Virus record (IMG/VR): IMGVR_UViG_3300009605_000029
Span: 1 to 54,839 of that record
Length of the DNA stretch: 54,839 nt
Source: a virus
Direction: 5' to 3' (one strand)
The position numbers and the translations under genes were made by a program. The notes under the pieces were generated by a model. The model was not told the origin of the DNA, searched no databases, and worked only from the letters and a program-made list of their open reading frames with translations. Shown in pieces: positions 1-54,839 of this stretch (positions are counted from its first letter, which is position 1; every line of letters starts with the position of its first letter).

Positions 1-765
1 AGCAAGGACCCCACGGATCATGGATGTGGAGAGATTCTAGTTCCTGAGGATTTCAAGGGTGACTCCCAGGAAGCTAAAGATGCGATAGAAAAAGAGGAAC
101 AAGATATCAACAAGCGTGTGGCAGAAGCCGCCATGCTTGAGAGACAGATAGGTAGTGGAAAGGGAGGTATGATTGATAGGATTTTCAAATCAACTGGCAA
201 AACTGCATCGTCAGAACACATCCGATATTTTCTGAAGAAGCATTTCTCTTACGTTCGTAGTTACAAGCGTCCAAATAAACGGTTCTTGCACAGAAAAATA
301 TATTTACCAAGCAAGATCAAAACTCCGCACACACTCTATACTTGTATAGACTCGTCGGCGTCGATGGGCATAAACGAATTTGAAAAATGTCGAAAGAATC
401 TAGTGAGATGGGCCAAGGAACTAGGCTTAAGTAAGATTCGGGTAGCCTATGTGGACAGCGTGATACACATAAATAGAGAAACGGGCGATCCTTGGTATGA
501 CATAGATCTAAAAAACGGAGGCGGAGCAGATGCCATGGAGTTGGATGTTTACGGGGGAGGAGGAACATCGTTCGATCCAATATTTAATTACTTAGCGAAA
601 AACAATGAGGATGTCGGTGGCCTCGTATACTTTACCGATGGTTGCGGTACTGTCTGTGACAGAAGCCCCAACTTCCCAGTGCTATGGATTACGACATATA
701 AAACACCGAGCGTTGATAACTATGGAAGCAAGAAAAAGCTGTTTGGTAAGGTAGTCCACATCTAA
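1..765 (+). CDS. VWA-like domain protein (DUF2201-type), 5' truncated
   Basis: The reading frame is open from the first base of the window, so the true start lies upstream. The visible 254 residues contain a von Willebrand A-like fold: strand, then D-S-S-A-S-M, a metal-ion-dependent adhesion site of the D-x-S-x-S type, then a G-G-G-T-S-F turn and a V-Y-F-T-D-G strand. The layout matches the C-terminal half of DUF2201 proteins, whose N-terminal half is a putative metallopeptidase. That half would be off the left edge. In bacteria such proteins often pair with a MoxR-type AAA+ ATPase, and none is visible here. It heads a run of short rightward genes. The VWA call is fairly secure, but the role in the phage is unknown. 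Confidence 0.75.
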   Translation, partial: SKDPTDHGCGEILVPEDFKGDSQEAKDAIEKEEQDINKRVAEAAMLERQIGSGKGGMIDRIFKSTGKTASSEHIRYFLKKHFSYVRSYKRPNKRFLHRKIYLPSKIKTPHTLYTCIDSSASMGINEFEKCRKNLVRWAKELGLSKIRVAYVDSVIHINRETGDPWYDIDLKNGGGADAMELDVYGGGGTSFDPIFNYLAKNNEDVGGLVYFTDGCGTVCDRSPNFPVLWITTYKTPSVDNYGSKKKLFGKVVHI

Positions 766-780
766 TTGAGGGAGTCGATC

Positions 781-1107
781 ATGGTGGATAACACCTACAA
801 TGGATGGACAAATTGGGAAACTTGGCTAGTAAATTTATGGATAGACAACGATCAAAACCTTTATAAATACTACGGAGAGATGGCCCATACAGAGGTTGTA
901 AAAGATAAAAAAGCAGACACCGAGCATGCCACATACAAACTATCCACGGCTCTTCACAAACAATTCGATGAGCAGATGCCAGCGATCAGGGGCTTATATC
1001 TGGATCTGTTAAACGGGGCGATTAGTGAAGTTAATTGGCATGAGATTGCTCGACATTTGATAGAGCGAGCAGAGGAAGAGGAAAACTATGCCCAACAGGC
1101 TAACTAA
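781..1107 (+). CDS. Small conserved phage protein (NGWTNWETW type, DUF7249-like)
   Basis: This is a 108-residue acidic protein beginning with a short basic-free segment and the motif N-G-W-T-N-W-E-T-W, which I recall from many phage hypothetical proteins (DUF7249-like). The ATG at 781 is chosen because TTGAGGGAG sits just upstream. A TTG 15 bases earlier in the same frame lies inside that ribosome-binding site. It follows the VWA gene after 15 bases and ends one base before the next ATG. The function is unknown, and nothing catalytic is visible. Confidence 0.7.
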   Translation: MVDNTYNGWTNWETWLVNLWIDNDQNLYKYYGEMAHTEVVKDKKADTEHATYKLSTALHKQFDEQMPAIRGLYLDLLNGAISEVNWHEIARHLIERAEEEENYAQQAN

Positions 1108-1224
1108 ATGACGTCTATTATCACGGCTTTCATCGTTGGTGCTTTGGTCGGCAACCTTTTCGGGATGTTCCTGATGGGTCTGCTCGTGGCTTCCCGTGAT
1201 AGGATGGATAATGAGAACCAATGA
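1108..1224 (+). CDS. 38-residue single-pass membrane protein (DUF3789-like)
   Basis: The ORF runs from the ATG directly after the preceding stop codon to TGA. The protein has one hydrophobic helix with small-residue spacing (A-F-I-V-G-A-L-V-G-N-L-F-G-M) followed by a charged tail (R-D-R-M-D-N-E-N). Length and layout resemble the short DUF3789 family of phage and bacterial membrane peptides. It sits head-to-tail with its neighbours. Support comes from position and composition only. Confidence 0.5.
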   Translation: MTSIITAFIVGALVGNLFGMFLMGLLVASRDRMDNENQ

Positions 1225-1501
1225 AGCGAGGCGCATGAGAGATAAGGCGTTAAGAAATGCGCGGAAGCAGGGTCATAACGTAGCCCTTATCTCCAAGTCG
1301 GGAGCCATAGAACTGTACGGATGCCTCAATAACTGCGATGCCATTATGGATATCTGGGACTCACCCTCCATGGTAAACGGCTCAATGCCCGAGGTGAAAT
1401 GTCGTGACAGTAGACAATCGCCATCTTCTTGGGTGGCAATCGCCACCTGGGCCAGGAGAGCATTAAAATATTTTTATTCCTGGACAGCTAAACTTCGCTA
1501 A
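1211..1501 (+). CDS. Hypothetical basic protein, 96 residues
   Basis: I place the start at the ATG at 1211, which overlaps the end of the preceding membrane peptide by 14 bases. A GTG 15 bases earlier is also in frame. The N-terminus is strongly basic (repeated R, K), suggesting nucleic-acid contact, but I recognise no family. A small perfect hairpin (GGTGGC, four-base loop, GCCACC) lies inside the coding sequence near 1432-1448. Codon use resembles the neighbours. Function unknown. Confidence 0.45.
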   Translation: MRTNEARRMRDKALRNARKQGHNVALISKSGAIELYGCLNNCDAIMDIWDSPSMVNGSMPEVKCRDSRQSPSSWVAIATWARRALKYFYSWTAKLR

Positions 1502-1552
1502 TATAAAAAATATAAAAAAGACGGAAATCTGCCATCAACCGGGAGAATAAAA

Positions 1553-1741
1553 ATGCCTGACCACCCGAACAAAGAAGTAGTTGATAAGCTGATGGAAAAA
1601 ATCAAGAGATATGCGGCACTTGCCAAACATCAATGGCCTATAGAATCGAAAGAAACCGAAAAAGATATTGAGAATAGTCTCTACGTAGCTATAGACACAG
1701 CGTTTGATAGGGGGCACGACCAGGGAAGTGTCACGTACTGA
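1553..1741 (+). CDS. Hypothetical protein, 62 residues
   Basis: This small, mostly helical, charged protein has a GGGAG ribosome-binding site about six bases before the ATG. It ends just before a hairpin with an A-tract. An AT-rich 50-base gap separates it from the previous gene. No family is recognised. Confidence 0.5.
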   Translation: MPDHPNKEVVDKLMEKIKRYAALAKHQWPIESKETEKDIENSLYVAIDTAFDRGHDQGSVTY

Positions 1742-1750
1742 TAGCGTAGA

Positions 1751-1796
1751 TAAAAAAACCGCCGCCAGCGAATTCTGGGAAACACGCTGACGGCAG
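1751..1796 (-). terminator. Minus-strand intrinsic terminator
   Basis: GCCGCCAGCG at 1761-1770 pairs with CGCTGACGGC at 1785-1794 with one mismatch. Read on the minus strand, the stem is followed at once by seven U residues (the A-run at 1752-1758). This is a standard rho-independent terminator for leftward transcription, most likely ending the RusA/primase transcript about 400 bases after the primase stop. On the plus strand there is no U-tract. Confidence 0.7.
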
Positions 1797-1838
1797 TTGA
1801 TCTGATCCAACTCACCACGAGAGAGGAGGCTCCGTAGT

Positions 1839-2105
1839 ATGGCAGAGAATCTATTCCCAAAATCGTTTCTAGTCAACCAGCTACATACACAGACGGATCC
1901 GGAGAAGAACAGCATGGCCGACACGCTCACCGTCACCCAGAAGACTAACTACGGGCAGACCGTCTATTACCCGGCCTGCGATCTAGCCCAACTGTTCGCC
2001 AACATTGCCAACACCACCACGCTGACCAGCCGCGCACTCCGGCAGATCGAAGGTCACGGCTTCAAGGTCAAGATCGAAATCCCTACAGCTCCTATCTGGA
2101 GATAG
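1839..2105 (+). CDS. Hypothetical protein, 88 residues
   Basis: A strong GAGAGGAGG precedes the ATG at 1839. A second in-frame ATG at 1914, also with a purine-rich leader, would give a 63-residue product starting M-A-D-T-L-T-V. The second half is richer in GC than the flanking genes. The product is a short mixed alpha/beta protein without a recognised motif. It lies opposite a presumed leftward transcript that runs through to the terminator at 1751. Confidence 0.5.
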   Translation: MAENLFPKSFLVNQLHTQTDPEKNSMADTLTVTQKTNYGQTVYYPACDLAQLFANIANTTTLTSRALRQIEGHGFKVKIEIPTAPIWR

Positions 2106-2106
2106 C

Positions 2107-2193
2107 ATGAGGAAAGGGATATCCTCAATTCGCTCAATGCTCGAAGATCTCGTGTCTAAGAATAATTTTAGGGTAGTGCTGGCTGCGTCGTAA
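2107..2193 (+). CDS. Possible 28-residue peptide
   Basis: This short ORF opens one base after the preceding stop codon and ends four bases before the convergent primase stop. The product is a basic/hydrophobic helix. The only support is its tight fit between neighbours. It may be untranslated. Confidence 0.25.
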   Translation: MRKGISSIRSMLEDLVSKNNFRVVLAAS

Positions 2194-2197
2194 TATA

Positions 2198-3964
2198 CTA
2201 TCCCTCAAAATCCCAATCGTAATCATCAAACGCAGGGCTGAAATCATGCCAACGTCCAGTAACGGTATCGAAATGCAGGGGACAGACGCCATGTTTTCCT
2301 ATCCAAGACCACCGGATTTTCCATATATGACATTCAGGAGGCTCTTCGTCACGCTGATGACGCCATGCGGTAATACCGATGTCGGCCTTTGCAAACCATG
2401 CCGCACTACCAGCCACATCATGGCCCGTAACAACCACCTTCTTATCTCCCCTCCTGTCTGGAGGCAGCTTCGTCGGGTGGGCTACGAAAAATACATGACA
2501 CTCATGATCACGAGCGAATTGCTGTACGGAAGTTAGCATTTCCGAAATGGCATCCGTTTCACGATGACCATGTGCGAGCCTTATATGGTTGTAGGGATCT
2601 ATCACCAAGACCCTACAACCCATTCTCATTACTGCCGCAGAAGCAACAGAGAGGATACCGTCGATATCGTTGGGGCCATCACGACGGGAGTCCATGAACA
2701 TGAAGTTTTCTTTAATCCATTCGGCAGCGAAGTCACGTTCTTCGGCACTCATACGAGTGGACGGACCATCAAAAAACGGACGATCTATAATCTTTTGTGC
2801 CAATTGAGCCATATGTAACTCAGGTGGCTTTTCAAAAGAGCAATAAACTGTTTTCCAATTATATGATTTGGCGAGGTTGATACAGATCTGATCAACCAGA
2901 TCCGACTTTCCACTACTAGGAAAGCCCGTAACTACCGTGAGCATCCCTGGAGGGAGTTGTATGTATTTATCTAACGAAGCAAAGCCAGTGGAAGCCCCCT
3001 TCATCTGGCCATTCTCATACAAATCTACAAACGAATCGACAAATGCTTCTGCACCATGTAGACCAATGGTTGGGAGCCGCTCACAATATTCCAACTGTTG
3101 CTCAAGGTATGCTGAACCCTCGGCACCTATAGCTTCTGAGGCGTCCTTGTGATCACCGAGATCTATCGTCCAAACTTTTGTACTACCTATTCTACGAATG
3201 ATCTCTTCTTGGAGAGCTTTCCCAGGCTCGTCCGAATCGGTATTCAAAATAATTCTTGGAGCAGAATCCAATTGTCGTTTCGCATGCCAGATATATCGAA
3301 ACTTATTGTCATCTTTGGGATCAATCTTTCCATCCCGAACCTTGGCTGGTGCGCCGTTGGGGATGGAGAGAACGGTCAGATTCTCTGGAAGATCGGTACT
3401 CATCCAAGCAAGCGCATCAAGCTCGCCTTCGCAAATTAAAACATCATTGCCATCAACATAAGAATTTAGATTAAAAAAATCTTCACATATGTTTTCTTGA
3501 CTGAAGCATTTTTTCTCGTCAGCGGATCTCCACTTCACGGCATTAACAACACTGCCACTCATGTAAGGAAAACCAACTGCCGGAACGACCTTGCCATTGA
3601 AACGATAGGTGCCAAGTATCGCATGGCTTTCAATAATCTCGTCGGCTATATGTCTGGATCTCAGGTAGTCTAGTGCCGTGCTGTTGCTGGATCCACGATC
3701 AATTTCGAGGGGGAAATTTTCCCCCCCAGATGGAGGTGATGCCATGAGTAAATCGAAATCAAGATCATCATTATGGTCCCAACCACCCTCTGTTCCACAA
3801 TGATGACACCTGTATTTAACCCCTGTGGTATCTATCCTAATAGATAGAGGGCGATCATTTCGATTCTTACTAGATCTGTCATCCTGACATTCTGGACATT
3901 GTTTCTTGTGTTGCCCACTACTAAGCCCAGATACTACATCGCGAATTTGTTTAGCTATCTGCAT
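2198..3964 (-). CDS. Primase-helicase (T7 gp4-like)
   Basis: This 588-residue protein combines primase and hexameric helicase functions for phage DNA replication. An N-terminal zinc-binding domain has C23-x2-C26 and C53-x2-C56. A TOPRIM domain follows (about 170-270), with C-E-G-E-L-D-A-L-A and the acidic D-S-D-E-P-G. A RecA/DnaB-type helicase domain occupies about 325-588, with Walker A G-F-P-S-S-G-K-S (about 346-353), Walker B V-L-V-I-D-P-Y-N and a following F-F-V-A-H-P strand. Length fits the gp4 family. A very strong GGAGAGGGAGGG precedes the ATG, and its start overlaps the RusA gene by 10 bases, so the two are co-expressed leftward. Confidence 0.93.
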   Translation of the reverse strand: MQIAKQIRDVVSGLSSGQHKKQCPECQDDRSSKNRNDRPLSIRIDTTGVKYRCHHCGTEGGWDHNDDLDFDLLMASPPSGGENFPLEIDRGSSNSTALDYLRSRHIADEIIESHAILGTYRFNGKVVPAVGFPYMSGSVVNAVKWRSADEKKCFSQENICEDFFNLNSYVDGNDVLICEGELDALAWMSTDLPENLTVLSIPNGAPAKVRDGKIDPKDDNKFRYIWHAKRQLDSAPRIILNTDSDEPGKALQEEIIRRIGSTKVWTIDLGDHKDASEAIGAEGSAYLEQQLEYCERLPTIGLHGAEAFVDSFVDLYENGQMKGASTGFASLDKYIQLPPGMLTVVTGFPSSGKSDLVDQICINLAKSYNWKTVYCSFEKPPELHMAQLAQKIIDRPFFDGPSTRMSAEERDFAAEWIKENFMFMDSRRDGPNDIDGILSVASAAVMRMGCRVLVIDPYNHIRLAHGHRETDAISEMLTSVQQFARDHECHVFFVAHPTKLPPDRRGDKKVVVTGHDVAGSAAWFAKADIGITAWRHQRDEEPPECHIWKIRWSWIGKHGVCPLHFDTVTGRWHDFSPAFDDYDWDFEG

Positions 3965-4413
3965 TGGGTACCCTCCCTCTCCTCTATAGTGTTTAATAAT
4001 GTATTTCTAACTAAGTCTTTGTTATCTAGACTACTAATAACAATTACTGAGTGTGGTTGTTCTTTATCTAATCCATGTTCGACATACTTGGATTTTATAC
4101 TTCTATCATTCTTGAATACTCTACCTTGTAAAAGATCTAGTATTAAAGATTCATCTAGATCAGGTCTCTTGGTTCTATAATAAATCTTCATAGCTATACT
4201 TAAGTCTTCTTCGAAAATCTTTTTTCTAATTGGGCACTGTAAGTCAAAATTCTTAGAATACAAAAGAGCTTTTTTTGACTTGATGAATCTAGATTTTCCA
4301 TCAATGAGGACGAAACGACGGGAGTTGGCCTTAGAGGCTGGTTCACCAAGTATATTAATTATACATGGATCGTCGTCAATACTCTTGCGTTTCTCTCGGC
4401 GGTTGATTATCAT
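3955..4413 (-). CDS. RusA-like Holliday-junction resolvase
   Basis: This is a 152-residue protein starting M-I-I-N-R-R-E-K. Upstream in-frame codons exist to 4533 but would overlap the divergent gene at 4461. The RusA signature is clear: an early I-N-I-L-G-E-P-A-S-K-A-N-S strand and loop, then K-R-P-D-L-D-E-S followed by L-L-Q-G-R-V-F-K-N-D-R-S-I. These carry the conserved acidic residues that bind metal in the dimeric endonuclease. It would resolve branched DNA made during replication and recombination before packaging. It is the first gene of the leftward pair with the primase. The 47-base gap to the divergent gene must hold promoter elements or share them with the coding ends, but I see no clear consensus. 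Confidence 0.85.
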   Translation of the reverse strand: MIINRREKRKSIDDDPCIINILGEPASKANSRRFVLIDGKSRFIKSKKALLYSKNFDLQCPIRKKIFEEDLSIAMKIYYRTKRPDLDESLILDLLQGRVFKNDRSIKSKYVEHGLDKEQPHSVIVISSLDNKDLVRNTLLNTIEEREGTQCR

Positions 4414-4460
4414 TCCCCTCAACGTTGGACACCTCGGACGATAACACCTGGAGATGAAAC

Positions 4461-4727
4461 GTGCAAGAAGAGTCCAAACGATACAGAGTTTACGAGGGGG
4501 TGGGCGTGCCACCTCCCGTAAATCCTGGGCCACGCCGAAAGTGGGGCGACCTACCGCTTGAGAGCGTGGCAGTAGGGGATCTCATCGAAATGCCAATGAC
4601 CAAGGAGGGAGTAGATGGATTGATAAGTTCAATCAGAAGTTACGTCTACCGGGTGTCTCGTAGAACAAACAAGAAATTCACTGTTCGTAGAACTGATTAC
4701 GGAATTGGAATATGGAGGGTGAAGTGA
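4461..4727 (+). CDS. Small conserved phage protein, paralog A
   Basis: This 88-residue protein starts at GTG with GGAG seven bases upstream. The core reads D-L-P-L-E-S-V-A-V-G-D-L-I-E-M, then a basic helix Y-R-V-S-R-R-T-N-K-K-F-T-V-R-R and the end G-I-G-I-W-R-V-K. The same plan (acidic V-G-D/Q turn, basic K-K-x-F-x-x-R segment, G-x-W-R end) recurs in the next gene. This small domain is common in phage early regions (DUF7303-like from memory). The basic half suggests nucleic-acid binding. No enzyme motif is seen. Confidence 0.6.
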   Translation: MQEESKRYRVYEGVGVPPPVNPGPRRKWGDLPLESVAVGDLIEMPMTKEGVDGLISSIRSYVYRVSRRTNKKFTVRRTDYGIGIWRVK

Positions 4728-4984
4728 ATGATTTTGACATTCGTAGCGATAGGCTGATGCCCAGCAAGATGAGCTTAGGAGCCCTTGATTATCCCTTTGA
4801 TGATCTAGCTGTTGGGCAGTCTTTTATTGTCGATGCGGGAGCAGATGGAGATGATGATGGACGTAGAACGATAGAAAATCGGCTACGATCCGCAGCCTTT
4901 CGTTACGGCAAGAAACTCAATAAAAGATTTTCTTGTCGCTTCATTAGTGGCGATAGAAAAATCGGTGTCTGGAGAACAGAGTGA
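4724..4984 (+). CDS. Small conserved phage protein, paralog B
   Basis: The start is set at GTG 4724, which makes a GTGA overlap with the previous stop and has GGAGG five bases upstream. An ATG at 4712 is in frame but lies before that ribosome-binding site. The 86-residue product has Y-P-F-D-D-L-A-V-G-Q-S-F, an acidic D-G-D-D-D-G loop, then R-Y-G-K-K-L-N-K-R-F-S and a G-V-W-R-T-E end. It parallels the upstream gene along its whole length, so the pair probably arose by tandem duplication followed by divergence. Function unknown. Confidence 0.6.
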   Translation: MNDFDIRSDRLMPSKMSLGALDYPFDDLAVGQSFIVDAGADGDDDGRRTIENRLRSAAFRYGKKLNKRFSCRFISGDRKIGVWRTE

Positions 4985-5697
4985 ATCTAACAAATGAGTA
5001 CGGAGCGCCAGATGTTTTTATCAAAGCCATTGAAGCTGATCCCTATGACATGGGAGACGCTGACTTCAGCGTGACAGGGCTACTGCAGCCTCCGCAAATC
5101 ACTCGTTTATGGAAGGAGAATGAAGATCTCCTTAGCTCTGACGTTCGTGATGAGGTGTGGAAACTTCTGGGATCCGGCGTCCATGCCGTACTGGAAGGTC
5201 ACGGTGACGGTGCCGTGGAACAGAGATTGTTCTCTGAATATGAGGGCGTAAAAATCTCCGGTGCCGTGGACTTGGTGAAAAATGGGCACGTTACTGACTA
5301 CAAGGTTACGTCTGTTTATACCACAACCAGATCCCTTAAGCCTGACTGGGAATCGCAACTCAATTTGTATGCGTGGCTTTTAGGAAAAAATGGAACCGAA
5401 GTAAATCGTTTAACCATCGTTGCAGTATGTCGGGATTGGATGAAGAGCAGGGCTGGTAAAAATAATTATCCAAACAGCCCGATTGTTTCGATTCCGGTTC
5501 CACTTTGGTCGCCGGAAAGACAAGAGAGGTTTGTGTCCCAACGGGTAGCCGTTCACACAAAGGAGGAAACCACTCCCTGTACAGATGAAGAGCGTTGGAT
5601 GAACGATGCTGGAACAAAGTTCGCCAGATGTGAAGGTTGGTGTCCCGTGAGTGAGTATTGCCCACAATGGAGAGGAGATAGAAAGAATGCCCGTTAG
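4981..5697 (+). CDS. PD-(D/E)XK (RecB/Cas4-like) nuclease
   Basis: This 238-residue protein starts at GTG in a GTGA overlap. The nuclease core is visible in order: G-S-G-V-H-A-V-L-E (conserved His), S-G-A-V-D-L-V, then H-V-T-D-Y-K-V (the D...D/E-x-K catalytic strand) and W-E-S-Q-L-N-L-Y-A-W (the Q-x-x-x-Y helix of RecB nucleases). Four cysteines in the C-terminal third (T-P-C, A-R-C, W-C-P, Y-C-P) resemble the Fe-S cluster of Cas4/AddB-type nucleases. The first one expected near the N-terminus in Cas4 is not there, so all four ligands would be C-terminal. Followed by a Sak3 annealing protein, it is the likely 5'-3' exonuclease of a phage recombination pair. Confidence 0.85.
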   Translation: MNLTNEYGAPDVFIKAIEADPYDMGDADFSVTGLLQPPQITRLWKENEDLLSSDVRDEVWKLLGSGVHAVLEGHGDGAVEQRLFSEYEGVKISGAVDLVKNGHVTDYKVTSVYTTTRSLKPDWESQLNLYAWLLGKNGTEVNRLTIVAVCRDWMKSRAGKNNYPNSPIVSIPVPLWSPERQERFVSQRVAVHTKEETTPCTDEERWMNDAGTKFARCEGWCPVSEYCPQWRGDRKNAR

Positions 5698-5902
5698 TTC
5701 AACATGCCGAATGCCCGTGTACTCAATGGATGGTTACAAGGAGTCTATTGTAACTGCGGACAGCTTAATAATAGCAGAAGCAATTACGGGGGGAGCCGAA
5801 ATCAAGGGTATAGCAGAAGCAATTACTGAGGGATTTAAGCTTGTGGCAGAAGCAATTCTCACGGAACGAGAGGAGGGGGCAAAGAATGGCAGCAACGAAT
5901 AA
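5687..5902 (+). CDS. Hypothetical protein with A-E-A-I repeats
   Basis: This 71-residue product starts at ATG 5687, with GGAGAGGAGATAG as a good ribosome-binding region. It overlaps the nuclease by 11 bases and the next gene by 17. The middle carries three spaced copies of A-E-A-I-(T/L), encoded by a 17-base direct repeat and a degenerate third copy, giving an amphipathic helix. It could be a small coiled-coil partner of the flanking recombination enzymes. That is inference from position only. Confidence 0.55.
   Translation: MPVSSTCRMPVYSMDGYKESIVTADSLIIAEAITGGAEIKGIAEAITEGFKLVAEAILTEREEGAKNGSNE
5771..5857 (+). repeat. Direct repeat ATAGCAGAAGCAATTAC x2 plus partial
   Basis: The 17-mer ATAGCAGAAGCAATTAC occurs exactly at 5771-5787 and 5810-5826. 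GCAGAAGCAATT follows at 5846-5857. Spacing is 39 and about 36 bases, in frame with the host gene, so the repeat encodes A-E-A-I units. Confidence 0.8.
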
Positions 5903-6671
5903 AGACCCGACAGCTAAAGAGATCTGGGACACGCTGTCCAGTATCAACGTCAACGAACACACGGAGGATCGTGGGGGACTAACGTATCTTTCGTGGGCCT
6001 GGGCCTGGGGAATGATGATGGAGCATTACCCAGATCTCAGTATCAAGTGGCATGGTCAGGTAGATGAGGGTGGCACCATGCGCGACATACAAGTTTACCC
6101 AGGTGGCAGTTCAATGGTGAACTGCTCAATCACGATAGGGAATGTGACGAGGGAAATGTGGTTACCCGTCATGGATTATCGTCACAAAGCTATCGCAAAT
6201 GCCGACAGCAGAAGCATATCAGATGCTCGAATGCGTTGCCTCACGAAATGCTTCGCTCTCTTCGGCTTGGGACACTACATCTATGCTGGAGAAGATCTTC
6301 CGCAAGATGCCACGTCTTCCAAGGCGGCTCCAAAAAAGACGCCGAAACCCAAGGCGACCAAGAAAGCACCGGAGTATAAATCTCCAAAGAAATCACCCAA
6401 GAAGGCCGTGGAGGAGGCCAAAGAAGATCGACCGTCGCTTACCTATGATGAGGTGTCAATAGACGAGTCGATCACAAAGCTCAAGGAAACGGTAACCGAT
6501 CTACACAAGCGAGGGTGGACACCTGCCGATGATGCTGCCAAGAAGCAGATCACAGATGCGATTAAGAACCGTGACGGCGAAGCCTTGGTCAAGCTGAGGG
6601 AGGAAATTCTAGCTCTCGGAGAAAGTGCGCTCAAACTTCATGATGCAGAGGAGGAGAAAGACAATGCCTGA
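5886..6671 (+). CDS. Single-strand annealing protein, Sak3 type (DUF1071)
   Basis: The start is ATG 5886, directly after GAGGAGGGGG. An in-frame ATG 45 bases upstream lies inside the preceding gene. The 261-residue product carries the DUF1071 signature: T-Y-L-S-W-A-W-A-W-G-M-M-M, then W-L-P-V-M-D, then the R-M-R-C-L-T-K-C-F-A-L-F-G-L-G segment ending Y-I-Y-A-G-E-D-L-P. Proteins of this family anneal single-stranded DNA in phage recombination. After about residue 145 comes a Lys/Pro/Ala-rich linker and a charged helical tail, probably flexible DNA-binding or partner-binding. The nuclease upstream and the SSB-tail protein downstream complete a recombination module. Confidence 0.9.
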   Translation: MAATNKDPTAKEIWDTLSSINVNEHTEDRGGLTYLSWAWAWGMMMEHYPDLSIKWHGQVDEGGTMRDIQVYPGGSSMVNCSITIGNVTREMWLPVMDYRHKAIANADSRSISDARMRCLTKCFALFGLGHYIYAGEDLPQDATSSKAAPKKTPKPKATKKAPEYKSPKKSPKKAVEEAKEDRPSLTYDEVSIDESITKLKETVTDLHKRGWTPADDAAKKQITDAIKNRDGEALVKLREEILALGESALKLHDAEEEKDNA

Positions 6672-6978
6672 TTACGCCGACGAACCGAAACTCGACTTTG
6701 CAGTTTTCACAAACAAGTATGCTAAGACTGATCGCCATCCTTCAGAGGTGGGCAAGATAGAGTTTACCAGAGAATTTCTGAAAGCGATGGTGGATAGAGC
6801 CAAGACAGGTACGATGCCTGTTTTAAGGGCTGCTATGTGGAACCGTACAAGCAAAGCTGGCTTGGACTATCGTTTCTTTAGGTTAGAACTGGAACGTGAA
6901 AAGACCATGCCCACAGAAGAGCCGACGAATAGTGGCACTACTAAGGACAAGGAAACCAATGAAGGTCTCCCCTGGTAG
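6664..6978 (+). CDS. Small protein with SSB-like C-terminal tip
   Basis: The start is ATG 6664, after GAGGAGGAGAAAG, overlapping the Sak3 gene by 8 bases. The 104-residue protein has a folded N-terminal part (about 1-80) and then a disordered Thr/Ser/Glu-rich tail ending N-E-G-L-P-W. That acidic tail with a hydrophobic-proline-aromatic tip is the layout bacterial SSB uses to dock partners (classically D-x-P-F). I do not recognise a clear OB fold by eye. A phage ssDNA-binding protein serving the recombination cassette is the best guess. Confidence 0.5.
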   Translation: MPDYADEPKLDFAVFTNKYAKTDRHPSEVGKIEFTREFLKAMVDRAKTGTMPVLRAAMWNRTSKAGLDYRFFRLELEREKTMPTEEPTNSGTTKDKETNEGLPW

Positions 6979-7159
6979 GAAGCAATTTCTACTTAGGCTT
7001 CCGCACAGCTTGTTTGAACACACCAAGGCGTATGCTGATAGAGAAAATCTCAGCATCACACGGTATATAAACAGAGCAATAGAAGCGTATGTAGAAGCTA
7101 CAGATGAAGTAAATGAAGAAGATGGCAATTCATCTCGCGCAGGATGGTGGATGAATTGA
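6959..7159 (+). CDS. Ribbon-helix-helix DNA-binding protein
   Basis: This 66-residue protein starts at ATG 6959, inside the end of the previous gene (20-base overlap), with AAGGA upstream. R-K-Q-F-L-L-R-L-P gives the N-terminal beta strand. H-S-L-F-E-H-T-K-A-Y-A-D-R and S-I-T-R-Y-I-N-R-A-I-E-A-Y give the two helices of an Arc/CopG-like fold. A short acidic tail follows. It is likely a dimeric repressor acting on phage promoters. The structured leader just downstream and the palindromes in the right control region are possible regulatory neighbours. Confidence 0.75.
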   Translation: MKVSPGRKQFLLRLPHSLFEHTKAYADRENLSITRYINRAIEAYVEATDEVNEEDGNSSRAGWWMN

Positions 7160-7168
7160 GTAGTGGAT

Positions 7169-7269
7169 CTGGGGGGTACGGCTGCGCTAGGATCGTAGCT
7201 TGTGCTTAAACGACCATGTGAAAACTCAGTAGGCATCCGAAGTGCCCAACCTACTGAGGGTGCCCCCAG
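7169..7269 (+). ncRNA. Putative structured leader RNA (three-way junction)
   Basis: The 136-base gap before the gene at 7296 can fold compactly on the plus strand. CTGGGGG (7169-7175) pairs with CCCCCAG (7263-7269). Inside that, GCTGCG (7181-7186) pairs with CGTAGC (7194-7199, one G-U). CTCAGTAGG (7225-7233) pairs perfectly with CCTACTGAG (7250-7258), with a further GGCA/TGCC option in its loop. The outer stem ends 26 bases before the ATG, so it could gate translation. I match it to no known riboswitch class. The fold is drawn by hand. Confidence 0.5.
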
Positions 7270-7295
7270 AATTCTTTAACGAGAAAGGAGAAAAG

Positions 7296-7922
7296 ATGGA
7301 TATTTCTGACAATCCAGATTGGCTTACTCAAGCTGAAAGCTGTTCAAAACAATTGTCCATGTTTGATGCGTCTCATCAAGAACCGGGATCTAAAATAGAT
7401 CTTACAAATGAGCAAGATGAATTCTTCCAGGATCTTCTAGATACCAAAGAATATTTTTCTGATCTGAATCGCCTGAGAAGAATGTCCAACGAGCCAATCT
7501 CTAAGTGCCACCGTTGTGGTGCCAACAGCAAGGTGTACGCCTACAAGATTGGATCGTATGCACGGGTGCTGATTTGGATGGCATTCCACGGCAAGAACGG
7601 GGAGTACGTTCATATACCTACTTCGGGAGCCATCAACGGTGGTGGCGACTACGCGAAACTTCGGTACTGGAGACTGATTGAAAAGAGCCCGAAGAATCCG
7701 GATCCAAAGAAAAGATCATCCGGCTTATGGAGACTGACAACTACGGGTAGGGACTTTGCACTTAATAAGACTACCGTTAATAGCATTTGCTATTACAGCC
7801 ATCCGCCTGGGGAAATACTGGGATTTGAACCAGACCAAGTAAGTATTGTGGATGCTCTTGGTAAGTATTTCGATTACGAAAATCTTATGTCTGGTTATGA
7901 ATGGGAGGTGGCCCTCCTGTGA
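7296..7922 (+). CDS. Hypothetical protein with a C-x2-C motif
   Basis: The start is ATG 7296 after AAAGGAG. An in-frame GTG at 7242 falls inside the structured leader and is rejected. The 208-residue product has an acidic N-terminus, a single K-C-H-R-C knuckle near residue 70, and then a basic region (L-R-Y-W-R-L-I, R-S-S-G-L-W-R-L-T-T-T-G-R-D-F) that looks like a winged-helix body. Only one Cys pair is seen, so a full zinc site would need other ligands. It overlaps the next gene by GTGA. Possible DNA-binding regulator. Confidence 0.5.
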   Translation: MDISDNPDWLTQAESCSKQLSMFDASHQEPGSKIDLTNEQDEFFQDLLDTKEYFSDLNRLRRMSNEPISKCHRCGANSKVYAYKIGSYARVLIWMAFHGKNGEYVHIPTSGAINGGGDYAKLRYWRLIEKSPKNPDPKKRSSGLWRLTTTGRDFALNKTTVNSICYYSHPPGEILGFEPDQVSIVDALGKYFDYENLMSGYEWEVALL

Positions 7923-9127
7923 GTACGATTATCGCAACCAAGTATAGCGGGCCATGCCTCAAGTGTGGCGAGAAGATTAAGGCTGGCAGTCTTGTAAACT
8001 GGGATCGCGGTCATGGCATCTGGCACTTGGATGAAGACGATAACAAGAGATTGGGATCCTCTATGATTGATTCTAGATCGTTCAAATTCCAGATGGAAAA
8101 TAGTCGCTGTACCAATACCGATCAGAGAGAGGAGAAGATTATGGGTTCCAGTAATAATGATGATACGATAAACCTTAACGACCTGATAAAAGCTCTCCAG
8201 GGAATGACTGAAAAAGAGACTGAAGTTAAGGTCGCCAAGCCACCAAAGAAAGAAAAAAAACAATCACCAATTCGTATAGGTGGTCCAACCAAATACTGGG
8301 AGAAGAAGCTCACTAATAAGCAGGTGTCGTTTTGTGAGCTTATGGCACTGGGATCCAGCAGCGCCGATGCTTACAGCAATTCTTATGATATTACAGACAC
8401 TGCGTTTTCTGGCAACGCTGCCCGCAGACTTCTAAAACAGAAAAAGATAAGAGATAAGATTGCGGAATTTAGAAATGATTTAGCAGGCGAAGATGTTAAA
8501 GGTAAAACAAATGATTTTGAAGAAGCCATTAGGTCGGAGGGTGGGAAAGGTGGTTGGGCATTCCGCCTTACGAAGTATCAAGAAGGATTCTGTCAAGCTA
8601 TGGCAAGTGGTTCCACCCGCATAGATGCATTCAACAATTCCGGCTTTGTTACCACTAACTGGACAGATGGGAGAATACGAAAAGAAGCATCCAGGTTAAT
8701 GACGCTTCCGAAAATAAAACTTCGGATTGCGGATCTTATGTCTGGCAATGCCCCTGATATTGAAACTGTCATAGCTGGAGAAAATAGCCACAGAACATCA
8801 CGATCTCCAAACAAATTACCTGACGCCAAGAGTCGGACGGCACAGTTAGTGAAAGAGAAGGTTGCTAGAGAGAGTAAGAGGGGCATGGAGGTTGAAGTTC
8901 CTTCTCAACAATCCGTGATCTCAGAAAAGCAATCTGTTGTCAACGATGAATTTGTTAATAATTTCGTAGAACTCATCAAGGCCCATGGTAGACTTTTTCA
9001 CCTTGCGGTAGTAACCCGTGGACAGAAAGAGGTTGGGATATCTGGAGCCGATCCCGAGAAAGTAGAAGAAGCGGTTAATAGATCAATCGAAGTCTTGAGA
9101 GAAACCCTTAATGAAAAACTTTCATAA
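7919..9127 (+). CDS. Zinc-ribbon protein with two TerS-like helix-turn-helix units
   Basis: It starts at GTG 7919 in a GTGA overlap, with GGGAGGTGG upstream. Residues 1-70 hold a zinc-knuckle domain (G-P-C-L-K-C-G-E-K-I, then a W-D-R-G-H-G-I-W-H-L segment). After a Lys-rich linker come two units of terminase-small-subunit type: L-T-N-K-Q-V-S-F-C-E-L-M with N-A-A-R-R-L-L-K-Q-K-K-I-R, and L-T-K-Y-Q-E-G-F-C-Q-A-M with E-A-S-R-L-M-T-L-P-K-I-K. A charged helical C-terminus follows. An internal ATG at 8141 has an excellent GAGAGAGGAGAAG before it and would give a protein without the zinc domain. It may be the small terminase, far from TerL, or a DNA-binding regulator. Confidence 0.6.
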   Translation: MSTIIATKYSGPCLKCGEKIKAGSLVNWDRGHGIWHLDEDDNKRLGSSMIDSRSFKFQMENSRCTNTDQREEKIMGSSNNDDTINLNDLIKALQGMTEKETEVKVAKPPKKEKKQSPIRIGGPTKYWEKKLTNKQVSFCELMALGSSSADAYSNSYDITDTAFSGNAARRLLKQKKIRDKIAEFRNDLAGEDVKGKTNDFEEAIRSEGGKGGWAFRLTKYQEGFCQAMASGSTRIDAFNNSGFVTTNWTDGRIRKEASRLMTLPKIKLRIADLMSGNAPDIETVIAGENSHRTSRSPNKLPDAKSRTAQLVKEKVARESKRGMEVEVPSQQSVISEKQSVVNDEFVNNFVELIKAHGRLFHLAVVTRGQKEVGISGADPEKVEEAVNRSIEVLRETLNEKLS

Positions 9128-9138
9128 GGAGGAGGAAG

Positions 9139-9414
9139 ATGGGGGGAGAGGTTGAGGTTACCATGGACAGCGAGGGGCGGTCTTCTTCACGCTCTTACGA
9201 AACGATGAAGGAAAGGAATCAGAGTGTTTTGATGTTCAAGGATGAGGACTTGGCTGTCTTATGGGAGGAAAGCACCCTGAAGGGGCTCCATAAAAACCTT
9301 GAGGAAGTTATCGAACATGATAAGACGTTAGTGTGGCCGGAAATCTACGGCTTTCTGTTGGCTGACATAGCTATGAGCCTAAGAAAGGTGACCGACCTAT
9401 TCGACACGCTATAA
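9139..9414 (+). CDS. Hypothetical acidic helical protein, 91 residues
   Basis: A strong AAGGAGGAGGAAG precedes the ATG. The N-terminal 25 residues are Ser/Arg/Glu-rich. The rest is predicted helical (L-W-E-E-S-T-L-K-G-L-H-K-N-L-E-E-V-I). No family recognised. It couples to the next gene by TAATG. Confidence 0.55.
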   Translation: MGGEVEVTMDSEGRSSSRSYETMKERNQSVLMFKDEDLAVLWEESTLKGLHKNLEEVIEHDKTLVWPEIYGFLLADIAMSLRKVTDLFDTL

Positions 9415-9557
9415 TGAGAAAGGGCAGCCTTTGGGGGATGGTAGTGTTATTGGGTGCGTGCCTGACAATCAGTGTGAGGTATGGTATCCACTATGGATGG
9501 TTAGCTGGACACACCCACTGGCTGAGTGAACGGAAACAAACACATCTAAAAAATTAA
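9414..9557 (+). CDS. Small single-pass membrane protein, 47 residues
   Basis: The ATG overlaps the preceding stop codon by one base (TAATG). The peptide has a short basic N-terminus, one hydrophobic helix (W-G-M-V-V-L-L-G-A-C-L-T-I) and a His/Lys-rich tail. It is the last rightward gene here, and its final bases overlap the stop of the convergent leftward operon. No family. Confidence 0.45.
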   Translation: MRKGSLWGMVVLLGACLTISVRYGIHYGWLAGHTHWLSERKQTHLKN

Positions 9558-10189
9558 TTCAGTAGAATTACGGCTCCGGCACCGACCAGGATATAGGGAA
9601 TACTCCCACCTAATCTTCTAAAGATGCTGGGATTAGCCGCTCTCTGCCAAGCGTCAGACTCTTGGTTGAGGGCGGCTATCTCATTTCTGAGAGATGCGTT
9701 TAGGTTCTGCTCTTGGGTCCACAGAGAATCCGACACCTCCACCCGTCGCCATAACAAAAGATTATCTGCCTCAAGCGTTTCGATCTGAACCTCATACGCT
9801 TGGACCTGGGTTTCGTGATCCGCTTGTATCCTATCAATAATTTCTCCCAAACCACTGTCAGGCTGAACAGCATTGATGCTATCCCTGAGCATCCCCAAAT
9901 CCGTGGCGAAGCTTATGGAGGCGCGGGAGGCCCTTGCAACAGCCTCTTCTCGTACCTCAGCGATAGAATCATGGGCTTGATCCAAGCTATCGCGTAGGAT
10001 CTCATAGCCTTCGGCGGCCTCTTCCATCTGGCGCTCAAGTTCTATGCGTTCTTCCTCTAGTATCCGTACTCGTTCTTCTGCTACCAGGGCATCAGCCCTA
10101 GCATTATTGAAGCCCCTGAGACCAAAAATCAGTATGAGAAGAACACCTCCCAGTACAACAATCTCTTTCGGTTTCAAGTTCAAGCTCAT
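9554..10189 (-). CDS. Coiled-coil membrane protein, spanin-like
   Basis: This 211-residue protein has an N-terminal hydrophobic helix (I-V-V-L-G-G-V-L-L-I-L-I-F-G), a long charged coiled coil (about 35-185) and a second hydrophobic helix at the C-terminus (I-P-Y-I-L-V-G-A-G-A-V-I-L-L). The N-terminal anchor plus periplasmic coiled coil recalls an inner-membrane spanin (Rz). The C-terminal helix is unlike classical Rz and could let one protein bridge both membranes, as unimolecular spanins do, though no lipobox is present. It is last in the leftward operon, close to the endolysin. Confidence 0.5.
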   Translation of the reverse strand: MSLNLKPKEIVVLGGVLLILIFGLRGFNNARADALVAEERVRILEEERIELERQMEEAAEGYEILRDSLDQAHDSIAEVREEAVARASRASISFATDLGMLRDSINAVQPDSGLGEIIDRIQADHETQVQAYEVQIETLEADNLLLWRRVEVSDSLWTQEQNLNASLRNEIAALNQESDAWQRAANPSIFRRLGGSIPYILVGAGAVILLN

Positions 10190-10419
10190 TTTACTGGTTC
10201 GATTATTGATTCTATGTCCAAGGTCTTTTCAAAATGCAGTAGAATCCTTTCGGCATCTTTTTGAATCGCATCTGCAGATGAAAACTTATTATTCAATGCA
10301 TGACGCTGGGCACGCAGGAGAAGCTGGCCGTACATCTTGAGTTTATCAGATGGAGTCATGCCATCCAAGCGGCTATCTATCATAGAAATATTTTTCATAA
10401 GAGATATCAGGCCGCACAC
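10186..10419 (-). CDS. Hypothetical helical protein, 77 residues
   Basis: It ends in an ATGA overlap with the next leftward gene. The GTG at 10419 is the longest start, and an ATG at 10398 would shorten it by seven residues. Neither has a strong ribosome-binding site. The content is two amphipathic helices (Q-L-L-L-R-A-Q-R-H-A-L and A-E-R-I-L-L-H-F-E-K). Unknown role, within the lysis-proximal end of the late operon. Confidence 0.5.
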   Translation of the reverse strand: MCGLISLMKNISMIDSRLDGMTPSDKLKMYGQLLLRAQRHALNNKFSSADAIQKDAERILLHFEKTLDIESIIEPVK

Positions 10420-10457
10420 CTCGACGACGTTGTAAAATAATTCTTAGGCACAGGTTT

Positions 10458-11486
10458 TTACTGGCGATTCCTCTGGCGCAGGGGATGGCTCTCATATACT
10501 GGATGTTCCAACAACCGTTCTACTAACTCTTTCATCTCTGGACTATCAACCCTACCAATGGCCTCACTTCTACGTTCGGGATCTAATGAGTCCTGTAGTA
10601 TTTCAACAGCCTTCCCAAACTGTGTAGCGAACTTCTCTGGTTTATATAGGCCCGCTATCTTGGCTTCTAGTGCCCTCAGAGCCCTCTGCCACCGTGGTGG
10701 CTCACGCCCACCCTCCTCATCCCCACCCATATAGTGCCAAGGATACATTGGGGCACTACTTTCTTCCTGCATTCTTTCCAATGATTCCGGCACAATATTT
10801 CTTAAATGCGCCAGATGGCCGAACTCATGCATACTTGTAAATCTTTCAGCAGGCGACCATTCTTCCGTCATGGGTCTTCCGCTTGGATCTATCTCAAAGC
10901 CTGTTCCTGCTTCCCTTGAACCCCTATCGCCAGCACCAACTAGAAATAAGCTTTCTGTACCATGGTGTGGAGAATAGGGCCTATCACTAGGTTGGTTTTC
11001 AGCACTAAATGGTGAGCCAGACCATCTTGATGGAGAATCATATTTCAGCGAAGATGGAGGTTGACCACGCATATACTCCTCCCACCGCGCTGAAAGAGGT
11101 AGATCATGTAAATAGCTAGTATCGGCAGGAAAAAGAAGCTCCGAAGTTGAAAGACTTGTTGATGGCCAGATGGCGAGACCGCCCGGATAAGTTTGAGAGC
11201 CAGAGATTTTTTCACCTATCCACCCTGCTGCGGTAGGATGTTCTATAGATCTATGAACTGCCACATCACCACCAACCAAGGCATTAAGGCTATCCAGCAA
11301 ATTTTCCATTCTATCTTCATTGATATTGATATCTTGATAATATTTTGAAAGATCAGGATCTGGTGATTCGGGAGCGCCCCTTCGTTCTGTCATTAGCTGC
11401 CACAGCCGCCGTCTTCTTTCTTCCTGATCTGGATCAGATGAGCCACCCGTCTGATACCGGGGCAATGATCTTATGCCGTTACTCAT
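10458..11486 (-). CDS. Zincin-type metalloprotease-like virion protein
   Basis: This 342-residue protein carries H220-E-F-G-H224, the HExxH zinc motif, within a helix followed by A-H-L-R-N. A downstream segment E-K-F-A-T-Q-F-G-K-A-V could supply the third ligand, a layout I recall from phage zincins. The N-terminus has R-S-L-P-R-Y-Q-T-G-G, a version of the P-x-Y-Q-x-G-G peptide found in the large virion proteins of this operon. The region between is Pro/Ser-rich and probably loose. A virion-borne peptidase helping maturation or entry is plausible. Activity is unproven. Confidence 0.6.
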   Translation of the reverse strand: MSNGIRSLPRYQTGGSSDPDQEERRRRLWQLMTERRGAPESPDPDLSKYYQDININEDRMENLLDSLNALVGGDVAVHRSIEHPTAAGWIGEKISGSQTYPGGLAIWPSTSLSTSELLFPADTSYLHDLPLSARWEEYMRGQPPSSLKYDSPSRWSGSPFSAENQPSDRPYSPHHGTESLFLVGAGDRGSREAGTGFEIDPSGRPMTEEWSPAERFTSMHEFGHLAHLRNIVPESLERMQEESSAPMYPWHYMGGDEEGGREPPRWQRALRALEAKIAGLYKPEKFATQFGKAVEILQDSLDPERRSEAIGRVDSPEMKELVERLLEHPVYESHPLRQRNRQ

Positions 11487-11946
11487 TACTGCCCCACCGT
11501 GCAGGAGATGGGCGATTGATCATCCCACGAATATCCACATGGGTAAATGATTTGTAACGGCCTATGCCAAAAAGCTTGGCATCTGGATGACGTTCAAGCA
11601 TATCCGCTACTTCAGATGGAATAGATCCCATCTTAGTGACATCAGCGGCTCCGCAGGTCATATGCATCGAATTAGCAACACCACCTATGGCTGCATTGTA
11701 GCGTGGATCTCGGTACCAACTGTTGACCAGTACACTTGATGTGCCGTTCTTCGCACGAAGCCACTCAAGAACGTCGATCAGCTTATAGGCGTTCTCTAAT
11801 AACTCTAAGGGTGGTGCGGTCAGTACAACATCATCGCTTCTACGCCCAACGTCGCATATCTCCAGCGCAGAGAAGTTTCCAGATATGTTGGCATACAAAT
11901 CCGCTAGACCTTTGCCGCAGATTTCTACCCACTCACCCTTCGTCAT
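11479..11946 (-). CDS. Endolysin, M15 peptidase family
   Basis: This 155-residue enzyme has the M15 zinc-peptidase layout: V-N-S-W-Y-R-D-P-R-Y-N (about 74-84), then S-M-H95-M-T-C-G-A-A-D102, matching the H...D zinc pair, and T-H136-V-D-I-R for the third ligand. Such enzymes cut peptidoglycan stem peptides (D-Ala carboxypeptidase or L-Ala-D-Glu endopeptidase). No signal peptide is seen, so it should depend on a holin, and the gene just upstream in the operon is holin-like (14-base overlap). Confidence 0.85.
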   Translation of the reverse strand: MTKGEWVEICGKGLADLYANISGNFSALEICDVGRRSDDVVLTAPPLELLENAYKLIDVLEWLRAKNGTSSVLVNSWYRDPRYNAAIGGVANSMHMTCGAADVTKMGSIPSEVADMLERHPDAKLFGIGRYKSFTHVDIRGMINRPSPARWGSNE

Positions 11947-12256
11947 GCTCTTTGAAATCCGGGGAATTGTCCAGTAGCTTGGGACGCCTGGGACTTTTCA
12001 CCGCTTGAGCTATGCCAGATGCCACGGCCCCTATCTGTGGCCCAAAGTATTGAGCGATTCTGGGGCCAGCGGTCCATCCAAGCAATCCGGTAAAAATCGT
12101 GCCCAAAAGCGCATAGGCGGCGTTCGGCACAGTTGCCCAAAGCAGGGAATCGACCACAATGATAACGGCGGTAAACACAAGAGATACGAACAGAAATGTG
12201 CGGGCAGCACTAAGGGAGCCGCGTTCATCCTTAAGTATTTCGCTAATGGTATTCAT
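11933..12256 (-). CDS. Holin-like two-helix membrane protein
   Basis: I take the ATG at 12256. An ATG three codons earlier is also in frame. The 107-residue product has a charged N-terminus (L-K-D-E-R-G-S-L-S-A-A-R), a hydrophobic helix (F-L-F-V-S-L-V-F-T-A-V-I-I-V-V), a second helix (Y-A-L-L-G-T-I-F-T-G-L-L-G-W) and a basic/acidic tail. The length and two helices suit a class II-like holin, and it directly precedes the endolysin. No sequence family is assigned. Confidence 0.65.
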   Translation of the reverse strand: MNTISEILKDERGSLSAARTFLFVSLVFTAVIIVVDSLLWATVPNAAYALLGTIFTGLLGWTAGPRIAQYFGPQIGAVASGIAQAVKSPRRPKLLDNSPDFKEHDEG

Positions 12257-12261
12257 ACGAA

Positions 12262-15200
12262 TCATCCCTGCTTTATAGAAGTCATAAGAGTATCGACACC
12301 TGTCAAAATACTTTGACGACTTTCAAGAAGTCTCTGATAATACTCTCGTTTTTCGTCATCAGACATTGATCCGCGAGGTAGTTTTCCTAAAAGGTCCCTT
12401 CTTTCACGCCACTTTCTCATCTGGTTCTGAATATATCTCAACTGTCTTTGATGCCTCAATATGTTCAAGTGCTTTTCTCTATACTCAAAACCCTTTTTGC
12501 GATCTCTTTCAGTAATACTATTTAGTGTAGCGACAGTAGTATCAAGTTCTTCTATCATTTCAAAAAATTCTTGCTGACGGCCTCCGCGTGTCCTGGGATC
12601 AGTTAACAGATCACCAAGAATGGGAACGTTAACGACACCTTCGCCGCCGATCAAAGACTTGAAATCAAAATCTTTGGTGGTGCCGATCACGCTCTCTGCT
12701 TCTGCCAGATTCATATATGGATCATATGGTAGATCCGGCAACCATCCAGTACGAGCTACCCTGTCTGCGACCGTTACGACATAGCCTCCCATTGTGCCGA
12801 CATACTGACGCATCATGTATTCGACCTTCATGGGAGATGTTAGAAAGTCTAGGTTTTTAACCAATGGTATGCTGTTGGCAAAATCGGCTATGCCCCGAGC
12901 AACATTACTCGTATACATATTACGTTGCTCATTGGGAGATAAAGTTTCTTCCATCCATGAATCAACTATGGCGTCCTTTCTAAACGTATCGTAATTACGC
13001 ATCGCATTAACTACTGGGGAAAACAGTTGTGGTCCCCCTATGCTTAGTGAGGTGCGTAATTGTCGCCAAGTTTCTTCCCCCACATCTACTGCACCTACGT
13101 CCTTTTCTACAATCGCTTCAAGTATCTTCTCTGGAATAACCTTAAAGAGAACGCCGACCTCAAATGGTATGGGAATTTTTAGCCATGCATGATCCGACAT
13201 GGGAAGCACCCAGTTATCGGCCTTAACCTCATCTCTCAAATCCTGCCATTCGTCATCATCTCGCATCAAGAAGTAAAGAACGCTGGTTGCGGCGGTTAAT
13301 AGAAGGCCACGACCCAGGACCATTCCTCTACTCTTTTGCCACATGGGAAGACCTTCGTACTTATCAGCAGTTAATCCGTATCCAAAAACTCCTGGAATAT
13401 CAGAAGAACCCTTTTTGCCACGGAGGCCCCGGTAAGTAACATCCATGCCCTGTAGCCTGCCATTCATAAACGGCACGGTAGCCATATACGTACTGAGCGT
13501 CGGACTCGCACCCCTACGACCATAGTTCATAATTTCTATGGCATAGTATTGTGCAAGCGACTTGTCCCCTGTCATAGCTAGTACGCGGTCATATACGGCA
13601 AGTCTGGTCGCAACTTCAGATTGTTTGGCTATACGTCCCGTCAAATTCCAAGCTGCTGCAAGAGGAGTAAATGGCTTTTTCCAATCCAGATTAGCCTTGT
13701 CAAGTTCCCTTTGCATGACTTTGCCATATTGACCGGGCTCTGCAACAAAGTCGATCCCTATTGATAGTCCCGCCTCGTCCGCCCTACGCAGTATATCTGT
13801 ATCTAAAGCATTTCTAAACGCCTCAAGAACAAGCTCTGGTCCCCCGCCAGTAAGGGTCATCGCATTCCAAGAATCTCTGAAAACATTCTTTATGGCGAAG
13901 GGCGGCGTCCTTGTAACAGCATCTCTCAACAGCGAAGAGGATCCCGTAAGGGCTTTCTGCGTTAGTTCACCGAGCTTGCGTCCTCCAAATAATTCTTGCA
14001 ACTGCTTTTTCGGGTTGAATCCCAGCATCATTGTGGACATAGCAAGCTGGACATCATCAAACTCATAAAAAACCGGGATGCCCTCTTCCATAACCCGTAC
14101 AACACGATTATCAAGAGAGCCTGCCATGCTACTAATATTTATTTTTCTTGCATCTCCCAGAGCTACGGCATCCCTGACCGTTCGTGATACCGATGCATTC
14201 ATCATAGCATCGCGAACTAATGCTTGTGTGTTTCTTATAACTCCATCTGCCAAATCTGATGATATCGGATCCATGCTACCTGTCAGGGCTTTCTCTACCA
14301 GATTGACTCCACGCTTTCTTATCTCTTCTCGTGAACCTACCGGAAAATCTTCATCTGTCGCTACGTCGCGATAAAACGGCGCATACGGCATAGACAACCA
14401 CTCGTCACGCATCTCTCTGGTGATCATGCCAGTGTTATAAGACATCTTGATCATGTGATTGTCGTATGCGTTATAACGATCCCAAAACTCTACAATAAAT
14501 TGGTTGCTTTCATTCGTTTCTACTTCTCTGATAATTTCGTTTAATTTATCTTCGCTAAATTTATTTTGTCGGCCTCTCTCCCGAGTTGTCCGTTCGGGAT
14601 TAATGGCATCGTAGGCTTGCTCGAATCTTTCCAACTTGAGCCTAACCGCAGGGTCGAGATCTTCTCTTCTCACATCTTCAGATAACGACCTGAGACTATC
14701 ACGGCGATCCTTCGTCCATAGTATTCTCTTGGCCATGCCATAAAGAAATGCAGTTTCTGTATCCTTAGAATCTATGATCGGAGCAAATATCTCATTGAGT
14801 CCCTGGATACGACCGTCACCCCCATATGTTTCTTGTAACTCATCGTCATAGACGGGTGCGTTCTCAAACCTTCCAGATCCAACCGATGTGCCGAGATAGG
14901 ACAATGGTCCCCTAAGCATCAATCCTGGCAGCCAATTCAGTGCATTGTCAGAATTACGCCACATAACCAAGGCTGACGTTTCAGCATCTAATTGCGCCCT
15001 ATTCTGTGCGGCCAGAAGCTTATCGGTCTGCTTTACAACCCACTGGCGACGATCTAAATAGAGATAGCGCAACTCCTCAGTTGTTTTCTCCAAGTTACTT
15101 TCCGTAGCCTCAACAGTATCTCCAGTAAGATCATCTGGATCTAACGCACCATCCTTATCAAAACTTTTTCTTGTAGCGTCCCCATCTACTGATGACATGA

Positions 15201-18200
15201 GGCCACTTTCTATGGCATCATGAGCAAGACTTAGCGCCCCGGAACTAGATTTGCTCTTATTATTGAACAACGTTTGATATTGAGCGGGCATCTTATAGGC
15301 ATAGTCGGGATGCTTGCCACGCATCTCCATGAACGTATCCAGGGCCAGCTTATATTCCTCGGAATTTTTCTTATTCTGGTCCAAGCCTATTAGTGCTACA
15401 GATCCCGTGTGCGTATCACGCATACTCTGAACGAGCTTACGCTGATTCTCAATGGCCTCCACCGTATTGGGAATTGGTCCCGCAGACTCCCGAATAATTC
15501 CACGATTGGCAATTATTTTATCAGCAATATCATCTACTTTCGCCTGCTCACTTATCCTCATCTGATCAGATGGCGCAGCATCACGCAGGACAATGGCTGT
15601 TCTTAATTGTTCTATATCCTCAGGGTTTGCGTAACGCAGCAAGTCATTGGATCTAACTATAGAATCAACCGTATATTCTTTGTCACCCAAGAATCCAGCC
15701 CCACGGTCGCCAACCTCACCGCGTTCTATTCGTCCAAGTATCTTCATGACATCAACGATGTCAGCATCCTTGGCCGCATCAACGAACCCCTCAAGAAACC
15801 CCCGAATACCCTTGCCAATTTTGCGGGTCTTCTTTCCCTCTATATATGCATCGGGATGTCGTACCATATTTTGCAGCAGAGAAATAACAGCTTCTTTTTC
15901 AATATCTGCTTCGGCCAAGTCTACTTTCTTATCAGCAGATTCTACAACAGCACGTTCAAACCATGTTAATTTCGCATTATATGCTTCCTCATCTATCTCT
16001 TTTGGTACTATGTTATTTTCGTTTCTAACAAAATTATATAGTACCTCTAATTCTTCTTCGGTTAAATGATCTCGAATTATCAGCGCGTGCAGCCCCTCAT
16101 GAAAGGCCGCATCTCTTACAACCTCTTGTGCGCTTTCCATGTTATTAGGGTCAATTGCGGCAAGATTGATAATGATTCTATTGCCGGGACGATCATATAT
16201 GGCGGGAAGATCTGCGCTCATTTCCTCGCCTCGTACTGCTACATCACCTAAAAATTGAAACAAGCCATTAGCGTCATCTACATACATGCGCTGTATGTTG
16301 TCAGGAAGTCTCATCTTCTTGACAAGATCTTCCACATTTCTGTCTAGTATCTCAAATCGGGTTTCTATCGTATCGACATATCGCCTTCTGAGAGCATGAA
16401 TATTATCCTGCAAAGAAGAAGGAATTGCACCAGTTTTCATTAGAGCTTGTACCAAGCTCCTGCCCCCGGCAGTTCCTAATTGAAGTATGCTCTCCGTGGG
16501 TGCCATCCTATCGGGCCTTGCAATCGTACCTTGGATGGTATCCAGAATTCCTAGATCACTAAGCTCTTGTAATGGAGCAGATGTCGATGTAAGAAGCGCA
16601 GTGTATTTTTCTATAAATTCTTTTTTATTTAATGGTTTACCTGGATTTTTTTCATTATAACGAACCAACAAATCGTCAACCTGACTAGTCCACGGAGTGT
16701 TCTTCTCCGCCAACTTACTGCGAACAAGCTCAGGATCTGATTCTATAACCCAGGATTCTTTATCCTGCACCCTTGTATCTCCAGGCTGCGTTACTCCTTC
16801 CATCGTTAGATCCAATGGTTTGTAACTCACATTGAAACGCACCCTGGATTCACTAACCGCAGTTGGCAGCCTTTCACTTTCCTTTCTTCTTTCTTCTATC
16901 TTTTGTTCTTCATATAGAGGCTCGACCTGACTCCTCATGTAGCGATCAACTTCAGTCAGGGCCATATTATTAATTTGGTTTTCATATGCACCGCGAGATT
17001 CACTCACTCCCCTTTCTTTTTTTGTTTTATTGTATACATCTTCAATAGCTTTTCTACCCGCTGCATTTATTTGTCTAGTTCCTACGCCAGCAAATCGTGA
17101 TGTTTCAATTGTGGGAGTTGAAATCCTTGTCCAGTTACCTTTATCGACGGTGTACCATTGCCCCTTATTTTGATCAAAAAAGAATACCTGCTTATTGTTG
17201 TCAATGGCCATCTGCACACCCCAGCCAGTACCGCCTTCGACTGCTCCCGGCCTTTTTTTATCCCATGTACCGATGGCAAAAATTTGATCGGCATATTTTA
17301 CCTGCAACCAATTTCTTCTCAATAAATCAGCGACATATCCAGTGCCACCACTAAACTCTTTACCCAACGCAGTCGCTGCTTTTCTTAAATGAACATCAGC
17401 TTCAGCAAGTAGTTCATCAGAAACCTCGGTGTTCATACTCGGAAGTGTACTTTTCCTGTGCTGGGGAGCATGAAGATGTTTAATATTATCTGATAATAAT
17501 CCGTATCCTAATCCAATTTTTCCCCATAACGTATCCGATCCTTTTGCTCCCCCAGACAACATTGTTATCCCAGCTGCCACGCCTTCCCAATCAGGAGGGA
17601 TACTCACGCCAGCTTCTTGCGCTGGGAATCGTTCGTGGGCTATTTCGTGAGCCAAGACGAACAACATCACTTCATCTGTATCCAAGAAATCTCTATCAAT
17701 ATCACTGACATGCCTTAGATATTTTTCTACATTTGCGTTTTCCGCTTTTACTGAAAAACCTTTCCCTTCTTTTGCTCGTTTAGCTAACTCCTGTACCTTA
17801 CCATAGCTGATAATAATTCTATTCGGATCCTTCAGATGTCTTGCGGAGGTCACGCGACCTGCATCGTTGATCAGCCGTGGGTCATCAGCTTTTACAAACT
17901 CAACATCAACGCCCCCAGAAATTTCTGGAAAAATATTTTCTATTACTGGTGCCCACTTAGCGCCCAACCGTTGCTCTTCTGTTAACTCGGGAGAAAGCTG
18001 ACTATCCGGCACGGTTCCCCATGGAAATTGTGTAACTCCATAGTTATTTAATAAGTTGTTCCAGGTATCTGTTGCAAAACCTCCCACACCTAACTCTATC
18101 TGACTTTCGTCTACCGGACGTTGGGCTTCCCATGTATCTGGAGATAGGATTACGTCAGGAGCGGCTGAGTCCGTGGGGTTGAAAACTCCAGTTTCTATTA

Positions 18201-21200
18201 GCCGCGCCAGTGATTCATCGAATGACTGACTATTAAATTCATCACCCAACGCCGTTTTGGTATTTGCTCTTAATGTACCAATTGATAGAGATGGATATTT
18301 TTGATCCCCCTGATCTGTTATTTCCACAACCCTGTCAGTCATAAAATCTATATGACTATCAATATTTGGATTATGATAAAAATCAGGAAGGAAAAGAGGT
18401 CTGTAATTTCCCTTCCCCAATCCCTCTAAATAGAGTTGGTCTTCAGGACTGCCACGAGATGCGTAATGTGCGGGAAGTTGTAGTAGGCGCGAGTACATCA
18501 ATAACCTTTGAGCGTATGTCGCTTCTCCCCAACTCGACGCCCCGGTCATATCAAGTAGCAATTTCTCGAATGGCCTACTCTCTACTCCTGCTCCCGTGCG
18601 TTTCGCCAACGCATTACCGATTCTCCTTCCATCCCTCAGGTAAATATTTTTAGACCCGAGAAGATCTATAATATCATCATCAGAAATATATTCTGGACGC
18701 CCATCTTCTAGGGAAACCTCCCCATTTTTATCGGTAATCAATCCTACTAATTTATCTTCAAACTTCCTCACTACAGATCTTGTCTCATTTGGGATAGGGA
18801 TTCCGTCCACACCTACATCATATAATTCATCTCGCACTTTCCACTGAGATATATTTCCTAGTGCCCGAATAGCGAGCGCCCCCTGAATTGTATCCTTTAT
18901 ATCCTTAGTGTCGTCAACAAATAGATCAGCAATTTTTATGAATTGTGACGCAGAAATATCACGGGGAAATTCAATATGACGCCTTACGTTTTCAGAAAGA
19001 AATCTAGAAGCCAGCGCATCTTTTTCGGCATCTGAAGCATCTACGTCAATCGCCGCCATCTTCTTTGTAAACTTCTGGTGTTCTATTTCGGCAGCCCTGC
19101 TCATCGTCTGGCCGTTGGACTCACTCTGATTTACAACATTGATAGTTTCATCAAGCCACCGATCAAATCTCTCTGTATCTGGTTCACCAAAAACCCGCCT
19201 AGCGGCCTTTTCTTTATCCTTGGAATTATTTAAGAAATAATTTTTAGCTTCTTGAAGTCTTTGATTTATTGTCTGCAAATAAATAATACTTTGTTCACGC
19301 TTGATTCTTGATATTTCTGCATTGTTACTTTGGTGCTGCATGAAAACACTTGACTGAATTTCATCTCTATCTCTCTTCCAGGCTTCATCACTGGCATACT
19401 TCTTTTCCCCATATATCTCAGCTAATTCACGGGTGAATGCAAACTTGGGACTTTTGTAAAGATCATCGTTCCGACTCTCAAGCTCTTCTAATCTTCTGTC
19501 CAACTCATCCAAAGTTTTTCTAATCTGAGGTTGCTGCTGTGTGAACGGCTTGCCCTCCTCTCGCGATATGAAATCATAAAAAAGAAGGCCATCCATAACA
19601 TCACTATTGTCAACATCCCGTTGAGCAATGCTGGATGCTTTTTCGTTTTTGCCACGACCTGTGAGTAATATTTCCCCAAGTTCTGCAATATCGAAATTGG
19701 CTCTATCGGAAGAGGCAAGTTCTAGATCTGAAATCGTCAGATCCCCATCGACACCTACACTTATTTGTTCTGACCCTGGACCTCGGTGAGTGCCCAGGTC
19801 TTCGGCCATCCGGAAATATCCACCTATCCCGAACGAACCACCCATCAAGGATCGTAGCACCCCACGGAACGAGGGCTTTTGGCCACCTATAACGGGATCG
19901 TCTGGGAATCTTTCTGCTCGCCGTCTAGTTTGCTGAATACCCAACAGGCTTTCGTCTGCATCAGCTTCAATCGCCGCTTGTTTGGCCCTTTGATATTGTT
20001 CGTTTCCAGTAAGACCGCCCATCTCGCCAAGTCCACCACCCAATTCGACTACAGTTCTACGCAATCCCTTGAGTCTTTCGGTAGCCATTTGATCCAAAGC
20101 GGCTTTTGCTTTTGTATATTTTCTTACTCCCGCATCATTTCCGGTATCACTATGACGCTTGATCAACTTGTCCAACTGTTCTTGGGCACCACTGTTTCTG
20201 GATTCAAAGTCTTTCACAATCCCTTCAACTTCTGATCGACTGATAAAGCCAGACCTTAGTAACTCGTCCATACCAAAAGGTATTGACGCCCATTTTCCTC
20301 CGAACATCTCGGTAATTCCATCAGCAATATCTGGTTCTACGCCAAGTTCTCTAAATACTGGCAACAACTCATCAGATATCCCGGTAATATTTTTGCCAAC
20401 GCTCTTTAATGCGTCATCTCCTCGGCGCTCTGCTGACTTTAACGTCGCCGTCAAAGGTGCATTCGCGTTATGGTTCCTAAGTTTGATACCAAGAACTTGA
20501 TGGGTGACCAACTTCGCAATCCCGCCAACAACGCCACCAACCTTGAAATCTTCCGCCATGGAACGACCAATATCTTCCATGGCATTGGGATCATACAGAC
20601 CACGGGCAGAAAGAGCTTGAAGCCACTGAGCCGACGCTTCCTGAGTCGCTTCCTGGAGGCCCGTGCTTAGGGCATCACCGAAACCAAATGTTTTTTCTAA
20701 ACTTGAAACATGACGAGCCGCATTCGGGCTGAGGCCAGCCTTCATTCTACCCATCATTTTTGATACAGGAGCCGGGAACAACCCGTACTTGATGGGCAAT
20801 ACCTCTGTCAGCCCGATAAGGGCACCCATCATATGAGCCGCACTTTCCTTGTACCACGGCACATTTGTACCAGTTCTTTGCTCGTAGTCAGCTATGCGGC
20901 GTGTCTGATCGCTGATGCCCATGCCTATACCAGCGCCCATGGCGGCATACCATCCATACGGAAGTCGGCTGATGGCACTGAGCCCCGCAACCTGACCAAG
21001 ACCCGTACCAACTGCGGGAAGAAATGCATCCCGATAGGCAGGATCTCTTTCACGCGCTCTTTTTGAGGCTTGCCTACGCAGCCGCTTTTCTACAGGTAGG
21101 TCAGCAAATGGCGTAGCTACGCCTATAGCGGCTTGGGCACCGGAGAGAAATATATCTGCCACACCGCTTGGTATGGACTTAAAGCCTTCCCATGCGGATC

Positions 21201-21360
21201 CAGCTAGGGTGCCCTCATCCTCCTCTTCTTCTTCTTCACCCGAACCAAAATAGTATTGTTGTTCGAGGCTGCGAGGATCTGGAATGATTTGGCCCATATA
21301 TGAATCCATGTCGGGAACATAGACCCATCGGCCATCGGGTAGCTGTATTCTTTTTGGCAT
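12262..21360 (-). CDS. Giant polyvalent protein (zincin motifs, SLOG-like module, LPD38-like region)
   Basis: This 3032-residue protein fits the phage polyvalent class: multidomain proteins carried in the virion and delivered with the genome. The N-terminus is K-R-I-Q-L-P-D-G-R-W-V-Y-V-P-D, then an acidic run and hydrophobic Gly/Ala-rich helices (about 60-290). A long helical section follows. H1238-E-I-A-H1242 is a first HExxH. A SLOG/DprA-like module spans about 1262-1410 (S-G-G-A-K-G-S-D; A-D-Q-I-F-A-I-G; E-G-G-T-G-W-G-V-Q-M-A-I-D). H1754-E-G-L-H1758, with a later E-K-E-A-V-I, looks like the MPTase zincin of polyvalent proteins. Residues about 2580-2850 resemble LPD38, with a hydrophobic segment. 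It lies just upstream of the lysis genes. Confidence 0.75.
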   Translation of the reverse strand: MPKRIQLPDGRWVYVPDMDSYMGQIIPDPRSLEQQYYFGSGEEEEEEDEGTLAGSAWEGFKSIPSGVADIFLSGAQAAIGVATPFADLPVEKRLRRQASKRARERDPAYRDAFLPAVGTGLGQVAGLSAISRLPYGWYAAMGAGIGMGISDQTRRIADYEQRTGTNVPWYKESAAHMMGALIGLTEVLPIKYGLFPAPVSKMMGRMKAGLSPNAARHVSSLEKTFGFGDALSTGLQEATQEASAQWLQALSARGLYDPNAMEDIGRSMAEDFKVGGVVGGIAKLVTHQVLGIKLRNHNANAPLTATLKSAERRGDDALKSVGKNITGISDELLPVFRELGVEPDIADGITEMFGGKWASIPFGMDELLRSGFISRSEVEGIVKDFESRNSGAQEQLDKLIKRHSDTGNDAGVRKYTKAKAALDQMATERLKGLRRTVVELGGGLGEMGGLTGNEQYQRAKQAAIEADADESLLGIQQTRRRAERFPDDPVIGGQKPSFRGVLRSLMGGSFGIGGYFRMAEDLGTHRGPGSEQISVGVDGDLTISDLELASSDRANFDIAELGEILLTGRGKNEKASSIAQRDVDNSDVMDGLLFYDFISREEGKPFTQQQPQIRKTLDELDRRLEELESRNDDLYKSPKFAFTRELAEIYGEKKYASDEAWKRDRDEIQSSVFMQHQSNNAEISRIKREQSIIYLQTINQRLQEAKNYFLNNSKDKEKAARRVFGEPDTERFDRWLDETINVVNQSESNGQTMSRAAEIEHQKFTKKMAAIDVDASDAEKDALASRFLSENVRRHIEFPRDISASQFIKIADLFVDDTKDIKDTIQGALAIRALGNISQWKVRDELYDVGVDGIPIPNETRSVVRKFEDKLVGLITDKNGEVSLEDGRPEYISDDDIIDLLGSKNIYLRDGRRIGNALAKRTGAGVESRPFEKLLLDMTGASSWGEATYAQRLLMYSRLLQLPAHYASRGSPEDQLYLEGLGKGNYRPLFLPDFYHNPNIDSHIDFMTDRVVEITDQGDQKYPSLSIGTLRANTKTALGDEFNSQSFDESLARLIETGVFNPTDSAAPDVILSPDTWEAQRPVDESQIELGVGGFATDTWNNLLNNYGVTQFPWGTVPDSQLSPELTEEQRLGAKWAPVIENIFPEISGGVDVEFVKADDPRLINDAGRVTSARHLKDPNRIIISYGKVQELAKRAKEGKGFSVKAENANVEKYLRHVSDIDRDFLDTDEVMLFVLAHEIAHERFPAQEAGVSIPPDWEGVAAGITMLSGGAKGSDTLWGKIGLGYGLLSDNIKHLHAPQHRKSTLPSMNTEVSDELLAEADVHLRKAATALGKEFSGGTGYVADLLRRNWLQVKYADQIFAIGTWDKKRPGAVEGGTGWGVQMAIDNNKQVFFFDQNKGQWYTVDKGNWTRISTPTIETSRFAGVGTRQINAAGRKAIEDVYNKTKKERGVSESRGAYENQINNMALTEVDRYMRSQVEPLYEEQKIEERRKESERLPTAVSESRVRFNVSYKPLDLTMEGVTQPGDTRVQDKESWVIESDPELVRSKLAEKNTPWTSQVDDLLVRYNEKNPGKPLNKKEFIEKYTALLTSTSAPLQELSDLGILDTIQGTIARPDRMAPTESILQLGTAGGRSLVQALMKTGAIPSSLQDNIHALRRRYVDTIETRFEILDRNVEDLVKKMRLPDNIQRMYVDDANGLFQFLGDVAVRGEEMSADLPAIYDRPGNRIIINLAAIDPNNMESAQEVVRDAAFHEGLHALIIRDHLTEEELEVLYNFVRNENNIVPKEIDEEAYNAKLTWFERAVVESADKKVDLAEADIEKEAVISLLQNMVRHPDAYIEGKKTRKIGKGIRGFLEGFVDAAKDADIVDVMKILGRIERGEVGDRGAGFLGDKEYTVDSIVRSNDLLRYANPEDIEQLRTAIVLRDAAPSDQMRISEQAKVDDIADKIIANRGIIRESAGPIPNTVEAIENQRKLVQSMRDTHTGSVALIGLDQNKKNSEEYKLALDTFMEMRGKHPDYAYKMPAQYQTLFNNKSKSSSGALSLAHDAIESGLMSSVDGDATRKSFDKDGALDPDDLTGDTVEATESNLEKTTEELRYLYLDRRQWVVKQTDKLLAAQNRAQLDAETSALVMWRNSDNALNWLPGLMLRGPLSYLGTSVGSGRFENAPVYDDELQETYGGDGRIQGLNEIFAPIIDSKDTETAFLYGMAKRILWTKDRRDSLRSLSEDVRREDLDPAVRLKLERFEQAYDAINPERTTRERGRQNKFSEDKLNEIIREVETNESNQFIVEFWDRYNAYDNHMIKMSYNTGMITREMRDEWLSMPYAPFYRDVATDEDFPVGSREEIRKRGVNLVEKALTGSMDPISSDLADGVIRNTQALVRDAMMNASVSRTVRDAVALGDARKINISSMAGSLDNRVVRVMEEGIPVFYEFDDVQLAMSTMMLGFNPKKQLQELFGGRKLGELTQKALTGSSSLLRDAVTRTPPFAIKNVFRDSWNAMTLTGGGPELVLEAFRNALDTDILRRADEAGLSIGIDFVAEPGQYGKVMQRELDKANLDWKKPFTPLAAAWNLTGRIAKQSEVATRLAVYDRVLAMTGDKSLAQYYAIEIMNYGRRGASPTLSTYMATVPFMNGRLQGMDVTYRGLRGKKGSSDIPGVFGYGLTADKYEGLPMWQKSRGMVLGRGLLLTAATSVLYFLMRDDDEWQDLRDEVKADNWVLPMSDHAWLKIPIPFEVGVLFKVIPEKILEAIVEKDVGAVDVGEETWRQLRTSLSIGGPQLFSPVVNAMRNYDTFRKDAIVDSWMEETLSPNEQRNMYTSNVARGIADFANSIPLVKNLDFLTSPMKVEYMMRQYVGTMGGYVVTVADRVARTGWLPDLPYDPYMNLAEAESVIGTTKDFDFKSLIGGEGVVNVPILGDLLTDPRTRGGRQQEFFEMIEELDTTVATLNSITERDRKKGFEYREKHLNILRHQRQLRYIQNQMRKWRERRDLLGKLPRGSMSDDEKREYYQRLLESRQSILTGVDTLMTSIKQG

Positions 21361-21397
21361 CTAAGAAATTAATTTCATATTGCACTTTATTGGGTCA

Positions 21398-23761
21398 CTA
21401 TTCACCAATTGCCACACCAGAAGTAGCCGCAGCCTGTCCAAATACCTGCCACAACCAGTTGTCCATCTGTTCCTTACTGATATAATCCCGCTCCCACATA
21501 CCCATCAACACTTCCTGGAACTGCACCATCATTTGGGGTGTCATCCGACGTGATTCATCTAATTGCATCTGAATACCCTCTAATTGACCCAGAACCTGCG
21601 CGTCAATCTCATCACGCGAAGCTGCAGTAAGGAAAACGTCTCTTAGAACTTGGTTCTGTGTATCATACGTATTGTATCTGGATCTAGCAGCAGCCGCTGT
21701 AAGTGGAAGTCCTTCATAATCTCTAGCCAAATCACCCTGTTCTATCTGCCCGTAGGCGGCGTCTCTCAGCCCCTCGGCCAGGGCACCCGGCCTTCTTCCC
21801 ATTCCAGCGATTGCCCCACCAACATCTGCATAGAGACGAGTTCGAGCATCATCCCGTGCGTCCTGAGCCCGTTGCAGTTGATAAGCAGCCAACTCCCTTT
21901 CTGCGGGTGTTTCTGTACGGCCCCACAGATCTTGCGCTTTGAGCATATCTATTTGTCGCTCCGCAAGATTTACGTCCGCGCCTACCACGTCTTCTGTTGG
22001 ATCCGCTACTGGAGGGGGAGGCCCTTCTTCAATTCCTCGTACATCACCCGGTCCTTCTGGTTCCTGTGCTGCTATTTCTGCCTCACTTATTGGCTCCAGC
22101 CGCCACGTTTTTTCACCACTCGGACCCTCTATAGCAGGATCATAAAGTTCTCCGTCCATACCCATTCGCAAGAGATCTCCTTCAGCATCTCTATACTCTG
22201 GTCCAAACTGCTGTCCCGGTATCATTGCCTCGTAAATATTCGCAAGCCCTGTAGTTAAGCCCTGAACACCCCCATGCACATCAGCCCCCCTGCGCCTAAG
22301 CCATCGACCAATATCACTTGGTACATCTCTTTCGCCCGACGCATAAGTTCCTGGGGGCGTAACAAGATCGCCCTCCGGATCCCATCCCAATACCGCCCTA
22401 TACCCCGCAGGAACTTCGTCTCCATACTGCCAAGTAGGATCATCTGGATTTCTCCCACCATTTTGCAGCCCGATGATACCGCCAGAAGCTCTAGCGGGTA
22501 ACGGAGCATAACCCTGTCTTGGTGCGACATAGCCCGCACCAGCCGAATCCATAACATCTATATCAGGGAAATCTTGTCGATCCAGCCATGCTTGATTGGC
22601 TCTGTCCTGAAAATCATTCAAACCCAAGCCTGAACGGTATTCCGCAAGCTCTCTCAAATCCGTTTCTACTGGCAGTTCATCACGCAGCCAGTCATATCTT
22701 GGGGCTTTCGCCCTATCTGCACGTATCGCAGGTGAGTCTGCTAGATCTTTACCTGGAGGGGGCGCAGTATTCTCTGGAGTTGGTTCTGGCCCATCAAAGG
22801 GATCCAGGGCAACCAATCCTGTTATTCCCAATGCCCCTCCCCCTCTAATAATTGATCGCCTCCCTATCCCAGCCAAACCACTCTTCACCCCTGCGCCCGC
22901 ATCCCATACCTTTTTACCAGTTTTAGGATCTTTAACCCAACCACCAGCCCTACCTCCCATCCACCCCGGAGATTTACTTCTAGCCTGTTTGGGATCCAGT
23001 AACCGAGCCAAAAATTTTCTTTTCCCACCCGCTTCCCTCAGTGCTAACGTTCTTGCGCCAGCGCCCTCCAGGAGTCTTTGTGTCCGAGCACCTCCCCTTA
23101 ACCCCAACGCAAGCCGTCCTGTCCCGCCAATCAACCTGCCCGCAGGATGAAGCATCGCGGCCGAAAGTGCTGTACGCGCAGCAGTTCTAAAAGGATTTTC
23201 CGCTGCTTCTTTCCATGAACCCGCACCAGTAGCTAGACGCCCAATACCAGACCAAAATCCAGGTCCTTCGGTATCTCCACCTTCTTGATATCTAGGAATA
23301 AGACCGCCGTGAGCCATCATCGGGGGACCACCAGGAGGGGGACCGCCCATCGGGGGACCACCCGGACCCATGGGAGGGCCGCCAGGAGGAGGACCGCCAG
23401 GACCCATCGGAGGACCGCCAGGGGGAGGACCGCCAGGGCCGCCGGGGGGTCCACCACCGGGAGGTCTACCAGGACCACCGGGAGGAGGGCCGCCACCAGG
23501 GCCACCGACAGGGCGATCTTCTCCAGCAAACTCATTATAAGTTTGTTCAGCGATGGTTCCCGCTGGTTGTCCCTGGCTCGCACGCATAGCCTCGTCGGCC
23601 TGTCTCGCTGCGTTACGGTTTCCCATCTCAGATACAATGAGATTCTGTGGAGGCGGGGCCATACCAGGGAGCGTGCTTCCCGGATTCTTAAATTCCTCCC
23701 CGAGACGCTCGTCGGAAAAACCCTGTATATATTTTTCCCATTGTATAAAGCTGAGAGCCAT
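21398..23761 (-). CDS. Virion protein with collagen-like Pro/Gly region
   Basis: This 787-residue protein begins with a short domain of a type common in marine phage virion proteins (F-S-D-E-R-L-G-E-E-F, later L-I-V-S-E-M-G-N-R). A Pro/Gly repeat region of about 70 residues follows (about 83-150), with G-P-P-x-G-G units. The shared peptide G-G-L-I-P-R-Y-Q-E-G-G comes next, then a basic Arg/Gly-rich middle and S-G-G-I-I-G-L-Q-N-G-G. The C-terminus is acidic and helical. Low complexity is extreme, with no enzyme motif. An internal virion or ejection protein is the likely role. Confidence 0.6.
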   Translation of the reverse strand: MALSFIQWEKYIQGFSDERLGEEFKNPGSTLPGMAPPPQNLIVSEMGNRNAARQADEAMRASQGQPAGTIAEQTYNEFAGEDRPVGGPGGGPPPGGPGRPPGGGPPGGPGGPPPGGPPMGPGGPPPGGPPMGPGGPPMGGPPPGGPPMMAHGGLIPRYQEGGDTEGPGFWSGIGRLATGAGSWKEAAENPFRTAARTALSAAMLHPAGRLIGGTGRLALGLRGGARTQRLLEGAGARTLALREAGGKRKFLARLLDPKQARSKSPGWMGGRAGGWVKDPKTGKKVWDAGAGVKSGLAGIGRRSIIRGGGALGITGLVALDPFDGPEPTPENTAPPPGKDLADSPAIRADRAKAPRYDWLRDELPVETDLRELAEYRSGLGLNDFQDRANQAWLDRQDFPDIDVMDSAGAGYVAPRQGYAPLPARASGGIIGLQNGGRNPDDPTWQYGDEVPAGYRAVLGWDPEGDLVTPPGTYASGERDVPSDIGRWLRRRGADVHGGVQGLTTGLANIYEAMIPGQQFGPEYRDAEGDLLRMGMDGELYDPAIEGPSGEKTWRLEPISEAEIAAQEPEGPGDVRGIEEGPPPPVADPTEDVVGADVNLAERQIDMLKAQDLWGRTETPAERELAAYQLQRAQDARDDARTRLYADVGGAIAGMGRRPGALAEGLRDAAYGQIEQGDLARDYEGLPLTAAAARSRYNTYDTQNQVLRDVFLTAASRDEIDAQVLGQLEGIQMQLDESRRMTPQMMVQFQEVLMGMWERDYISKEQMDNWLWQVFGQAAATSGVAIGE
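23311..23513 (-). repeat. Pro/Gly-coding tandem repeat
   Basis: The DNA is an irregular tandem of GG(A/G)CC(G/A)CC-type units that encode G-G-P-P-P-G-G and M-G-P-G-G-P-P blocks, locally far richer in GC than its surroundings. Copy number probably varies by slippage. Long open frames on the other strand here are a by-product of the composition. Confidence 0.8.
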
Positions 23762-23798
23762 AATTATTTCCTGTGACTATCCTTAATTATTAAGACTG

Positions 23799-26700
23799 CT
23801 ACCATTGATTCTGCAGGCCAAGCCCCGGACCCTTCCAATCTGAAGTTCCATAACCTTCCCAAAGATCTTTCCCCGTCCATGATTGTGATGAGGATGCTGG
23901 CGTAACTCCTTGTTGATTCTGCGTTCCTTGTTGATTCTGCGTTCCTTGTTGATTCCGTTGAAACTTGTCCCATGCACCCAAGCCCGCGACACCCGCAGCC
24001 ATTGCACTAGCACCAGGACCCGTCTGGGGCTCATATGCGCTTTGTGTAACGGTTCCTTGATAAGGAAGTCCACCCATAGCTGACTGCTGCCAACCAATAT
24101 TTGCTCTTTCTTGGTTCAACTTATTCTGCCAATCCTGATAGCCCATACCAAGCGATTGCTGTTGTAGTTGGCGCTGTTTTTCACCCGCCGCTTCCATTCC
24201 CCGCAATCTTTCAAGCTGCTGCTGCTGTTGTTGGGCACCTAGCTGCATCTGCTGCCCACCAACACCAGCTAGTTGGCCACCCATTCCTCCCATCTGGCCA
24301 TATAATTGACCCTGTGCTCCGATAGCACCCTGCTGTTGGCCGAGCATCTGACCATAGGTGCCCCAACCTTGTTCCCGAGCGGCTTGGGCAGCTTGTAGCG
24401 CACCCAGCCCAAGCTGAGTACCAGTTTGAGCAGCCTGTAATCCTTGCTGTTGACCCAACTGGGACATCCCGACACCCGCTTGGGCGGCGGCTCGTTGAGC
24501 CGCAAGTCCTTGGGCTCTCTCTGCAGCACCAGCCAATGAAGCGGCCCTCTGGGCCTCAAGTCCCTGCATTCCAAACTGGGCACCCTGTCCAACGGCCCCT
24601 ATTTGAGCTTGTAGTCCTTGTAATTGGCGAGCAGCGCCAACATCACCCATTTGGGCTGCTTGCTGCTGTGCCCTCATTTGAGCATCACTGCCGTACTGCC
24701 CGGCACCAATACCCGTTTGCAACGCCTGTAACTGTGCTTGGCCAGCCTGTTGCCCGGCAGCCAAGCCCTGCTGTGCAGCCTGTAATTGTTGTGCCCCACC
24801 TGCTTGTGCGGCACCAACACCAGCCTGTTGAGCAGCTAATTGGGCGGCAACACCTTGTTGGCCAGCAGCAGCAGCTTGCTGCGCTAATTGCGCTTGCTGG
24901 CTCATGGCCTGCTGTGCAGCACTACCGCCAGCCTGTTGAGCTTGCTGTAGAGCGGCAATGCCCTGTTGCTGTGCTTGCACGGCTTGTTGCGCTGCCGCTT
25001 GACGGCCAGCTTGACCAGCCTGCGCGGCACCCATTCCTGCAATTTGAGCCTGCTGTTCCGCACCTAATCCAGCCTGTCTAGCGGCTCCCGCAGCCTGTGC
25101 CGCCTGTTGCGCTTGACTTTGTCCAGATTGAGCAAGTCCATAACCACCAAGTTGAGCCTGCTGTTCCGCGCTTAATCCAGCTTGTCGAGCCTGCGCTGCT
25201 TGCATCGCAGCCTGTTGAGCCTGAGTCTGAGCCTGCTGTGCAGCACCAAAGCCACCAAGTTGAGCTTGCTGTTCTTGGGTAAGACCAGCCTGTTGTGCTA
25301 CTGCCGCTTGCTGCTCCGCACTAAGCCCCATCTGCTGGGCTTGCTCTCTACGACGAGCATCTTCACGCTCTCTCCCAACAGCACTCTGGAATGCTTCTTG
25401 TTGCCCCTTGCCAATAATCTCAGCAGCTTGCTGTGAAGCCGCTTTCGCCTGCTCTGCGGCCTGAACAGCCTGTCGCGTACCACCGAAAGCACCAGCCTGT
25501 GCCGCCCGTGATCCCAACTCTTGCCCTTGCATCCTCTGAAATTCCATCAACTGCTGTAACTGAGGATCAGTGACGCCAGCGGTGTACTGCGACATATACT
25601 GAGACAGATCTGCTCCCCCTCCCAACTGAGGTGCCTGTGCACCCAAAGCTCGCATACGTTGAGCGGCTTCTGCCCCAGCGGCTCCTGCTCTACCACCAAC
25701 ACCAGTTATACCAGCAAGTGCTTGTTGACCAAGCTGTTGTCCTTGAGCACCAGCCGCTTGTATGGCCCGTGCGGCTTCTGCCCCAGCCGCACCTGCTCGA
25801 CCACCTACACCAGTAACACCCGCAAGACCCGCTTGGCCAAGTTGTTGCGCTCCTGCACCAGCCGCTTGTATGTCGGCAGCAGTTTGGGCACCAGCCGCAC
25901 CTGCTCTGGCACCGACACCAGTTATGGCTCTTTGACCCGCCAATGCTGCCTGTTGACCCTCAAGACCAGCCTGTCGTATGTCAGCAGCACCTATCTGACC
26001 AGCTTGTTGTGCCTGTAGCCCAGTTCCACCCAACTGACCCCTAATATCTGCACCTAGCTCTCCAGCCTGACCACCCAAACCACCCATCTGTGCCATGGCT
26101 TGTTGGCCTATCCCAAGAGCTTGTTGCCCGGTAGCACCCATTCGGCCCATAGCTTGTGCGCCAAGCTGCTGTGCTTGGGTTCCGAGCCCGGCCATTTGAG
26201 CCTGTCCAGCCGCACCAGCCTGTTGCGCCTGCTGACCTAACGCCGTCGCCTGAGCCTCACGAGCTTGAGCCTGTCCCGCCGCACCAGCCCCCAACCCCCG
26301 TATTCCAGTAGCAAGTTGCTGCTGGGCTGTTAGGGCCGCCTGTCCCGCACCAGCCATGCCACCACCCAATCCAGCCATTTGTGCCTGGGCGGCTTCTGCA
26401 GCCGTCGCTTGTCCCGCACCTAAAAATTGTTGCCGTGCTTGCTCTGTCGCTCCTGCCGCTGCCTGCCCTATACCTAACAATCGTTGCTCTACCTGTCCCG
26501 CCGTTCCCGTTTGCCTCATTCCCGCACCAGCGAGTTGACCTTGCAGTTCAGCGCGAGCACCAAGCTGGCCCATACCTAGAGCGGCCTGTTGTGCCTGTTG
26601 CTGTGCAAGCGGAGCGGCGGCCCCAAATTGAGCGGCCATCTGAGCGTACTGCGGCTGTAGACCCATCAATCCTTGCTGGGCACCACCAATCATTTGGCCA

Positions 26701-27758
26701 GCTTGACCAAGGGTTTGGGCTGCCTGACGGGTTCCCATCGGTCCCATGCCCTGGCCATATGCGACTCGGCCTGCCATGGCAGCAGCTTCGGGCTGTGTAA
26801 AACCAGCAATCCTTTGCCCGGCATATTGCTGATAGGGACGCTGGCCTTCGGTTACAATACGATCAGTAAGATTGGCCCACTGTTGTGCGGTCTGCTGTGG
26901 CACACCATAGGAGGTGACCCTGGACACCGAAGGTGCGGGACCACCCTGCTGTAGCCCTATTATGCCACCGGAAGCTCTCCGGGGTCGTCCCTGATTCATT
27001 AGCTCTTGGTAATATCTTATCTTCTGTTCATCTGACAGAAGATCTTCTTCTTCCTGTGGTAAATCACCTGAACCAAGACGACCGGGAGACATCAAGACAT
27101 CAGCGAGAGCCGACAGAGGATTAAGCGCGGATGCCCCACCAGCAAGAGCGAGACTTTTTATACCCCTTCCCTTGAAACGTCCCCCCATTCTCTTCAACGC
27201 ATCTTGAATCCGAACCCTTCGGCTTGGTGGGCTCCCTGGAGGAGGATGCCCCTGTGAAGCCCAATAACGCTCTTCTCTAGCATACTCTCCCATCATTCTT
27301 CGATGGGCAGCATCTTTCCGCTCCCTCTCACGAAGATCCCAATCTTCAAACACCCGATCTTGCCAGCGACGCGCCTCTTCAGGTTTTAGTGGACCCTCTC
27401 TCCCCTCCCATGGAAAAGGACCGCGAACTGTGCGTGATCCCCCGGCACCCGTGCCCGGACCTAACATACGATTTGGATCTGTGATTCTGCCTGCCCCACG
27501 AGCAACTGGCACCCGGCGTTGGCCAGCACGAACCATATCCCTTCTTTCGTTACGCAAACGATCAAGCTCATCGCGGGTATCCTGCCAATATCTCTCAGGA
27601 TCACGGAGATGTTCTTGGGAACCACTTCCGCCCGCTTCTATTTCCATCTCCATCATACGAATTTTGTATTCTATATCCTCTAAGGCTTTACGCATGGGAC
27701 TAGGACCACCATACTCGCCACCATGCTGATAACTAGGATAATTAATTTTTCTAGGCAT
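23799..27758 (-). CDS. Ala/Gln/Gly-rich repetitive virion protein
   Basis: The start is placed at ATG 27758 (M-P-R-K-I-N-Y-P-S-Y-Q-H-G-G), five bases from the upstream gene. Codons further up are open but overlap it. The 1319-residue protein has an Arg-rich N-terminal third containing S-G-G-I-I-G-L-Q-Q-G-G. About 850 residues of A/Q/G repeats follow (units such as A-G-L-S-A-E-Q-Q-A-Q-L-G-G), probably helical or coiled-coil. In the middle is D-P-Q-L-Q-Q-L-M-E-F-Q-R and A-G-A-F-G-G-T-R-Q, a motif I recall from many phage internal or tail proteins. It may act as a fibrous core or tape-measure-like element. No catalytic site. Confidence 0.6.
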   Translation of the reverse strand: MPRKINYPSYQHGGEYGGPSPMRKALEDIEYKIRMMEMEIEAGGSGSQEHLRDPERYWQDTRDELDRLRNERRDMVRAGQRRVPVARGAGRITDPNRMLGPGTGAGGSRTVRGPFPWEGREGPLKPEEARRWQDRVFEDWDLRERERKDAAHRRMMGEYAREERYWASQGHPPPGSPPSRRVRIQDALKRMGGRFKGRGIKSLALAGGASALNPLSALADVLMSPGRLGSGDLPQEEEDLLSDEQKIRYYQELMNQGRPRRASGGIIGLQQGGPAPSVSRVTSYGVPQQTAQQWANLTDRIVTEGQRPYQQYAGQRIAGFTQPEAAAMAGRVAYGQGMGPMGTRQAAQTLGQAGQMIGGAQQGLMGLQPQYAQMAAQFGAAAPLAQQQAQQAALGMGQLGARAELQGQLAGAGMRQTGTAGQVEQRLLGIGQAAAGATEQARQQFLGAGQATAAEAAQAQMAGLGGGMAGAGQAALTAQQQLATGIRGLGAGAAGQAQAREAQATALGQQAQQAGAAGQAQMAGLGTQAQQLGAQAMGRMGATGQQALGIGQQAMAQMGGLGGQAGELGADIRGQLGGTGLQAQQAGQIGAADIRQAGLEGQQAALAGQRAITGVGARAGAAGAQTAADIQAAGAGAQQLGQAGLAGVTGVGGRAGAAGAEAARAIQAAGAQGQQLGQQALAGITGVGGRAGAAGAEAAQRMRALGAQAPQLGGGADLSQYMSQYTAGVTDPQLQQLMEFQRMQGQELGSRAAQAGAFGGTRQAVQAAEQAKAASQQAAEIIGKGQQEAFQSAVGREREDARRREQAQQMGLSAEQQAAVAQQAGLTQEQQAQLGGFGAAQQAQTQAQQAAMQAAQARQAGLSAEQQAQLGGYGLAQSGQSQAQQAAQAAGAARQAGLGAEQQAQIAGMGAAQAGQAGRQAAAQQAVQAQQQGIAALQQAQQAGGSAAQQAMSQQAQLAQQAAAAGQQGVAAQLAAQQAGVGAAQAGGAQQLQAAQQGLAAGQQAGQAQLQALQTGIGAGQYGSDAQMRAQQQAAQMGDVGAARQLQGLQAQIGAVGQGAQFGMQGLEAQRAASLAGAAERAQGLAAQRAAAQAGVGMSQLGQQQGLQAAQTGTQLGLGALQAAQAAREQGWGTYGQMLGQQQGAIGAQGQLYGQMGGMGGQLAGVGGQQMQLGAQQQQQQLERLRGMEAAGEKQRQLQQQSLGMGYQDWQNKLNQERANIGWQQSAMGGLPYQGTVTQSAYEPQTGPGASAMAAGVAGLGAWDKFQRNQQGTQNQQGTQNQQGVTPASSSQSWTGKDLWEGYGTSDWKGPGLGLQNQW

Positions 27759-27762
27759 AGTT

Positions 27763-30700
27763 TTATGTGTTGATGTTGCCAACGAAGTCATCCCATACCG
27801 CCGCACCGGGAGGCGTTCCGGGATCAATTCTCGTAGCTGCATCTATTAATTCGTCTCGTCCCGCTTCTGCATCACCCGCATTTACGATGTATTCTCCACC
27901 AGCAAGCAACGCCCTTACGGGAAGCGGGCCCCCTTCGGCTAAACGCTCCTCAAAATCGTCCTTAAATGACTTTTCTATAGCAAGACTATCATCTACTAAG
28001 CCATTGCCCTGCGGTCCATTATCGGGATAAGGAGGAAGGAATCCCTCTTCAACTAAACTATCTGCTCCACCTTCTCCCATTTTCTGAACTCGTACTTGAT
28101 TAGTTATCTCCTCAACTAATCCAGGAAATAATTTTTGAATTTCGACAAGAATCTGTGATGCTTGAGCAGCGGGCATCTCGCCGTTTATAGCTGCCGTGGC
28201 AACCTGTATTATTTCTACAGGAATTTCTTCATTGGATTCTGCGGGTATCATAGAAGGATCAACTGGGCCACCATATGCGAATGTCGGTGCCGATGGCGGA
28301 GGTATCACAGGAGGCGGCGGCAATGGTGTCACAGGCGGCGGATCCGGCGGAGGCGGTGTAACAGGCGCACCTCCAAATCCACCGCCAGGGGCCGGGCCTG
28401 CGCCTAGTTCCTGCTGTCCACCAAGCCTGCTCATTAGCCCACCATAAGCAGGATCAAATGCAGAAGGTTGACTGGCTGTGGGCATATTAAACGGATCATA
28501 CCCAGTGATCGGAGCGGCTCCCGTTGCCGCCGCGGTTTCAGCCATTAACCCAGCACGATAGGGAGCAGCTTCTCGTGCAGCATCAGCAGCAGCCTTTGCA
28601 TCCGCCGCAGCTTTCGCATCAGCAGCAGCCTTTTTATCCGCCGCAGCCTTCGCGGCAGCATTTTGTGCTGCAGCATCCTTCGCAGCCTGTGCAGCAGCAT
28701 CCTTCGCTGTCTTCGCAGCAGCAGCTTGTGCGGCCCTTGCATCCTTATCGGCTTGAAGTCGTTCCAGTCGCTCGGCATCTGCGGCAGCAGCCTGCCGCCT
28801 AGCAGCATCTCTAGCTAAGTTTTCTTCCCGCTCAAACTCTTCTTCCTCAAAACCCTCATCACCATACCCCTCTGAACCAAACCCAGTACCTGTCGAGGGC
28901 CCTTGCTGATAACGTCTCCCTACATAACTCCTAGTACGTGGCAATGCATCAAGAAAATCATCGTACTCATCTCCATGATATCCACCACCGCTCGTCGGGC
29001 CACGTCCTATATTTCCAAGAGGATCCGTTAGTGCCGGAACAGATGGTGATGCCGTAGTCGTAGGAGGCGGAGGGAATGGTACCGGAACAGATGGTGGCAC
29101 CGTAGCTGTAGGAGGCGGCGGAGGTGGTGCCACAGCAAACAAGTCCTCATCAACCTCCGGATCCCCTATAAACTCATCTTCAATTATCTCTCGTTGTGCC
29201 GCCCGTGCCTCCAAGATAGCTCTTCGCTCCTCTAACCGCCGATCCTCTTCGTCCCCTTCATCCCCGCCAATAAACGGAGGCATAGTTGCCATCGTCTCTG
29301 GCATAGAAGGTGGTGGGGGTGGCGGAGTCATGGGTGGTAGAGGTGCTGCCGCAGCTTGCTCTGGCGGAGGTGGTGGTGGAGGCGGAAGCGGAGGCGTTAG
29401 TGGAATCAGCCCCGACTCTTGTAACTGCTGGCCAACTGGCTGAACAGCAGGACTAGCTACCGGAGGTGCTACCGGAGGTGCTACCGGAGGTGGCGGAGGT
29501 AAAAGTGCGGCAGGTGGAGGGGGTGGTAGTAATGTCGGGCGTGGTAGGCGCGGCGGCATTACCGCTGGCTGCATAAAATCTTCCTCACCCTCAAAACCTT
29601 CAAACTCCCGTCGCGGCATAGCAGGTCTTTGCCGTAACTGCTTTCTCCCATATTTCTGAGCAGCGGGAGCAGCCCTTCGCTGCGGCTGCTGCTTTCTCCC
29701 CCTTCTTCCCGCCTTTTTCCTCTTTTTCCGCCCAGCACGGCCACCTCTTCTATACCCTGGAAGTGGAAGTGAAATCAATCCACCCTCTGCTGCCCCGACT
29801 GTGGCATAGCCCTGTGCTGGCGCGACGTATCCAGGAGTAGCGGATTGTGGCATAACAGCTTGGGCTTCAGCAGTATAAGCACTCGGCATCTGGCTTTCAG
29901 GACTTCCTTTATATTGCGCTTCTTCAAGTTGTGCCATCGCCGGATAAAGCAACGCCACCTTTTTGGGATCCGACAAATAATTAAGTGCCGCACCACCAAA
30001 TTCACCCAATCCCTTGCCCCTGATCAGCGATCCAAGCCCACCCCTCAGGGTTCCCGTCAGTTTTTGCTCGGCTATTTCTTCTGCCGTTTTACCAAGAAGA
30101 TTACCTGAAGCAGCCTTTAAGCCCGAACTTAAAGCCTTGCCGCCCAGATAACCTTTCATGCCGCCCAACAGAGCGGACTTCAAGCTCTTATTCTCAATAC
30201 CACTTATTAATGCACCGACACCTGCACCAAGCGCAGGATTAATTGCTCCAAGCGCCATAGGCGCAATTGTCTTAGCGCCCTTCCACAACCCCTTTGCTGC
30301 TTTCTTCAGCCAGCCGCCGAAACCATAGGCGGGGATATAGCCACCATTAACCAACACCATCGGCACATAACCGCCATCCTGATAACCCGGAATCAAGCCA
30401 CCATGAGCCATAGGTTCAATACTCATTTTCCAACTCGTTGGAGGTCCACCACCTACACGCTCACCACCACCTACGGCAGATGGAGGGGTTGGCAATGGTT
30501 TGGCAAATCCCGGCCCACCACCATATGGGCGCGGGCGTAGCACTGGTGCTGGTACATCTTGATCGAACTGCTGACCCGGATTCTGTGCTTGAAACGCCCT
30601 TATCTGTTGTGACTGTGCTTGCTGTTCCGCTTTTTGCCAAGCAGGTCTTGTATCGACGGATGGGAGAAGTGGACCTCCGTATACCCCCTGCATCCCCGCC

Positions 30701-30894
30701 TGCTGAAGCTGCTGTGGAGGTGGAGAGGGTGCCAAACCCGGCATAACTTCTCGGCCATTGATGAAAGTGGACCGACCCATAGGATTATTCCATCCACCGG
30801 GGCTTGCCATCGGAGCCTGCTGTATTGGCTGTGGTCGCTGAAATCGTCCGCGCAACCCACCTATACCCCTAGACCGAAATCCGCCGAATGCCAT
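27763..30894 (-). CDS. Large Pro-rich virion protein
   Basis: This 1043-residue protein starts M-A-F-G-G-F-R-S-R. It contains A-H-G-G-L-I-P-G-Y-Q-D-G-G, a Gly/Ala/Leu region with small hydrophobic helices (about 190-330), and G-G-L-I-S-L-P-L-P-G-Y. A poly-Lys/Arg patch, long Pro runs, an Ala/Lys helix of A-A-A-D-K-K-A type (about 690-770) and more Pro follow. The C-terminal 130 residues look folded and end G-G-E-Y-I-V-N-A-G-D. The modular low-complexity layout matches its two downstream neighbours. Internal or tail structural protein by context. Confidence 0.55.
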   Translation of the reverse strand: MAFGGFRSRGIGGLRGRFQRPQPIQQAPMASPGGWNNPMGRSTFINGREVMPGLAPSPPPQQLQQAGMQGVYGGPLLPSVDTRPAWQKAEQQAQSQQIRAFQAQNPGQQFDQDVPAPVLRPRPYGGGPGFAKPLPTPPSAVGGGERVGGGPPTSWKMSIEPMAHGGLIPGYQDGGYVPMVLVNGGYIPAYGFGGWLKKAAKGLWKGAKTIAPMALGAINPALGAGVGALISGIENKSLKSALLGGMKGYLGGKALSSGLKAASGNLLGKTAEEIAEQKLTGTLRGGLGSLIRGKGLGEFGGAALNYLSDPKKVALLYPAMAQLEEAQYKGSPESQMPSAYTAEAQAVMPQSATPGYVAPAQGYATVGAAEGGLISLPLPGYRRGGRAGRKKRKKAGRRGRKQQPQRRAAPAAQKYGRKQLRQRPAMPRREFEGFEGEEDFMQPAVMPPRLPRPTLLPPPPPAALLPPPPPVAPPVAPPVASPAVQPVGQQLQESGLIPLTPPLPPPPPPPPEQAAAAPLPPMTPPPPPPSMPETMATMPPFIGGDEGDEEDRRLEERRAILEARAAQREIIEDEFIGDPEVDEDLFAVAPPPPPPTATVPPSVPVPFPPPPTTTASPSVPALTDPLGNIGRGPTSGGGYHGDEYDDFLDALPRTRSYVGRRYQQGPSTGTGFGSEGYGDEGFEEEEFEREENLARDAARRQAAAADAERLERLQADKDARAAQAAAAKTAKDAAAQAAKDAAAQNAAAKAAADKKAAADAKAAADAKAAADAAREAAPYRAGLMAETAAATGAAPITGYDPFNMPTASQPSAFDPAYGGLMSRLGGQQELGAGPAPGGGFGGAPVTPPPPDPPPVTPLPPPPVIPPPSAPTFAYGGPVDPSMIPAESNEEIPVEIIQVATAAINGEMPAAQASQILVEIQKLFPGLVEEITNQVRVQKMGEGGADSLVEEGFLPPYPDNGPQGNGLVDDSLAIEKSFKDDFEERLAEGGPLPVRALLAGGEYIVNAGDAEAGRDELIDAATRIDPGTPPGAAVWDDFVGNINT

Positions 30895-31224
30895 TTAACT
30901 AGTCTCTACGCCGAAGATACTGAACGACATATCGCCTGAACTCGCGTAAATAGTGACAACATCATCTTCGCTTAGGGTTATGCCAACGATGATGAATACC
31001 GTATCGTTAGCGGCAACCGATTTCCCGTAGTAAATGTAATGTTCGTTTGCTACGGTTGCGCCCGACGGACGGACAGCCACCCTGAAGGTGAGTGCCCCGC
31101 CAGAGCGGTTGCAGGCGGCAATAGAACTGACCGTCGTTACAGTAGCGTCCGGTACCGTGTACAGATCGGTATTCGTTGTCGCTGACGGTGCTGATTGCCC
31201 CAGTACCTTTAAGGTATCAGCCAT
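30895..31224 (-). CDS. Small beta-rich structural protein
   Basis: The start is ATG 31224 (M-A-D-T-L-K-V-L-G-Q-S), overlapping the previous gene's stop. The 109-residue product alternates short strands (F-R-V-A-V-R-P-S-G-A, T-V-F-I-I-V-G-I-T-L), as in a beta-sandwich, and ends in M-S-F-S-I-F-G. This type recurs next to tail genes of marine phages. It is probably a minor tail or decoration protein. Confidence 0.55.
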   Translation of the reverse strand: MADTLKVLGQSAPSATTNTDLYTVPDATVTTVSSIAACNRSGGALTFRVAVRPSGATVANEHYIYYGKSVAANDTVFIIVGITLSEDDVVTIYASSGDMSFSIFGVETS

Positions 31225-31420
31225 TACTAGCACCAAGCAATAAAAATTGATATTTACGAAGCGACAGAGAACTGTCGCTATCAGCCTGTACCTTCACGGC
31301 ATGGATGTCACTGCTAACATCTTCGAAGTTTTGTTCAATGGTTCTGCGGGACATACTCTCATCGTATTCCTGATATTGCTCTGGTGCGCGGTTGAGTGGA
31401 CGATAGACCTTGAGGCTCAT
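31217..31420 (-). CDS. Small conserved virion-region protein, 67 residues
   Basis: It starts M-S-L-K-V-Y-R-P-L-N-R-A-P and is coupled by overlaps on both sides to the nozzle-like gene and the small beta protein. It is charged and likely helical, with a hydrophobic end (F-L-L-L-G-A). Function unknown, though such short proteins often follow the tail nozzle gene. Confidence 0.55.
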   Translation of the reverse strand: MSLKVYRPLNRAPEQYQEYDESMSRRTIEQNFEDVSSDIHAVKVQADSDSSLSLRKYQFLLLGASNG

Positions 31421-33798
31421 CGTCTGCCATCCGTTCTACCGTCGAGCCTTACCTGACCAACACGCCAACCGTATCCGGCACCTGTACTCTGCACTTTCAT
31501 TGACACCTGCCGTGCCCTACCACGAATAGACGATTGATCCGTGGAGGGCGTGATCGCGGCACTCGCTATCTCAGATTGTGCCTGTGCGGGATAGTTATGT
31601 CCATTCAAGCTGATCGTTACTTCATCACCTGAGTCGCCATCCCTAAATTGAATGTCTGGTATAATTCTATTCAGTGACCAGAATTGATAACCATCACCAA
31701 GCTCAATGTCGCCCGTTTCGATATAGGCCGTCATCGCTGATCCATCATCGTCATGGCCGCTTTCGTGACTGTACAACAGGTTTGGATATATACCCTTCAC
31801 TGTATTTCCACCGCCCGTAGCGGAGGATGTAGCAAGATCAGCCAAAGTAATTGTGTAGGTATTCGCATCCGTGATAGATGCGACGGTATGCTGGTTATTC
31901 AGCACCACAGTTGAAAGGCCACCAACTGTAGACACACTCTGCAAAATAATCTCGTCATCCACTTTAAGTCCGTGACCCGCATCCGTAATCGTGACTGTGC
32001 CAGAACTACTGCTTGTCACTAGAGGAGTATCGCCTAGATCCCTTTCCCGTATCGAAGAAGCGAGCGGATAGGATTTAGTGCCCGCATGGCTCCATGAGCC
32101 ACGCACCATCGTTCCGGTATACCAGATGTTTTCGGCATAGTTGAAGATGATGTACTTGTCGATTTCGCCGTCACCAGACTCAGATGGATAGAACCATATG
32201 ACTTCAGAGAAGTCTGTATTCGATCCAGCAACCACCTTATAGGCTTGGCTATCGTCAAAATCATCGAACACGGTGCCCAGTACGGGACAAGTAAGCCTCT
32301 GTGCCGTCCCGGTATAGGTGTAGAACGCACCGCGATCCATGAAATAGACTGTACCGCCTGCGTTTACCGCCGCATTAGGCGACACCATCGACATACCCTT
32401 GGCTGTCTCTGTAAACGAGAAATAGAAGGGGCTGCCGATGTATCTCATGCTCACGATACCACAATCAGTCCATATCAGGATTTCTTGGCGCGTCATCATT
32501 GCACCCACAATCTCCGAACAGGCCGCTAACTCCTGACCACCAGCACTGTTGGTAGATAATGGTTGCCATACTCCTGCCGTCTCTGAACTAGACCATCTAA
32601 CGAGCAATGGATTGATCGTAGTCGCTCCAATTTCATTACAACCGAACGCAATGACATGACGGGCAACATCTGACATCATCACTTGATGAGCGGCTGTAGG
32701 CGTGTAGTAGGTTCCGGCCTTATAGACCGCGACTACGGCAGAGCCGCCACCTGTTGCTGTACCGCTGGCATCTGCACCACCAATATCTGCCGTAAACGTG
32801 GCTTTGTTTGTAACGGAAGCCACCGTCATCTCTACATTCAGCCTCGCCGCACTTATGCCGCCCAAAGCACCGCTCACCCCAGATATCGTGACCGTATCCC
32901 CGGCAGTCGCTCCATGACCAGCTTTGTCGATGATCGTGACAATAGTGCCACCACTGGTAACCGTTACCGGATCATTTGAAAGGGTCACTGTACGACGTGT
33001 TATGTCGCTGAGTGCTACGGCAGCGGTTGCCGTGCCCACGCTCGCATCCCAGTAATAGATATTGCCCTGCCGAACATTGGCGAGCATATCATCACCGAAA
33101 TTTGCTACCGACCACAAACGCAACTGATTGGATTGGCCTAAGCCAGCCCCAGATCCCCAACCACCAGATCCCCAAGGATCTGCACCAAAACCGGATGCCG
33201 ATACATAGTCATTGAGTCCAGTATTGATCTGAAACGCAGCGGTTACACTGCTTCCGCCACCGCTCGCGCTCGACGTTGCTTTCGTGGAGCATACAACCCG
33301 GAACTTCGTATCGGGATTGGCATCACTAGTATCGCCAAGTGCTACAATACGATGTTCCGTATTGAGTGCGCCTGTACCGATACCAGCCGTGGCAGTGGCA
33401 CCCGCGATAGTTACATAATCACCCTTCACTGCTCCGTGATCAGTGGCTGTTTCGATGGTAACAACAGCAGTTCCATCGACAGCCGTGATCTTGTCCGTAG
33501 CAAGGGTGAGTGTGGTGCGAGTAGGAGTAATATCGTAGTAGTTATCGCCAAGATTTATATACAACTTCAGGTTGGTTCCGACTCCGACATACTTGTCGCC
33601 AGAATCGGTAACCCAATCGTGAAGCTTTCTGGCAGTTCCCAGATAGGTACTCAGAACATACTTGGCCCAACCACCGATCTTTTCAGCGAATCCCTTACGA
33701 AATCGCACTTTATCAGAATCATACCAAGTACCCTGTGCAGAATACCTAGTACCATCCGTAAAAAGCCCAGCTTGGGGTGCAATTTTAGTAAAGGGCAT
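31417..33798 (-). CDS. Tail nozzle-like protein with FCCH-like beta modules
   Basis: This 793-residue protein starts M-P-F-T-K-I-A-P-Q-A-G-L-F-T-D-G-T-R-Y and resembles podoviral tail tubular B/nozzle proteins by opening, size and position. Three copies of a beta module (about 95-190, 265-360, 600-690) carry H-G-x-x-x-G-D-x-V-x-I/L, of the sort often labelled E1 FCCH-like in phages. Between them are W-rich and G-rich segments (D-P-W-G-S-G-G-W-G-S-G). It probably forms the tail tube exit below the adaptor ring, with the modules on the outside. Confidence 0.7.
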   Translation of the reverse strand: MPFTKIAPQAGLFTDGTRYSAQGTWYDSDKVRFRKGFAEKIGGWAKYVLSTYLGTARKLHDWVTDSGDKYVGVGTNLKLYINLGDNYYDITPTRTTLTLATDKITAVDGTAVVTIETATDHGAVKGDYVTIAGATATAGIGTGALNTEHRIVALGDTSDANPDTKFRVVCSTKATSSASGGGSSVTAAFQINTGLNDYVSASGFGADPWGSGGWGSGAGLGQSNQLRLWSVANFGDDMLANVRQGNIYYWDASVGTATAAVALSDITRRTVTLSNDPVTVTSGGTIVTIIDKAGHGATAGDTVTISGVSGALGGISAARLNVEMTVASVTNKATFTADIGGADASGTATGGGSAVVAVYKAGTYYTPTAAHQVMMSDVARHVIAFGCNEIGATTINPLLVRWSSSETAGVWQPLSTNSAGGQELAACSEIVGAMMTRQEILIWTDCGIVSMRYIGSPFYFSFTETAKGMSMVSPNAAVNAGGTVYFMDRGAFYTYTGTAQRLTCPVLGTVFDDFDDSQAYKVVAGSNTDFSEVIWFYPSESGDGEIDKYIIFNYAENIWYTGTMVRGSWSHAGTKSYPLASSIRERDLGDTPLVTSSSSGTVTITDAGHGLKVDDEIILQSVSTVGGLSTVVLNNQHTVASITDANTYTITLADLATSSATGGGNTVKGIYPNLLYSHESGHDDDGSAMTAYIETGDIELGDGYQFWSLNRIIPDIQFRDGDSGDEVTISLNGHNYPAQAQSEIASAAITPSTDQSSIRGRARQVSMKVQSTGAGYGWRVGQVRLDGRTDGRR

Positions 33799-33803
33799 AA
33801 CTG

Positions 33804-34106
33804 TTATTCCCTAGCGATACCGTTGCTTGTTTTGATCGTTAAGCAACGCTCATTCGGATTATCACTGTCTAAGTTGCCCCCAACAATCTCATCTCCAACA
33901 CACATCCCTATACCTATAAGAAAGGCCTCCCATTTAGACTGAGCCTCAATGTGTATATGGCGAGTTTGATTCACGGTCTGAAGTAAGTCTTTAGCTAAAT
34001 CAGCCTGCTCTGGAGAAAAATAAATATCTTTAGTGAATAGACCGTTCGGCTTATTTTCTGTGGACGTATCTTCAGAAATGCCCTTAACTTCCCCGCTTTT
34101 TAGCAT
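33804..34106 (-). CDS. Hypothetical protein, 100 residues
   Basis: The start is set at ATG 34106, preceded by AAAGGG, with a 23-base overlap with the upstream gene. A longer reading to 34166 would run deep into that gene. The product has a Ser/Thr/Lys-rich N-terminus and a helical middle (P-E-Q-A-D-L-A-K-D-L-L-Q-T-V), then a Gly-rich hydrophobic stretch. No family recognised. Confidence 0.5.
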   Translation of the reverse strand: MLKSGEVKGISEDTSTENKPNGLFTKDIYFSPEQADLAKDLLQTVNQTRHIHIEAQSKWEAFLIGIGMCVGDEIVGGNLDSDNPNERCLTIKTSNGIARE

Positions 34107-34323
34107 CGGTGACCCTTTCTTTGAGGTTTTCTGTTTCCGTTTCAACTGCCGCGAGACGTTCCCCATGTGAATCCACCTTGTTGTCTAATCTATTAACGAT
34201 TTTCTCAATTTGGATCATCGACTGTCGCATACCATTCATGCCGACCTTAACTCCTCCGTATGCGGCACCAGCAGCAAGTGGCGCAGCCAGCAGAGAAATG
34301 AGCGTAGCGATATCAGCTTCCAT
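34084..34323 (-). CDS. Membrane-anchored coiled-coil protein
   Basis: ATG 34323 has GAAGAAG upstream and an 11-base overlap, and a start at 34350 is possible. The 79-residue product has an N-terminal hydrophobic helix (T-L-I-S-L-L-A-A-P-L-A-A-G-A-A) and then a coiled coil (I-V-N-R-L-D-N-K-V-D, L-A-A-V-E-T-E-T-E-N-L). The layout recalls XhlA/haemolysin-like or Rz-type accessory proteins. It is one of three consecutive short membrane proteins. Confidence 0.55.
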   Translation of the reverse strand: MEADIATLISLLAAPLAAGAAYGGVKVGMNGMRQSMIQIEKIVNRLDNKVDSHGERLAAVETETENLKERVTDAKKRGS

Positions 34324-34615
34324 CTTCTTCAAGATCTCTGCGAATTTCACTTAACTCCATATCAATAAAATCTAATCTCATATTTTGCTCCGCATCATCC
34401 GGCAAACTGCCCAACTCACCACGCGGCCAGAGAACGCGAAATTCGCTGTTCGCTTCAATCTGGATATTAGATAATTCCGCGTCTCGTTCCAGCACACTAA
34501 GCCTTTCGCCAACCCTGAAATATCCCATAACCGCAACTGCTGTAGCAGCAATCAAAGCGATCAAGTTACGCACAGGTATCGTAACCTCGCTGCTGTCATT
34601 TAGTCGTGCTGGCAT
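34313..34615 (-). CDS. Single-pass membrane protein, conserved phage type
   Basis: This 100-residue product has the membrane helix I-P-V-R-N-L-I-A-L-I-A-A-T-A-V near the N-terminus, then a helix with E-R-L-S-V-L-E-R-D and the segment W-P-R-G-E-L-G-S-L-P-D-D-A-E-Q. I recall that segment from many marine phage proteins of this size. The orientation suggests a short cytoplasmic start and a periplasmic coil. It may belong to lysis or to tail-membrane contact. Not resolved. Confidence 0.6.
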   Translation of the reverse strand: MPARLNDSSEVTIPVRNLIALIAATAVAVMGYFRVGERLSVLERDAELSNIQIEANSEFRVLWPRGELGSLPDDAEQNMRLDFIDMELSEIRRDLEEDGS

Positions 34616-34640
34616 GATACCACGCCTGTGTCACAATGTA

Positions 34641-34895
34641 TTAGCGCAACAACAACCATACCGCCGCAGCCGCCACGGCAGGTGCAACCACATCAAGAAC
34701 GGCATCAAGTACGTTAATGGACCTTTTCTTCAGCAGCTTCTTTATCTGCTGCTCGCACTCACGAAAAGCATATCCCCATACGGCCAGCGCACCAGATACC
34801 TCAACAGGCAACACAAAACTGAATGCGAACGTCAGAACACCTGCAATTAAAAAATGACTGATCCACGTTTGATAATCCTTCTCTCCCCACGCCAT
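34641..34895 (-). CDS. Membrane protein with two to three hydrophobic helices
   Basis: The start is ATG 34895 (M-A-W-G-E-K-D-Y-Q-T-W), with AAAGGGATAT upstream. The 84-residue protein has I-S-H-F-L-I-A-G-V-L-T-F-A-F-S and A-P-A-V-A-A-A-A-V-W-L-L-L as hydrophobic segments, with a basic K-K-L-L-K-K-R between. The form is holin-like, which would make it a second holin candidate besides 11933-12256. Position directly after the tail fibre supports either a lysis or a tail-linked role. Confidence 0.5.
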   Translation of the reverse strand: MAWGEKDYQTWISHFLIAGVLTFAFSFVLPVEVSGALAVWGYAFRECEQQIKKLLKKRSINVLDAVLDVVAPAVAAAAVWLLLR

Positions 34896-34914
34896 ATATC
34901 CCTTTCTTAGCTTG

Positions 34915-37900
34915 TTATTCGGAAGGTTTCTCAGGCTCGACAATCACACGACCTTCGCTATCAGTCCACTTGGTATCTATCATATGCTGATCACACCGTT
35001 CAGCTACAACCATCCAGCTTACGGTGTCGCTGGAACTCGCCTCAGAACATTCTATGGTGAGCGTACTGCCACTAACCGAACCCCTGACTGCATCCCATCC
35101 CGAATCGTTCTGAATCCACACCTGTGGGTCACGGCAGAGTAGATCCCAAGTCCCCGCGCTCATGCCAGCAGCCTCATCCAGATCCACGGTCGCGGAACCA
35201 CTAGAAAGTGCAATCTCGCCACGATACCAGAGATCCGCTCTTGGACCCTCATGGAAGCTGTGAACGAGATGGTGGGTGTCTTTTTTGTCCGGTAATGGAT
35301 GGTCGATCTTGAAAGATCCTGATGCCTTCGACACAGACCCCTGAAAAGTGGCCGCCTGTGTGAAGATGGTCTCATCCACCATGATGTTTATTTGGCGCAC
35401 ACCATTCGCCACAATCTCTATCTTATTATCTTCGTACTCTTCCAAATACGTATGGGTACCCCCGTCTAAGAACAGAGACTTTCCCGATTTGACTGCGACA
35501 TTACCAGACGCATCTACCGTGAATTGGGTAGTCAGTGTCGCCGCCGCGCCCCCCGTACCCGAAGCGGCATTCGCAAAGGTCAACACGCCAGCTTCCTGTT
35601 TTATATAGCTGGCTTGATTGGTTTCGATGTAGGCGAAAGCTCCAGTATCGGAATCTAGGTAGAGATTGTCGGTGAGGAACATTCCGTCGATGCCACCAGC
35701 ACCAGTATCGTTGTCGGAGTAAAGGGAGCCTTTCTCCCCTAAGAAAATATGCGACCATGCACTATGGAGATCTGACCTCAGGGTTGTCCCGACAGCAAGA
35801 TCGCCAGCGATGGTCACATCTGGCGTAGAAGCATTACTGAGCGTGAGTCCGACATTGGATCCGAGAGTGCCGTTGCGTCCTAGAACCCAGTCGCCCGTGG
35901 TGCGGTCGATACCACAAGCCCACTCAATTTGCCCCTCAGTCTCAAAATTGATCTGCACATCGTCGGCTGCATTCGTGCCGGAGTTGTGTAGATCCAATCC
36001 CACCGAACCCGTGCCGCCATCCTTCTTCAGGGCAATTCCACTCGTATCGCTGGCGGTCCCCACACAGAGGTTGCCAGCTAGGGTAACCAGACCTACCTCG
36101 GTCACCGTCAGCCAGTCCGTTGTGGATCGGCGCAACTTCCATTTGTCGCTGTCTGAATTATCAACATACGCTTGCCACGTAGTCGCCCCAGTAAGCGTCC
36201 AGCCCAATACGGCATCACCTGTACCATCTTGTTCAATCAGTAACTGGGTTTCTGCTGTCGAAGCACTGCTGTTGTCTACATAGACCTTTGCCGTACCGCC
36301 TAGATGGGTCGCGCCAGCTTGTACCCAAAGCGAAGCATTGCTGTCGCCCTCAGTGGGTGCGGCATGGATGTAAAGTGAGGTCGCAATGTCAGGCTTCCCG
36401 CTACTAGCCAAGTTGTTTGTGATATTGGGTTCAGCAATCCTGACCTGAGATACGACGGTGATATTGGTATTAGTCCCTTGGGTGGTGATAGCGTTATCGA
36501 AGAATGTTCCAGATAGATAGTCCGTATCTCCCACCGCTCCGGTGATCGTGCCGCCGAAGAAGGTGCCTATTGCTACTGAGTCTGATCCGTCGCTGGTAAA
36601 CGCTCCCAGAAGTCTGAGGCGGTAAGCTCCGTGAGTGGACCCACCTATCACATGGGGTCCGGTACCTGAGACAACGATCTCGCCAGCAACAGTGAGATCA
36701 GCAGTCACCTTGGTAGCTAAGCTGTCATTTCCTAATAATATGATATTAGAGCTATTTAATGTGAGTATATCCCTCGCCGTACCCCCCGACTCCTTCATCT
36801 TGATCGCTACATTATTCGACATCTGGAAAGTGCCAGCCTTGAGTTCCAGATTTCCCGCATTAGTGAACTCTAATTTGTTGGCCCCGTCAGATGTCTCGAA
36901 GACCACTAGCTCTTCGTTCTGCGTCGAATGTCCTTGTACGAGAAGCTGAATTTGGTCCGCCGTACCGTTAATAAAAACCTGTTTGTTCACGCTGAAAGCG
37001 AGTTGGCTGTGGTCCCAAATCAGCTTGCCACCATTCGACTGACCAGACATATCAATGATGGTGTGATCTTCGTCTGATCCACTGTTGATGTAGATACCAC
37101 CAGTGGCAGTGGATCCGTATAAGGTAAGGATCGTATTCGGAGTTGCGGTTCCCAGCCCAACCTTATTATTACCACCATCGACAAAGAGCATATTGGCATT
37201 GCCATTGCTCTCTACTCTAAAGTCTACATCGGCAGAAGCTTCATTGAATACTGCACCAGCATTTACGGTAAGTGTACTGCCCAATGTGAGCGTACTAGCC
37301 ATGTCCACAGCACCGTCAATATCTACCACATCTAAATTGGTAGTTCCGTCTACATCTAGGTCGCCCGCTAAGTCGATTCCCGCAGCACCTGCTAGAACTA
37401 GATCATCGGCAGATGCGTCCCAGAGCATATAGGCACTAGCGGTAGCTCCGAAAAATTTGACATCATATCCGGTGTCATCAACGCCAACCGTAACTCCTGC
37501 ATCAATTTGCACTGCGCCGTCAATGTCAACGGCGTCCAAGTTCGTAGTACCGTCTACGTCCAAGTCCCCTGCTAAGTCAATTCCTGCGGCCCCCGCTAAA
37601 ACTAAGTCGTCAGCAGATGCGTCCCAAAGCATATAAGCACTGGCGGTGGCCCCAAATAATTTGACATCATATCCAGTATCATCGACACCAACCGTAACCG
37701 TTGAATCAATCTGTACTGCACCGTCAATATCAACTGCGTCTAAGTTCGTAGTGCCATCTACGTCTAGGTCGCCTGCTAGGTCAATTCCTGCCGCACCTGC
37801 TAATACCAAGTCATCGGCAGACGTATCCCATAGCATGTAAGCACTGGCTGTATCACCAAAGAATTTGACATCGTACCCAGTATCGTCAGCACCAACCGTA

Positions 37901-38445
37901 ATTGTTGAATCAACCTGTACCGCGCCATCAATGTCTACTGCATCTAGGTTGGTGGTGCCGTCTACATCTAAATTGCCGTTAAAGTCTACGTTACCCGCTA
38001 CAGTGAGTGTGGCACTCAACTCCAGATCAGCGAGCGCATCAAGGACAGCCGCCCCAGATCCGGCACCATCGGTGAAGATTGCCGAAACATTGCCATTACC
38101 GATTGTAATGTTGGCCCCGGAACCCTGACTGATAATGATGTTTTGAGAGCCGCTTGTTGCGTTCTCAATGATCCAGAACTTGTTGATGGTATTTGGTGCC
38201 AAAGTGATGGTACACGCCGAATCCAGTGTACCCGTATACTTCATATATATGGCACGGCCTTCGTCAGCCGAACCGTCCGCTATAGTAGTAGTATGCGTAT
38301 CGGCGTTGGTCGTGATGGCTTCGGTGCCAGAACCGAAAGCATCCGCTATAAGCTCTAGGTTCGTGTTGGTAGAGGTGCCCCAAGTACCTGATTCGGCACC
38401 TGTAGCAATTTCCTTCAGTCTCAAATTATTGACGTATGTTGCCAT
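34915..38445 (-). CDS. Tail fibre with tandem repeats
   Basis: This 1176-residue protein begins A-T-Y-V-N-N-L-R-L-K-E-I-A-T-G, a start typical of marine phage fibres. Repeats of 68 residues follow (D-L-D-V-D-G-T-T-N-L-D-A-V-D-I-D-G-A-V), three full and one partial copy at about 155-390, likely a beta-helical shaft. A long Gly/Thr/Asn-rich region comes after. Near the end, G-S-F-K-I-D-H-P-L-P-D followed by H-H-L-V-H-S-F-H-E-G-P matches a conserved fibre C-terminal module, and the remaining 100 residues probably form the tip. It would bind the host receptor. Confidence 0.85.
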   Translation of the reverse strand: MATYVNNLRLKEIATGAESGTWGTSTNTNLELIADAFGSGTEAITTNADTHTTTIADGSADEGRAIYMKYTGTLDSACTITLAPNTINKFWIIENATSGSQNIIISQGSGANITIGNGNVSAIFTDGAGSGAAVLDALADLELSATLTVAGNVDFNGNLDVDGTTNLDAVDIDGAVQVDSTITVGADDTGYDVKFFGDTASAYMLWDTSADDLVLAGAAGIDLAGDLDVDGTTNLDAVDIDGAVQIDSTVTVGVDDTGYDVKLFGATASAYMLWDASADDLVLAGAAGIDLAGDLDVDGTTNLDAVDIDGAVQIDAGVTVGVDDTGYDVKFFGATASAYMLWDASADDLVLAGAAGIDLAGDLDVDGTTNLDVVDIDGAVDMASTLTLGSTLTVNAGAVFNEASADVDFRVESNGNANMLFVDGGNNKVGLGTATPNTILTLYGSTATGGIYINSGSDEDHTIIDMSGQSNGGKLIWDHSQLAFSVNKQVFINGTADQIQLLVQGHSTQNEELVVFETSDGANKLEFTNAGNLELKAGTFQMSNNVAIKMKESGGTARDILTLNSSNIILLGNDSLATKVTADLTVAGEIVVSGTGPHVIGGSTHGAYRLRLLGAFTSDGSDSVAIGTFFGGTITGAVGDTDYLSGTFFDNAITTQGTNTNITVVSQVRIAEPNITNNLASSGKPDIATSLYIHAAPTEGDSNASLWVQAGATHLGGTAKVYVDNSSASTAETQLLIEQDGTGDAVLGWTLTGATTWQAYVDNSDSDKWKLRRSTTDWLTVTEVGLVTLAGNLCVGTASDTSGIALKKDGGTGSVGLDLHNSGTNAADDVQINFETEGQIEWACGIDRTTGDWVLGRNGTLGSNVGLTLSNASTPDVTIAGDLAVGTTLRSDLHSAWSHIFLGEKGSLYSDNDTGAGGIDGMFLTDNLYLDSDTGAFAYIETNQASYIKQEAGVLTFANAASGTGGAAATLTTQFTVDASGNVAVKSGKSLFLDGGTHTYLEEYEDNKIEIVANGVRQINIMVDETIFTQAATFQGSVSKASGSFKIDHPLPDKKDTHHLVHSFHEGPRADLWYRGEIALSSGSATVDLDEAAGMSAGTWDLLCRDPQVWIQNDSGWDAVRGSVSGSTLTIECSEASSSDTVSWMVVAERCDQHMIDTKWTDSEGRVIVEPEKPSE
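37290..37985 (-). repeat. 204-bp tandem repeat in the tail fibre gene
   Basis: Three complete copies and one partial copy of a 204-base unit encode the 68-residue shaft repeat. Copies two and three differ in few residues (for example S-T-V versus A-G-V, and K-L-F versus K-F-F), while the DNA differs more at third positions. That implies older duplications under protein-level selection. The last copy diverges after D-G-A-V. Confidence 0.85.
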
Positions 38446-38462
38446 TTTTTATTCCTAACGTC

Positions 38463-39227
38463 TTATGAGGGCACAACTTCCCAATCAGGCGTCTGCGAAT
38501 CGGATACCCCAGACCAACCCGGTGTCTGTGCATCATCTACGGCAGCCCAGTCTGGTGTTTGTGAATCTGATACCTCTGACCAGCCCGGTGTCTGTGAATC
38601 ATCTATCGCTCCCCAATCTGGCGTCTGAGAATCATCTATGATGCTCCATACATTGACCCCAGTTATTCCCGTTGTTCCTACCACACCCGTTACGTCGATA
38701 TTCTGACTAACGCTCGTCGTAACGCTTCCTACCGCACTCGTTCCCGCCAGCCCCGTAACAGTGACACTTGCATCTCCTGTCACCGTTACCGAACCCAACC
38801 CACCAGTTGCAGCAATTCCGGTCAGGGTAACATTTGCATCAGCCGTTACCGTTACCGAACCAAGTGCGCTTGTCCCCGCCACTCCCGTGACTGTGAGATT
38901 CGCGTCACCTGTTACTGTTACTGAGCCAACCGCAGCCGTTCCAGCACTGCCCGTCGCCGTAACACTAGCCGTACCTGTTACGGTGACGCTTCCTACTGCT
39001 CCCGTTGCCGCCAAACCAGTGGCGGAAACACTTGCATCTACGGTTATCGTGACCGATCCTACCGATCCGGTAGCCGCCAATCCCGTTTCGGTAACATTAG
39101 CATCGCCCGTTACCGTAACGCTTCCAACACCACCAGTTGCCGCTATACCCGTTACTTCAACGGGTACTGGCTCACCCCAAGTACCGGAGCCCCAAGTAGA
39201 TCGGCCCCAGCCAGTTACATTTGCCAT
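38463..39227 (-). CDS. Repeat protein with V-T-G and S-Q-T-P-D-W units
   Basis: This 254-residue protein starts with a Trp/Gly motif (G-W-G-R-S-T-W-G-S-G-T-W-G-E-P). About eight 20-residue units of the form V-T-G-x-A-G/A-T-x-x-V-G-S-V-T-V-T follow, suggesting a beta solenoid or stacked sandwiches. Then come six 11-residue units ending S-Q-T-P-(D/G)-W. I recall this whole plan from marine phages next to fibre genes. It is likely a virion surface or fibre-associated protein. No catalytic residues. Confidence 0.65.
   Translation of the reverse strand: MANVTGWGRSTWGSGTWGEPVPVEVTGIAATGGVGSVTVTGDANVTETGLAATGSVGSVTITVDASVSATGLAATGAVGSVTVTGTASVTATGSAGTAAVGSVTVTGDANLTVTGVAGTSALGSVTVTADANVTLTGIAATGGLGSVTVTGDASVTVTGLAGTSAVGSVTTSVSQNIDVTGVVGTTGITGVNVWSIIDDSQTPDWGAIDDSQTPGWSEVSDSQTPDWAAVDDAQTPGWSGVSDSQTPDWEVVPS
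38470..39180 (-). repeat. 60-bp and 33-bp coding repeats
   Basis: About eight degenerate 60-base units (39180 to about 38700) encode the V-T-G blocks. About six 33-base units (about 38640 to 38470) encode the S-Q-T-P-x-W blocks. The composition also opens a 332-codon frame on the opposite strand, which I regard as an artefact. Confidence 0.75.
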
Positions 39228-39228
39228 A

Positions 39229-39660
39229 CTACGCTATACGAATAATCGCGTTACTCGCGTCTGCCGCAGGAAAAGCGATAGTAAACGTACCAGCGGTGGC
39301 AGTTTTATCTGCGCCGAAATCCAGAACGAGAACCGAAGTATCACCAGTGGTATCTTCGTTGAAGATCAAAGCACCCCTAGCAGTAAACGTCGCCGTAGAC
39401 CACGAAGTATCAGCAAAATCGGTAAGGGCAGTGGTTCCACTGCTGGAAGGGTCTACCCGCGTAAGCGTGTTGCCCTTGGCAGTGTAATTCGTGCCACTGA
39501 TTTCGTTGCTTGTGGAATACGCTGTGGTAGAAGCACTCATGGTCGCACTACTAGTATAGAGCGCAATCTTGAATGTATTACCACCGGAATTGAGGAAATT
39601 ATGCTTCGCCTCCAGCAATTCCTTCTTGAAAGACGTACACATCGCCTGAGTAATAGCCAT
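39229..39660 (-). CDS. Conserved tail-associated protein
   Basis: This 143-residue product starts M-A-I-T-Q-A-M-C-T-S-F-K-K-E-L-L-E and has F-K-I-A-L-Y-T-S-S-A-T, a very common opening in phage structural clusters. It is beta-rich with Thr/Ser. It abuts the repeat protein and the upstream gene by a one-base TAATG-type junction. Probable minor tail or fibre-linked protein. Exact role unknown. Confidence 0.6.
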   Translation of the reverse strand: MAITQAMCTSFKKELLEAKHNFLNSGGNTFKIALYTSSATMSASTTAYSTSNEISGTNYTAKGNTLTRVDPSSSGTTALTDFADTSWSTATFTARGALIFNEDTTGDTSVLVLDFGADKTATAGTFTIAFPAADASNAIIRIA

Positions 39661-39938
39661 TACAACTTCTCCACGGAGTTGGCTAAATCATGTTGGTCAG
39701 CTAACCGCAATAACATGACCACCTTGGAACGATCTTCCTTGATCGCTTCTTTAATATAAAAATTAACAGTGTGATACACCTGAGCCTTAAATGCCAACGC
39801 TTGTTCCGCAATAGCAGGAAGTGTGCTCTCCCCTACACTAATAATTCGATCAGTAGCACGTTGCGCCCAATGTTCAGGTGGCAAATGACAATTCTTCGTA
39901 GTAGTTACCGTAACGTCCCCAATCTCTCCGTTGATCAT
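39660..39938 (-). CDS. Hypothetical helical protein in the connector cluster
   Basis: This 92-residue product has H-L-P-P-E-H-W-A-Q-R-A-T-D-R-I-I and A-E-Q-A-L-A-F-K-A-Q-V-Y. It is mainly helical, with a four-base overlap with the adaptor gene. This type accompanies head-tail adaptors in marine phages. Function unknown. Confidence 0.6.
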   Translation of the reverse strand: MINGEIGDVTVTTTKNCHLPPEHWAQRATDRIISVGESTLPAIAEQALAFKAQVYHTVNFYIKEAIKEDRSKVVMLLRLADQHDLANSVEKL

Positions 39939-40582
39939 TCGGCTGCCACCATCTGGGGCGATACCCTTATGGTGCCATCCCTATATTCATCGCCAGTCAT
40001 TCGTCCCTCAGCCTGTAGTTTCAAGAACCCCAACGCTTCCTGGTATCTCTGTTGGTATAGCTGCATCATATCTGCATCACCCTTCATGTAGGTATACGCC
40101 TCAACCAAACAGCCATAGAGCAAAACCGTATCGGCATTGGTGCCCAACCAAGACGGACTCGTAGTAACGATTGAAGCTGGCTGATAATAATAGTGAAGCT
40201 CCGTGACGAAATCGGCGTTAGGCGTAGGCCCTACAATGAACGTATCACTGGCAAATATGCCATAATACTTTGGCACCCCTTCCGTGGACGCATTGGGATA
40301 CGTCGATCTGATAAAGTTTGCATCCTTATTCAATAAAAATATTTGGTTACTGGAACTTGTAATCGCCAATGACAGTGGAAACAAAAAGTCGGTAGGCATC
40401 GCCAGATATTGATTACCATCGGTAATCGTACCAGCAACATTTTTACGATTTACAGGCAGATTAACCGAACGATAAATACGCTGTTCGGCTTGTTTAATAA
40501 ATGTATCAATAGCAGCTACAAAATTTGTTTCTGTATTGTCGCAATAATCTTTGATAGCCGCAGTCAATTCAGCGTAGGTCAT
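39935..40582 (-). CDS. Head-tail adaptor protein
   Basis: This 215-residue protein starts T-Y-A-E-L-T-A-A-I-K-D-Y-C. The order is an N-terminal helical part (F-I-K-Q-A-E-Q-R-I-Y-R), a beta part (Y-L-A-M-P-T-D-F, F-I-V-G-P-T-P) and a helical C-terminus (L-L-Y-G-C-L-V-E-A-Y-T-Y-M-K-G-D). This layout fits the adaptor/gatekeeper class of podoviruses, between portal and nozzle. Position among connector genes agrees. Confidence 0.75.
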   Translation of the reverse strand: MTYAELTAAIKDYCDNTETNFVAAIDTFIKQAEQRIYRSVNLPVNRKNVAGTITDGNQYLAMPTDFLFPLSLAITSSSNQIFLLNKDANFIRSTYPNASTEGVPKYYGIFASDTFIVGPTPNADFVTELHYYYQPASIVTTSPSWLGTNADTVLLYGCLVEAYTYMKGDADMMQLYQQRYQEALGFLKLQAEGRMTGDEYRDGTIRVSPQMVAAE

Positions 40583-40914
40583 GTAGTCACCTTCACGGTA
40601 CCCACCCGCCCATGTGCCAAAATATTACCCGATCCATCCGCATCCCCGTTTCCTACGGGATCGAATGCCGAAAGTCTTCTACTAGCATCCTGGGATAAAT
40701 CAGGACGTGGATCTCTAATGGCCTGTGGATCAGCATAATCGCCAAGCCTACCAAGAAAATTCTGCGGTTGATCTTTGTCCAGCATGTCCCTTCCCACCAT
40801 CAGACCCGTCATGCGACCAGCTTTAATTTGTGGAACCAAATCCTTGAGCTTGTAGCGAAATCCGGTACGGTCGCAAAATCCAAACGCATATTTGCCTTTA
40901 GCAAACTTGGCCAT
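40579..40914 (-). CDS. Small connector-cluster protein, 111 residues
   Basis: It starts M-A-K-F-A-K-G-K-Y-A-F-G-F-C-D-R-T-G-F-R, with a short Cys/Asp turn and a Pro/Asp-rich middle (D-P-R-P-D-L-S). Strongly overlapped by both neighbours. I recall this sequence type beside adaptors in marine phages. Role unknown, probably structural. Confidence 0.6.
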   Translation of the reverse strand: MAKFAKGKYAFGFCDRTGFRYKLKDLVPQIKAGRMTGLMVGRDMLDKDQPQNFLGRLGDYADPQAIRDPRPDLSQDASRRLSAFDPVGNGDADGSGNILAHGRVGTVKVTT

Positions 40915-41591
40915 CAGCTATAGCCCCCAGGCACAAAATGTACCGAAGCACGATCACGATCCTCTTGTTGGGCCAAATCCCACTGAAACTCATATTCAGC
41001 TTTGAGTTCCGGTGACCGCACGAACGCTTCGGGATACTTCTGTGATATCATAAAGGCGAGACCGGACACGAGTGCCGGGAGGAAACGGGCAGGAACGTCA
41101 GGATCATTTGATCCTACGACACCCGTATCCTCAATACGTCGAATACGCTGATAGACGAACGTGTAATCTTTGTTGGGGGTGGGCCATAGGTACACAACCG
41201 GAGCAGCACGTTGCTTGTCGATATACAAGTTTACGGGACGCCCTTCGGTGAGCTTATTCGGAATTGTGGAATACTGAGATACGCTAAATCGCGACAGCGG
41301 CAAATCACTCTGCGTAGTACCAGATCCATCGCGGATCCAATGCTGAATCAAATCTACAGTATCTGCTGGCAATGTAATCGTGGAGGTACTATCCGATGCG
41401 GTGGCAGTCCCCTGTTCTACGGTCCAAAAATTAAGACCACGATTTGCCCACTCAAGAGATAACAAATTCAACGACCGACGAGCCGTATCCATATCATAGC
41501 CCGTCTTCGACTGAAGCCCACATCGCTCAAACGCCTCTTCTACAACCTCCGAAACTTCAAGATTGAATGTAGCAGTTCCAGATGTAGCCAT
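40914..41591 (-). CDS. Second adaptor/tail-tube-like connector protein
   Basis: The start is ATG 41591, overlapping the upstream TGA (TGATG), and eight further codons are open upstream. The 225-residue product has E-V-V-E-E-A-F-E-R-C-G-L and L-L-S-L-E-W-A-N-R-G-L-N-F-W-T, then V-Y-L-W-P-T-P-N-K and a helical end. The plan parallels T7 gp11/tail-tube-A-like adaptors. With the gene at 39935 it likely forms successive rings under the portal. Confidence 0.7.
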   Translation of the reverse strand: MATSGTATFNLEVSEVVEEAFERCGLQSKTGYDMDTARRSLNLLSLEWANRGLNFWTVEQGTATASDSTSTITLPADTVDLIQHWIRDGSGTTQSDLPLSRFSVSQYSTIPNKLTEGRPVNLYIDKQRAAPVVYLWPTPNKDYTFVYQRIRRIEDTGVVGSNDPDVPARFLPALVSGLAFMISQKYPEAFVRSPELKAEYEFQWDLAQQEDRDRASVHFVPGGYS

Positions 41592-41899
41592 CAGTTTGAA
41601 TCCGGTTCGGGACACCCAAACTTTTCACGTACGGATTCCTTATAGGAAACAACTCCACCTCCTGCCAACTTTGGTGTTTTGGATCCGTTACCGACCATCC
41701 CCTTAGCTCTCATATGAGACAGATCGGCGAGATTCGTATTTTTAGCCACCACTTTTTTGAGCATACCTCCACTAATTTGCCCACCAGCAGCATAACTTGC
41801 AGCAATAGCTTTGGCCTGCTCTCTGTTTGTAACCTTATCGCCGGAACCCGACTTGAGGATGCCTGCCTTAAATTTGGACATAACCTCATCTGCTGGCAT
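41591..41899 (-). CDS. DUF6496-like small protein
   Basis: This 102-residue product has M-S-K-F-K-A-G-I-L-K-S-G-S-G followed by V-T-N-R-E-Q-A-K-A-I-A, the DUF6496 pattern as I recall it. After about residue 60 come Gly-rich and basic parts with L-A-G-G-G-V-V. This family is frequent in phage and bacterial genomes, with no known activity. Here it sits in the connector cluster. Confidence 0.65.
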   Translation of the reverse strand: MPADEVMSKFKAGILKSGSGDKVTNREQAKAIAASYAAGGQISGGMLKKVVAKNTNLADLSHMRAKGMVGNGSKTPKLAGGGVVSYKESVREKFGCPEPDSN

Positions 41900-41901
41900 A
41901 A

Positions 41902-42090
41902 TTAAAATGCCTTCCAGTTCGGATACTTCTTGGCGATACGACTCGTATATCCACGCTCATCTGCGTGATCAGGATAATTTTCGGCAATCCTGCTGGTGTA
42001 GCCCCAGAAATGATCTTCTTCCGCTTTCTTTTCCGCAATCTCGTTATACGTTGGAACTTTTGCGGTCGGGTTTTTCGAGTCTTCAGCCAT
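41902..42090 (-). CDS. Small protein with a duplicated G-Y-T-S-R-I-A motif
   Basis: This 62-residue product contains G-Y-T-S-R-I-A twice, each followed by a Y-P dipeptide a few residues on, separated by an acidic segment. It abuts the upstream gene by TAATG. No family known. The internal repeat suggests a small binding module used twice. Confidence 0.5.
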   Translation of the reverse strand: MAEDSKNPTAKVPTYNEIAEKKAEEDHFWGYTSRIAENYPDHADERGYTSRIAKKYPNWKAF

Positions 42091-42485
42091 TAGTAACTCT
42101 TCCTCATCGCCATCATAATGGTATAACGATCACCACTTGAATGGCCTGTAGTGGTAAAATTTACATCCCCGGTTGGGCTAGATGCATTGTTTATAAGTGG
42201 GCCAGCCTGCCGAAAATCATAAAAACCGTAGCCACTGAGCGTCCAGCAGATAACATCAGTGCTGGCGTCCCAAAGAATGTCTACGGTCATACCGGAACAG
42301 TCATACCACATCTGCTGGATTGTTACTCCGTCGCAGGCTCTTCCGGTGCCGGATTCGGCTTGGAGGGCGGATACATCGACCTTCGTAACTGCGGATTCAC
42401 CACTACCATCAGAGATATTGGTGAATTTCATAACGGCGGTACGGTCGCCGTCTTGGATCGTTTGAGATGTTACTGCGTCAGCCAT
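42090..42485 (-). CDS. Beta-rich structural protein, 131 residues
   Basis: It starts M-A-D-A-V-T-S-Q-T-I-Q-D-G-D-R and is strand-rich with V-D-I-L-W-D-A-S and C-W-T-L-S-G-Y-G. I recall it from many marine phage structural clusters. A hairpin-rich 104-base leader precedes it (42486-42589). Probably a head decoration or minor capsid protein. Confidence 0.6.
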   Translation of the reverse strand: MADAVTSQTIQDGDRTAVMKFTNISDGSGESAVTKVDVSALQAESGTGRACDGVTIQQMWYDCSGMTVDILWDASTDVICWTLSGYGFYDFRQAGPLINNASSPTGDVNFTTTGHSSGDRYTIMMAMRKSY

Positions 42486-42538
42486 CTGATTCTCCCCGCG
42501 AGGACAGGACTCCTAGCCCCGCTCGCAATAGGAGATAC

Positions 42539-42564
42539 GACCACCCACCCGTAGATGGGTGGTC
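42539..42564 (-). promoter_or_regulatory. Perfect 9-bp hairpin in intergenic leader
   Basis: GACCACCCA (42539-42547) pairs with TGGGTGGTC (42556-42564) around an eight-base loop, between two leftward genes. The same leader can also form GCGAG/CTCGC and CTCCTA/TAGGAG pairings closer to the start codon. There is no U-tract on the minus strand, so a terminator is unlikely. RNA stability or translation control is more plausible. Confidence 0.5.
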
Positions 42565-42589
42565 TTATCTCAATTTAACAAATCATCTC

Positions 42590-43111
42590 CTACTGATCGG
42601 AAAATGCAGGTACATCTGCACCTTCCTGATGACCCCAGATAATCCAATTCGTTGAATCCTTAGCCAGAATATTGATTTCAAACAAACCAAAATCCGTAAG
42701 AGTCAATATAGAATTTGAATTACCGTCAGCATACACAGAAACATTATCTGCGTTGGAATCCAAATGAATGATACCACCGATGTAGAAATTGGTATCGGAA
42801 CCCGTATCAAAGGCGACATTTTCAGTCTCTTCTGCCGCACCACCATAAATGAACTTGAACCACACTCCCGCCGTAGGCGACGGAAGAGTGATCGTCCGGT
42901 TTCCACCAATTGCCGGAACAACATTGATCCTACCACCATTAGCAGTGGCGGTCAGGGTATTATTTGCATCATCCAACGTAATGGGAGTAACCTGCAATCC
43001 CGATCCGTCTAGGCTGAATTCCGTTGTGAATGCACCAGTTGTCGAACTTTTCGATACTACATCGAATCCATCTTCGGATCTGACTGCACCCGAAAAAGTT
43101 GTGTTAGCCAT
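42590..43111 (-). CDS. Structural protein, beta-rich, 173 residues
   Basis: It starts M-A-N-T-T-F-S-G-A-V-R-S-E-D-G-F, with R-T-I-T-L-P-S-P-T-A-G and a C-terminal W-I-I-W-G-H-Q-E-G. Such sequences are usual near capsid genes of marine phages and look like trimeric decoration or fibre-base proteins. It follows the major capsid gene after a 167-base structured gap. Confidence 0.6.
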   Translation of the reverse strand: MANTTFSGAVRSEDGFDVVSKSSTTGAFTTEFSLDGSGLQVTPITLDDANNTLTATANGGRINVVPAIGGNRTITLPSPTAGVWFKFIYGGAAEETENVAFDTGSDTNFYIGGIIHLDSNADNVSVYADGNSNSILTLTDFGLFEINILAKDSTNWIIWGHQEGADVPAFSDQ

Positions 43112-43137
43112 GATTTTACCTTTTTACGAAAGGATTC

Positions 43138-43264
43138 GTCCCGAAGTCGTCGTAACGTCTGCTGGGCCAGTCTTCGGGACTATGTGTCCCAGAATAAGAT
43201 AAGGGGCGGAGGCGACCAATCACGAGCCAGCTAGTAGCCACGCGAAAGTATGCGAATCGCCTCC
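43138..43264 (-). promoter_or_regulatory. Competing hairpins between capsid and next gene
   Basis: Three perfect stems occupy this gap. GGAGGCGA (43208-43215) pairs with TCGCCTCC (43257-43264). GTCCCGAAG (43138-43146) pairs with CTTCGGGAC (43172-43180). GGGAC (43176-43180) also pairs with GTCCC (43186-43190). The last two share bases and exclude each other. The first stem, read leftward, is followed by CCCTTATCTTATT, a weak U-rich tail. Attenuation after the very highly expressed capsid gene, or 3'-end protection of its message, is likely. Confidence 0.55.
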
Positions 43265-43278
43265 ACCCTCTATCTATC

Positions 43279-44214
43279 CTACGCTCCGGGTGATCCCCAG
43301 ATCCCTAGCGGATCGGAGACACCAAAGCTGTACCGCTCGCGAGCCTTGTAGCGAACATTTCCGGTATCGAAATCACCGTCCATGCTTGTCTCAAGGGCAA
43401 CACGCTTGAAATGCTTCATCCCGTCTGGAATATCTGTCAGAAGGAACCACGCATCCGTATCAGTTAGATAGTGGTTCACGACCGTACCTCCCGAAATAAC
43501 ATTCATCGAACGCAGAGCGTTGATGTCGTTATCGGCAGTCGCGGGACGAAGCTCAGACTGCATCACCCGTGTCGCCACGAACTGCAAATCGGGCGGGATG
43601 ACGAGCGTCTTCGGACGAGCAGCGATCAATAGACCACGCTCATCCGTCCATTTACCAATCTGGATCACGGCAGCCTCAAGAGAAGTCTCATTGAGGTCAG
43701 CGGCGGTAGCTGGACGGTTAGAGTTCTTACCACCCGAAACGAGTGGGTGACCATCACCACCAGTTACACCATCACTGGATGCCGTAAACAGATTCACACC
43801 GTCACCGCTCTGATAAGCGTTGGTGAACCCGTTGTTAAGCGGGAATACAGCTTTCACCTGTTTGGTGTGAGCCATGGCGCGAGCCAGGGACTTGGTATAG
43901 CGAGCCGACAGTGAGTCGTAAAGATTGTCTTCCATGGCCTCTTCCGTAATGGCAAAACCCATGGCGACTGTTTCGTGGTTGTACCGCGCCACGAACGACT
44001 CTTGTGCGGCGTCATACGAAATCGCATCACCCTCATCCTTCACGGGTGCCGCGTCGAAGCCCGAAAGCTTCACTTCTTCCTCAAAAGAACGATCCGAGCT
44101 TTCCGTCTCATAGATTTCGGTATGCTCGTCATCATAACGTGCATACTCCATTCCAAAGAGCGCGTTCAGCCCAGGAAGCAATTCTTTGAGAAGTTGTGCG
44201 CGTGAAATAGCCAT
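43279..44214 (-). CDS. Major capsid protein (HK97-fold, Mu gpT-like)
   Basis: This 311-residue protein starts M-A-I-S-R-A-Q-L-L-K-E-L-L-P-G-L. Features I associate with gpT-like HK97-fold capsid proteins are F-A-I-T-E-E-A-M-E-D-N-L-Y, A-R-A-M-A-H-T-K-Q and P-K-T-L-V-I-P-P-D-L-Q-F, ending in a Y-S-F-G-V-S-D-P body. No prohead protease gene is seen and the length has little room for a delta domain. A separate scaffold gene lies two genes upstream in the operon. It assembles the icosahedral shell. Good AGGAGAAC ribosome-binding site. Confidence 0.88.
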   Translation of the reverse strand: MAISRAQLLKELLPGLNALFGMEYARYDDEHTEIYETESSDRSFEEEVKLSGFDAAPVKDEGDAISYDAAQESFVARYNHETVAMGFAITEEAMEDNLYDSLSARYTKSLARAMAHTKQVKAVFPLNNGFTNAYQSGDGVNLFTASSDGVTGGDGHPLVSGGKNSNRPATAADLNETSLEAAVIQIGKWTDERGLLIAARPKTLVIPPDLQFVATRVMQSELRPATADNDINALRSMNVISGGTVVNHYLTDTDAWFLLTDIPDGMKHFKRVALETSMDGDFDTGNVRYKARERYSFGVSDPLGIWGSPGA

Positions 44215-44226
44215 TGGTCAGTTCTC

Positions 44227-44844
44227 CTATACGCCAGTGGCGTTAAGATAGGAATGATTAGAAGCTGACCCGCTAGAAGCAGCGTTAAACTTCACGATCA
44301 CATCTGGATATGCATCACTTGCCGTAGTGCCTTTCGGTGGCAAGCTAGTTGGGCCATCGACAAAATCAATAATACGAAGAGGCAGCGTATTCGTTGTAGC
44401 AGGGGTGCTGCCATCAAGCGCGTTCTTGGACTTACCGAAAGTAGTATTGCCAGCCGTGACAACCACGGACGCATTAAGACCGCGATCCGTAGTGTTTAGT
44501 GCTTCGTCAGACTGCATTTGAAATACTACAAAAGGATCGTCCAGCACATACGCCATCGCATCAGTGGCCGCATTAGATGCAGGCCAATAATTTGAAAATG
44601 TCTTCTGGTTGGTCGTAGGATCCGTATACGAGCAACCCAAGAAAATCCCGACTGCGGTCAGGGCGGTAGTACCAGTATCCTTCGCAATGGTACCATCAGC
44701 CGCGACCTTCACGAAATCACCATTTGAAATCTGAGTACCATAGGTGGTGATAATCGGAAGATTTCTAGTTTTGCTTGTAAACGAACCAGAGGAACTTAGA
44801 GTTCCAATCGGCCTGGCCCCGTACGGTGTTGCCGTAGTAGCCAT
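44227..44844 (-). CDS. Head decoration protein
   Basis: This 205-residue product starts A-T-T-A-T-P-Y-G-A-R-P-I-G, an opening I know from phage head decoration proteins. It has G-D-F-V-K-V-A-A-D-G-T and a C-terminal beta part. It lies directly upstream of the capsid gene in the operon (12 bases), as stabilising decoration proteins often do. Confidence 0.75.
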   Translation of the reverse strand: MATTATPYGARPIGTLSSSGSFTSKTRNLPIITTYGTQISNGDFVKVAADGTIAKDTGTTALTAVGIFLGCSYTDPTTNQKTFSNYWPASNAATDAMAYVLDDPFVVFQMQSDEALNTTDRGLNASVVVTAGNTTFGKSKNALDGSTPATTNTLPLRIIDFVDGPTSLPPKGTTASDAYPDVIVKFNAASSGSASNHSYLNATGV

Positions 44845-44877
44845 GATATTCCTTCCTACATTACTGGTGAGGTGACC

Positions 44878-45348
44878 CTAGCCCTTACTACTACCAAAGG
44901 TCACACGAGTTTTTCGATCAGGCGGGAGAACGGGCATTCGAGGATCGCTTTCCCGCATATAACTATTATCGACGGCTTGCATCTGTGAGGCAGCGTGTTG
45001 CTCGTAATACTCACGCCTCTTGCCCACGCTTTCCTCAGATTGTTTGCAGAGCAATAGCCCACCAAGTTCGATTCCCCCTCTCTCTCCCCATTCCGATTTA
45101 TGATCGCTCATAATCTGGAGTTCTGGATGATCTTCAGCTTTGACGGGCTCCCATCCTTCACGAAATTTCTTGGAAACATTCGTGTTGTCAGGGCTGCCAA
45201 CCATAGATGTTCGTATCCACCTGAAGACCCAACCATCTTGGGGATCGGGATCCGGAAGAACCGATGCAGGTTCCCATGAAATATTGCGAGCCTCGTTTTC
45301 ACGAGTCTCTGTCTTCCTGGGCTTCCTGGGAGCGCGTTGTTCAGCCAT
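44878..45348 (-). CDS. Conserved capsid-cluster protein
   Basis: This 156-residue product has a basic, Pro-rich N-terminus (R-A-P-R-K-P-R-K-T), a Trp-rich folded centre (D-G-W-V-F-R-W-I-R) and a C-terminus with M-P-V-L-P-P-D-R-K-T. It overlaps the scaffold gene by one base (TAATG). The type is common in marine phages between scaffold and decoration genes. Function unknown, possibly a minor capsid component. Confidence 0.6.
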   Translation of the reverse strand: MAEQRAPRKPRKTETRENEARNISWEPASVLPDPDPQDGWVFRWIRTSMVGSPDNTNVSKKFREGWEPVKAEDHPELQIMSDHKSEWGERGGIELGGLLLCKQSEESVGKRREYYEQHAASQMQAVDNSYMRESDPRMPVLPPDRKTRVTFGSSKG

Positions 45349-46355
45349 TAGGCCATCTCCTTCAATAGCTGTGCCGCATACTGCTGTGGCGTTATGCCCA
45401 GGCGTTCCGCGAGTTTAACCTGGGTGTGCGTTAGCGTAACTTTGTGCGATGGTGCACCATTGTTTCTAGATGCTGGTGCAACCACGGGATTCGCCTTGCG
45501 GCGAGATGCGGTATCAACGACGACGGCGTTATTTGGTTGCGTCAGGTCGCTACCGAAGTGCGTAGGAAAAACTTCTTTCATACGATTATCTATCAATTTA
45601 TAATACTCATCAGTATCTGGGTCAACACCATCTTCTCCTACTAATTTCTCATGTACACCATACGCAAAGCTTGTCATTTCTCTGTCCTGACCGAACCATG
45701 GATTCGATTCCTGCCAAGACACAGCCCTGGCATCAGGCTCAGGGATTGGCTCCGGTACATATTGCTGAGAAGCCTGATCTGCCAACGCTTGATCCTGGGC
45801 AAGCACGTTACGCTTCCAATTATCAATAATTTTCTGCGAAACGGACGGTGCATAGGCTTGAGCAAGCTGCGCGTTGGTCAAATCCTTCTGCGTTTTCGCG
45901 ATTTCTCCTGCATCTCCGGATTCATGCGCTTGTTTGAAGGCTTCTTCAGCAACAGTGAGCGCAGCAGTAGCACGGTGCTTGGCCTGATCCGTTAAAGCTT
46001 TCTGAGAATCCTGAACAAGCTGTACAAGGCGCTGATTTTCGGTTTGTAGCCCCTGCGTGTAGCTAATAGCTTCGTTTGCAAGCTTATCAGAAGCTTCTTT
46101 CGCCCTGCGCTCCTCATGATACTCCCATTTCAGCTTTTTAATGCGTTTTTGGGCACGATTTCCTAGTTGTCCAAGCTCTTCGTCGGTTGCAGTGCCATCA
46201 TCTTGCGATGTTTCGACCGCAGAAGCCCTTTGATCCTCTTCCGGGCGGTCATCTACGACCTCAACGTCCAATTCTTTCGATTCAGGGGTATCAATGGTAG
46301 TTCTGACGCCTAAAAACTTATCTTCTTCGCTCATCCTACTAATTTCGTCAGCCAT
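45348..46355 (-). CDS. Scaffolding protein
   Basis: This 335-residue product is acidic at the N-terminus (Glu/Asp-rich to about 60), then a long coiled coil (about 65-160, with R-A-K-E-A-S-D-K-L and E-N-Q-R-L-V-Q-L-V), then helical segments with D-E-Y-Y-K-L-I-D. It ends in a basic helix Q-V-K-L-A-E-R-L-G that could bind the capsid shell. The order portal, co-chaperonin, scaffold, capsid supports the call. A one-base TAATG junction on each side. Confidence 0.78.
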   Translation of the reverse strand: MADEISRMSEEDKFLGVRTTIDTPESKELDVEVVDDRPEEDQRASAVETSQDDGTATDEELGQLGNRAQKRIKKLKWEYHEERRAKEASDKLANEAISYTQGLQTENQRLVQLVQDSQKALTDQAKHRATAALTVAEEAFKQAHESGDAGEIAKTQKDLTNAQLAQAYAPSVSQKIIDNWKRNVLAQDQALADQASQQYVPEPIPEPDARAVSWQESNPWFGQDREMTSFAYGVHEKLVGEDGVDPDTDEYYKLIDNRMKEVFPTHFGSDLTQPNNAVVVDTASRRKANPVVAPASRNNGAPSHKVTLTHTQVKLAERLGITPQQYAAQLLKEMA

Positions 46356-46771
46356 TATGCTCTTTCCACTCCTCTGGGATCGTCTACGACCGCTTCGACA
46401 GTATCATCATTGATTAAACGGAATTCTTTGCCATGAATTTTGATTCTGGTGCCGCTAAATGCTCGAAAAATGACCCAATCTCCTACCTGACAATACGGTC
46501 CACTAGGAAATCGGGCATAATTTGCGTAAGCATCCGGCCCTACACTCATAACCCAGCCCACAACGGTCGCAATGGACTCTTCATGCCGCGAATCCTCTGA
46601 TCTTATGATGCCCCCATCGGTCATTTCACCAATTTCGGGCAGTGCGATCAGCAATTTGTAGCCCTTAGGCTCCGGCAACTGAGATGCGAAATTGAGTTCT
46701 TCTGTCTTTTCTTCAATTTCGGGTGCGACATCCTTATCCATTGCAAGTTCTGCAAGATTAATGTCGGTCAT
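46355..46771 (-). CDS. GroES-like co-chaperonin
   Basis: This 138-residue protein has a 30-residue acidic N-terminal extension and then a Cpn10 barrel: P-E-P-K-G-Y-K-L-L-I-A-L-P, a mobile-loop-like G-G-I-I-R-S-E-D-S-R-H, G-W-V-M-S-V-G-P-D-A, V-G-D-W-V-I-F and the end strand R-L-I-N-D-D-T-V-E-A-V-V. T4 gp31 and related phage GroES proteins cap host GroEL to fold the large capsid protein. Placement next to scaffold and capsid fits. The I-I-R triplet in the loop resembles the GroEL-binding I-V/I-L type. Confidence 0.85.
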   Translation of the reverse strand: MTDINLAELAMDKDVAPEIEEKTEELNFASQLPEPKGYKLLIALPEIGEMTDGGIIRSEDSRHEESIATVVGWVMSVGPDAYANYARFPSGPYCQVGDWVIFRAFSGTRIKIHGKEFRLINDDTVEAVVDDPRGVERA

Positions 46772-46938
46772 TTCTTACTTTTCCTTCCCTTAGCTGAAAA
46801 TTTTGCCATTTTCTTCTTACCATACTTCTTACGACCTATCGTCGCAGCAACCGCAGCCGGATTCTTGACTTTACCCTTTAGACTTTTTTTTAATTTAGCA
46901 AATCTGCCACCACCACCCGGCTTCATAGATTTCGCCAT
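46768..46938 (-). CDS. Small very basic protein, 56 residues
   Basis: It starts at ATG 46938 and overlaps the co-chaperonin start by ATGA. The protein begins M-A-K-S-M-K-P-G-G-G-G-R-F-A-K-L-K-K. It is about one-third Lys/Arg throughout, with N-P-A-A-V-A-A-T-I-G-R-K-K-Y-G in the centre. I recall this N-P-x-A-x-A-A-x-I-G-R-K-K-(Y/F)-G core from small phage proteins near portals. It may bind DNA or RNA, or neutralise packaged DNA charge. Confidence 0.6.
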   Translation of the reverse strand: MAKSMKPGGGGRFAKLKKSLKGKVKNPAAVAATIGRKKYGKKKMAKFSAKGRKSKK

Positions 46939-46940
46939 CG

Positions 46941-47129
46941 TCAAGACTCCCTGAGCTTTGTCTCTATATCAATAACCTCGCGTTCTGCCCATGCCAAGCC
47001 TTCGATGATACCACATACTTTACGATACTCTTCCATATCTTTTGCAGAACCAATTGCCAGATGATCGGCGAGATCGTCTATCTGAACTCTAATTTTCTTT
47101 TTAAGTAAAGACAGGACGGACTCAGCCAC
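46941..47129 (-). CDS. Small helical protein after portal, 62 residues
   Basis: It overlaps the portal stop by eight bases. Charged helices (S-L-L-K-K-K-I-R-V-Q and C-G-I-I-E-G-L-A-W-A-E-R-E) dominate. Similar short proteins of about this size, ending E-R-E-x-x-D-x-E, follow portals in other phages. Unknown function. Confidence 0.6.
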   Translation of the reverse strand: MAESVLSLLKKKIRVQIDDLADHLAIGSAKDMEEYRKVCGIIEGLAWAEREVIDIETKLRES

Positions 47130-49647
47130 CCTTCTTCTCCTTACTCTTTATGCGATCCTCGTCCGAATCCTTACCTAAATCGCGACCAAGCTTAAATCCT
47201 TCCAACTGCGTCTCTATATCTATTTTTTGTTGATCAGACTGAGTTTTTGCGATCAACTCCTGTTCGTCAAGTGCCAACTCGGCAGCATCCGTGCGCTCCT
47301 TGCTCTCCAGCTTCTGGCGCTCCAACTCAAGTTCCGCCGCATCCTGCTGCTGGCTGGCCGCGAGCTTCTGTTCCTCAAGCTGCTGCTTGGCAACATCTGC
47401 CTGTTGCTTCCTCTGTGCCTCTTGTTCCTGAATGGCGAGTTCGCGTTCGCGCTGTTGAACGATTGGATCCTGCTGCTGTTGAGCCTGCTGCTCCGCCTGA
47501 GCCTTCTGCTGTTTCTTGCCCAGCATCTGATCGGCAGCATCGGCTACCAGAACACTCAACCTTCTCTCCACATTTTCCGGCAGCTTCTCATTGGCTGGCG
47601 GTAGCGGAACACCGAGTTCCTCTTCGATCTGTCTACGGAAAATAAATGCCAGATGTTCGCGAATATGGGCGTCCATGGCACCACTGACTGCCTGACCGTT
47701 CGGGCTGTTCTGTACTTGTTGGGCAACATCAGGATCATTCTTAATCGCCATATGAACACGCATATGCGCGTCGTGATCCTGATATTCGAACGCCTTAACA
47801 GGACTGAGGATAAGGATATCCTGATTCTCGCTGACAGGATCCTTCGGAAGCACATCGTCCTTATCTGGAACGACTTTATCAGCATTAGGAATGCCGATAA
47901 GCTCCATCATCTGCCTGTGCAGCAGTGGCATATCATATAGATCGGGAGACTGGGCTGCCAATTGCAACGCAGCCTGATACTGCATGATTCGTTGTGCCAT
48001 GCTCGACGCATTGGGATCCGACACGGGAACAACGTCAATGCGATCATCAAAATCTTCTACCTTGATATCCTCTCCCTCATCCGTCTCATACGGATACGCC
48101 GGATCCGTATAATCACGAACAATAGTGGCCAGAATTTTATATTCTTGCCTGAGGCTCGCGTGGATACGCGCCTGGATTGCGGACTGCACCTTCATCGCCC
48201 GCTCCATAATCGCAAGAGTCGTCCCCACGGGAGCCTCTTGATTCATATCCGCTACCTTAAGATCCGCCATTGACGCAAAGCGTCGGCCTTCTTCCACGAT
48301 GTTACCCAACAACTGATAAAGAACCCCAGAAGGTTCCTTATAAGGAAGGAAGGTGATGTTATCCCTGATAACACCACCAGGGACATCAACGTCCCTGAAT
48401 TCCCCCGGCATGATCGGCGTGTCGTCGCCCTTGATCCTGAGCCCACGAGTCTTGAGCCCTCCAGGCAGATTGGAGAGGGTTCCCGCATCAACAAGCTGAC
48501 GCAGCAAACTCGTCGCTGACTTTGCGAGCCCTCCGATCATATGGATCAAACCGAGATTATAAAATCCTATCCCAGGCACGTATCCATAATGTACAAAGTG
48601 CTGTTTCTTGGTCTTATGGGGATCATCCTCGGACCAATTCCTATAGATCGACAGAATAGTGTGATTGCCCTTGTCGATTGTAACTACATAAGGAAGCGCA
48701 ATTCCGTCGGGACTTTCAAATCCAGGCAAATCCAGATCAACGTGCATCTCCAAAAGCTGATGCCGCTCGTCCTTATCCCACGACGGCCTCACGCCTCCGA
48801 TTTCTATGTACTTATCGGTAATTGCGTTGGTTTCAACGTTGGATGGCGTTAGTTCGACATCGCGATAAAACTTGCTGACCTGAAGCTTTTTTATCTGATT
48901 CGTACTGCGATTCATCACATGGGTGTAACGCTCCGCCTGCTCCAGATCGGCCTCATTGAAAGCAACCACGAAATCCTCAGCAGGCACAAACATAGAGGTG
49001 GGTCTGCCGAGCGACGGATCAAAATAGATCTTGCGGAACGCCGAACCCGCAAGCGGAAGGCTGAACAGTAGCTTCTCGGTTTCGGAACGATACTCCGTCA
49101 TAACCTCCAAAAGCTGATAATTCAGATACTGCTGAACCCTCTTGGCCTGCTTATCCCTTTCGGGACTGAACTTACCCCAAATCTGGGTCTTAACCGGACC
49201 CTGTGCGGGAATAATCTCCTGGATAGTCTGGCTCTGGAATCGAACCACCGCCTCAGACAGCATGGGGTGAAACACCCCACACGCTCCAGCCCATGGTGTC
49301 GTGCGATCTTCGATTTCCAATCCCAGATAATCCAATCCCTCTTCGTACGTCTGTTCCCAGTTACCTCTACTGCTCTTATCGGAATCAAACTTGGAAACGA
49401 GATCCAGAGCAATCGAATTCAATTCCCCATCTTCGATATGTTCCGCAAGATTCGACTCAAACGACGAACTGTCCCCGTTTACAGAAAGCCCCGCCGGATC
49501 GAAATCAATGAGCATCCCGCCGTCTTCCATCTCCGTGAGCGAGGGCTCATCCAGAGATACATCCTTTTCAACTGCCGTGAATCCCTGTGGACCTATCTCA
49601 AAATCATCCTGATTAAAAATAGGATCCATTGGCTTATCTATCGGCAT
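47122..49647 (-). CDS. Portal protein (P22-like)
   Basis: This 841-residue product is larger than typical portals, of the P22 gp1 class. After an acidic N-terminus (about 1-95) come W-E-Q-T-Y-E-E-G-L-D-Y-L-G, the W-A-G-A-C-G-V-F-H-P-M-L segment and A-E-D-F-V-V-A-F-N-E-A-D-L, typical of portals. The C-terminal 110 residues are Gln/Glu/Lys-rich coiled coil, as in barrel-forming portals. The dodecameric ring would sit at the capsid vertex, passing DNA from TerL. Its neighbours downstream are the co-chaperonin and scaffold. Confidence 0.88.
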   Translation of the reverse strand: MPIDKPMDPIFNQDDFEIGPQGFTAVEKDVSLDEPSLTEMEDGGMLIDFDPAGLSVNGDSSSFESNLAEHIEDGELNSIALDLVSKFDSDKSSRGNWEQTYEEGLDYLGLEIEDRTTPWAGACGVFHPMLSEAVVRFQSQTIQEIIPAQGPVKTQIWGKFSPERDKQAKRVQQYLNYQLLEVMTEYRSETEKLLFSLPLAGSAFRKIYFDPSLGRPTSMFVPAEDFVVAFNEADLEQAERYTHVMNRSTNQIKKLQVSKFYRDVELTPSNVETNAITDKYIEIGGVRPSWDKDERHQLLEMHVDLDLPGFESPDGIALPYVVTIDKGNHTILSIYRNWSEDDPHKTKKQHFVHYGYVPGIGFYNLGLIHMIGGLAKSATSLLRQLVDAGTLSNLPGGLKTRGLRIKGDDTPIMPGEFRDVDVPGGVIRDNITFLPYKEPSGVLYQLLGNIVEEGRRFASMADLKVADMNQEAPVGTTLAIMERAMKVQSAIQARIHASLRQEYKILATIVRDYTDPAYPYETDEGEDIKVEDFDDRIDVVPVSDPNASSMAQRIMQYQAALQLAAQSPDLYDMPLLHRQMMELIGIPNADKVVPDKDDVLPKDPVSENQDILILSPVKAFEYQDHDAHMRVHMAIKNDPDVAQQVQNSPNGQAVSGAMDAHIREHLAFIFRRQIEEELGVPLPPANEKLPENVERRLSVLVADAADQMLGKKQQKAQAEQQAQQQQDPIVQQRERELAIQEQEAQRKQQADVAKQQLEEQKLAASQQQDAAELELERQKLESKERTDAAELALDEQELIAKTQSDQQKIDIETQLEGFKLGRDLGKDSDEDRIKSKEKKGG

Positions 49648-49668
49648 TTGCTAACTCCTAATTCGCAA

Positions 49669-50292
49669 TCAAAGAATCTTGCCAAGATCATCTGCAACCT
49701 TGTGAAGGGTGGCAACACTATGCGTGATCACTGGTGGTGCCTTATCTGCAATACCCAGCGTCAATCCCTGAGTCAAACCCTTGGCGAACGCCTTGTCATC
49801 CGCTGTTGGCTTGCCTAGATCCTCGACGGTCTTCGGGTTGATGACCAGATTGGTACCAAACGCCACATGGGGGATAACGCCGCAGGTAGAGAACTTAACA
49901 TGGATATTGCCATCCTTGTCATACCAAACACCTGCGTCCACGCTCGCTCCTTCACCCGGCCCACCTTCCGGCCCAGCCCAGACCGTAGCTTGATTGCCGT
50001 CCGGGTTCACGTAATGCCATTTCATCACATCCGCTACGGTAACACCGATATGGGCGCTGACCTTGACCTCGAAACCCCTGCCGTCATGTGAATCCACAGA
50101 AGCAGATACGCCCTGCTCCTCGTTCACCGTTTCCACATCACAGATATGGTCGAAGTTCCACTTATCAGTGCGCGACCATTTATCTCCTATTTCCTTCTTG
50201 AAATAGAAGTTGCCGCTCTTATCCGCATAGAACACGTCCGCGTCGGAACTATTGCTGACGTAATAACCCGAAGGAACTTCTTGATCTACCAC
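49669..50292 (-). CDS. Hypothetical Asp/Gly-rich protein, 207 residues
   Basis: It starts at GTG 50292, with AGGAGA five bases before it. The product is beta-rich (Y-Y-V-S-N, F-Y-F-K-K-E-I-G-D-K-W, V-W-Y-D-K-D-G-N-I-H-V) with Y/W-D-K-D/S-G-N turns resembling calcium-binding or choline-repeat loops. A G-L-T-Q-G-L-T-L-G-I region is near the end. Between terminase and portal. No known family. Confidence 0.5.
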   Translation of the reverse strand: MVDQEVPSGYYVSNSSDADVFYADKSGNFYFKKEIGDKWSRTDKWNFDHICDVETVNEEQGVSASVDSHDGRGFEVKVSAHIGVTVADVMKWHYVNPDGNQATVWAGPEGGPGEGASVDAGVWYDKDGNIHVKFSTCGVIPHVAFGTNLVINPKTVEDLGKPTADDKAFAKGLTQGLTLGIADKAPPVITHSVATLHKVADDLGKIL

Positions 50293-50304
50293 ATTGCTCT
50301 CCTT

Positions 50305-50655
50305 CTATACGACATCGTTTTTTTCTACGACCCGATATCTACTGTCGATATCCTCGTCATACCACCTCACCAGAAACCCAGGCGTCTTGTCGCCATACCA
50401 AGCGCCAAGCTGGTTATGTTCATAGTATTCTAGTGCACCTTCGTAGTCGTCACAGCCTTCATCCATCAGTTTCTGGATGACTTTCCGCTTGTCATATAAC
50501 ACGATTGGTTCCATGCCGAACCGTTCCAACACACCGATCACGCAATCGTCAAAACCGTCCATGGTCAGTGCGCTCTCGACACCAAGCTCCAGCAACCGTT
50601 CTGCCAGCGTAACGCGGCTATCAGCGAACCCGGTAGCATCGGAAATAGCAACCAT
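50305..50655 (-). CDS. Conserved phage protein between terminase and portal
   Basis: This 116-residue product starts M-V-A-I-S-D-A-T-G-F-A-D-S-R. It has C-V-I-G-V-L-E-R-F-G-M-E-P-I-V-L-Y-D and an acidic helix D-Y-E-G-A-L-E-Y-Y-E-H-N. I recall it from marine phages beside terminase genes. No biochemical role known. Confidence 0.6.
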   Translation of the reverse strand: MVAISDATGFADSRVTLAERLLELGVESALTMDGFDDCVIGVLERFGMEPIVLYDKRKVIQKLMDEGCDDYEGALEYYEHNQLGAWYGDKTPGFLVRWYDEDIDSRYRVVEKNDVV

Positions 50656-50721
50656 TAGTAGGATTCCCTCATAATAATCTCCGATGAATAAATCCCAGAA
50701 AAAATCTATCTAGGGGCACCT

Positions 50722-50793
50722 TCTCGCGATAGCGAGAGCGTTCTTTGGTCATTTAAGACGGCCCATAGTTGTTCGCGGGTCTATCAGGCCGTC
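50722..50793 (-). promoter_or_regulatory. Two hairpins in a 140-base gap
   Basis: TCTCGC/GCGAGA with loop GATA lies at 50722-50737. GACGGCC (50757-50763) pairs with GGCCGTC (50787-50793), directly after the stop of the leftward gene at 50797. Read leftward, the second stem is followed by TTAAATG only, so it is at best a weak terminator. The gap has no supported gene. Confidence 0.4.
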
Positions 50794-50796
50794 CCC

Positions 50797-50958
50797 CTAG
50801 ACTAGAAATACAATCTCGGCCTTCGTATCGCCCTCTTTATCGTGCCAGTAGCCGCTCGGCTCGTCGGGATCTCCGGAACTCATCGTAGAATCGAAACCCT
50901 TACCGCTCTTCAAAATAGGATTGCCAGTGAAGAAGTGGGCGATCTCGCCCTCGGTCAT
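50797..50958 (-). CDS. Small acidic protein, 53 residues
   Basis: I use ATG 50958 (M-T-E-G-E-I-A-H-F-F-T-G-N). Longer readings would run into the terminase gene. The product is a short, polar peptide with S-G-Y-W-H-D-K-E-G-D near the end, a W-H-D-K-x-G-D turn like those in the 207-residue protein two genes on. Unknown function. Confidence 0.45.
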   Translation of the reverse strand: MTEGEIAHFFTGNPILKSGKGFDSTMSSGDPDEPSGYWHDKEGDTKAEIVFLV

Positions 50959-50986
50959 AATGATTTCCGGAAAGAAACGATATGAA

Positions 50987-52480
50987 TTAATAGTAATCCG
51001 CCTTACGGGCTGGGAAAAACTCTTCCATCGGCTCATCGCTTTCAATCGAAATAAAGCCACCCTGCCGGAATCGCAATAGTGCTTGAGTAGATGAATCCAC
51101 TAGATCGTCGTAATCCCCGTTAGGGAACGCAGCGAATTCTTCGATAACCGCTTCGGCCCATCTCTTTTTGGGTGCCCACACGAGCCCGGAAGAAAATATA
51201 TCAGAAACAGCATTTACCCTGGCAATTTTATCTTTACCACGGCTAGGGGTATACTCACCCACGGGGATCCCCATCCTCCTGAGTTCGAATATCAGCGGAC
51301 TGCCCGCAGCCTTGGCTTCTACAATAAACGCATCCGGCTTGTACTCCTTCCACATTTCGTAAGCACGAGTCTTCAGGTCGGGAAACTCCATGCGCTCCTG
51401 CAGTGCATCCAGCAAAACGATATTCGGCTCATCTTCTTTGTTCTTGAAGACGCCCCAGGTCGTACATGCACTGTAGTCGGCAGTTTCCTTTGCAAGAAAC
51501 GCGGTATCCCATGATTGGATCACAAACTCACATTTCGGTGGTTCCTTCTCCGTCCACTCATTCCACCATTCACGCTTGATGATCGCGCCTTCTTCGGAAG
51601 TCGGATCTTGCTGATACTGGGCACTCCATTTGGATATAGGCAGTTCTGCTTTCAGCGATTCAAGCTGCTCTATCGGCCAGAATCCGGGCCAGAGCGGCTT
51701 GCCACTGGGCAGAATCGCAGGGAATTCGATGACTTCCCATTCATCCGCACCACCACGTTCTATAGATGCCTTAACGATACTGCCAGTCAAATCCTTTTTC
51801 GACCAGCGAGTCATTACCAGGCAGATCGCACCCCCAGGCTGTAACCTCTGGCGGGGACCAGACGTGTACCATTCGTATGTGCGGTCGTATACGGAGGGAT
51901 CGTTTAACGCAGCTTCCTGCTCTGAATGCGGATCGTCCACGATAAGAATGTCGGCACCCTTACCTGTAACAGCACCACCCACACCGATAGCGAAATATTC
52001 TCCATGCTTGTTCGTGTCCCAACGGCCCGCAGCCTTGGAGTCCACGCTTAAGGACACATCTGGAAAGATTTTCTGATAACCATGGGATCCCACGAGGTTA
52101 CGAACCTTACGCCCGAACCCGACTGCCAACTCTGCTGTGTGGGCAGTCTGGATGACCTTCCTGTCGGGATATTTCCCAAGATACCAAGCAGGGAAAAAAT
52201 GAGACGCGAATTCTGATTTTGTGTGGCGAGGAGGCATATTCACAACCAGCCTCTTCAAGCTGCCGTTTGCGATGCGATTGAAGGCATCGGCCATAATTTT
52301 GTGATGGCTGCCCTCAATGAACGCAGGCCACATCTTCCTGACGAATAGCAGGAACTCGTTCTGAGCACCGATCCTGCCCCTGGCGTCAGATAGTTCGTCC
52401 AGGAGAACCAGGATCTCTTTCTGCTTATGTGATGAAAGAGAATTCAGTTGCTGAGTAATCGTATCTACATCTACAACCAT
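50987..52480 (-). CDS. terL: Terminase large subunit
   Basis: This 497-residue packaging motor has an N-terminal ATPase with Walker A M-P-P-R-H-T-K-S-E (82-90), Walker B I-L-I-V-D-D-P-H and a coupling S/T-R-W-S-K-K-D region. The C-terminal RNase H-like nuclease has Q-S-W-D-T-A-F (about 315), F-I-V-E-A-K-A-A-G and D-Y-D-D-L-V-D-S (about 455). The length is normal. AAAAGGG precedes the ATG. No adjacent small terminase gene is recognised, though the TerS-like gene at 7919 is a candidate. Confidence 0.93.
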   Translation of the reverse strand: MVVDVDTITQQLNSLSSHKQKEILVLLDELSDARGRIGAQNEFLLFVRKMWPAFIEGSHHKIMADAFNRIANGSLKRLVVNMPPRHTKSEFASHFFPAWYLGKYPDRKVIQTAHTAELAVGFGRKVRNLVGSHGYQKIFPDVSLSVDSKAAGRWDTNKHGEYFAIGVGGAVTGKGADILIVDDPHSEQEAALNDPSVYDRTYEWYTSGPRQRLQPGGAICLVMTRWSKKDLTGSIVKASIERGGADEWEVIEFPAILPSGKPLWPGFWPIEQLESLKAELPISKWSAQYQQDPTSEEGAIIKREWWNEWTEKEPPKCEFVIQSWDTAFLAKETADYSACTTWGVFKNKEDEPNIVLLDALQERMEFPDLKTRAYEMWKEYKPDAFIVEAKAAGSPLIFELRRMGIPVGEYTPSRGKDKIARVNAVSDIFSSGLVWAPKKRWAEAVIEEFAAFPNGDYDDLVDSSTQALLRFRQGGFISIESDEPMEEFFPARKADYY

Positions 52481-52561
52481 TTACCCTTTTCCGTCCTTAG
52501 CGAATATAACTGCATCACCGCCCCACAAACTGCCATCAGCCGATAGTTCCAGTCAACTGCC

Positions 52562-52756
52562 CTAGTGGTACCACGACCTCGACGAACGTGCAATCCACGC
52601 ATCTTTGGATCTTCGCTCTAAATTACGAAAATGACGATAACGGGCTCGCTCGGCTCGTGATTCCGGTCTACTCGCATTAACGATAATTCCGAAAGCCACA
52701 AAAGCCATCAGCCCTATCACCAAACCAAACCTATTCGTCGTGGTTTTTCTTCGCAT
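52562..52756 (-). CDS. Single-pass membrane protein, first gene of the late operon
   Basis: It starts at ATG 52756 with GAGGATT upstream. The 64-residue protein has R-R-K-T-T-T-N-R-F, a hydrophobic helix (G-L-V-I-G-L-M-A-F-V-A-F-G-I-I-V) and a strongly basic tail rich in Arg and Ser. The arrangement predicts a basic cytoplasmic or periplasmic tail. It is the first leftward gene downstream of the palindromic control region. The 81 bases between it and TerL hold nothing I can support. Confidence 0.5.
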   Translation of the reverse strand: MRRKTTTNRFGLVIGLMAFVAFGIIVNASRPESRAERARYRHFRNLERRSKDAWIARSSRSWYH

Positions 52757-52831
52757 AGAATAATCCTCAACAGCTTGAACCAAAACATCTAGAGATTTTC
52801 TATCTGTATTATCTATATAGGTAATATAGAA

Positions 52832-52921
52832 TAGATAATCTAGACTAAATAATCCAAGCTAGATAATCTAGCCTAGTAACCTAAAATAATAATCTCGCTA
52901 GGTATTTAAGCTAGATGCTAG
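52832..52921. promoter_or_regulatory. AT-rich palindrome cluster (operator-like)
   Basis: GCTAGATAATCTAGC (52858-52872) is a perfect odd palindrome. TAGATAATCTAG recurs at 52832-52843, and further half-sites (CGCTAGG, CTAGATGCTAG) follow up to 52921. The cluster lies 75-165 bases upstream of the first leftward gene. On that strand the spacing and AT content could hold the late-operon promoter with operator sites for a small dimeric repressor such as the RHH protein at 6959. No precise -10/-35 pair is convincing. Confidence 0.45.
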
Positions 52922-53272
52922 ACTGCCAAACAGAAGGTGGAAGTTTCTACAGCCAGAATAAAAATAAACAACGGGTGGGGAGAAGTGGTAAAGTACAAAA
53001 ATTGACCACCACTTGAGCAAAACACTGTTTATTAGTTTTGTGGAGTCCGCTGGCTGTGAGGGGGGGTGTACCCCACTCCCCCTTCCACCACTCCGAAAAT
53101 CAAGCATTAACTCCTGGCTACCCTATGAAAAGCCCCCCGACCGTTCACCCCAAGTGCCCACCTCGTGGTCCTCCCTGGCATCCTGCTCGACTCGTCTCGC
53201 CCATTCCCCACGACTTTTAATAGGGCTCTCTATCAATCAGATGTCGAAATATAATTTTGGCCCAGGCTCCTT
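52922..53272. other. Noncoding gap
   Basis: I see no credible gene in these 351 bases. They hold AGTGGT...ACCACT (about 52984-53013), a G7 run with the palindrome GGGGTGTACCCC near 53065, and C-rich tracts. A possible rightward TTGACC at 53002 has no good partner at -10. The long open frame from 53013 lacks a start signal and coding character. Confidence 0.4.
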
Positions 53273-53456
53273 CCGTATATGCGAATTGGTGAAGCTTTAA
53301 TTCGCTATACGGATAGTCGCCATCTTCAGGTTTAGTCTGGGTTCTGCGACGGAAAAGCCTCCGGTCCGCAAGCGGAGCAACAGCCCGTCGCAAGTTGTAT
53401 GTAGACGAAGTAGAAATTTTCTAGAAGCCTAAAATTTCGACTTAGCCTGCATACAA
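53273..53456 (+). ncRNA. Putative structured RNA with three strong stem-loops
   Basis: SL1: CCGTATATGCGAATT (53273-53287) pairs with AATTCGCTATACGG (53299-53312), 14 bp with one bulge and an 11-base loop. SL2: TGCGACGG (53345-53352) pairs with CCGTCGCA (53385-53392) and encloses CTCCG/CGGAG. SL3: TTGTATGTAG (53395-53404) pairs with CTGCATACAA (53447-53456), and inside it AAGT/ACTT and GAAATTTT/AAAATTTC. The three follow each other closely in a region with no gene. Strand is assumed from the rightward gene downstream and is not proven. A rolling-circle-like origin or recombination site is an alternative. Confidence 0.5.
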
Positions 53457-53580
53457 GCTAATGGGCATCTAATGGGCCAAAATTGCTCGTTATCTGTTCT
53501 TTTTTACTTCGCAGATTCTGCTGCGGGGACGAAAGGGCAGTGCGTGGGCTCAAAGGGCTCACCCGACTGGAGGTTTCATC

Positions 53581-54414
53581 ATGGCTGGACGAATCACGAT
53601 GGCGCAGTATCAGAAGGTGCGGGCAGAGGCAGTGGCGAACTACGCCGCAGCCGCCAGCACGGCAACTCTCGCTGCTGGCGCAAAGGTGGACGCGGACAAA
53701 GTGACCGCAGGCACTTTCATGAGCATGGGCCGAGCCTGGCTCAGTGCTCCAGCAAGTCGGCTCCGGGATCCAGACAAGATCCGCGACGACATCATCACCG
53801 ACTTCGAGGCGGCGAAGACCGCGACGAAGAAGCGCGTCGTGGCCGCACACAAGGAGCAGGTCAAGGCTGGCATCAAGCCTGCCCTCAGTGAGGATGACGC
53901 CAGGAAGAACTCCACGAAGGGGATCCGACAGCGCAGGCCTGTCCTGGAGAACCTCCTCGAATGCATCAGCCTGGATCCTCAGCTTGCCCGCGATGCCTTC
54001 GCAAAGGATTCCGGCTTAAGCTGGACGCAAGTCCGAGAGGTCCTGGAGGCTCCGCTCGTGGCCCGAGTCACCGCTGACGAGAAGCTGATCTTCGTCGGCA
54101 CCGATGAGGACGGAGGCATCCACCACATCGGGCACGACTACAAGAAAATGTACGACGTGACCGAACGTGCTGTGGCTGACGGCTCCATCCAGGAGCACAT
54201 CACGCTTTCAGTCGGCCCGAAAGGTAGCACCGAGGACCTGGAGGTCGTAGTCAGCAAAGCGCCCAGCGGTCCTCTCTACGCCGAAGCCCGAGAGGCCGTA
54301 ATCCTTCATCGCAAGCTCTCGCGGTCACGTCATCGGCTCATCCGTACTTGCGAAGAGGCCGCAAGACTTCCGGAGTTCATGATCCCTGAGTCGGCTCCGA
54401 AGTCGGACGCCTAA
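53581..54414 (+). CDS. Hypothetical protein of a GC-rich unit, 277 residues
   Basis: It starts at ATG 53581 with GGAGG eight bases upstream. The N-terminal 50 residues are Ala-rich and helical, the middle is basic (K-T-A-T-K-K-R-V-V-A-A-H-K-E) and the end is Pro/Ser-rich. E-N-L-L-E-C-I-S and S-W-T-Q-V-R-E-V-L-E-A-P-L could be a helix-turn-helix, but I recognise no family. GC content and codon use (CGC, GCC, CTC) are clearly higher than in the rest of the window, suggesting separate origin. Confidence 0.6.
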   Translation: MAGRITMAQYQKVRAEAVANYAAAASTATLAAGAKVDADKVTAGTFMSMGRAWLSAPASRLRDPDKIRDDIITDFEAAKTATKKRVVAAHKEQVKAGIKPALSEDDARKNSTKGIRQRRPVLENLLECISLDPQLARDAFAKDSGLSWTQVREVLEAPLVARVTADEKLIFVGTDEDGGIHHIGHDYKKMYDVTERAVADGSIQEHITLSVGPKGSTEDLEVVVSKAPSGPLYAEAREAVILHRKLSRSRHRLIRTCEEAARLPEFMIPESAPKSDA

Positions 54415-54429
54415 CCATCCACCTCTGCC

Positions 54430-54461
54430 GGGGGCGGTCAGGTTTCGACTTGGCCGTCCCC
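54430..54461 (+). promoter_or_regulatory. Intercistronic hairpin, homologous to the downstream terminator
   Basis: A 13-bp stem with three wobble pairs and the loop TTTCGA starts 15 bases after the stop of the 277-residue gene. It has no U-tract, and the next gene's ribosome-binding site AAAGGA follows directly. It has the same stem length, hexaloop type and core GTCAGGTTTCG as the terminator at 54644. Confidence 0.65.
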
Positions 54462-54476
54462 GAAAGGATACCTACG

Positions 54477-54638
54477 ATGAGTCAGTCAAAAGACGACAAG
54501 GCACTCGCGAAGGCTAAGGCCAAGGCCATGGACCAATTCCTCCGTGACTACGACGAGTATTGCGACTGGAAACGTCGCTCCCTCGACACCGATGTCCACC
54601 AGTTGGCTCTCGAACTGAAGATGGCCGACGACGACTAG
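54477..54638 (+). CDS. Small charged helical protein, 53 residues
   Basis: It starts at ATG 54477 (AAAGGA eight bases before). The product is highly charged, with K-A-L-A-K-A-K-A-K-A-M-D-Q-F then D-Y-D-E-Y-C-D-W and an acidic end. It sits between two homologous hairpins. No family known. Confidence 0.55.
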   Translation: MSQSKDDKALAKAKAKAMDQFLRDYDEYCDWKRRSLDTDVHQLALELKMADDD

Positions 54639-54643
54639 CACCT

Positions 54644-54682
54644 GGGGACAGTCAGGTTTCGGCCTGGCTGTCCCCTTTTTTT
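54644..54682 (+). terminator. Intrinsic terminator
   Basis: GGGGACAGTCAGG (54644-54656) pairs with CCTGGCTGTCCCC (54663-54675) through one G-U pair, with loop TTTCGG, followed by seven T and a pyrimidine tail. It starts six bases after the stop codon of the 53-residue gene and ends the rightward unit. Confidence 0.9.
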
Positions 54683-54839
54683 CTTCTTACCGCAAAACTG
54701 CTGATGATGCGTCGAAATTGTTCGAGCCAACATGGACAGTGAGCGAAGCATGACATAAAGCCGCCATACTTCACTACACTGACTATACATTTCGCAACTC
54801 GCTCCGCTTTTGCACCGCAACTCCACCCCCCCCTACACC
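54683..54839. other. Window end, no supported feature
   Basis: After the terminator I see no gene, tRNA or convincing repeat. The last bases contain a run of nine C residues. I could not match them to the left end of the window by eye. Confidence 0.4.

What the first reader, a model, noticed from the sequence alone, without database searches (positions are those of the whole stretch)
12262..21360. 3032-residue polyvalent protein joining two HExxH motifs, a SLOG-like module and an LPD38-like region
Seen: one uninterrupted frame of 9.1 kb, a sixth of the window, with HEIAH at 1238-1242, HEGLH at 1754-1758 followed by E-K-E-A-V-I, SLOG-like motifs at about 1262-1410, and a C-terminal region like LPD38. 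Known: polyvalent proteins of phages and conjugative elements are injected with DNA and bundle effector domains. Inference: this is a virion-delivered multi-effector. The pairing of a zincin directly before a SLOG module is the unusual part.
Basis: partly seen in the sequence, partly recalled or inferred. Interest (0 to 1): 0.8.

Follow-up and report, generated by a model that had tools for sequence, protein, structure and literature searches.

The report
Phage protease split by nested SLOG domain
A phage carries one giant protein, probably injected with its DNA, in which a nucleotide-binding SLOG domain sits inside the loop of a zinc protease; relatives carry another NAD-type domain in the very same loop, which hints at a swappable slot for disarming bacterial immune signals.

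Summary
It is a phage-type polyvalent protein at the end of the virion gene block.

The evidence shows instead that the SLOG is nested inside the zincin. The zincin's second zinc helix (GAYENQINNMALTEV, E1460) lies after the SLOG. A zincin profile built without the window hits it in two collinear pieces on either side of the SLOG, and scores best when that stretch is cut out. Relatives have the compact zincin with no insert. Two other phage proteins carry unrelated inserts in the same loop; one is a NADAR domain.

The sister protein (59-71% identical) lacks the whole zincin1-SLOG block. The second zincin is widely conserved in LPD38 proteins, with E1823 as third ligand. The same SLOG family recurs in giant virion proteins of N4-like and crAss-like phages.

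Most likely an injected, self-processing effector whose SLOG blunts NAD/ADP-ribose immune signals. The anatomy is well supported; packaging, proteolysis and ligand are inferred. A new variant of a known kind.

The parts
12262..21360 (-). whole polyvalent protein gene, 3032 aa
   Evidence: single ORF; lies at the end of the minus-strand virion block TerL-portal-MCP-tail
18088..21360 (-). residues 1-1091, N-terminal region shared with relatives; residues about 51-291 are the best conserved among distant LPD38 proteins
   Evidence: 59% identity to L095 over 1-1091; distant matches
17578..18087 (-). residues 1092-1261, zincin 1, first half (helix, three strands, HExxH helix)
   Evidence: absent in L095; matches L190/L191 zincin; AF2 topology; 3e11 zincin-like Z 4.7 over model 41-162
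17635..17649 (-). HEIAH, residues 1238-1242
   Evidence: aligned with HExxH of the zincin-1 family
17014..17577 (-). residues 1262-1449, SLOG domain nested in zincin 1
   Evidence: phrog_768 E 3.6e-10; alignment A1; AF2 pLDDT 95-98, 3imk Z 12.1; carries the near-invariant columns of the 42-row alignment A6
16891..17013 (-). residues 1450-1490, zincin 1, second half: glutamate helix GAYENQINNMALTEV
   Evidence: A11 profile hits 1448-1483 (i-E 1.2e-7) and 1223-1247 on the other side of the SLOG; excision scan optimum 1254-1446
16981..16983 (-). E1460, predicted third zinc ligand of zincin 1
   Evidence: invariant E of the YEN/VED motif in the family
15841..16203 (-). residues 1720-1840, zincin 2
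   Evidence: H1754, E1755, H1758, E1823 conserved in relatives down to about 16-25% identity; AF2 core pLDDT 85-95; best structural neighbours include zincins, weak Z 3.9/3.5
16087..16101 (-). HEGLH, residues 1754-1758
15892..15894 (-). E1823, predicted third zinc ligand of zincin 2
   Evidence: invariant in the 25-row alignment A7
12745..13257 (-). residues 2702-2872, LPD38
   Evidence: Pfam PF18857 E 1.9e-31; wider match phrog_18222 at 2296-2871

Best explanation
The ORF is a phage-type polyvalent protein, very probably carried in the virion and delivered early in infection. It has two zincin-type metallopeptidase domains. Zincin 2 (1720-1840; H1754, H1758, E1823) is the standing zincin of this LPD38 family. 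Zincin 1 (about 1092-1261 plus 1450-1490; H1238, H1242, E1460) is an accessory domain whose inter-helix loop holds a complete SLOG domain (1262-1449). Proposed working: after delivery the zincins cut the giant chain into working units (and may cut host proteins), while the SLOG domain binds or breaks NAD/ADP-ribose-type signal molecules of bacterial anti-phage immunity. The loop of zincin 1 works as an insertion slot: related phage proteins have no insert, a NADAR domain (L270), or an unidentified 230-residue domain (L267) there. Shown here: architecture, nesting, accessory nature and conservation of active-site residues. Inferred: packaging and injection, proteolytic activity, ligand and counter-defence role.
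For: Nesting: a profile of compact zincin-1 relatives built without the window (A11) hits the protein in two collinear pieces flanking the SLOG: 1223-1247 (model 51-75) and 1448-1483 (model 73-112). With the SLOG cut out it scores 41.4 bits, E 3.4e-14, in one piece. An independent L190+L191 profile gives 21.9 bits for the excised form against at most 7.0 in 3000 shuffles, 4.2 in 5000 real fragments and 3.1 in 67 other HExxH fragments. A blind excision scan peaks at 1254-1446, the SLOG borders. Same break point in L267 (model 74/80) and L270 (75/76) with non-homologous inserts. The L270 insert is NADAR: Pfam E 0.02, 36% to a DUF1768 protein, E 5e-16. Accessory nature: L095 aligns over 1-1091 and 1481-3031 with nothing between. 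SLOG. Delivery: the same SLOG family lies inside N4-like virion RNA polymerases, crAss giant proteins and giants matching virion RNA polymerase or internal virion protein families. NAD/ADPR link: SLOG with NADAR in one giant chain in cr130_1 and L012; PMC9503650 proposes that viral SLOG counters cADPR-type signals.
Against: No experiment: packaging, injection, proteolysis and ligand are untested. Zincin folds are only weakly matched to solved structures (Z 3.9 and 4.7), and the zincin-1 first half of the model has low confidence (pLDDT about 40-79 by block). The SLOG is below Pfam cut-offs for cpYpsA and DprA, so its chemistry cannot be read off a known family. The nested SLOG itself is seen in this one contig only; no second copy was found in IMG/VR.
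Confidence: 0.6

Rival explanations
1. Signal-gated protease: the SLOG is a sensor. Ligand binding in the loop between the two zinc helices switches zincin 1 on or off, so that the injected protein cuts itself or a host target only when the host immune signal appears.
For: The insert sits exactly between the two zinc-binding helices; the inserts in this loop include two domains tied to NAD/ADPR (SLOG here, NADAR in L270). PMC9503650 proposes SLOG domains as sensors in phage fusions.
Against: Nested domains often arise without allostery. Compact relatives have no sensor. A NADAR would be an enzyme, not a sensor. The AF2 model gives no reliable relative placement of the two domains (pTM 0.55).
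Confidence: 0.17
2. DprA-like role: the SLOG binds single-stranded DNA and helps protect or recombine the incoming genome.
For: The closest annotated family is phrog_768, 'DprA-like'; weak Pfam DNA_processg_A matches; ShosA is among the structural neighbours at Z 5.9.
Against: The best structural match by far is 3imk (Z 12.1 against 5.9). 14 of 42 relatives match cpYpsA and 13 a nucleoside deoxyribosyltransferase model, against 7 for DprA. Association with NADAR in the same chains.
Confidence: 0.15
3. Mainly a structural or ejection protein; the zincins and SLOG are old passengers without a present enzymatic role.
For: Large protein at the end of the virion gene block with a conserved N-terminal region and a long conserved C-terminal region. 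One relative, L204, has lost the zincin-2 motif (QAGLH).
Against: All predicted metal ligands of both zincins and the near-invariant SLOG residues are kept in the window. Zincin-2 H-E-H-E is kept in 24 of 25 rows down to 16% identity.
Confidence: 0.13
4. Tandem modules: a complete zincin simply followed by an independent SLOG.
For: HEIAH ends 20 residues before the SLOG; in L066 a SLOG and a compact zincin of this family do stand side by side, in the other order.
Against: The glutamate helix of the zincin family lies after the SLOG and no equivalent helix fits in the 20 residues between.
Confidence: 0.03

Closest known systems
Phage-type polyvalent proteins (Iyer et al. 2017, PMC5512222), LPD38 type
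   Same: Giant multidomain chain, zincin-like MPTase domains, LPD38 (phage-only in that survey), virion gene neighbourhood.
   Different: That paper's text does not mention SLOG or NADAR. It notes 'variable inserts' between the two zinc helices but no whole nested enzyme or sensor domain.
Zincin-like MPTases of polyvalent proteins
   Same: Helix, three strands, HExxH helix, then a helix with a zinc-binding Glu.
   Different: Zincin 1 is split by a 188-residue SLOG; its family (..HExxH..ADYENRIND.AL) has no Pfam match.
Phage SLOG proteins of phrog_768 ('DprA-like') and the SLOG fold of 3imk
   Same: SGGAxGxDT, LLxRNxxQ, GGTxxxVQM and FAGxGxR motifs; Rossmann-like fold.
   Different: PMC9503650 describes viral SLOG as typically standalone; here it is nested in a protease within a 3032-residue chain. 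Below the Pfam cut-offs of cpYpsA and DNA_processg_A.
Virion RNA polymerases of N4-like phages (Klebsiella phage Pylas YP_009882040.1, Alteromonas phage PT15-A5) and crAss giant proteins (cr113_1, cr109_1, cr130_1)
   Same: Carry the same SLOG family inside a giant chain of about 3500-5800 aa.
   Different: SLOG not seen nested in a zincin there; no RNA polymerase domain was found in the window protein.

Membership tests
Phage-type polyvalent protein (LPD38 group) | several unrelated domains in one giant chain | tested here: met
   two zincins, SLOG, LPD38 in 3032 aa
Phage-type polyvalent protein (LPD38 group) | LPD38 domain | tested here: met
   PF18857, 110 bits against cut-off 27
Phage-type polyvalent protein (LPD38 group) | gene lies with virion genes | tested here: met
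   same strand, downstream of TerL, portal, MCP and tail genes
Phage-type polyvalent protein (LPD38 group) | protein is packaged and delivered into the host | not testable with these tools
   needs virion proteomics and an injection assay
Zincin-like MPTase, zincin 1 | HExxH plus Glu on a second helix | tested here: met
   H1238, E1239, H1242, E1460 by family profile in two pieces
Zincin-like MPTase, zincin 1 | zincin fold | tested here: inconclusive
   expected order of elements in AF2 but low pLDDT; 3e11 Z 4.7 over 84 residues
Zincin-like MPTase, zincin 2 | HExxH plus Glu on a second helix | tested here: met
   H1754, E1755, H1758, E1823; A7 invariant or near-invariant columns
Zincin-like MPTase, zincin 2 | zincin fold | tested here: inconclusive
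   a zincin heads the VIA list, but at Z 3.9, tied with unrelated rows; Foldseek not significant
Zincin-like MPTase, both | peptidase activity | not testable with these tools
   no bench work
SLOG superfamily | Rossmann-like fold with glycine-rich nucleotide loops | tested here: met
   phrog_768 E 3.6e-10; 3imk Z 12.1 against 6.2 for the next; motifs in A1
cpYpsA (PF12694) or DprA (PF02481) family proper | reaches the Pfam gathering score | tested here: not met
   window: no cpYpsA match; DNA_processg_A 12.6 bits against 29.6; so filed only at superfamily level
NADAR (L270 insert) | reaches the Pfam gathering score | tested here: not met
   15.6 bits against 35.1, but 36% identity over 81% of the query to a DUF1768 (NADAR) protein, E 5e-16; called NADAR-like on that ground
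Virion RNA polymerase (N4-like) | RNA polymerase domain | tested here: inconclusive
   no match in Pfam or PHROGs; absence of a match does not exclude it

The most novel reading that the evidence does not exclude
The loop between the two zinc helices of this zincin family is a general slot into which phages swap NAD/ADP-ribose-handling domains (SLOG here, NADAR in L270, perhaps another in L267), making injected proteases that are gated by, or that destroy, host immune signal molecules before phage genes are expressed.
Probability: 0.25. Interest if true: 0.85.

Novelty: new variant of a known kind. Interest (0 to 1): 0.66.

Why it matters
If right, some phages bring counter-immunity domains (SLOG, NADAR) ready-made in the virion, ahead of any gene expression, embedded in a protease. 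The inter-helix loop would be a marker for finding further injected anti-signalling domains in the dark matter of giant phage proteins. It also suggests that some 'DprA-like' phage annotations belong to giant, probably virion-borne proteins rather than to DNA recombination.

Tried and rejected
Searching the zincin-1 half or the whole cassette as a single sequence in phages and IMG/VR found no relatives; only the L190/L191 comparison opened the family. Genome-contig scans with zincin-1 alignments found no relative. Pfam at E up to 10 for slices gave only chance-level hits. No PDB sequence relative. I first read the architecture as tandem zincin then SLOG and dropped it when the glutamate helix was found after the SLOG. 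I first read the L267 insert as ART-like by eye; PDB, phage and Pfam searches gave no support, so it is left unidentified. Base composition: the SLOG segment has low GC and the lowest GC3 of the parts tested (41.5% and 31.4%), but its GC is within the spread of the gene, so it does not prove recent transfer. Assembly chimera: unlikely, since the frame is open throughout and both zincin halves are present on either side at the family's insertion point. Which state at the accessory site is ancestral is unresolved: L190 and L191 have the zincin without SLOG, L095 and L204 have nothing. Searches were input errors.

Full report
Setting. The window is a whole 54,839-base IMG/VR virus record. Terminase, portal and major head proteins are recognised on the minus strand, followed by virion structural and tail-type genes, and at the end of that block lies the ORF in question. 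Downstream come a small hydrophobic ORF (11933-12265) and an endolysin-like peptidase (11479-11946, phrog_894). Nothing near the second half of the window DNA is in the phage collection, but portal relatives are plentiful in IMG/VR.

Observation. The ORF 12262-21360 is on the minus strand, 3032 aa, open throughout. LPD38 is certain. The SLOG module is found by PHROGs, by many homologues and by fold: in the AlphaFold model of residues 1086-1515 most of the SLOG has pLDDT 95-98, and its best PDB match is 3imk at Z 12.1, the next row being 6.2. The Pfam family that most SLOG relatives touch is cpYpsA, a SLOG family.

Relatives. Using the C-terminal region, 72 IMG/VR loci with related proteins were fetched. 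The closest complete one, L095 (2626 aa), aligns over residues 1-1091 and 1481-3031 of the window protein and has nothing in between. Thus the HEIAH-plus-SLOG segment is one accessory block. L204 is also empty at that site; L190 and L191 have 700-900-residue segments there, each ending in a HExxH.

The key finding. In L190 and L191 the HExxH is followed after about 27 residues by a helix with E-D-x-(I/V)-N-N-x-A-L. In the window the matching helix, YENQINNMALTEV, lies after the SLOG. Four tests support nesting. First, the L190+L191 profile scores the window fragment with the SLOG removed at 21.9 bits; 3000 shuffles reach at most 7.0, 5000 real fragments of other giant proteins at most 4.2, and 67 other HExxH fragments at most 3.1. 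Second, when excisions were scored on a 6-residue grid, the best was 1254-1446, which matches the SLOG borders found independently. Third, the SLOG-bearing protein L066 has a compact zincin of the same family, HELSH..ADYENRMNDNAL, which aligns across the splice point of the window with E 7e-8, a two-sequence comparison not corrected for the search over loci. Fourth, a last IMG/VR scan gave ten further loci of this zincin family. A profile made from eight compact members, none of them the window, L190 or L191, hits the window in two pieces, 1223-1247 and 1448-1483, and in one piece of 41.4 bits once the SLOG is removed.

A slot, not an accident. In the same scan two members had inserts at the same loop: the break in the profile is at positions 73-75 for the window, 74/80 for L267 and 75/76 for L270. 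The three inserts show no similarity to one another. The L270 insert is NADAR-like: Pfam NADAR at E 0.02, below the cut-off, and 36% identity to a DUF1768 protein of crAss-like phage cr126_1, E 5e-16. The L267 insert, about 230 residues, is unidentified. Three inserts are few; that they are united by NAD/ADP-ribose chemistry is suggested by two of the three only.

Zincin 2. HEGLH with E1823 is conserved in 24 of the 25 aligned proteins, down to about 16% identity; L204 has lost the motif (QAGLH). The model core has pLDDT 85-95. Zincins (anthrax lethal factor protease domain, plasmid ArdC, PprI) are among the structural neighbours and the first of them heads the list, but at Z 3.1-3.9, tied with unrelated rows, so the fold evidence is weak. 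It agrees with the published profile link of polyvalent MPTases to the lethal factor peptidase (PMC5512222). So the second HExxH is the ordinary part of this protein.

The SLOG in other giant virion proteins. The same SLOG family lies inside the virion RNA polymerase of Klebsiella phage Pylas and the RNA polymerase of Alteromonas phage PT15-A5, both N4-like, inside a 4328-residue protein of crAss-like cr113_1 and inside a 5801-residue protein of cr130_1 that also matches NADAR. Of 62 distinct SLOG ORFs in the fetched loci, 27 have at least 1000 residues, and 13 giants scanned include matches to virion RNA polymerase, internal virion protein and virion structural families. L012 has a sub-threshold NADAR match and a SLOG in one chain. 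N4 virion polymerase is packaged in the virion (PMC5512222) and crAss virions store and eject cargo proteins (PMC10172136), so delivery by the virion is a reasonable inference for this module.

Mechanism. Shown: anatomy, nesting, accessory nature, conserved metal ligands and SLOG residues. Inferred from PMC5512222: zincins of polyvalent proteins process the chain or act on host proteins. Inferred from PMC9503650: viral SLOG domains bind or break cADPR-type immune signals. My best reading joins these: an injected chain, cut by its zincins, with the SLOG acting on host signals early. Whether the SLOG also gates the zincin is open.

Novelty. Polyvalent proteins, their zincins, LPD38 and phage SLOG proteins are known. 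Not found in the papers read: a SLOG in an LPD38 polyvalent protein, and whole domains nested between the two zinc helices. Only an open-access library was searched, and a full literature search was not possible.

Noticed in passing
window 10458-11486 (-): 342-aa ORF with HEFGHLAHLRNIVPE, a third HExxH protein next to the endolysin-like gene; no match in PHROGs or NCBIfam.
   Followed up: partly
window 11479-11946 (-): Endolysin-like peptidase (phrog_894) overlapping a small hydrophobic ORF at 11933-12265.
   Followed up: partly
window 21398-30894 (-): Three large low-complexity ORFs (787, 1347 and 1043 aa): collagen-like GGPPGG, A/Q/G-rich repeats, Pro-rich; probably virion proteins.
   Followed up: no
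window 34915-38445 (-): 1176-aa protein with near-identical repeats of 'DLDVDGTTNLDAVDIDGAVQ', tail-fibre-like.
   Followed up: no
L204 ORF 4148-11995: Relative in which the zincin-2 HExxH has become QAGLH while the distal E and the rest are kept: a likely pseudo-enzyme.
   Followed up: partly
L190 residues about 1120-1950 and L191 about 1120-1800: Long unidentified segments in the same accessory site, upstream of an intact zincin 1.
   Followed up: partly
L267 residues 952-1185: Unidentified 230-residue domain nested in the zincin-1 loop; looks ART-like by eye, unsupported by searches.
   Followed up: partly
L261 residues 316-454 and 481-571: Two zincin-1 profile matches in one protein (second weaker, i-E 5.9e-5): possible duplication.
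   Followed up: no
L004 (cr113_1): The SLOG region of the annotated CDS has in-frame TAG codons under table 11, in line with stop-codon recoding in crAss-like phages.
   Followed up: no
L271 ORF 3597-7352 (Pelagibacter phage Hodr, WDQ27578.1): A phage with a named laboratory host encodes a compact zincin-1 family member (E 2e-16).
   Followed up: partly
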